Origin: Haliclystus octoradiatus
Taxonomy: Eukaryota > Cnidaria > Staurozoa > Stauromedusae > Haliclystidae
Direction: 5' to 3'
NCBI GenBank assembly: GCA_916610825.1
Contig: OU744454.1
Location: forward strand, 3,247,821 to 3,311,820
Length of the DNA stretch: 64,000 bases
Part shown: positions 1 through 64,000 of the stretch, piece after piece
How the letters are laid out: every line of letters begins with the position of its first letter
How positions within the stretch are numbered: position 1 is the stretch's first letter
Notes under the pieces: model-generated
The model's input: only the letters and a program-made list of their open reading frames with translations
Database searches by the model: none
Told to the model about the DNA's origin: nothing
Made by a program: the position numbers and the translations under genes

Positions 1-138
1 TATATCCTGTTGATCTGAATCATGTATTTAATATTACGTACATACGACCTTCTACACTGGTCGTCACTAACACTCTGATTTAAAACTGCGCAATCATTTA
101 GTTATAAATAACCTTACGCATGCGCATACGATAGATAC
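1..138 (-). repeat. 3' LTR of the gypsy element (truncated by window edge)
   Basis: Identical over 138 nt to 4980-5117. By comparison with the right copy, about 42 further bases lie before position 1. Confidence 0.92.
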
Positions 139-142
139 ATTA

Positions 143-154
143 CATCTCCCCTTC
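143..154 (-). other. Polypurine tract of the gypsy element
   Basis: On the minus strand this reads GAAGGGGAGATG, just upstream of the 3' LTR. This is the expected plus-strand DNA priming site and fixes the element's orientation. Confidence 0.7.
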
Positions 155-283
155 AAGTTAAACGACTAAACATAACATGAATACTTATTATTAGGGAGGT
201 TAACTTTAACAAATTACTGATATGTGATTATGATATACTTATGATTATAACGATGTTACTGAAACGATAAATCGATAATAGTA

Positions 284-3200
284 TCATTTGCGTCCGTAAT
301 AGTCAGGTGGACGTCTTGAACGGGTTGGGTATCGCGGAGTATCGTCGGACTGCACTTGATCACTCACGTCTGGTTCTGCTATGTCGTCGGAACTAGTATC
401 AGGGGCAACATGCAGGAATACACGGTTACGCCACTTGAGTTTACCGGACGGCAGACGAATGCGATAATCACGATCATTCTTTGACACTACAATACCATCT
501 TCTATCCAGCGTTTACTTTGCGGATGTTGAAGTAGCACATGAGAGCCAACAGGAATAGATTTTAGAACTTTACTACCTTTGTTGTAATTCTTTGTGGTAG
601 CTTCTTTGTTGCGGAGTAGCTTACTGTCAATCTCTTTGGCTGACGTTTGCCATGAACGGGAGAATGAAGTGTAGTGTGCGGGCACTAAAGAACGAAGGGG
701 ATGACCATACACCCATTCCGAGGGGGAACGCCCTTCTGATCTAGGAGTGTTGCGGTATTCTAGTAGACCTTGCAGAAAACTCTCCGACTTAATATCTCCA
801 TTATCACACTTGGCAAGCAGATGTTTTAACGCTTTAACAGCTGCTTCAGCGTGACCGTTGCTCTGGGGATGGTATGGCGAAGACGGGGACCAATTGACAC
901 CCCATCTGGTGAGAAAGTTGGTGAACAGTTCAGATTTAAATTGTGGACCACCGTCCGAACGAAAACGAGATGGTACACCGGTTTTGGAAAAGTGTGATTT
1001 AAGAACTGAAATGACTTGAGACGAAGACGGATCGGAATTCCATTCTGAAATGAACGGAAAGCCGGATAAACGGTCGACGTAGACCAAATAGTATTTCTGG
1101 TTGAGTTGGAACAAATCAGCTGAAACTGACTCAAAGATCCGTGATGGAAGTTTATCAGAAATTAAAGGTTCTTTCTGATTACTGGGTCTGTAATGTTGAC
1201 ATGGTGAACAGGCTTCAATGGAGGATACAATGTCATTGTTAATACCTGGCCAATATACAGTTTGACGCGCACGACGTTTTGTTTTAACAATGCCCTGATG
1301 TGAGGCGTGTAATCGTGCAATTACAGATTGACGAGCTTTCGATGGAATGACAATTCGACGACCATACAACACAAGGCCGTCGATGGTTGACAATTCTGGC
1401 CAAATTTTCTTATAGGCCAATACATATGGTTGGTTTGCTGAATTACCTGCGAAATTGTTTTCAACACAGGTTATGAGTGATTGATAATCTGCATCATTTC
1501 GTGCAACATTTTGTAGATCCGTAATGATTGGATCCGGCAACGGTTGTCGAACATTAGATTGTTTAGAATCGTTTAGAGTAGCGGCAGCTTCATCGTCAGT
1601 GTTCTCTGCGGTGATACTACATGCAGCAACTTTTAACGTAAACGACATACAAGCTAACGATGTATCATTTTCAATTTCATCATCGAGAGACGGATCATTG
1701 ACCGGTGCCCGTGATAATGCATCCGGTATAATATGCGCGCTACCTTTTGTCCAAACCACCTGAAATTGATAGTTTGACAACTTATTTTTATACGATTGTA
1801 ACTTGTGATTTTCAACGGCATCTAAAGTGTAATTGTTAAAAATTGGCAATAAAGGTTTGTGATCGACTAAAACGGTATACGTTGGTAAACCAGCGAGATA
1901 AATGTGGCATTTTTTTGTGGCCCAAACGATGGCCAGCGCTTCTAGTTCGATAATGGCATATCGGTTTTCACATGGTTGAAGAAAGCGCGATCCACACTGG
2001 ATTAGTTTCCATTCGTTTTGCTGTTTTTGCATTAAAGCGTATCCAAGACCTTTTGTCTTGGAAGCGTCCGTTTGTAAAACTGTTTCTGCAGTAGGGTCGA
2101 ACAGAGACAAAATCGGCGGTGACGTCATGGCTTCTTTTAATGAATTGAAGGCCATTTCGTGCGTGTTTAGCCATAGAAATTCATTTTTGACTGATAATAA
2201 ATCTCGTAGTGGTGCAGCGGTGCTGCTGATAGACGGTGTAAACATTCCTAGCTGATTGACAAGTCCTAGGAATGACCTTAACTCGGTGCGATTTGTAGGC
2301 GAAGGAAAATTTGAAATCGCTTCGACTTTTCTTGGGTCGGCTGAATAGCCTCCTGGTTTTATGACGTAACCAACGAAATCGACTGTTTTCTGCGCAAATT
2401 TACATTTTTCAGCATTTAACGTAATGCCATGTCGAACAAATCGTTCTAATACTGTACAAGTTCGATCAACTAAAGTTTTGTATGAATCACCGTCAATAAG
2501 TGTATCATCAACGACTTTGTTAACGTTTGAAATGCCTTCAAGGGCTTGATCACATCTTAAATTGTAACTATCACCGGATGATATAAAACCCATCGGGGCA
2601 CGCAAAAATTTAAATCTACCCCAAGGAGTGATAAATGTTGTTAATTTTTGTGCATCTTCATCAAGTGGAAGTTGCCAATAACCACACTTTGCATCTAATA
2701 AAGTGAAATACTTGGAATGCAAATCAATGTTTTTCACTGCATCAGCTGGCGTTGTAGCAGGGTGCAATGTGCGTTTTACTTGCTTATTTAATTTGGTTAA
2801 GTCTACGCATAATCTTACGCCACCGTTAGGTTTACCTACAACTACTAACGGATGACACCATTCGACAGGGGTGTCACCAACTGGTGTTATAACGCCCATC
2901 TTTTGTAGACGGTCTATTTCAGATTTAGCCTTGTCACGATAAACGAAAGGTATTTGACGTGCAGTATGAACTGCAAATGGCTTGTGGTCTTCGATTAACT
3001 CAATTTTCATTGCGTCGCCGACACCTGACATGGGCGGCAAAACGTCATCGGTATCGCAAAATACTTGAGAATAAATCTGTTTTAGTTTTTTAAAATCATC
3101 CTCTCTTTGTTGTTGAGTAGGATTTGACGACAAAGAATCAATCCACTGTTTACGAGCGGTTTCATTAAAAACAGATTTAGGTGGTGATGAAGACTTGTTG

Positions 3201-4864
3201 ACATTAACTACATTCTGAGGATGCGTGTTAATGACACTTGATAAGTGCCTCTCAGATAATGTGGTTGGAAAGTCTACATGTACAATTTTAAGTTGTTTAC
3301 ACACATCTAAAGACAGATAAAGACCGGTCACATCATAACATATAACGACTGTAGTATTTACGCTATTACCATTTAAATCGAAAGTTAATTTGATTGTCCC
3401 GGCCTGAACTAAAGCGCGATTATCGACGCCAACGTAATTATGTGGACTGAACGGAGCCAACGTGCTATCGAATTTGCCTATTGATTTCAGAAAGTCAAGA
3501 CCTGCAACGGTTCCTTGAGCACCTGTGTCGCAGACAGCAGGGAAACGACCTAACAGTTTATTGTCTTCCCTAACATCGACATCAATTGTCGGTAATTTGC
3601 CACCATTGGAAGCTTGCATCGATTTAATAACTGATGTGCTCACGGTTTTGGTTTTCTCTAAGGACTTTAAACGTTTACGGCAAACTTTTGAGTAATGCCC
3701 TTTGAGGCCACAGTGGTCACATGTCACGTTTGCGGCAGGGCAGACTGATGTAAAATGCTTAACATAGCCGCACTTAGAACAAGGGCTTACTGAATTACTT
3801 GACTTGGAAGCAGAGTTACTGTCGTCATGCTTCGTTTTCTGTTGACGTTTATTATGATTTTTCTTAGCTTTGGTAGATTGTACATTACCAATTGTGCTAT
3901 GTGTGGCGTGGGCTTGTTGACCTAGGGTACTAACAGTGGAAGAAGCGGCTTCTTCGGTTTGTAAAAATTTGAGAGTGTCCTCTAGGTTTAGCGGGGGAGA
4001 TTTTGCGATAACTTTGCGTTTTAAATTTTCATCCCTTAAACCTAGTACTAGAACAGCGGTCCGCAGTGCTTCTGGAGTCACTGCATCTACATTAGCATAG
4101 TCACTTTTCTCCATTAAATACGTGTAATATTGATCAATTAACTGGTTTGAGCCTTGAGTGACTGTGAGAAAGCTTTGCCAGTCGAGGTTAGAGTTGCGCT
4201 TAGATCTTAAGTGATCGGTTATCTTTTTCAGTATTAACTTAAGGGAGTCCGTCGTTGAACGTTCGATTTTGATGACGCGGCGTACCATGTTCAGAAATGC
4301 TGGGGAACACAGACCCCAAAAGGTAGCAATTTGCCTATCATGAGGCTGGGCGTCTAAATCAATAATCGCGATATAATTCAGAAATACCTCCTGCCAATCC
4401 TGGAACTGCTTTAGGTTGATGTCTGCATCTAATGTTGGTGGTGTCTTTATGACAGGTCGGGCAGAGGTCTGAACGTTGACTTGCTGAGACGTGCTTTCTC
4501 GGTTTTCTGGATCAGTGGTGCTTGTGACTACGGTTTTCGGCACAACGGCCGTAACGGCACGCACTTGTCTCTCGAGGTCATAAAAACTGTTTTCTAATTC
4601 AACCAATTGTGGCTCTTCCGGGTCTTCTGCTCCATCTTTGATGGGTTCTTGTACCAACACGGCCAAATGTGACGCCACATAGCGTTCCAGCGCATCGTGA
4701 GCGCGTTTCGTTGTGATCGTCAAATTTTCCCTATCACTTTCAGTTCGTTCTGCTACTTCTGTACTGGTGAAACTGGTGAGGGATGCCACCAGACGATCTA
4801 AGGCTCTTGTCAAATGTCCTTTAAGGCCTGATCGACTGTTTTTCAATAATTTAACATCAGCCAT
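284..4864 (-). CDS. Gag-Pol polyprotein of Ty3/gypsy retrotransposon
   Basis: A single 1526-residue frame encoding all retrotransposition functions. An N-terminal gag region is followed by two CCHC zinc knuckles (CSKCGYVKHFTSVC and CDHCGLKGHYSKVC, residues about 360-400). An aspartic protease carries DTGA (about 447). Reverse transcriptase has the core VVDD instead of the commoner Y/F-x-DD, and RNase H follows with a TDAS motif. Integrase has an HHCC zinc finger and a D-D-E core (SADLF, SDGGPQF, then E in the NGHAEAAVK segment). The C-terminus is basic (YPTRSRRPPDYY). Gag and pol are fused without a frameshift, and no stop codon interrupts the frame, so the copy looks capable of coding. Codon use and position mark it as mobile DNA, not a host gene. 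Confidence 0.95.
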   Translation of the reverse strand: MADVKLLKNSRSGLKGHLTRALDRLVASLTSFTSTEVAERTESDRENLTITTKRAHDALERYVASHLAVLVQEPIKDGAEDPEEPQLVELENSFYDLERQVRAVTAVVPKTVVTSTTDPENRESTSQQVNVQTSARPVIKTPPTLDADINLKQFQDWQEVFLNYIAIIDLDAQPHDRQIATFWGLCSPAFLNMVRRVIKIERSTTDSLKLILKKITDHLRSKRNSNLDWQSFLTVTQGSNQLIDQYYTYLMEKSDYANVDAVTPEALRTAVLVLGLRDENLKRKVIAKSPPLNLEDTLKFLQTEEAASSTVSTLGQQAHATHSTIGNVQSTKAKKNHNKRQQKTKHDDSNSASKSSNSVSPCSKCGYVKHFTSVCPAANVTCDHCGLKGHYSKVCRKRLKSLEKTKTVSTSVIKSMQASNGGKLPTIDVDVREDNKLLGRFPAVCDTGAQGTVAGLDFLKSIGKFDSTLAPFSPHNYVGVDNRALVQAGTIKLTFDLNGNSVNTTVVICYDVTGLYLSLDVCKQLKIVHVDFPTTLSERHLSSVINTHPQNVVNVNKSSSPPKSVFNETARKQWIDSLSSNPTQQQREDDFKKLKQIYSQVFCDTDDVLPPMSGVGDAMKIELIEDHKPFAVHTARQIPFVYRDKAKSEIDRLQKMGVITPVGDTPVEWCHPLVVVGKPNGGVRLCVDLTKLNKQVKRTLHPATTPADAVKNIDLHSKYFTLLDAKCGYWQLPLDEDAQKLTTFITPWGRFKFLRAPMGFISSGDSYNLRCDQALEGISNVNKVVDDTLIDGDSYKTLVDRTCTVLERFVRHGITLNAEKCKFAQKTVDFVGYVIKPGGYSADPRKVEAISNFPSPTNRTELRSFLGLVNQLGMFTPSISSTAAPLRDLLSVKNEFLWLNTHEMAFNSLKEAMTSPPILSLFDPTAETVLQTDASKTKGLGYALMQKQQNEWKLIQCGSRFLQPCENRYAIIELEALAIVWATKKCHIYLAGLPTYTVLVDHKPLLPIFNNYTLDAVENHKLQSYKNKLSNYQFQVVWTKGSAHIIPDALSRAPVNDPSLDDEIENDTSLACMSFTLKVAACSITAENTDDEAAATLNDSKQSNVRQPLPDPIITDLQNVARNDADYQSLITCVENNFAGNSANQPYVLAYKKIWPELSTIDGLVLYGRRIVIPSKARQSVIARLHASHQGIVKTKRRARQTVYWPGINNDIVSSIEACSPCQHYRPSNQKEPLISDKLPSRIFESVSADLFQLNQKYYLVYVDRLSGFPFISEWNSDPSSSQVISVLKSHFSKTGVPSRFRSDGGPQFKSELFTNFLTRWGVNWSPSSPYHPQSNGHAEAAVKALKHLLAKCDNGDIKSESFLQGLLEYRNTPRSEGRSPSEWVYGHPLRSLVPAHYTSFSRSWQTSAKEIDSKLLRNKEATTKNYNKGSKVLKSIPVGSHVLLQHPQSKRWIEDGIVVSKNDRDYRIRLPSGKLKWRNRVFLHVAPDTSSDDIAEPDVSDQVQSDDTPRYPTRSRRPPDYYGRK

Positions 4865-4920
4865 CGTGACGCAATAAAATTAAACTCTTTGAATAACGTA
4901 AAATATTACTGTCCAAATAA

Positions 4921-4937
4921 CAGGATCAACTGCGCCA
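4921..4937 (-). other. Primer-binding site of the gypsy element
   Basis: On the minus strand, directly after the 5' LTR end (...CTTACA), the sequence TGGCGCAGTTGATCCTG begins with the TGG typical of tRNA-primed PBS sites. The primer tRNA was not identified. Confidence 0.65.
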
Positions 4938-5118
4938 TGTAAGATACGAAGACAATAGACGAATAAACACCCGAATAGGTATATCCTGTTGATCTGAATC
5001 ATGTATTTAATATTACGTACATACGACCTTCTACACTGGTCGTCACTAACACTCTGATTTAAAACTGCGCAATCATTTAGTTATAAATAACCTTACGCAT
5101 GCGCATACGATAGATACT
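4938..5118 (-). repeat. 5' LTR of the gypsy element
   Basis: About 180 bp between the primer-binding site and the satellite junction. Positions 4980-5117 are identical to 1-138. The outer end at 5117/5118 is ambiguous by one base: the left copy reads TGTATC where this one reads AGTATC. Confidence 0.88.
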
Positions 5119-6650
5119 AAATCGATATTAAAACCCAAAATTAAAATTTCTGTTTTGAAATATTAGGAGAATCTATCAGCAAATTTCCCATGCATGGGAC
5201 GTCCCATGATAGTAATGTATGAGGGATCACCCTGGGTAACAATTACATGTTAAGTATGAAATTCATGAAAAGGTAATTTAATCGCTATTAAAACCCAAAA
5301 TTAAAAATTCTGTTTTGAAATATTAGGAGAATCTATAAGCGAATTTCCCATGCATGGGACGTCCCATGAGGGTTCACCCTGGGTAACAATTACATGTTAA
5401 GTATGAAATTCATGAAAAGGTAATTTAATCGATATTAAAACCCAAAATTAAAAATTCTATTTTGAAATATTAGGAGAATCTATAAGCGAATTTCTTATGA
5501 ATGGGACGTCCCATGATAGTAATGTATGAGGGATCACCCTGGGTAACAATTACATGTTAAGTATGAGATTCATGAAAAGGTAACGTAATCGATATTAAAA
5601 CCCAAAATTAAAATTTCTGTTTTGAAATATTAGGAGAATCTATAAGCGAATTTCTCATGAATGGGACGTCCCATGATAGTAATGTATGAAGGATCACCCT
5701 GGGTAACAATTACATGTTAAGTATGAAATTCATGAAAAGGTAATTTAATCGCTATTAAAACCCAAAATTAAAAATTCAGTTTTGAAATATTAGGAGAATC
5801 TATAAGCGAATTTCTCATGAATGGGACGTCCCATGATAGTAATGTATGAGGGATCACCCTGGGTAACAATTACATGTCAAGTATGAAATTCATGAAAAGG
5901 TAATTTAATCGATATTAAAACCCAAAATTAAAAATTCTGTTTTGAAATATTAGGAGAATCTATAAGCGAATTTCCCATGCATGGGACGTCCCATGAGGGT
6001 TCCCCCTGGGTAACAATTATATGTTAAGTATGAGATTCATGAAAAGGTAACGTAATCGATATTAAAACCCAAAATTAAAAATTCTGTTTTGAAATATTAG
6101 GAAAATCTATAAGCGAATTTCTCATGAATGGGACATCCCATGATAGTAATGTATGAGGGATCACCCTGGATAACAATTACATGTTAAGTATGAGATTCAT
6201 GAAAAGGTAACATAATCGATATTAGAACCCAAAATTAAAATTTCTGTTTTGAAATATTAGGAGAATCTATAAGCGAATTTCTCATGAATGGGACGTCCCA
6301 TGATAGCAATGTATGAGGGATCACCCTGGGTAACAATTACATGTTAAGTATGAAATTCATGAAAAGGTAATTTAGTCGCTATTAAAACCCAAAATTAAAA
6401 ATTCAGTTTTGAAATATTAGGAGAATCTATAAGTGAATTTCCCATTCATGGGACGTCCCATGAGGGTTCACCCTGGGTAACAATTACATGTTAAGTATGA
6501 GATTCATGAAAAGGTAATTTAATCGATATTAAAACCCAAAATTAAAAATTCTGTTTTGAAATATTAGGAGAATCTATAAGCGAATTTCTCATGAATGGGA
6601 CGTCCCATGATAGTAATGTATGAGGGGTCACCCTGGGTAACAATTGTAAT
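5118..6650. repeat. Satellite array, 160-bp and 147-bp units, about ten copies
   Basis: Copies of the core ATTAAAACCCAAAATTA start near 5127, 5287, 5434, 5594, 5754, 5914, 6061, 6221, 6381 and 6528. The spacings are 160,147,160,160,160,147,160,160,147. Short units lack 13 bp (about ATAGTAATGTATG) between two CATGA copies. Each unit carries the perfect palindrome ATGGGACGTCCCAT or a close variant. The array ends within about 10 bp of the splice donor of myosin exon 30 and was the target of the gypsy insertion. Confidence 0.95.
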
Positions 6651-6657
6651 TACCTAC

Positions 6658-39626
<32,969 letters not shown>

Positions 39627-42488
39627 TTTTGATAGAATAGTAATCTCAGAACTGAAACGAATGCACATTGTACACACGAACGAGGTAGTGACTTATATTG
39701 AATGAACTTCCACTTAATAAACAAACTGATTGTTCGTAAGCCATACGTTGCTCAAACAGTTAACGACCTTTTTATGAAGAACTTTTAACCGTTATGAAAC
39801 AATGAATTTATCAAAAGATTATAATTAGCAGCTGTGTAAATCTGAGCAACATATTTATGTTATTCATTCAATTATATCATGTTTTCTTCTACATAATAAA
39901 ATTATCAATGTTATATTCTCAAAAGTAGATGAATTTAAATCAGATGATATATTATTCACTTTCACAAATGCCATAAATTAGTACTTTTATTAAAAATACT
40001 TTTGTAAAATAATTTAATGTTTTAAAGTCGTGTATATAGTTTCATATAATACTATGATAGATGAATCGATCTTGTATTAAAAGCATATCAAAAACACCAT
40101 GGCAACAAACATAGAAGAATGTATTATATCTTTAAAATTTTGAATGCATGAAGTAGCATGAATTGGTTGCCTACTTTGTAAATTATCGAGGCATAACGTT
40201 GAGACAAATGAGGAAGGAATCAGAGATAATACCTTTATGTTTTACAACAAACAATCACGAAAGAATAGTGTTGAGTCACGTTAAAATAGTTTTCAAAGAA
40301 AATGGCCTGTCTTACCTTCGTCAATATCGGCATTTTGAAATCGAATCACAAATCTATAAAACATTATACAATTAAATAATATAAAATAAAACATATATAA
40401 CATAAAAATATACATATATAGATGATACAACAGCTAGGATATTACATAAATAAATTGTGTATCCTAACAAAAATATATCATATTATATTAATCAAAAATC
40501 ATGTTTTTAGTTGAATAATAAAATTATTTACAGAAAGATAGGATGATTTCGAAACATCATTGTTAGATATCAATTTTTTGAGGATCAAGAAATAGAATCT
40601 GCTTAAAAAACTGTACGCAATGTTGTTGTTGATAAGAACTATGCTTTAAATCATACATCAAACATGTATAAAGTTTAATCAATGAAATTTCATTATATAA
40701 AAAGGGTGTGTTAAAATAGAGAAGTATATATTACTTCTAGAAAGATAATTTGAAATATTAATGATCAGCTTAGTGTGTCTTTCTGATCTCGATGACTTAA
40801 TCTGCAACTTATATATTCCACATTATAAAACCGGCAAGTGACTTTTTGCCAAACGCTTCTAGTGAATAACATTACATACCAGCCAAGTTTAAACGTCTTT
40901 GCAAAGCGTATTTACTCAATGTAAATACTAATGATATTCTATAACTCTCCTATGGAATTAAATAATAATTATACCAAAATATCCAAGTTAAATATTACAA
41001 GGTATCATGTTTAATGCCGATGATTTATAAGACGTCCGAGAACGCCTTCTCTCGCAGGTGATCAAGCGCTGATTATGTTGCTAGCGAAAAAAATTCTTGA
41101 AGCGAATAAAGAATAGGCAAATTCTGTGCGCATAAAAATTCGTGAGAGACCTGTTGGCTAGAACAATAGTAATGGTCAGACCGCCAATACCATTTTATTT
41201 AATCTATGACAAATTATGCATTCGCGTGTGACGAAGTATTCGAAAATATTGTTCTTAATCATAATGACGTCATTGATCCATGATAGACTGACTATGATAG
41301 CAAGAAGATAATACAACAAACTACTTAGAAATTATATGAACCAAGTTTGCTCAAATATGTAAAATGATAGGTCTAAAATGCCACTAGCTTAACTAACAAG
41401 TTACATTCCATCAAACAGGTGCTTATCCAGGTTGAGTATGCAACTAAAATTAAAATATAGGGAGATAAAGACAATCTAGATCTAATCTAGATCCAGATCC
41501 GAGGAAATCTGATTTGTTTAATCTAAACAGATTAATTTTTCAGACTACAGTATAAAACATTAAATTGAATGTTGGTAATAAGATAAGCTATATTGCTTTT
41601 TTAATGTTTTAAACAAGTTTTGGTGCTTCCGATTAAATGTAAATGTTGAAATTGAGAATGTTAACTTCTTACTGAAGCATAAAGTCCTCCCATGTATGAC
41701 CGTAACTAAATGCTTTTGAACGAAAAGGTATTTATCAAGTTTGCGCGAAAAAAGGAGTGGCATTTGCATATTTTGGAGCTGACCAGTACTGTAATACAGG
41801 GGTGTCACATAACCCCACACCCAACCAGGATTTACGGTCATGCTCTCATCTGATTCAAAGAATCCTAAATGTTATACTTTTGATCAAGTAAATGTAACAA
41901 CAACATAACCAATGGGGACAAGACAATAACTAGACTCTATAGAGATTAGATAGACTGCTGTAATCTACTATTACTCTAATAATTCTGATGTCGGAATATC
42001 ATATACTAGGCTGAGATTTTCAATACTGTGACATCACGAAGTTTTAAAGATAACACTATTTTCGAACACAGACAGTCTATGGATAAGAAGAGAGATCCGT
42101 ACGCGTACCTCAGCTCGATATGTTAATTCGACTTTATAATTCGAGTTTTCATATCTATTCATATCATATCATATCTGTTTTCATATGATTGCATGTTTAT
42201 TATCCGACGTGAGAGAAGTTGATTTCAAACGGTTTAAACCGTTTAATAGCTAAATGACACATCACAAACAAAAATAAGAGAATAGAAAACACCAAATTGT
42301 TTACCTTAAATCATGCTTTTTATATCCACAATAATCTTTAACATACATATACAAAAAAGGTTTAGTTATAAAAAATAGATGTCTATTATGATATAATTTT
42401 TTCTTTCAAAAAAATCAAATATTTTTACTCTTTTTTCTTAAAAAAACGGGGTGAGAAAATCTCATAATATAATACTATATGATCTTAC
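39627..42488. other. Intergenic: 5' side of MYO7, 3' side of collagen-resistin gene
   Basis: AT-rich with no convincing exon, repeat family or conserved element. It should contain the MYO7 promoter and 5' UTR and the 3' UTR of the minus-strand collagen gene. I could not place a TSS or poly(A) site. Confidence 0.6.
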
Positions 42489-42739
42489 TTAGACGTTATT
42501 ATCGTAGGACGTAACGACGAGTTGAACGCGACAACATATAGCAGATGAATAATTCTTATTACATTTACAGACGCACATGTTACCATAAAGTATATGCCAG
42601 CTATCACATCCGGGACCACAGTTACAACATGTTGCCATGTAACCACTTGTACATGACGCAGTATCACCCTTGGAATTAGTTACGTATTTACATTGTAATT
42701 GGCCTGATTTACCATCCGCACCATCGTCACCTTTGTCAC
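42489..42739 (-). CDS. Minus collagen-resistin gene, exon 6 (resistin-like head)
   Basis: Last collagen triplets (GDKGDDGADGKSG), then the Cys-rich head and stop at 42489. An extra Cys (ATCCNC where resistin has TGCTC) is present. Confidence 0.9.
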
Positions 42740-45700
42740 CTAATAATGTGAAAAACAACATTATAGATTAATTAAGCAATACCGTATGTAAGAGTATAAC
42801 ATATGAAAGCAATATTCCAGACATGAGAATTCAAATTTCAAAAATAGATTTTAATTTTAATCGATTTCAATGGCAAAAAGCAACAACTAGAATTTCACAA
42901 AGCCCAAAATAGTCTGAAATTCGCCAAAAGTCTAAAAAATCTCATGTCTGATATCCTGAAATCTGATTGGTCGAATTAATTAACAGTACTATATTCAACG
43001 TTCAACATTATAGCTTCGATAATGATTTAAAAATTCTATCTTCGATAACGGCAAAAAAAATTTGGGCTGTTTTATCAACCAATCAAAATGCAAAACATGA
43101 AAAATGAGACAATAATTTAAAAAAAAAAGATTAATTATTGCAGAAAATTAAAAAATAGAGATATTATGGAGAGAAGGTATTTTATCATGCGGAAAGCAAG
43201 ATTCGTAAAACCATGAATTAACAGACCAATCATTCTAAGTAGTAGCCATTCAAATAAAAATGGCATAGATCTAGTCTTAATTAAATATTAGTAAAGACAA
43301 TCTTCTTACCCTTTGGTCCAGCTGGGCCTACATCTCCTTTGCCACCTTTTTCTCCTGTGTTTCCTTTGTCTCCTTTTGGTCCAGTATCACCTGTATCTCC
43401 ATTGCCACCATTGTCACCTTTTGGTCCTACTGGTCCAACTGGGCCTGTATCTCCTTTGCCGCCTTTGAATCCTTTGGATCCTTTGTGTCCTTTTGATCCC
43501 TTCTGGCCGTTATCACCCTTTTCTCCGGCATTTCCATTGTTTCCCTTATCACCTTTTGGTCCTGCTGGACCCATTGGGCCAGTATTACCCTTTGCTCCTC
43601 CGTTGCCTTGCATTCCCTTTTGTCCTGGGCCACCGTTTGTTCCTGGCTTTCCATTGCTACCTTGGTTGCCTTTCTCACCCATTGGTCCACGTCCTCCTGT
43701 TGGTCCTTCTGATCCTTTCATGCCCTTTTTACCTGCATCACCTTTATCCCCCTTGGCACCGTCGTTTCCTTGCGAGCCTTTCATGCCAGTTTGTCCATTA
43801 TTTCCTTTGTCACCTTTCTCTCCACGTGCACCACCGGGACCTTAAAAAAAATTAAAATCACAAAATCAATACAAAGTAAAATTAAACAACTCTCATTCAG
43901 CAAGCATTTACAAAATAGAATATAATAAATTCCATCATTACAATCCGCCAAGCATCCTAAAATACAAAATTGTAGATGAACAGTTTTCAAATAGACTGAA
44001 ACCAAGATTAATCGTTATTTGGCATTGAATAAACACACCAGAATGTCATTAACACTAATATGGTCATTGGTCACTGAACTTAAGCCCAAAAATCCTTAAT
44101 ATGAATGTTTCTCGCAACTCACGTACAAAGTCAAATAACAATCGTATACCTTTCATTCCTTTGGGTCCGACAGGTCCAGGGCCACCAGTTGAGCCACTGT
44201 TACCCTTGGCGCCATTGTTGCCCTTTGCTCCGGTGTTGCCCTTTGAACCTTTGTTTCCTGTCATTCCTGTTGCACCATTTGGGCCTTGTGGTCCTCTAAT
44301 ACCTTTGAGACCCTTTGCTCCCTTCTGTCCAGATGGTCCTGTAGATCCTTTTGGTCCAACTTCTCCTTTAGCTCCTGTTGCACCTTGCATTCCTTTGCTT
44401 CCTTTTGGACCAGTGTTTCCTGTTGGTCCTACATCTCCTTTTGGTCCTGCTGGTCCTCTTACGCCTTTCATTCCTTTTGATCCTTTAGATCCAGTTGATC
44501 CTTTGCTACCAGGATTTCCTTGTGGTCCAGGTGCACCAGTTGGTCCACCAGGTCCAGTATTTCCTTTGAGACCTTTGCTGCCTTTGGCTCCATTATTTCC
44601 AGTGTCGCCTTTGAGTCCATTGTTACCCGTCATTCCTTTTGGTCCTTTCATTCCTTTCTGTCCGTTGCTTCCTTTCTGTCCTGGTCCTCCGTTTGCTCCG
44701 TTTGTTCCATCTTTTCCTTTGTCTCCTTTCATTCCTTGTGGACCAGCTGGACCTCTGGATCCTTTGAGTCCTTGTTGACCTTTCTGTCCTCCTGGGCCTG
44801 TTTGTCCTTTGCTACCTTTGGTGCCTTTTGCTCCTGATGGACCGTTGCTACCTTTTGGGCCAGTGTTTCCTTTCATTCCAGTTGCACCAGGTCCTCCAGT
44901 GTTTCCTTTGTCACCCTTTGGACCAGTGTTTCCTTTCGTTCCTTTAGGTCCGTTTGAGCCTTTAGGTCCAAGATCACCCTTGTTGCCTTGGCTTCCTTTT
45001 GTTCCTTTGCTGCCTGTGCTTCCAGTTTTACCAGTCATTCCTTTTTGGCCTGGTTGTCCTTTTGGTCCAACTGCACCTGGTGGTCCTTTGAATCCCTTGC
45101 TACCTTTAGACCCTTGGCTTCCTTTAGATCCTGTTCTGCCTTTTGGTCCTGGAGGACCATTCATTCCTTTATCACCTTTCATGCCTTTACGTCCCGGGAC
45201 ACCTTTCATACCACGATTACCTTTACTGCCAGTGTCTCCCTTATCGCCATTGTCACCCTTTTCACCTTGATTCCCTTTCATACCATTATTGCCTTTCTGG
45301 CCTTTAACACCGTTGTTGCCATTGTTACCTTTTGGGCCTGGTGGTCCAGTTGCTCCTTTGGGACCTAAAGAATATAAACATTTCAAACATAAAAGTACTA
45401 CAAATGATAAAAAAAAATACTGAAACTTGATAAGGGTAATTTTGAGTACTACAAATGTTGAAAAAATACTGAAACTTGGATAAGGGTAATTTTGAATTTC
45501 AATAATAATTTATTTTTTTTTGAGTTTCATGTCAATTTGTATTGTCTAGACCTAAGGGTGAATCACACAATGTAGAAAATAAAAGTGGGTATCTTCTAAT
45601 GCTCATTTCATCTATATAATAATTTGATCATGGAAACTTGTTTTTAAGTGTTTTTATTGTGGGTTTCATTTGTTTTATTAAAATTATTTCAAACGTAAAA

Positions 45701-47572
45701 TAAATGAAATTTTACAATCGCCTTTATGAAAAGATTACTTTTCTAATATTACAGTGCAACCCACTTAACTTCAATTTGGTAAAAGGAAAGTCTTACTGAT
45801 CTGCAACTTGGATTTTAAAATCTTCATTTTATTCTAGAGCCAATTATTAGTTGAGAATGTTTGGATAAATGGAATAGAAATTGTTGAAAAATTGGACTTG
45901 TACTTTAGTGGATTTTACAGTATCATCATAATCATCATCATTTATTCATGACCTTAAATCTTAAACAAATTTTTTTTCAAAGGACTGATCTACCGATAGA
46001 TTGTCCTGCTCCACACGTAATCGATTAATATCGCGGCTGAGATCAGTAAAGTGCGATCAGTAAAGCAATCATTGCTTTTAGCGAAAAGAGCAACTCTTCT
46101 AGAAATAAAGGTGTGGTATGGGTGCCTACGGTAGGGCAACATAGTCTACATTACTTACTAAGTAATCGATATCAAAAGTGTACTAACCTTTTTGACAAAC
46201 AATACATTTATTACATAAGTAGTTGTTTGACCATCCAGCAGCATATGGGACATACCAGCGGATACATTTGACACAAGAACCCGTATGTGGACCATTATGA
46301 GACCAGATGAATTGTAAAGGTGAACTATTTGGTACGCAAATGTAATTATTATTCCATCCTTTAGAAGCTGGTGCGCTTGGCTCAGTGACTTTAGTACAAC
46401 GTTTACCAGGAATTGTTCCTATTAATGTAAAATAATATCATATAAAGGTAAATTTTAAATCAATGCCTTGGTAAAATAAATAGACGAGCGAAATCCTAAA
46501 AATTGTTGCGAAACTGTGTCGGATAACATTAAATGGTGCCGGATAATATTAAATTGTGCCGGATAATATTAAATTGTGCCGGATAATATTAAATTGTGTC
46601 GGATAATATTAAATTGTGTAGAATAATATTTAATTGTGTCGGATAATATTAAATTGTGTCGGATAATATTAAATTGTGCCGGATAATATTAAATTGTGAA
46701 GGATAATATTAAATTGTGTCGGATAACATTAAATTGTATCTGATAATATTAACAGGTGAAAAATTATCCAAAACTTACCACTATGAGACCATACAATTCC
46801 AGGATGTCTACGTCCTAATTTCCAACAAAGAAATGTTTTTTGTGCAAAACTAGAATCATTTGGTTCTTTTATTTGTAAGCATGTGTAGCCATATCTGTAG
46901 CCAGTGTAACTCCAAATGTATTCTTGAGGAAATGCAGGGAATTGTAATGATGTACCGGTTGCTGGAATATTCAAAAAATAGATTAGAAAAGTAATGTTAA
47001 AAATATGTAACATTATTTGAAAACAGATTGGAAATATATCGGAGCTTTATTTCTAGGCAATACATAATAGAAAACTAATTCTCAAAATATAGGACATTGA
47101 TTAGAAATATATCGGAACTTCTTTTCTAGAATACCAAAGCAATAATACTACTTTGAGGTTTAAAATTCAATTTACCCTACGTATCACACGGTAATGCGTG
47201 GAGATGCCATGTTATAGTCAGAAAGCATGCCAAAATTTAAAAAAAAATCATATTCTACAATTGATCGATAATATAACTTCAAGGTTACAGTAAAAAGAAA
47301 ACTTCATACTCCAATAGAATTCTGCAGATTTCCTAGTATTGCATTGTAGAATAACACCATAAATTTTGGTCGGTTGTGAATGTGAAAATGTCTGCAGGTT
47401 CATTAGCTTCAAAAATGCAAAAATACTTAAACCATGATTTAAATTACTTAACATCTAAAATTATTATTAATATATCAAGAATAAAAATCAAATTCAACAT
47501 ACCTTCAGTAAACAGAACTTGGTGTGCTAAAGCCAATATAAAAAGTGTAGCAACACTTCCAATCAAACTCAT
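42489..47572 (-). CDS. Secreted collagen-like protein with resistin-like head (minus paralogue), 6 exons
   Basis: 826 residues over exons 47503-47572, 46779-46961, 46188-46418, 44150-45364, 43310-43840 and 42489-42739, all GT-AG, nearly all phase 1. A signal peptide (MSLIGSVATLFILALAHQ) is followed by a Cys/Trp-rich region of three modules with W-x-(N)-x-Y-(L/I)-C (about 25-161), 198 uninterrupted Gly-X-Y triplets rich in lysine, and a 70-residue head. The head follows resistin: C-x8-C-x-C-x3-C-x10-C-x-C-x-C-x8-CC, ending CCRVQL, against C-x8-C-x-C-x3-C-x10-C-x-C-x-C-x9-CC in vertebrate resistin. It is expected to be a secreted trimer. It is divergent from, and paralogous to, the plus-strand gene at 49525. 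Function unknown. Minicollagen and C1q heads do not fit the cysteine pattern. Confidence 0.88.
43310..43840 (-). CDS. Minus collagen-resistin gene, exon 5 (collagen)
   Basis: 531 nt, 59 Gly-X-Y triplets in unbroken register with both neighbours. Confidence 0.92.
44150..45364 (-). CDS. Minus collagen-resistin gene, exon 4 (collagen)
   Basis: 1215 nt, 135 Gly-X-Y triplets in one exon, lysine-rich (GPKG, GMKG, GSKG). Confidence 0.93.
46013..46165 (+). mobile_element. SINE family 3, 3' half
   Basis: CGGCTGAGATCAGTAAAG ... GGGTGCCTACGGTAGGGC, matching 17950-18075. Lies in the intron after exon 3 of the minus collagen gene. Confidence 0.7.
46188..46418 (-). CDS. Minus collagen-resistin gene, exon 3
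   Basis: 231 nt, modules two and three (GWNNNYICVPN, FIWSHNGPH, GWSNNYLCNKC). Same length as exon 3 of the paralogue. Confidence 0.9.
46521..46752. repeat. 20-bp minisatellite, about 11.5 units
   Basis: Unit GGATAATATTAAATTGTGTC, exactly 20 bp per copy, ending 27 bp from the exon 2 donor of the minus collagen gene. Confidence 0.95.
46779..46961 (-). CDS. Minus collagen-resistin gene, exon 2
   Basis: 183 nt, first Cys/Trp module (YGYTCLQIKEPNDSSFAQKT then FLC). Same length as exon 2 of the plus paralogue. Confidence 0.88.
47503..47572 (-). CDS. Minus collagen-resistin gene, exon 1 (signal peptide)
   Basis: ATG at 47572. MSLIGSVATLFILALAHQ is a clear hydrophobic leader. Donor GAAG|GTATG, phase 1. 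Confidence 0.85.
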
Positions 47573-47689
47573 TTTGATATCGAGTACAAATATTGTAGAT
47601 CAACTACGTTTGTCTCAATAGTATTGTAATCTTGCCAGTTCGACAAGCCAATGAAGGAAAGACTGAATAAGTTATCAACATACAGAAGC

Positions 47690-47697
47690 ATTTTATA
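47690..47697 (-). promoter_or_regulatory. TATA box of the minus collagen-resistin gene
   Basis: TATAAAAT on the minus strand, about 118 bp before the ATG and preceded by TTAATTGC. The plus paralogue has the same arrangement. Confidence 0.6.
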
Positions 47698-49382
47698 CGA
47701 GTAGCAATTAATTAAAGACAATTATTAATCATTTGAAATTTAATGAGGTTATAAAGTTAATTGATATTACATATAAACTGTCTAGTCATTGAATACATTT
47801 TATCATAAAGCATTGTGAATAATATATTCATTGTCTAGGCCATAAAAATCAGAAAATGAGGTAATAAAAATGTAAAAGTTTCCTGAGCAAGCATGCGGTT
47901 TTATAGAAATTTTATACAAAGACATATTTTTTCTGTACATGGTTATGAAACTTACTTTCAGTAAAATTGCTTCAAAAATATCTACTTGGGGGAGGAGAAT
48001 AAGATTCGAAAGTATTTGCCACCGCCCACTTGCACGGGGGTAGAGATGAGACCATTAATCTATATAAAAATTATTAATTTTTATTTAATTTATTTTGTTG
48101 TAAATTCAAAGTTTATGCTTAAAGAATATCAAGTACACGAGAATTGTGATTAAGTACTTTAGGATTTTAAACAACAAAAATGAAGGGGAGTTGAAATTAA
48201 TCTTAATCAAACGAAAATAATGTTAGAAACAGGGGAAGCTTATGGAAAAACTAGAGCTAGAAAATAAAGGTTTGAAGTGCAGAATATCGAATTGCATGAA
48301 AGAGATAATTTATATGGTCCATAAAATATATTAAACAAATCATAATTATTCTAATACTATTATTACGGATTTACGATACCAGTTGAATACCTCAGAAATA
48401 TGAAAAGAACTTTTCCGAGCATTTGTGGTAGTTCGCAAGACCCCCTTTTTGAATTTAAATATTGTTTTTGATTTTTCTAGTAGGGCGTGTATAACCACAT
48501 GCTAAACTTGAATAGAATTTAATTTTGTACTTTAAAAAAGCTTTCTACTTTCTACAATTCTTTGTTTGATAATTCTTCAGATGACGTTTTATCAAATAAA
48601 TAGAAATGACACACAATCTTAATTATAAAAAAATAAACATTTTGATATTGTTTTAAAGAAAACAAATGGCAACAGCGCTTTTTGTTATGCAATCGAAAAC
48701 ACTGAGGCCTATATCATTTAAAGTTTGTAAAAAGAATAAACTTTAATGCAAATGTCTAGTTGATTATAATAGTTTATAGTTGTGAAAAAGTTTAGGCTAA
48801 AGGGTGAAGTTAATCGTAGAAAACTATAAACTTTAGACAAACCACAAATATAGAAACAATTTGTTAACAAACAGACACCATTATTATTATTAAAAGAATA
48901 GCAAAATTGAAAGCAACGATAAAGCCACAGCATTTCTACACTTCTATGTATATACATCTATGTCTTTCTAGACTATCAAGTCCTGTGAAAAAATGTTTTG
49001 TGCATGCTAATACTAAATGATGACGAAGATTATGATATGCTAAAGAAAAATGTTCTTTAGGAATTTTGGCGCGAATTTCTAATTATATCAATTGACTTAT
49101 TATTTTTTTACAAAATTGCTCACCATGTGCTCTAAAGTCATTAAGTAAATAATTTAAAGTATTAATGATAGTTTCTACTACTTTAATTATTAATGAGACA
49201 GCATTAAAAGTCTGTTTCCTGATTTGAGATATATTTGTAAGCTAGACAATCGAATATAATTAAAACAAAATATCAAAAGCCCACGAGGTCAAGTGTTTTA
49301 AATTAGACAATAGATTAATTGAGTAAATATGTAATTAATATAATCTAAATACAATAGGCAGGCGGATCATATTAATTGCGCA

Positions 49383-49390
49383 TATAAAAA
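49383..49390 (+). promoter_or_regulatory. TATA box of the plus collagen-resistin gene
   Basis: TATAAAAA about 135 bp before the ATG at 49525, preceded by TTAATTGCGCA. A TSS near 49413 is inferred. Confidence 0.6.
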
Positions 49391-49524
49391 CTATGATGAA
49401 CTAAACCGCGAATGTACATTACTACATCAGCACTCGAGCTGAATGGTCTGAAGTGGTGTTAATATTTGTTTAAGTTATAAGTACATTTACTTTGTACAAG
49501 GTACAATATTATTTTGAAATCATC

Positions 49525-49570
49525 ATGAGGGCTTTTGTGCTCTGCATTTTACTCAGTGTTGCAGCTACAG
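49525..49570 (+). CDS. Plus collagen-resistin gene, exon 1 (signal peptide)
   Basis: MRAFVLCILLSVAAT, donor ACAG|GTATT, phase 1. Confidence 0.85.
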
Positions 49571-52500
49571 GTATTTAACTTCGATACAATATATTATTCT
49601 ATCAGAACATTACTATATATTTAAAAAAATTCTATATATGTACATCTGTAAAAACTTAATTTTGAAAGTTCTCATGAGCCTAGTTAAGTTTCCTCTCTTA
49701 AAGACAGTACGGTAATACCCATTTTCAATAAGAAACACTTTGTGAGCGTGGATCATTCGAATATATTATGTTTAGATATGGTATATACTTTTTTTCGTAT
49801 AGTCCATCTGCGCATTAGCGCCAAATTTAGCGTACTGATTGTTCTTTCCACTGCCACTTTTTTTTGGCAGTAAATTGTGATTGGCTATAATAAAATATAT
49901 GAACAGTCTGTCTGCACGCAGGCTAGATATGGTAGGGTCGTGGTGATTATTTGCATTTTTACAATTTCTTTATAAGTTAAAGCTAGCTAAATTTTGCTTT
50001 TACTGTCGATAATTTTATTATGCAATTAGTATATATGAGTTCATCGTAATCAATAAATGATTAAGTTTATAAAGCTATATGTAAGTTTGAATAAGCTCTT
50101 TTTAAACATTTTTTCAGAACTTTGTGTTTAATTTGCTTGTAATAAGAATAATTGAATAATGAATAAAATTAAAATTAAATTGAATATTTTCTATTTATTT
50201 TAGCATTGGCATCATCGCTACCGAAACCGCAATGGCCTGAAGATTTTTATTATAGTACGCACGGTCCTAAATATGGTTATACGTGTACTCATATTAAAAA
50301 TCCAGCAGCATCATACGGATGGAATAAGAATTACCTTTGCGTAAAAAATGGCAAACAAAATATTGGTCTTACATTTTCTATTAACGGTAAGGAATTATTG
50401 ACAATCAATGTCTATCAGTCATGAAATTTGCTGGAATTGATCCGCACTGTCAGCAGGCATTCAACATTGATAAAGACGGAACACTCCTAGGAATAATATA
50501 GCGGTAGCTTTCGAGTTTCGACTAAGTTACAAAGAACGTTATGGTGGGTCAACTTCTTTCTTTTATCGAAAGACGGACGATTTTAATTATTGTTAGTATA
50601 GTTCGATAATAATTATCTTGATGATAAATTGTTTGAACTTTATTCAATGTGAGAATATGTGATTGGTATATTTACCAGATATCGGATTAAATGAACCAGG
50701 ATATGGATTATAGTTTCATTGTCTTGTTGTTTTAGGCCCAATTGCTGGTAAGAAATGTACAAAGATATTTGAACCAGATGATAGTAGCAACTGGCAAAAT
50801 ACCTACATCTGTGTTAACACAAATTCAGGCCTTAATCTTCACTGGTCTCACCATGGGCCTTTATATACACCATGTACTTACTGTATTAAAATCTATGACC
50901 ATGGTGGTTATGGATATGGATGGACTAACAATTATTTGTGTCATCGATGTGGACCTAACACTAAAGGTAAACCCGACATTTAGCGTATAGAGTGAAAAAC
51001 ATCTATGCAATTGCAAACTCATTAATTCAGGGCCTGATCCATGTTTTTTGAGGCCAGAAGCACCTTTTGACATAGGCCTTTGACATGTCGTTAATACTAT
51101 AAAAGTTTTGATTTATCTTTTGTTTATCATAATACTGTTAGAAGAAAGTTGTGGAACAAAAGTCAATTACCTATTATCGATGTTCCTTTTCGTAAAATAA
51201 TTTTCCAGATTTTTTTTTCTTTGGGCCCGAGCCCAACGCCCATAGAATGCTTATTTTGCTTACAACTAAATCAGTGAACTTTTTCATTGAGTCTACAACT
51301 TCCGAGCAAGCTGCATGCGAGACAAATACCTTGCGGTTGACATTAGCCTGCTCGCAGGTTCTCTGTAAATCGAGAACTTAGTAGAGAAATAGAGTCTGCT
51401 AACCCGTGAATCTCCTGTTCTGCCAGATTTCCGATTTACAGAGAGTTTGCAAGCGCATTTAATGTGACATTGGAAATTTCAAGTTTAACATATTAACCTA
51501 ATTGTTGCCTCTTTATTGTATATCAATTAACCTTCGTTTGCAAATAATTACAGTCAAACCTGTTATAATAGTCACCTCTATACATGGGCCATCTGTTTAT
51601 AGTGTTCACTCTTGGTACGTTAATAATAGTATTTTCTATTGAATCAACCCTGTATATAAAACCCACTTGTATATAGTGGTCAATTTAATTATCTCTCATA
51701 GACAGGGTCCGACAAAAGTGGGGATCCTGGGATCCTAGTTCCCGGAAAGCTAGACAGAATTCAGAAGAAAATTGATGTTTTTAATGATTTATTGGTCAAA
51801 CATCAACAAAAAATTCAGAAGGAAATGTTGAAATGCCTCTAGGATTCTAGAAGGCTGAACCTTTTCGGACCCTGCTCTTAGATAGCTGTTATATACAGGT
51901 TTCACTGCATATGATCGTCTCATAATTAGATATAATGAACAATGTTCAGTAGAATGAAGAAAAGTTTAGCTTAAAACTTACAAGGTATAATCTTGATAAA
52001 CTTTGATGATGCAAACTACCAATTGATTTCTTCTCTTCTTAGGACCAGCTGGAGACATAGGCGCACCAGGACCAAAGGGACCATCAGGCTCGAACGGAGA
52101 TAACGGTGAGAAAGGAGAAGATGGTGACAAAGGCGATGAAGGACGAAAAGGCGGAAAAGGTCGCAAGGGAATGACTGGCAATAAAGGAATGAAAGGACTC
52201 ACTGGAGATCAAGGAGAAGACGGACAGAACGGTCAAAAAGGGCAAACAGGAAACAGGGGTGGTATGGGACCTAAAGGCAACCGTGGACAAGTAGGCGATA
52301 GAGGAGGCAGAGGGATGTTAGGGGCAAAGGGAAATCAAGGAGGTAGAGGAGGACGAGGGGATAAAGGTGGTCAAGGGGATACTGGTGCTACAGGTGGTAA
52401 CGGAGCAAATGGAATGACGGGAGCAAAAGGAATGAGGGGAGGACGAGGAGGAAGAGGAGATAGAGGTAATTACACTGTACACTGCCTTGTGTTCTTTAGT

Positions 52501-55500
52501 GCAGTGATTATAAATCTCATTTATCACATCATATACAGGATTCAGGAAATGACCTGTGCAAACGATTACATCTTCATAGTGGTCACGTTCAGCAAAATTC
52601 AGATGAGATTGATCTCTCCATTTCTTTTGATTAAGCTTTATTCTCTTAAATGGTTATAGTACCCAATTCAATAGCAAGTAAGAGCATAGGATCTTAGTAT
52701 TCCGTAGTATTTCGTAGCTTTTATTACATTGACAAGAAGTATCGTATGCGTTTTACTATAATCAAGGAGAGTAGACAATATACTGTACATCATTGTTGTT
52801 TTTATCTTGTCAGGTGATACAGGAGATACTGGTAACTCAGGTGCCAAAGGTCAAATGGGTAACAGGGGAAGAAAGGGTAAAAAAGGAGGGCGTGGCGATC
52901 AAGGTCCAATTGGGGAGATGGGCATCAGAGGTAGAGTTGGACAAAAAGGTATGAGAGGAGGCAGAGGACCAAACGGAGGCAGAGGAGATCGTGGAGTGGT
53001 TGGAGCACCAGGACCTAAAGGACGAAAAGGTCCCAAAGGAAATGCTGTAAGTTATTATTATAATAAGGTGTAGGTGATTAGGTTTTTCACGTTTCATTCT
53101 TCTAATTCTTTGGTCAGTCTCATTATTGATGTGGGCACTTTTCTGAAAAGGGCTATTGTTGATTTATGTGCTGCTGATATTTTCCACTGTTCATTATTGT
53201 AATTTCCCCCCTTGTTGATTGTCAAAGGGAGTATAGGATCTCCAGGAATTGGCAGTATGACCAGGTATAAGAAATTTCCTCCGATCAGCGGAACACCTCT
53301 TTTCTACCAGCTCCAAAACAAAGAAAATGTTTCCTCCCATTTGACTGAGCTTTATTCTCATACATGTATGACTGGTGCTCGTTTGTGGGCAACTACCTCT
53401 TTGTGTTTTGCTACCAACCTCACATCAACCAAGTGCCTAGGCTAAACTATCATATGTTAAGCATTTGAGACAAAGGGTTTATCAGAAATATTTAAGAAGC
53501 ATTTTCATGCAAAATTATATATAACTTTTGATCATCCGCAATTGTTACTTTTATATTTCAATTAACGTTATAATAAATGCATATGTGTATCTCATAGTTT
53601 AGTAGGTTAGTCAGTCCTATGAGAACAAAATGTGTAAGGTTTTCTGAATAACTTCATCTGAGCGAGTTGCACTGTACTAACGGCAATATTGGGTTATTTT
53701 CTTCAAGGGTATTCCGGGTATTCGAGGAAAGAAAGGAAGCAAAGGTGCCAGTGGTGCAAAAGGTATGGTAGGCGATCAAGGTGACAAGGGAAGACAAGGC
53801 AGAAAGGGAACAAAAGGACCAAGGGGTAACAGAGGAGGAAATGGTGATAAGGGAGACATTGGTGACGTAGGACCTAAAGGAAGAACAGGACGAATGGGAC
53901 CAAAAGGTCTTAAAGGTGGACGTGGTGATAGAGGTGGTAGAGGTGATAATGGTGACATTGGTATGATTGGGAAGAAAGGCCCACGAGGACCAAAAGGAGT
54001 ACGAGGCATGGCTGGTCCAGGCGGAGATAAAGGGTCTAATGGTAGACAAGGAAGAAGAGGAGATAGAGGAAAAGTAGGAGGCAGAGGAACAAAGGGGGGA
54101 CCAGGTGCACCTGGCATGGCTGGAGAACCAGGAATTAAAGGAAGAAGGTAAATGACAAATCAAATTGTCAACAATTCTCGTTGCGTTAATCCGAATATAC
54201 ACTTATCCAAAATTGTTTATCAAGGATTGGACCAGAAAATAATTTAGTTTCAGATTCAGGCTGTAGATAAGCGGGAATTTCATTTATCCGAACTTCACTT
54301 GAGTGAAAACAATGAAAATAATAGGGGGGACATATACTGTAATGAATTGAATACCGCTAATTTTAAACTGAAATGAAAAAAACCCACAGATAATGAGTAA
54401 CAAAAAACATAATGTGGGCTGCTTCTAGTATTTCAATTGAAACTCCAGCATATATGCAACATATCACAACAAATAATTTCTCACATCACATGTTTTTCTC
54501 TCATTTGATTAGCAAAAGTAAATTTAACATCTATTTCAATTATATTTCAGAGGACAAAAAGGTCAAAATGGTGGCAGAGGAGATAATGGCGATAAAGGAG
54601 GCAATGGTGATATGGGCCAAAAAGGTCAAAATGGTCGACGAGGTGGACCTGGTAGTAAAGGTAAGATTCTATAGGGATATGATTACTATAATTATTAATA
54701 AATGGTACAGTCAAATATGTTATAACGGTCACCTCTATACAGCGACCACATGTATGTAGTCAATTTCGGTATGTCTGTAATAGTATTTTATATTGAATGA
54801 ACCCTGTTAATAAAGGCCACCTTCATATAGTGGTCAATTTATCTATCTCTCATAGCTGGCTGTTAAATACAGGTTAGTCACTACATATGCTTTATCAATT
54901 CAGTGAAGAATATGGAAGACACTGGCAGACAATATAGGACTTGGTTCCAAGGGCTGTCTGCAGCCTGTCAGTAGAGGCACAGCAGACACATGCCAACAAG
55001 TTACCCTAGGTTATTTTTTTTAGTGAAAACAATGCCTATAAAATAAAATTGTTTGTCAAGGTTGTAATAGACAAAATTCAAACCAGGTCAAGATTAAAAA
55101 AAAATTCTAATGAAAAATATATTGATACAATGAAACCTGTATATAGCAGGCAGCTACGAGAGGTAGATAAATTGACCACTATAGACAGGTGGCCTTTATA
55201 TAGATGTTCGATTCAATAGAAAATATTATTTTGGACATTGCAAGAGTGACCACTATAGACAGGTGGCCGTTGTATAGAAGTTACCGTTATAACAGGTTTG
55301 ACTGTAACAATTTATTGTTACTGTGATACTATTTATAGCTATAACTATAGACTGTAGACTGTAACTATAGAATTATAGACTGTAACTATTTATAGTTATT
55401 GTGATACTGAATCTCTCACATTTTGTGTGTAGAATCACGTTGCAAATATTTCATTTCAATAGAGAGATAAAAAGAAAGCTGATCTAGATTACTCATTCTG

Positions 55501-57327
55501 CATGCTTATAAAAACAATTCAAAGTAGTTGCAAGTAACATATTAGGTTGAGCAACTAAAGTGAGGAAAATACAATGTTGACTGTGACTTTGTTCAGTATT
55601 TTTAGCGAATTTGTATGTTTTTCTACATTTAAAAGCTCTTAAAAATGTGTCTTTCTTATTGAGATTCAATCCTATGCTTGGTTTCAGTATATTTTCAACA
55701 AGATTTGTACCTTTAAATCTGAGCTGTATGTTTGAATAAAATGTTTCATTTTTATTTCATTCCAGGTCCAGATGGAGAGAAGGGAAATCAAGGACCCAAA
55801 GGATTAGTAGGGATGACAGGACAAAAAGGAAACAAAGGTGGGGTCGGAGAAAATGGAAATAAAGGGGGCAAGGGAAGTAAAGGATCAGATGGAGCAACTG
55901 GAATGATTGGAGCAAAGGGTAAGGAATCCCAACAATTCGATATGAGCTGCTGTAAATATTTCAATTTCATTCAATTGCCTCAGCTTTCAGAGCTTTACTC
56001 TGTTTTTATTTGTTTCCTAACTTCAAAATTTGATTCCCAACTTTAAGGGAAAAGTGTTGACGTAAAGCACTAACTTATCCTTTGATAACTGTACAAAGCT
56101 ATTTGAAATTACAATAATAATAAGGAAGGATGCACATGACAATAAAGTAACAAGTAGAGTAAGAAATTAAGACTGAGTAATTCTATACTTGACAAATAAT
56201 TATTAAGTCTTGATGAAATGGAGCACATTTTTTTTGCAATCTACTGTCAAGTATGTCAACGGTCACTCTAGTAATGTCTAAATTATTAGTTTCTATTGAA
56301 TCAACCCTGTCTATAAAGGTCACCTGCATATAGTGGTAAATTTATCTACCTCTCATAGGCGGCTGTTACATACAGGTTTCACTGTATTATATTCTTCAAC
56401 ACCTGTCCTTTATAGAAGAACACTTCTCTCTAAGCTCAATGTAGCATATCAATATAAACAGTGTCCTAATAATTGAGTATGGTATTATTATTTTAGGTCA
56501 AATGGGTCCAAAAGGATTCAAAGGCCCAAATGGTGCACCAGGGAATCCAGGTACTAATGGACAGAAAGGAACAAAGGGAGCAAAGGGAAACGATGGACCA
56601 AATGGAGGCGAAGGAGACCAAGGCCCAATGGGACCAAAAGGACCAGGTGGTGAAAACGGTGCAAAAGGTAGTAAGGGTGGAAATGGAGAAAGAGGAGGAC
56701 GTGGCCAAGGTGGTGATAGAGGAGATATAGGAGACAAGGGAGATACAGGGGATCAAGGACCACAAGGCCCTGCTGGTGGGACTGGAATGAAAGGCATGAA
56801 GGGAGGCCCAGGCGGTAAAGGACCTAATGGAGATGTTGGCGATAACGGGGGTAAAGGAGATCAAGGAGACGCAGGACCAAAGGGTAAGAGGCTTGCATGA
56901 TTTAAAATATAATCGAATGGAAAACCATGTTATGGCATTTTACAGCTACACTCGATTCATAGATAAGTTTACTTTACTGGTTATAAAACACACTAAAAGA
57001 TTATTGAAATTGAAGTAGGCTTAAAGATTGTTATTATTATTTATCATTGTTATTATTATAGGTCCTAAAGGAGGTCCAGGAAGCGACGGCAAAGATGTCT
57101 CGCACACTCTTATGTGTACGTTAAAGAAAGCAGTTGACGTTAAAACAGTTACGTGTGCAAGTGGTTATCAATTAACTGGTTGTTCGTGTTCGTCTAGCTG
57201 TACTCATTGGTCAGCATATGGAACAACATGTAAATGTCATTGCCCAACACCTCACAACAACGTATATGTACCTAAACTATCTGTTACGGCCAATTGTTGT
57301 CGTTTATCAAAGCCTATTAAAGTATAA
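49525..57327 (+). CDS. Secreted collagen-like protein with resistin-like head (plus paralogue), 10 exons
   Basis: 823 residues over exons 49525-49570, 50204-50386, 50736-50966, 52043-52465, 52814-53046, 53708-54147, 54551-54660, 55766-55918, 56497-56883 and 57062-57327, with GT-AG borders. Same plan as the minus paralogue: signal peptide (MRAFVLCILLSVAAT), three Cys/Trp modules (KNYLC, NTYIC, NNYLC), 198 uninterrupted Gly-X-Y triplets, and a resistin-like head with C-x8-C-x-C-x3-C-x9-C-x-C-x-C-x17-CC. The gap before the final CC is longer than in resistin. The helix is arginine-rich and contains nine RGD tripeptides; the paralogue has none. Triplet register is kept across every junction, including the phase-0 (exon 5/6) and phase-2 (6/7) introns, which supports the model. 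Role unknown; a secreted oligomeric matrix or humoral protein is likely. Confidence 0.88.
49797..49927. mobile_element. Partial TIR element (second copy of the 33582 type)
   Basis: Interior as at 33582-33706, ending AGTCTGTCTGCACGCAGGCTA, the inverse of that copy's left end. Confidence 0.55.
50204..50386 (+). CDS. Plus collagen-resistin gene, exon 2
   Basis: 183 nt. YGYTCTHIKNP...GWNKNYLCVKNG, the first Cys/Trp module. Confidence 0.9.
50736..50966 (+). CDS. Plus collagen-resistin gene, exon 3
   Basis: 231 nt. Modules two and three (NWQNTYICVN, LHWSHHGPL, GWTNNYLCHRC). Confidence 0.92.
51549..51909. mobile_element. TACAGTSAAACCTGT-family MITE interrupted by a hAT MITE
   Basis: TACAGTCAAACCTGTTATAAT ... 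ATACAGGTTTCACTGCA, with 51703-51874 inserted within it. In intron 3 of the plus collagen gene. Confidence 0.85.
51703..51874. mobile_element. hAT-type MITE nested in another MITE
   Basis: CAGGGTCCGACAAAAGTGG ... CTTTTCGGACCCTG, with 8-bp flanks CTCATAGA/CTCTTAGA (one mismatch). Confidence 0.88.
52043..52465 (+). CDS. Plus collagen-resistin gene, exon 4 (collagen)
   Basis: 423 nt, 47 triplets, two RGD sites. Confidence 0.93.
52814..53046 (+). CDS. Plus collagen-resistin gene, exon 5 (collagen)
   Basis: 233 nt. Ends GPKGNA in phase 0, two RGD sites. Confidence 0.88.
53708..54147 (+). CDS. Plus collagen-resistin gene, exon 6 (collagen)
   Basis: 440 nt starting GIPGIRGKKG, ending AG| in phase 2. 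Three RGD sites. Confidence 0.88.
54551..54660 (+). CDS. Plus collagen-resistin gene, exon 7 (collagen)
   Basis: 110 nt, GQKGQNGGRGDNGDKGG to GPGSK, phase 1 end. Confidence 0.9.
54706..54885. mobile_element. TACAGTSAAACCTGT-family MITE
   Basis: TACAGTCAAATATGTTATAAC ... TACAGGTTAGTCACTACA, in intron 7 of the plus collagen gene. Confidence 0.75.
55126..55306. mobile_element. TACAGTSAAACCTGT-family MITE
   Basis: TACAATGAAACCTGTATATAG ... TTATAACAGGTTTGACTGTA, in the same intron as 54706-54885. Confidence 0.8.
55766..55918 (+). CDS. Plus collagen-resistin gene, exon 8 (collagen)
   Basis: 153 nt, 17 triplets, GPDGEKGNQGPKG to GMIGAK. Confidence 0.92.
56241..56386. mobile_element. TACAGTSAAACCTGT-family MITE, left end degraded
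   Basis: TCACTCTAGTAATGTCTAAA ... ACATACAGGTTTCACTGTA, in intron 8 of the plus collagen gene. Confidence 0.7.
56497..56883 (+). CDS. Plus collagen-resistin gene, exon 9 (collagen)
   Basis: 387 nt, 43 triplets, GQMGPKGFKGPNG to GDAGPK. Confidence 0.93.
57062..57327 (+). CDS. Plus collagen-resistin gene, exon 10 (resistin-like head)
   Basis: GPKGGPGSDGKD, then the Cys-rich head (CASGYQLTGCSCSSSC, CKCHC, final CC). Stop TAA at 57325-57327. Confidence 0.9.
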
Positions 57328-57640
57328 AAACAAAAGTATATATATATATATATAAACTAGTGATGTCTAAAGGAAAGGTTTAAGTAAGTGACTGAAGATG
57401 GACAAATTATTACGTTTTTGAGTTGAGTGTAGATTTTATGTAACTTTTCATATATATTATCTTTTTGGAGAAAAAATATTATTATCTTTTTTAAGAAAAA
57501 AGCATTTATGTAAAAAAAAATGTCTAATTGTCTTCTTTTTATTAGCTGTATGTTTTCACACTGGATTGAAATGATATAAAACATTGAAGGCATTCAATGA
57601 TAAGACTGTTTACAATTTGACAGTGAGTTTGTAGTCTTTT

Positions 57641-58014
57641 CGTAGCCTGCGTACCAGCCCCGAGAGGTTTTTCTGAAACCATAGGGTCTGTGAACTAAGG
57701 CGTGACATTTAGCCCAGCAAGTTCCGATGAGTTTGGAATATGGAATATAATGTATAACATTCTTAATGGAATATAATGTATGCATTATGTCGTATTATAA
57801 TTAAGATCATTGTTGTTGCTAATGAGTGTGACGTGATTGACGAAGAGTTGTGGTTTTATGACAATTGATCTTTTGTGATAGAGTGTGAATCGGAATGTGA
57901 ATAATTTACAAATAGTATATGTGTTATTTTCAATGGGCTAAAAATCACACATTAGTTCACAGACAGACCCTATGGTTTCAGGAAAAACCTTGGGGCTGGT
58001 ATGCAGGCTAGTCT
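57641..58014. mobile_element. MITE with about 55-bp inverted ends
   Basis: TAGCCTGCGTACCAGCCCCG... and its inverse ending ...GGGGCTGGTATGCAGGCTA. Flanks GTCTTTTC/GTCTTTTG suggest an 8-bp target duplication. Confidence 0.8.
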
Positions 58015-58132
58015 TTTGGCAGATAGAAACCTTGATAAAGTCTAAAAGATGTTATTATTGAAGCTCAATCAGAAATTAACCTAGCCGTTATATTCAGTTT
58101 GTTTTCAATATTTCCTCTATAAAAACAATTCA

Positions 58133-58243
58133 GGAGTTCATGAACCATTCATGATTGTTAAATGGTCTAAATCTTGATGAACTGTTCAATTTTGGCTGAA
58201 ACATTTTGGCTGTTTAACATTCATGAACTGTTATTTGCAGGGT
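58133..58243. repeat. TTCATGAAC palindrome cluster
   Basis: AGGAGTTCATGAACCATTCAT ... TTCATGAACTGTTATTTGCAG. Runs into the 70-bp tandem repeat. Confidence 0.5.
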
Positions 58244-58446
58244 TTATACTTAATTACTGAAAACAGATTTTTCCGTCTGATGATAAAAATGTTCAATGCA
58301 ATATTTGCAGGGTTTGTACTTGATTACTGAAAACAGATTTCTCTGTCTGATGATAAAAATGTTCAATGCAATATTTGCAGGGTTTGTACTTGATTACTGA
58401 AAACAGATTTCTCTGTCTGAAGATGAAAATGTTCAATGCAATATTA
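58231..58446. repeat. 70-bp tandem repeat, three copies
   Basis: Unit TTTGCAGGGTTTGTACTTGA...; the TTTGCAGGG motif recurs exactly 70 bp apart at 58234, 58304 and 58374. Few differences between units. Confidence 0.9.
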
Positions 58447-60485
58447 TAAGCATGTATAAATACTTGCTTGTATGATCACGGCAAGACTGACCTACGAAGC
58501 TCCACAAGATGTCTTGCAGGCTGTCAAAAAATGGTTACCAGAAGACCAGAAGGTTCTTAATTATCAATATATTTTATTATTAAAAATTATGATTACCGGA
58601 TTTCATACTTTCTATGTAGTAAAACTGCTTACAAATACTGTAGTTACATTTCAGAAATGCTGGTAACATTTTCATTTAGGATTTTGTAGCATTTGCAGTT
58701 AAATCCCAGTCTAAGGTTTTTAATATGTCAATGTGGTTCCCAGAAGACTCAAACTTTTGTAGCACCCTGCTTCGGGCATTTTACACAGTAGAATAGAATG
58801 TCAGATCGTGTCTAAGTCAGGGGAAACTAATGGTCATTTTATAACTTTTTATGACTGCTTTTATTTGTATTGGATTCTGTTTTTAACTGATTTTCAGAAT
58901 TATTTCGCATTTGGTACCTTTGAATATTTACTAAAAATCATTCATGCAAAAGATGAAAAATAAAATGTTATTCAACTTTTTAACTGCATTTTTGTGGTAA
59001 ACGTTCATGTCTGGCTAACATTTGCTGCAATAACTTTTTTATTTTTCATTTTATACATGGTAGATTTGTAGTAAACCTGAAGGTGCAAAAAGAAGTTTTG
59101 AAAATCAGTTGAAAACAAAATTTTAATACAAATAAAAGCAGAGATAGAAAGTCATTAAATGCCCTTCAGTTATCCCTGATCTATTGCCATCGCCGTATTA
59201 TCTTTTGATATTGTTTTGATTATTAATTAACCTCAGAATCTTTTGATGTTATTGTAAACTAAACAAATTATTTTAAAGGACAGTTAGCCTGCTTTTTAGC
59301 ACATTGAAAAATACAATAAAACATATTTTTAAATTATATTTCCGCAGCCAATAAATTCTTTTTCCTATATATACATATTTTAAGATTTTAAAATCATATA
59401 AATCTATTAAATTAAAAAAACACACATCTACATATGACGTCTCTATAATCAAAATATCGCACCTTCATTTATGAGATGCACAAACTGCAGACAATGATCA
59501 TATTCCAACGCACTAAAAAAGAAAAAAACGTATCTAAATACCAGGGATGACACTAGATGGGGCAGGGGCTACATTGCTAGCAGACTAATGATGTTGAGAA
59601 AGGATTGTAGTGGGAAAATTGTTGGTACATTTGAAATTTTCTAAACAAGTTTCCTCATCGGCAAGGTAGCCCGCTTGTTAGGAAAATCCCTACTTGTAAA
59701 TAAATGTATTTTGATTGTTGAGTCTGCGTATGAGAGTATGGTCTGTTGAGACCCATATATCTGTCATAACCGGGCAAACTATTTGTTATTCTTTAGAGAA
59801 TTAAATTTTACGATTTGAGTGAATTATAAATTCTAACACTCCGCGAAAAAGTATTTACGACTAGCGAAAATTAGGTGTTGAAGCACGCTTATTGTAAGTA
59901 ATGCTCCCCTGTCACAAAACACTTCTGAATAGATTTCGACATTGTTCCATTGAAAATTTTTATATTTAATATTATTTACTTAACCAGTTGTTAATACTTT
60001 TAATAAAAATAAACCCAATATCTACCATTTAAACACATTCTGTTTTGGATACAATTCATTTGGAAGGTAAAGGGAAAACTTAAAAACCCTGCTAAAATAT
60101 GTCAGCACTCTTGGCAATGCGTTTGGTAGGATTGACCGAAATGAAAAAGTGTGCAAAACAATACTGCTGGAAGAAAATATTCTCATCATCATTTTTGAGA
60201 ATAAAAGTAGAAAAATAATAGCTTCAGTTGGCATTCCATTCCCACCAGAATTTCACCAGTATAATATTTTCTGTGTCACGCAAAAAGTGGACTAACTTCC
60301 CCGAAGTGGGGGCAACTTATAAAAGTAATTGAAAAACTGCTTTAAAAATTATTCAAAATTTCCTTGATGGTCAAATGTTTTTACAAGATGAGGGGTTGAG
60401 TAGTCCAAACAGGGGAATGCAGCCCCCTGTCATGACTCCTTTCTGGTGCTACCTCAGCACAAAAATAAAATTTTGTCAAACTTAC

Positions 60486-61141
60486 TCAAACGCATCTTTC
60501 ATCATCCATAAGATTTCTTTTATCATCATTTTGGCTATTATTTGAATTAATCTGTTCTCTGACAGTTTCCAAGTGATCATAGGAATTATTAGAATCACTC
60601 GATACTGGTCTTGATTTATCGACATCGGCAGTATCCAAATGATCATATATATCTTCTGTAATTGGTTTAATATTATCATTCAAATGATTATAGATATCAT
60701 CATCAATGTTTTGTGATTTCTTCATACTATCATGATGATTATCCGGTTGTGATTTCATACTTTGATCATGTGATAATTTATCATACATACTCTCTTCAAC
60801 GTGAACACCACTATCTGTTCTTGATAACGTATCATATGTTGCTTCGTTATAACCATTGTTTGAAATACCATTAGATGGTGTGGTATCTTTGCATGGGAAA
60901 CGTAATATACTATAATCGGCATCTGGAGGCGGCCGCTTTAATGGCAATGTATTACTATGATCCAAACAATCATAAGTATCGTTACCAATAGGTCGTTTAG
61001 GTTCTAATGATATTGTTTTACAATAAATTGGATTTGTTGCTGTATTGTTGCTAGTATTGTTATCTGTTGGATGTTTTGCTGTGTCGTATATCGGATTCGG
61101 TTGCGCTGCACCATTGTCTAAAGTTTCGTATAGTATTGAAT
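60486..61141 (-). CDS. Receptor last exon: tyrosine-rich tail
   Basis: 218 codons plus TGA at 60486-60488. Both NPIY sites and all eight YxxL sites are here. Low-complexity, N/D-rich spacers. Confidence 0.82.
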
Positions 61142-63864
61142 CTACAAAACAAATCCAAAATCATAAATATTACACAACCGTAGTATAATTGAGGGAATAA
61201 ATCATCTGCCTGAGTTGGTGATAAATCTTGATGTGAAAACAATTCCAAATAAAAGTTCACGAAAACAGACCATTTAGAATAATATTGCATGTAGGTTTGA
61301 ATTAAGATATATTTCTTCAATATTCAATGGACGACATATTCTGACAAATGACTTATAAATTGGTGGATGGAAAGGTCCTGAAGAATTGCATTGTTAGTCG
61401 TTGCAGTGCATCGTTGCGCATTGAAAATTGAGGCCTATCTGCCATGAAATCTGTTGGAATTGAAATTGATCTGCAGTCTCGCAACTGAGATCAATAAGGA
61501 GCATTATCCGCGGAAAGAACCAATCTTCTAGAAATCAAAATTCTCAGCTGCTCTGCTTATCAACAAAAATAAATCTGTTTTCTAATCCATTCGATCAAAA
61601 ACTATTGAAAGTAAACAAATACTTTATAAATATGTTTACCTAAGAGATATATGACTTCAAGTCTTACGCTACCTTCAAAGTCCTGGCATTTATTGTTATT
61701 GAATAAAATTGTCTTGTAACTGATTGGTATTTATTAGCCTAACATTGATTACTTGATATTTGTTATTTATTTGATATCCCCTGCAAAAAACCAGATCAGG
61801 AGTTCATTAACAGTCCATGAACTTTTCATGAACTGATCATGAACCTTCACGGACAGTTCATGAACAGTTCATGAACTCTTGATCTGTTTTTTGCAAGGGA
61901 CTATCATAGCTGATATCAGAAACATATTATTAAATTGATATTCAAATACTACCTCTCTCTATAAAAAATAGTTCATGGGTTTATACAGTAGAAACTGCTT
62001 ATTACGTCCCCTTTTACAACGGATAACTCCTTATAACATATTGAATTTAACTTATTAGTCTGGTGAAGTTTGGTATCTTTCTTCTTATAAATAATTGGCT
62101 ATAACGGCACATAGTCTATAACATTAACAAGGTTTTCAAAGTTCCCTATGGATGTCGTTGTAAACAGTCTCTACTGTAAATGGTTCATGAACAATAAATG
62201 GCACCATTTTTATGAAATGGCTTATGAACTTTTCATCTTAATTCATGAACTGTTCATAAAAAGTTCATGAATAAGCATGAAACGTTCACGTTCATGGAAA
62301 AGTTCAATAAAATGGTGACATTTAAGGTTCATGAACTCATGAACAAGTGTTCATGAACTCATGAACCAGTTCCGCAGGGATAAAAGTTTCAAATATACAT
62401 ACCTTCAGGTCCGTCCATTCCTTCAAATTCAACAATGAGTTTACTACCAGATCTTGTACTGCACGAGAAATAAATAGATAAATAGATGAATATAGGGATT
62501 AGACTCGAGTCAAACAATCATGCTAAATATCCTCTTTCCTAGTATCCTCCTTTATAACGCAAACGCCAAACAATTTCTATCATTCACTTAACGATGCATG
62601 AGAGACATGCGAGGAGAAAATAAGGCATCAGAAAATCATGAGCAACAACGGCAAGTGATTTTTGTCTTTGGTTTCACTTTATGCGCCTCTTCTGTGCCAT
62701 AATAAAAGCTATGACTTATGTAGAAATGTTTTGTTTATTGCTTTCGACAATAGCTACCACACTTTTACACATTTTTTATCACATTTTTCTATGGTTTACA
62801 AAATTTCTGATCATAATCAAAATTCTCATTTGTCACATCAAGATCGCATTGTACAATAGATTGTGTTAATGTGAGACCGGAAACAGGAACAAACAAAAAT
62901 TGAGACAGGAACAAAGATTCATTAAGAAATCTAGACCATTAGCAAGGGTCTGACAAAAAGGTTCAACCTTCTGGAATCCTAGCGGCATTTCAAAATTTTC
63001 TTCTGAATTTTCTTGTTGATGTTTGACCAATAAATCATTAAAAATATCAATTTTTTCTGAATTTGCTGAAACCTTTCATAATCTAGGATTCCAGGATTCC
63101 TATTTTTGTTGAACCTTGTCACTAGCTCCTGTGTCACAGCATTCTTCCAGAAACTCTTTTTTGTTGGTTTCCCTAAATTTGTACAATGCCAATCGAATAC
63201 GAGAAACACAGAACCATCTACTTATAAGAGCGGGATCAAAAATCCCCAATACCGTTCCATTGAAAAGGGATCACGCAACTTTTGGTGATCAAAAATCCCC
63301 AATACCGTTCCATTGAAAACAAGATTTTGCTTCAGAACAAACAGTTTTTCAGATTCATGATTTTATTTTCGTAAGCTTTGCTCAAATTCAGCGAGCCTGG
63401 GTGTGACGGAACGAAAATGGCGTCCGTAAAATCATATGAGTGGCACCTGTCCGAAAGCAGCCGAGGGTGGCACATGGAAGAGTATCCCAACTCCTGTAAA
63501 TAGATGGCTCTGGAGAAACCCCACCTTTGTATTCTGTGAAACATATCAATTATTAGCTTTCCATCTAGCTGATAACACTTCCAAAGAACAAAACCATTCC
63601 CTGAATAGTGACAATCTTGACTGGAGTAATTAGTCATAATTTACTAGATGACCTATACTGTGTCATTAAAATGTTGAATTAATAAAATTTAATGAAATGT
63701 AGTGAAGTGTCATGCTTCCTACCTTGCTTTAACACTAATGCCTTTAAATGACTTTTTACGTCTTGAAATAATGATATATCCCGCAACAATACAACAAACC
63801 AACAGAATAACGATTGCAACTGGAATTGAAATTTTCATTGTTGAACTGATGCCTGTTGCAGAAT
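60486..63864 (-). CDS. C-terminal part of a single-pass receptor with NPxY and multiple YxxL motifs (CED-1/Draper/MEGF10-like tail)
   Basis: Three exons (63723-63864, 62403-62458, 60486-61141), GT-AG and in phase. They give a juxtamembrane piece (SATGISST), a transmembrane helix (ISIPVAIVILLVCCIVAGYI) with basic stop-transfer RRKK, and a cytoplasmic tail of about 250 residues. The tail holds two NPIY sites and eight YxxL sites (YETL, YDCL, YSIL, YDTL, YDKL, YNHL, YDHL, YDHL); YNHL and the first YDHL are 11 residues apart, within an ITAM-like spacing. NPxY plus YxxL is the signature of CED-1/Draper/MEGF10 engulfment receptors, where the motifs recruit PTB adaptors and SH2 kinases. The ectodomain enters in phase 1 and lies right of the window, so the family call is an inference. 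Confidence 0.75.
61375..61545 (+). mobile_element. SINE family 3, 3' half
   Basis: GCATCGTTGCGCATTGAAAAT ... AACTGAGATCAATAAGGAGC, matching 17885-18010. Confidence 0.7.
61778..61899. mobile_element. Inverted-repeat element built of TTCATGAAC palindromes
   Basis: Ends CCCTGCAAAAAACCAGATCA and TGATCTGTTTTTTGCAAGGG are inverted repeats. The interior is GTTCATGAACAGTTCATGAAC-like. Best-defined copy of the family. Confidence 0.8.
62170..62380. repeat. TTCATGAAC palindrome cluster
   Basis: Dense run of TTCATGAAC variants ending GTTCCGCAGGGAT, just downstream (transcript sense) of receptor exon 62403-62458. Confidence 0.6.
62403..62458 (-). CDS. Receptor short juxtamembrane cytoplasmic exon
   Basis: STRSGSKLIVEFEGMDGPE, 56 nt, phase-matched to both neighbours. 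Confidence 0.72.
62943..63119. mobile_element. hAT-type MITE (GGTCCGACAAAAG family)
   Basis: CAAGGGTCTGACAAAAAGG ... TTTTTGTTGAACCTTG with the family interior. Target duplication unclear. Confidence 0.7.
63233..63320. repeat. Short direct duplication
   Basis: GATCAAAAATCCCCAATACC plus CGTTCCATTGAAAA occurs twice, about 56 bp apart, in the receptor intron. No function apparent. Confidence 0.75.
63723..63864 (-). CDS. Receptor exon with transmembrane helix
   Basis: Acceptor TTGTAG|ATTCTGC, phase 1 in, phase 2 out. Hydrophobic 22-residue helix then RRKKSFKG. Confidence 0.8.
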
Positions 63865-64000
63865 CTACAACAACAACAAAAAAGAATTTGAAAATCAACA
63901 TCAGTATTAAAGCATTAACCATTAAAAGATAAACTTCAAAATGTATAACTACACTAGGTTCTTCGATTGCTTTCTCAAGTTTTTTCGAAAAAACGACGAG

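Follow-up and report, generated by a model that had tools for sequence, protein, structure and literature searches.

The question raised by this locus is whether two predicted collagen-containing proteins end in a domain homologous to resistin and RELM, and what such proteins would do. The reading favoured here, at a probability of about 0.78, is that the two paralogs carry a resistin-family head at the end of a secreted, collagen-stalked trimer that would act as an extracellular multivalent binder.

Two divergent paralogous gene models

The window (the whole stretch of DNA analysed, 64,000 nucleotides) contains two predicted paralogous genes in divergent orientation, one on the minus strand (47572-42489, 826 aa) and one on the plus strand (49525-57327, 823 aa). 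The domain order is the same in both: a signal-peptide-like start, three cysteine repeats, a Gly-X-Y run and a resistin-type head. Exon borders were picked from the sequence and then checked by script, and the models are transcript-free predictions. By the script check, each of the 14 introns has GT-AG borders and joins its exons in phase. The signal peptides of both proteins were judged by eye from the hydrophobic start. The features are as follows.

47503..47572, minus: exon 1, initiator Met with a hydrophobic, signal-peptide-like segment (ATG in frame, GT donor, joins in phase 1)
46779..46961, minus: exon 2, N-terminal cysteine repeats, first part (AG/GT borders, 183 bp)
46188..46418, minus: exon 3, N-terminal cysteine repeats, second part (231 bp)
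44150..45364, minus: exon 4, collagen (unbroken Gly-X-Y)
43310..43840, minus: exon 5, collagen Gly-X-Y (Pfam Collagen match, in phase)
42489..42739, minus: exon 6, last collagen triplets, resistin head and stop (Pfam Resistin, PDB RELM-beta)
47573..49524, no strand: stretch between the divergent start codons (1952 bp), possibly a shared promoter region
49525..49570, plus: exon 1, initiator Met with a signal-peptide-like segment (ATG in frame, GT donor, joins in phase 1)
50204..50386, plus: exon 2, N-terminal cysteine repeats, first part (183 bp, tblastn)
50736..50966, plus: exon 3, N-terminal cysteine repeats, second part (231 bp, tblastn)
52043..52465, plus: exon 4, collagen Gly-X-Y (gene model)
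52814..53046, plus: exon 5, collagen Gly-X-Y (gene model)
53708..54147, plus: exon 6, collagen Gly-X-Y (gene model)
54551..54660, plus: exon 7, collagen Gly-X-Y (gene model)
55766..55918, plus: exon 8, collagen Gly-X-Y (gene model)
56497..56883, plus: exon 9, collagen Gly-X-Y (gene model)
57062..57327, plus: exon 10, last collagen triplets, resistin-like head and stop (Pfam Resistin, Foldseek)

The last exon of each gene runs from collagen triplets into the head in a single open frame. These two exons, with their stop codons, form the two ends of the span 42489-57327 named in the first-pass annotation. Since these exons hold both the collagen end and the head, the link between the two is independent of splice calls, and a joining artefact is ruled out for both genes. 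The first-pass annotation had described two proteins with a resistin-like head on a collagen stalk, and this description is upheld by the position of the junction within one exon in each.

The N-terminal part of each protein comprises three repeats of about 42 residues, which read roughly WSxxGPxxGxxCxxIxEPxxxxxWxNNYLC. No match of weight to these repeats was found in Pfam, PDB, NCBIfam (minus copy only) or PHROGs (minus exon 3 only), nor by a profile of all six repeats against PDB. The repeats (46188-46961 minus, 50204-50966 plus) may represent an undescribed domain.

Paralogy of the two genes is evident from several comparisons. Exon 2 measures 183 bp and exon 3 231 bp in either gene. In tblastn of the minus protein against the plus gene within the window, with filters and composition correction off for the N-terminal exons, exon 2 matches at E 6.8e-11, exon 3 at 2.7e-20 and the heads at 1.7e-8. 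Identical residues number 65 of 151 aligned in the N-termini and 21 of 62 in the heads. The non-synonymous difference (0.42 in the N-terminus, 0.48 in the head) is well below the synonymous difference (0.76 and 0.75, saturated), which suggests that selection keeps both genes. Outside the two genes, tblastn found neither a head nor an N-terminal part in the window at E below 0.15. A viral or prokaryotic source was also considered and rejected. Head patterns matched 214 viral-contig and 138 genome-contig stretches, and N-terminal patterns 162 and 74, respectively; none was confirmed, in scans that used two short patterns each and could therefore detect only close relatives.

G+C content ranges from 0.31 to 0.41 per 4-kb block of the window; low G+C together with long collagen exons is unlike vertebrates. 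The invertebrate source assumed in the first-pass annotation is plausible. The second intron of the minus gene contains a 20-bp minisatellite of 12 copies (46511-46752). Elsewhere in the window, the minus strand carries unconventional-myosin exons at 6634-34287 (MyTH4 5e-22, myosin head 2.8e-22), and the closest PDB match of the MyTH4 exon is myosin VIIa (3.9e-33). A possible membrane protein at 60489-63884, minus, would combine a hydrophobic exon near 63800 with a tail frame rich in tyrosine motifs; the frames of this region have no Pfam match above cut-off, and the tyrosine-rich frame is reminiscent of a signalling receptor tail. Mobile elements are represented by a DNA transposon (22683-24257, plus; THAP, HTH_Tnp_4 and DDE_Tnp_4 are matched within one open frame), a likely mobile element (25247-27997, minus; its open frame matches a YqaJ-like nuclease and a Ulp1-type protease) and a long frame judged by eye to be retrotransposon polyprotein-like (287-4879, minus). 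There are also an ATA repeat (28801-29209; 136 copies, 100% matches), a tRNA-Arg(cct) gene adjoining it (29306-29377) and a tandem array with periods of 160, 307 and 467 bp (5120-6645).

The collagen stalk and its possible roles

The Gly-X-Y run is unbroken over 199 triplets in the minus protein (3 exons) and 198 in the plus protein (7 exons, three intron phases). It is not credible that an unbroken run of such length across 3 and 7 exons is accidental. The one collagen exon scanned, minus exon 5, lies in the open frame 43284-43841, which matches Pfam Collagen at E 3.3e-25. Both proteins belong to the collagen superfamily by their long Gly-X-Y repeat. The stalks are strongly basic. The minus collagen part has a net charge of +68 (93 Lys and 53 Pro per 597 residues) and the plus part +60 (67 Lys, 47 Arg and 38 Pro per 594 residues). 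Lysine occupies the third position in 88/199 triplets of the minus protein and 62/198 of the plus protein, and proline in 12/199 and 11/198. The plus protein also has ten RGD motifs.

In the favoured reading, the chains would be secreted, and three of them would wind into a collagen helix. In resistin the head follows a coiled coil, and here it follows collagen, which is naturally three-stranded; we infer, therefore, that the collagen helix serves as the trimeric stalk, which would replace the coiled coil of resistin and show three heads side by side, much as collagen holds the heads of C1q-type proteins. Such a trimer may then be an extracellular multivalent binder in the matrix or in innate defence. 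The basic stalk might bind polyanions, and the heads together with the N-terminal cysteine repeats might bind ligands or cross-link trimers; these last steps are proposed with less confidence.

A functional variant of this reading is that the proteins are mainly structural non-fibrillar collagens of a skeleton or basement matrix, in which the head is a ligand-free trimerisation or registration domain that starts helix folding. The location of the head at the C-terminal end of the helix and the long unbroken triplet run are in line with it, as collagen types VIII, X and XVIII have a trimerising domain at the same end. The low third-position proline and the high positive charge, on the other hand, are unusual for a load-bearing collagen, and a mainly structural role is regarded as plausible but on balance doubtful.

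Collectins, ficolins and MARCO are defence binders, and by analogy the two proteins are candidates for the same role, in which the basic collagen stalk and the heads would bind microbes. The domain plan and the basic stalk are consistent with a defence role, as is the tie of human resistin to inflammation (PMC4474570, PMC4467842). It is put forward tentatively, with about the same probability as the structural role. A possible lead to function is that mammalian resistin and the PCSK9 C-terminal domain both bind CAP1 (PMC10981688).

Assignment of the C-terminal heads

The first-pass annotation had claimed the resistin/RELM cysteine order in both heads, and a pattern search bears this out: C-x8-C-x-C-x3-C-x9/10-C-x-C-x-C-x8 to 18-CC has two matches over all six reading frames of the window, against none in 60 simulated windows matched in first-order composition. 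The minus head also carries the flanking residues named in that annotation: VTNSKGD, CCRVQL and a Trp following the fourth Cys. The minus head has one extra Cys beside the second Cys of the block.

The two heads fare differently against the Pfam Resistin model (PF06954), which the annotation had proposed as a check. The minus head scores 49.3 bits (E 7.4e-13), above the curated cut-off of 25 bits, whereas the plus head scores 24.3 bits (E 4.6e-5), just 0.7 bit below it, and is for this reason termed resistin-like. Searches against PDB give a similar picture. The minus head matches RELM-beta at 1e-10 and resistin at 2.9e-7 and 4.6e-7, whereas the plus head alone has a single match, RELM-beta at 0.18. 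A profile of the two heads matches RELM-beta at 2.9e-7 and resistin at 7.9e-5 and 1.1e-4, followed by hemocyanin (0.12) and PCSK9 (0.3). At E up to 1, the only Pfam models found on the heads are Resistin and, weakly, PCSK9_C3; no C1q, fibrinogen or C-type lectin model matches them at this threshold.

The predicted fold of the plus head, obtained from window sequences only, matches the resistin fold, as the annotation had anticipated. In Foldseek against PDB, ranks 1-3 are resistin, resistin and RELM-beta, and the PCSK9 C-terminal domain comes next; the fit of the model to the PCSK9 module equals that to resistin. The model of the minus head is too poor (mean pLDDT 55.6) for a fold assignment, and the absence of resistin among the 50 rows listed for each fold search made with it carries no weight. 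Taken by its sequence, the C-terminal domain of the minus protein is clearly homologous to resistin/RELM. For the plus head, paralogy and the predicted fold point to the same homology.

Another explanation is that the heads are a PCSK9-type cysteine/histidine-rich module and that the likeness to the hormone goes no further than a fold shared across the superfamily. Against it speak the Resistin and RELM-beta matches of the minus head, for which Pfam gives no hit to a PCSK9 model at E up to 1. So do the rank of resistin above PCSK9 for the plus fold and gene models with one module per chain and without a protease part; the PCSK9-type explanation is considered improbable.

Convergence of a disulfide-rich domain with similar cysteine spacing is highly improbable and was rejected: ten cysteines do weigh heavily, and 3 of 20 shuffles (10 per head, every Cys held in place; 2/10 minus, 1/10 plus) weakly touch the Resistin model at E up to 1, but their scores of 11.2, 12.3 and 13.8 bits are far below 49.3 and 24.3, so that cysteine spacing alone cannot explain the head scores, while the minus head is identical to RELM-beta at 27/58 aligned residues (17/48 with paired Cys excluded) and the plus fold ranks resistin first.

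Resistin-type heads outside vertebrates and comparison with known systems

Mammals, Sauria, amphibians and coelacanth have resistin genes according to a 2015 survey, which found none in 8 birds, 17 ray-finned fishes, 1 cartilaginous and 1 jawless fish; the word 'invertebrate' is absent from its main text (PMC4467842). A 2006 paper places Resistin among domains emerging at mammal or later nodes (PMC1654190). In Table 2 of a coral paper, Pfam Resistin is present in anemones and absent from corals, with no comment on architecture (PMC6214176), and the title of a reference cited in PMC7244123 names resistin-like peptides in the bee Osmia bicornis. The anemone table and this title indicate that resistin-like domains outside vertebrates are already on record. 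One part of the earlier interpretation stands, that a resistin-family head ends a long collagen domain in two paralogs, but the occurrence of Resistin outside vertebrates had already been tabulated (PMC6214176, Table 2). A literature search of open-licence papers returned no collagen-resistin protein among the matches listed. Domain-architecture family databases may list such proteins.

The finding in the window is real, homologous to resistin and unusual in its domain plan. A resistin head on collagen in a non-vertebrate-looking genome would place the hormone in an older setting and supply a physical rationale, a trimeric head borne on a trimeric stalk. It is conceivable, though we think it rather unlikely, that the resistin head goes back to an old animal domain, at first the trimeric head of secreted proteins with a collagen stalk, and that the vertebrate hormone is what remained once a coiled coil had taken the place of the collagen. 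If this is true, resistin would be, after adiponectin, the second hormone with a head that goes together with a collagen stalk. A comparison of heads, exon borders and stalks between animals could put the origin of resistin to the test.

Among known systems, Resistin/RELM (PF06954; PDB 1rfx, 1rgx, 1rh7) is similar in its C-terminal ten-Cys head, with the same cysteine order and like flanks. A stalk immediately precedes the head in the window proteins too; in resistin it is a coiled-coil tail (PMC4474570). Unlike Resistin/RELM, the window proteins have a stalk of about 198 collagen triplets in place of a short coiled coil, and they carry additional N-terminal cysteine repeats. They are also far longer than human resistin, which has 108 aa according to the same source (PMC4474570). 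Neither is a short secreted peptide with a coiled-coil tail; at 826 and 823 aa and with a collagen stalk they are not RELM hormones and share the domain only.

The cysteine/histidine-rich C-terminal domain of PCSK9 resembles the plus head in predicted fold. PCSK9 combines a protease part of the subtilisin type with several of these modules on a single chain, whereas the window proteins have one module per chain, plus collagen, and their N-terminal parts match no protease model in Pfam, unlike a PCSK9-type protein. The sea anemone proteins with Pfam Resistin (Table 2 of PMC6214176, which gives no architecture) are similar in that the Resistin model occurs outside vertebrates.

A further group is that of C1q/adiponectin, collectins, ficolins and short-chain collagens, which combine a collagen stalk with a C-terminal globular head. 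The window proteins share the C-terminal head on a collagen stalk with this group and differ from it in that the head is of the resistin type.
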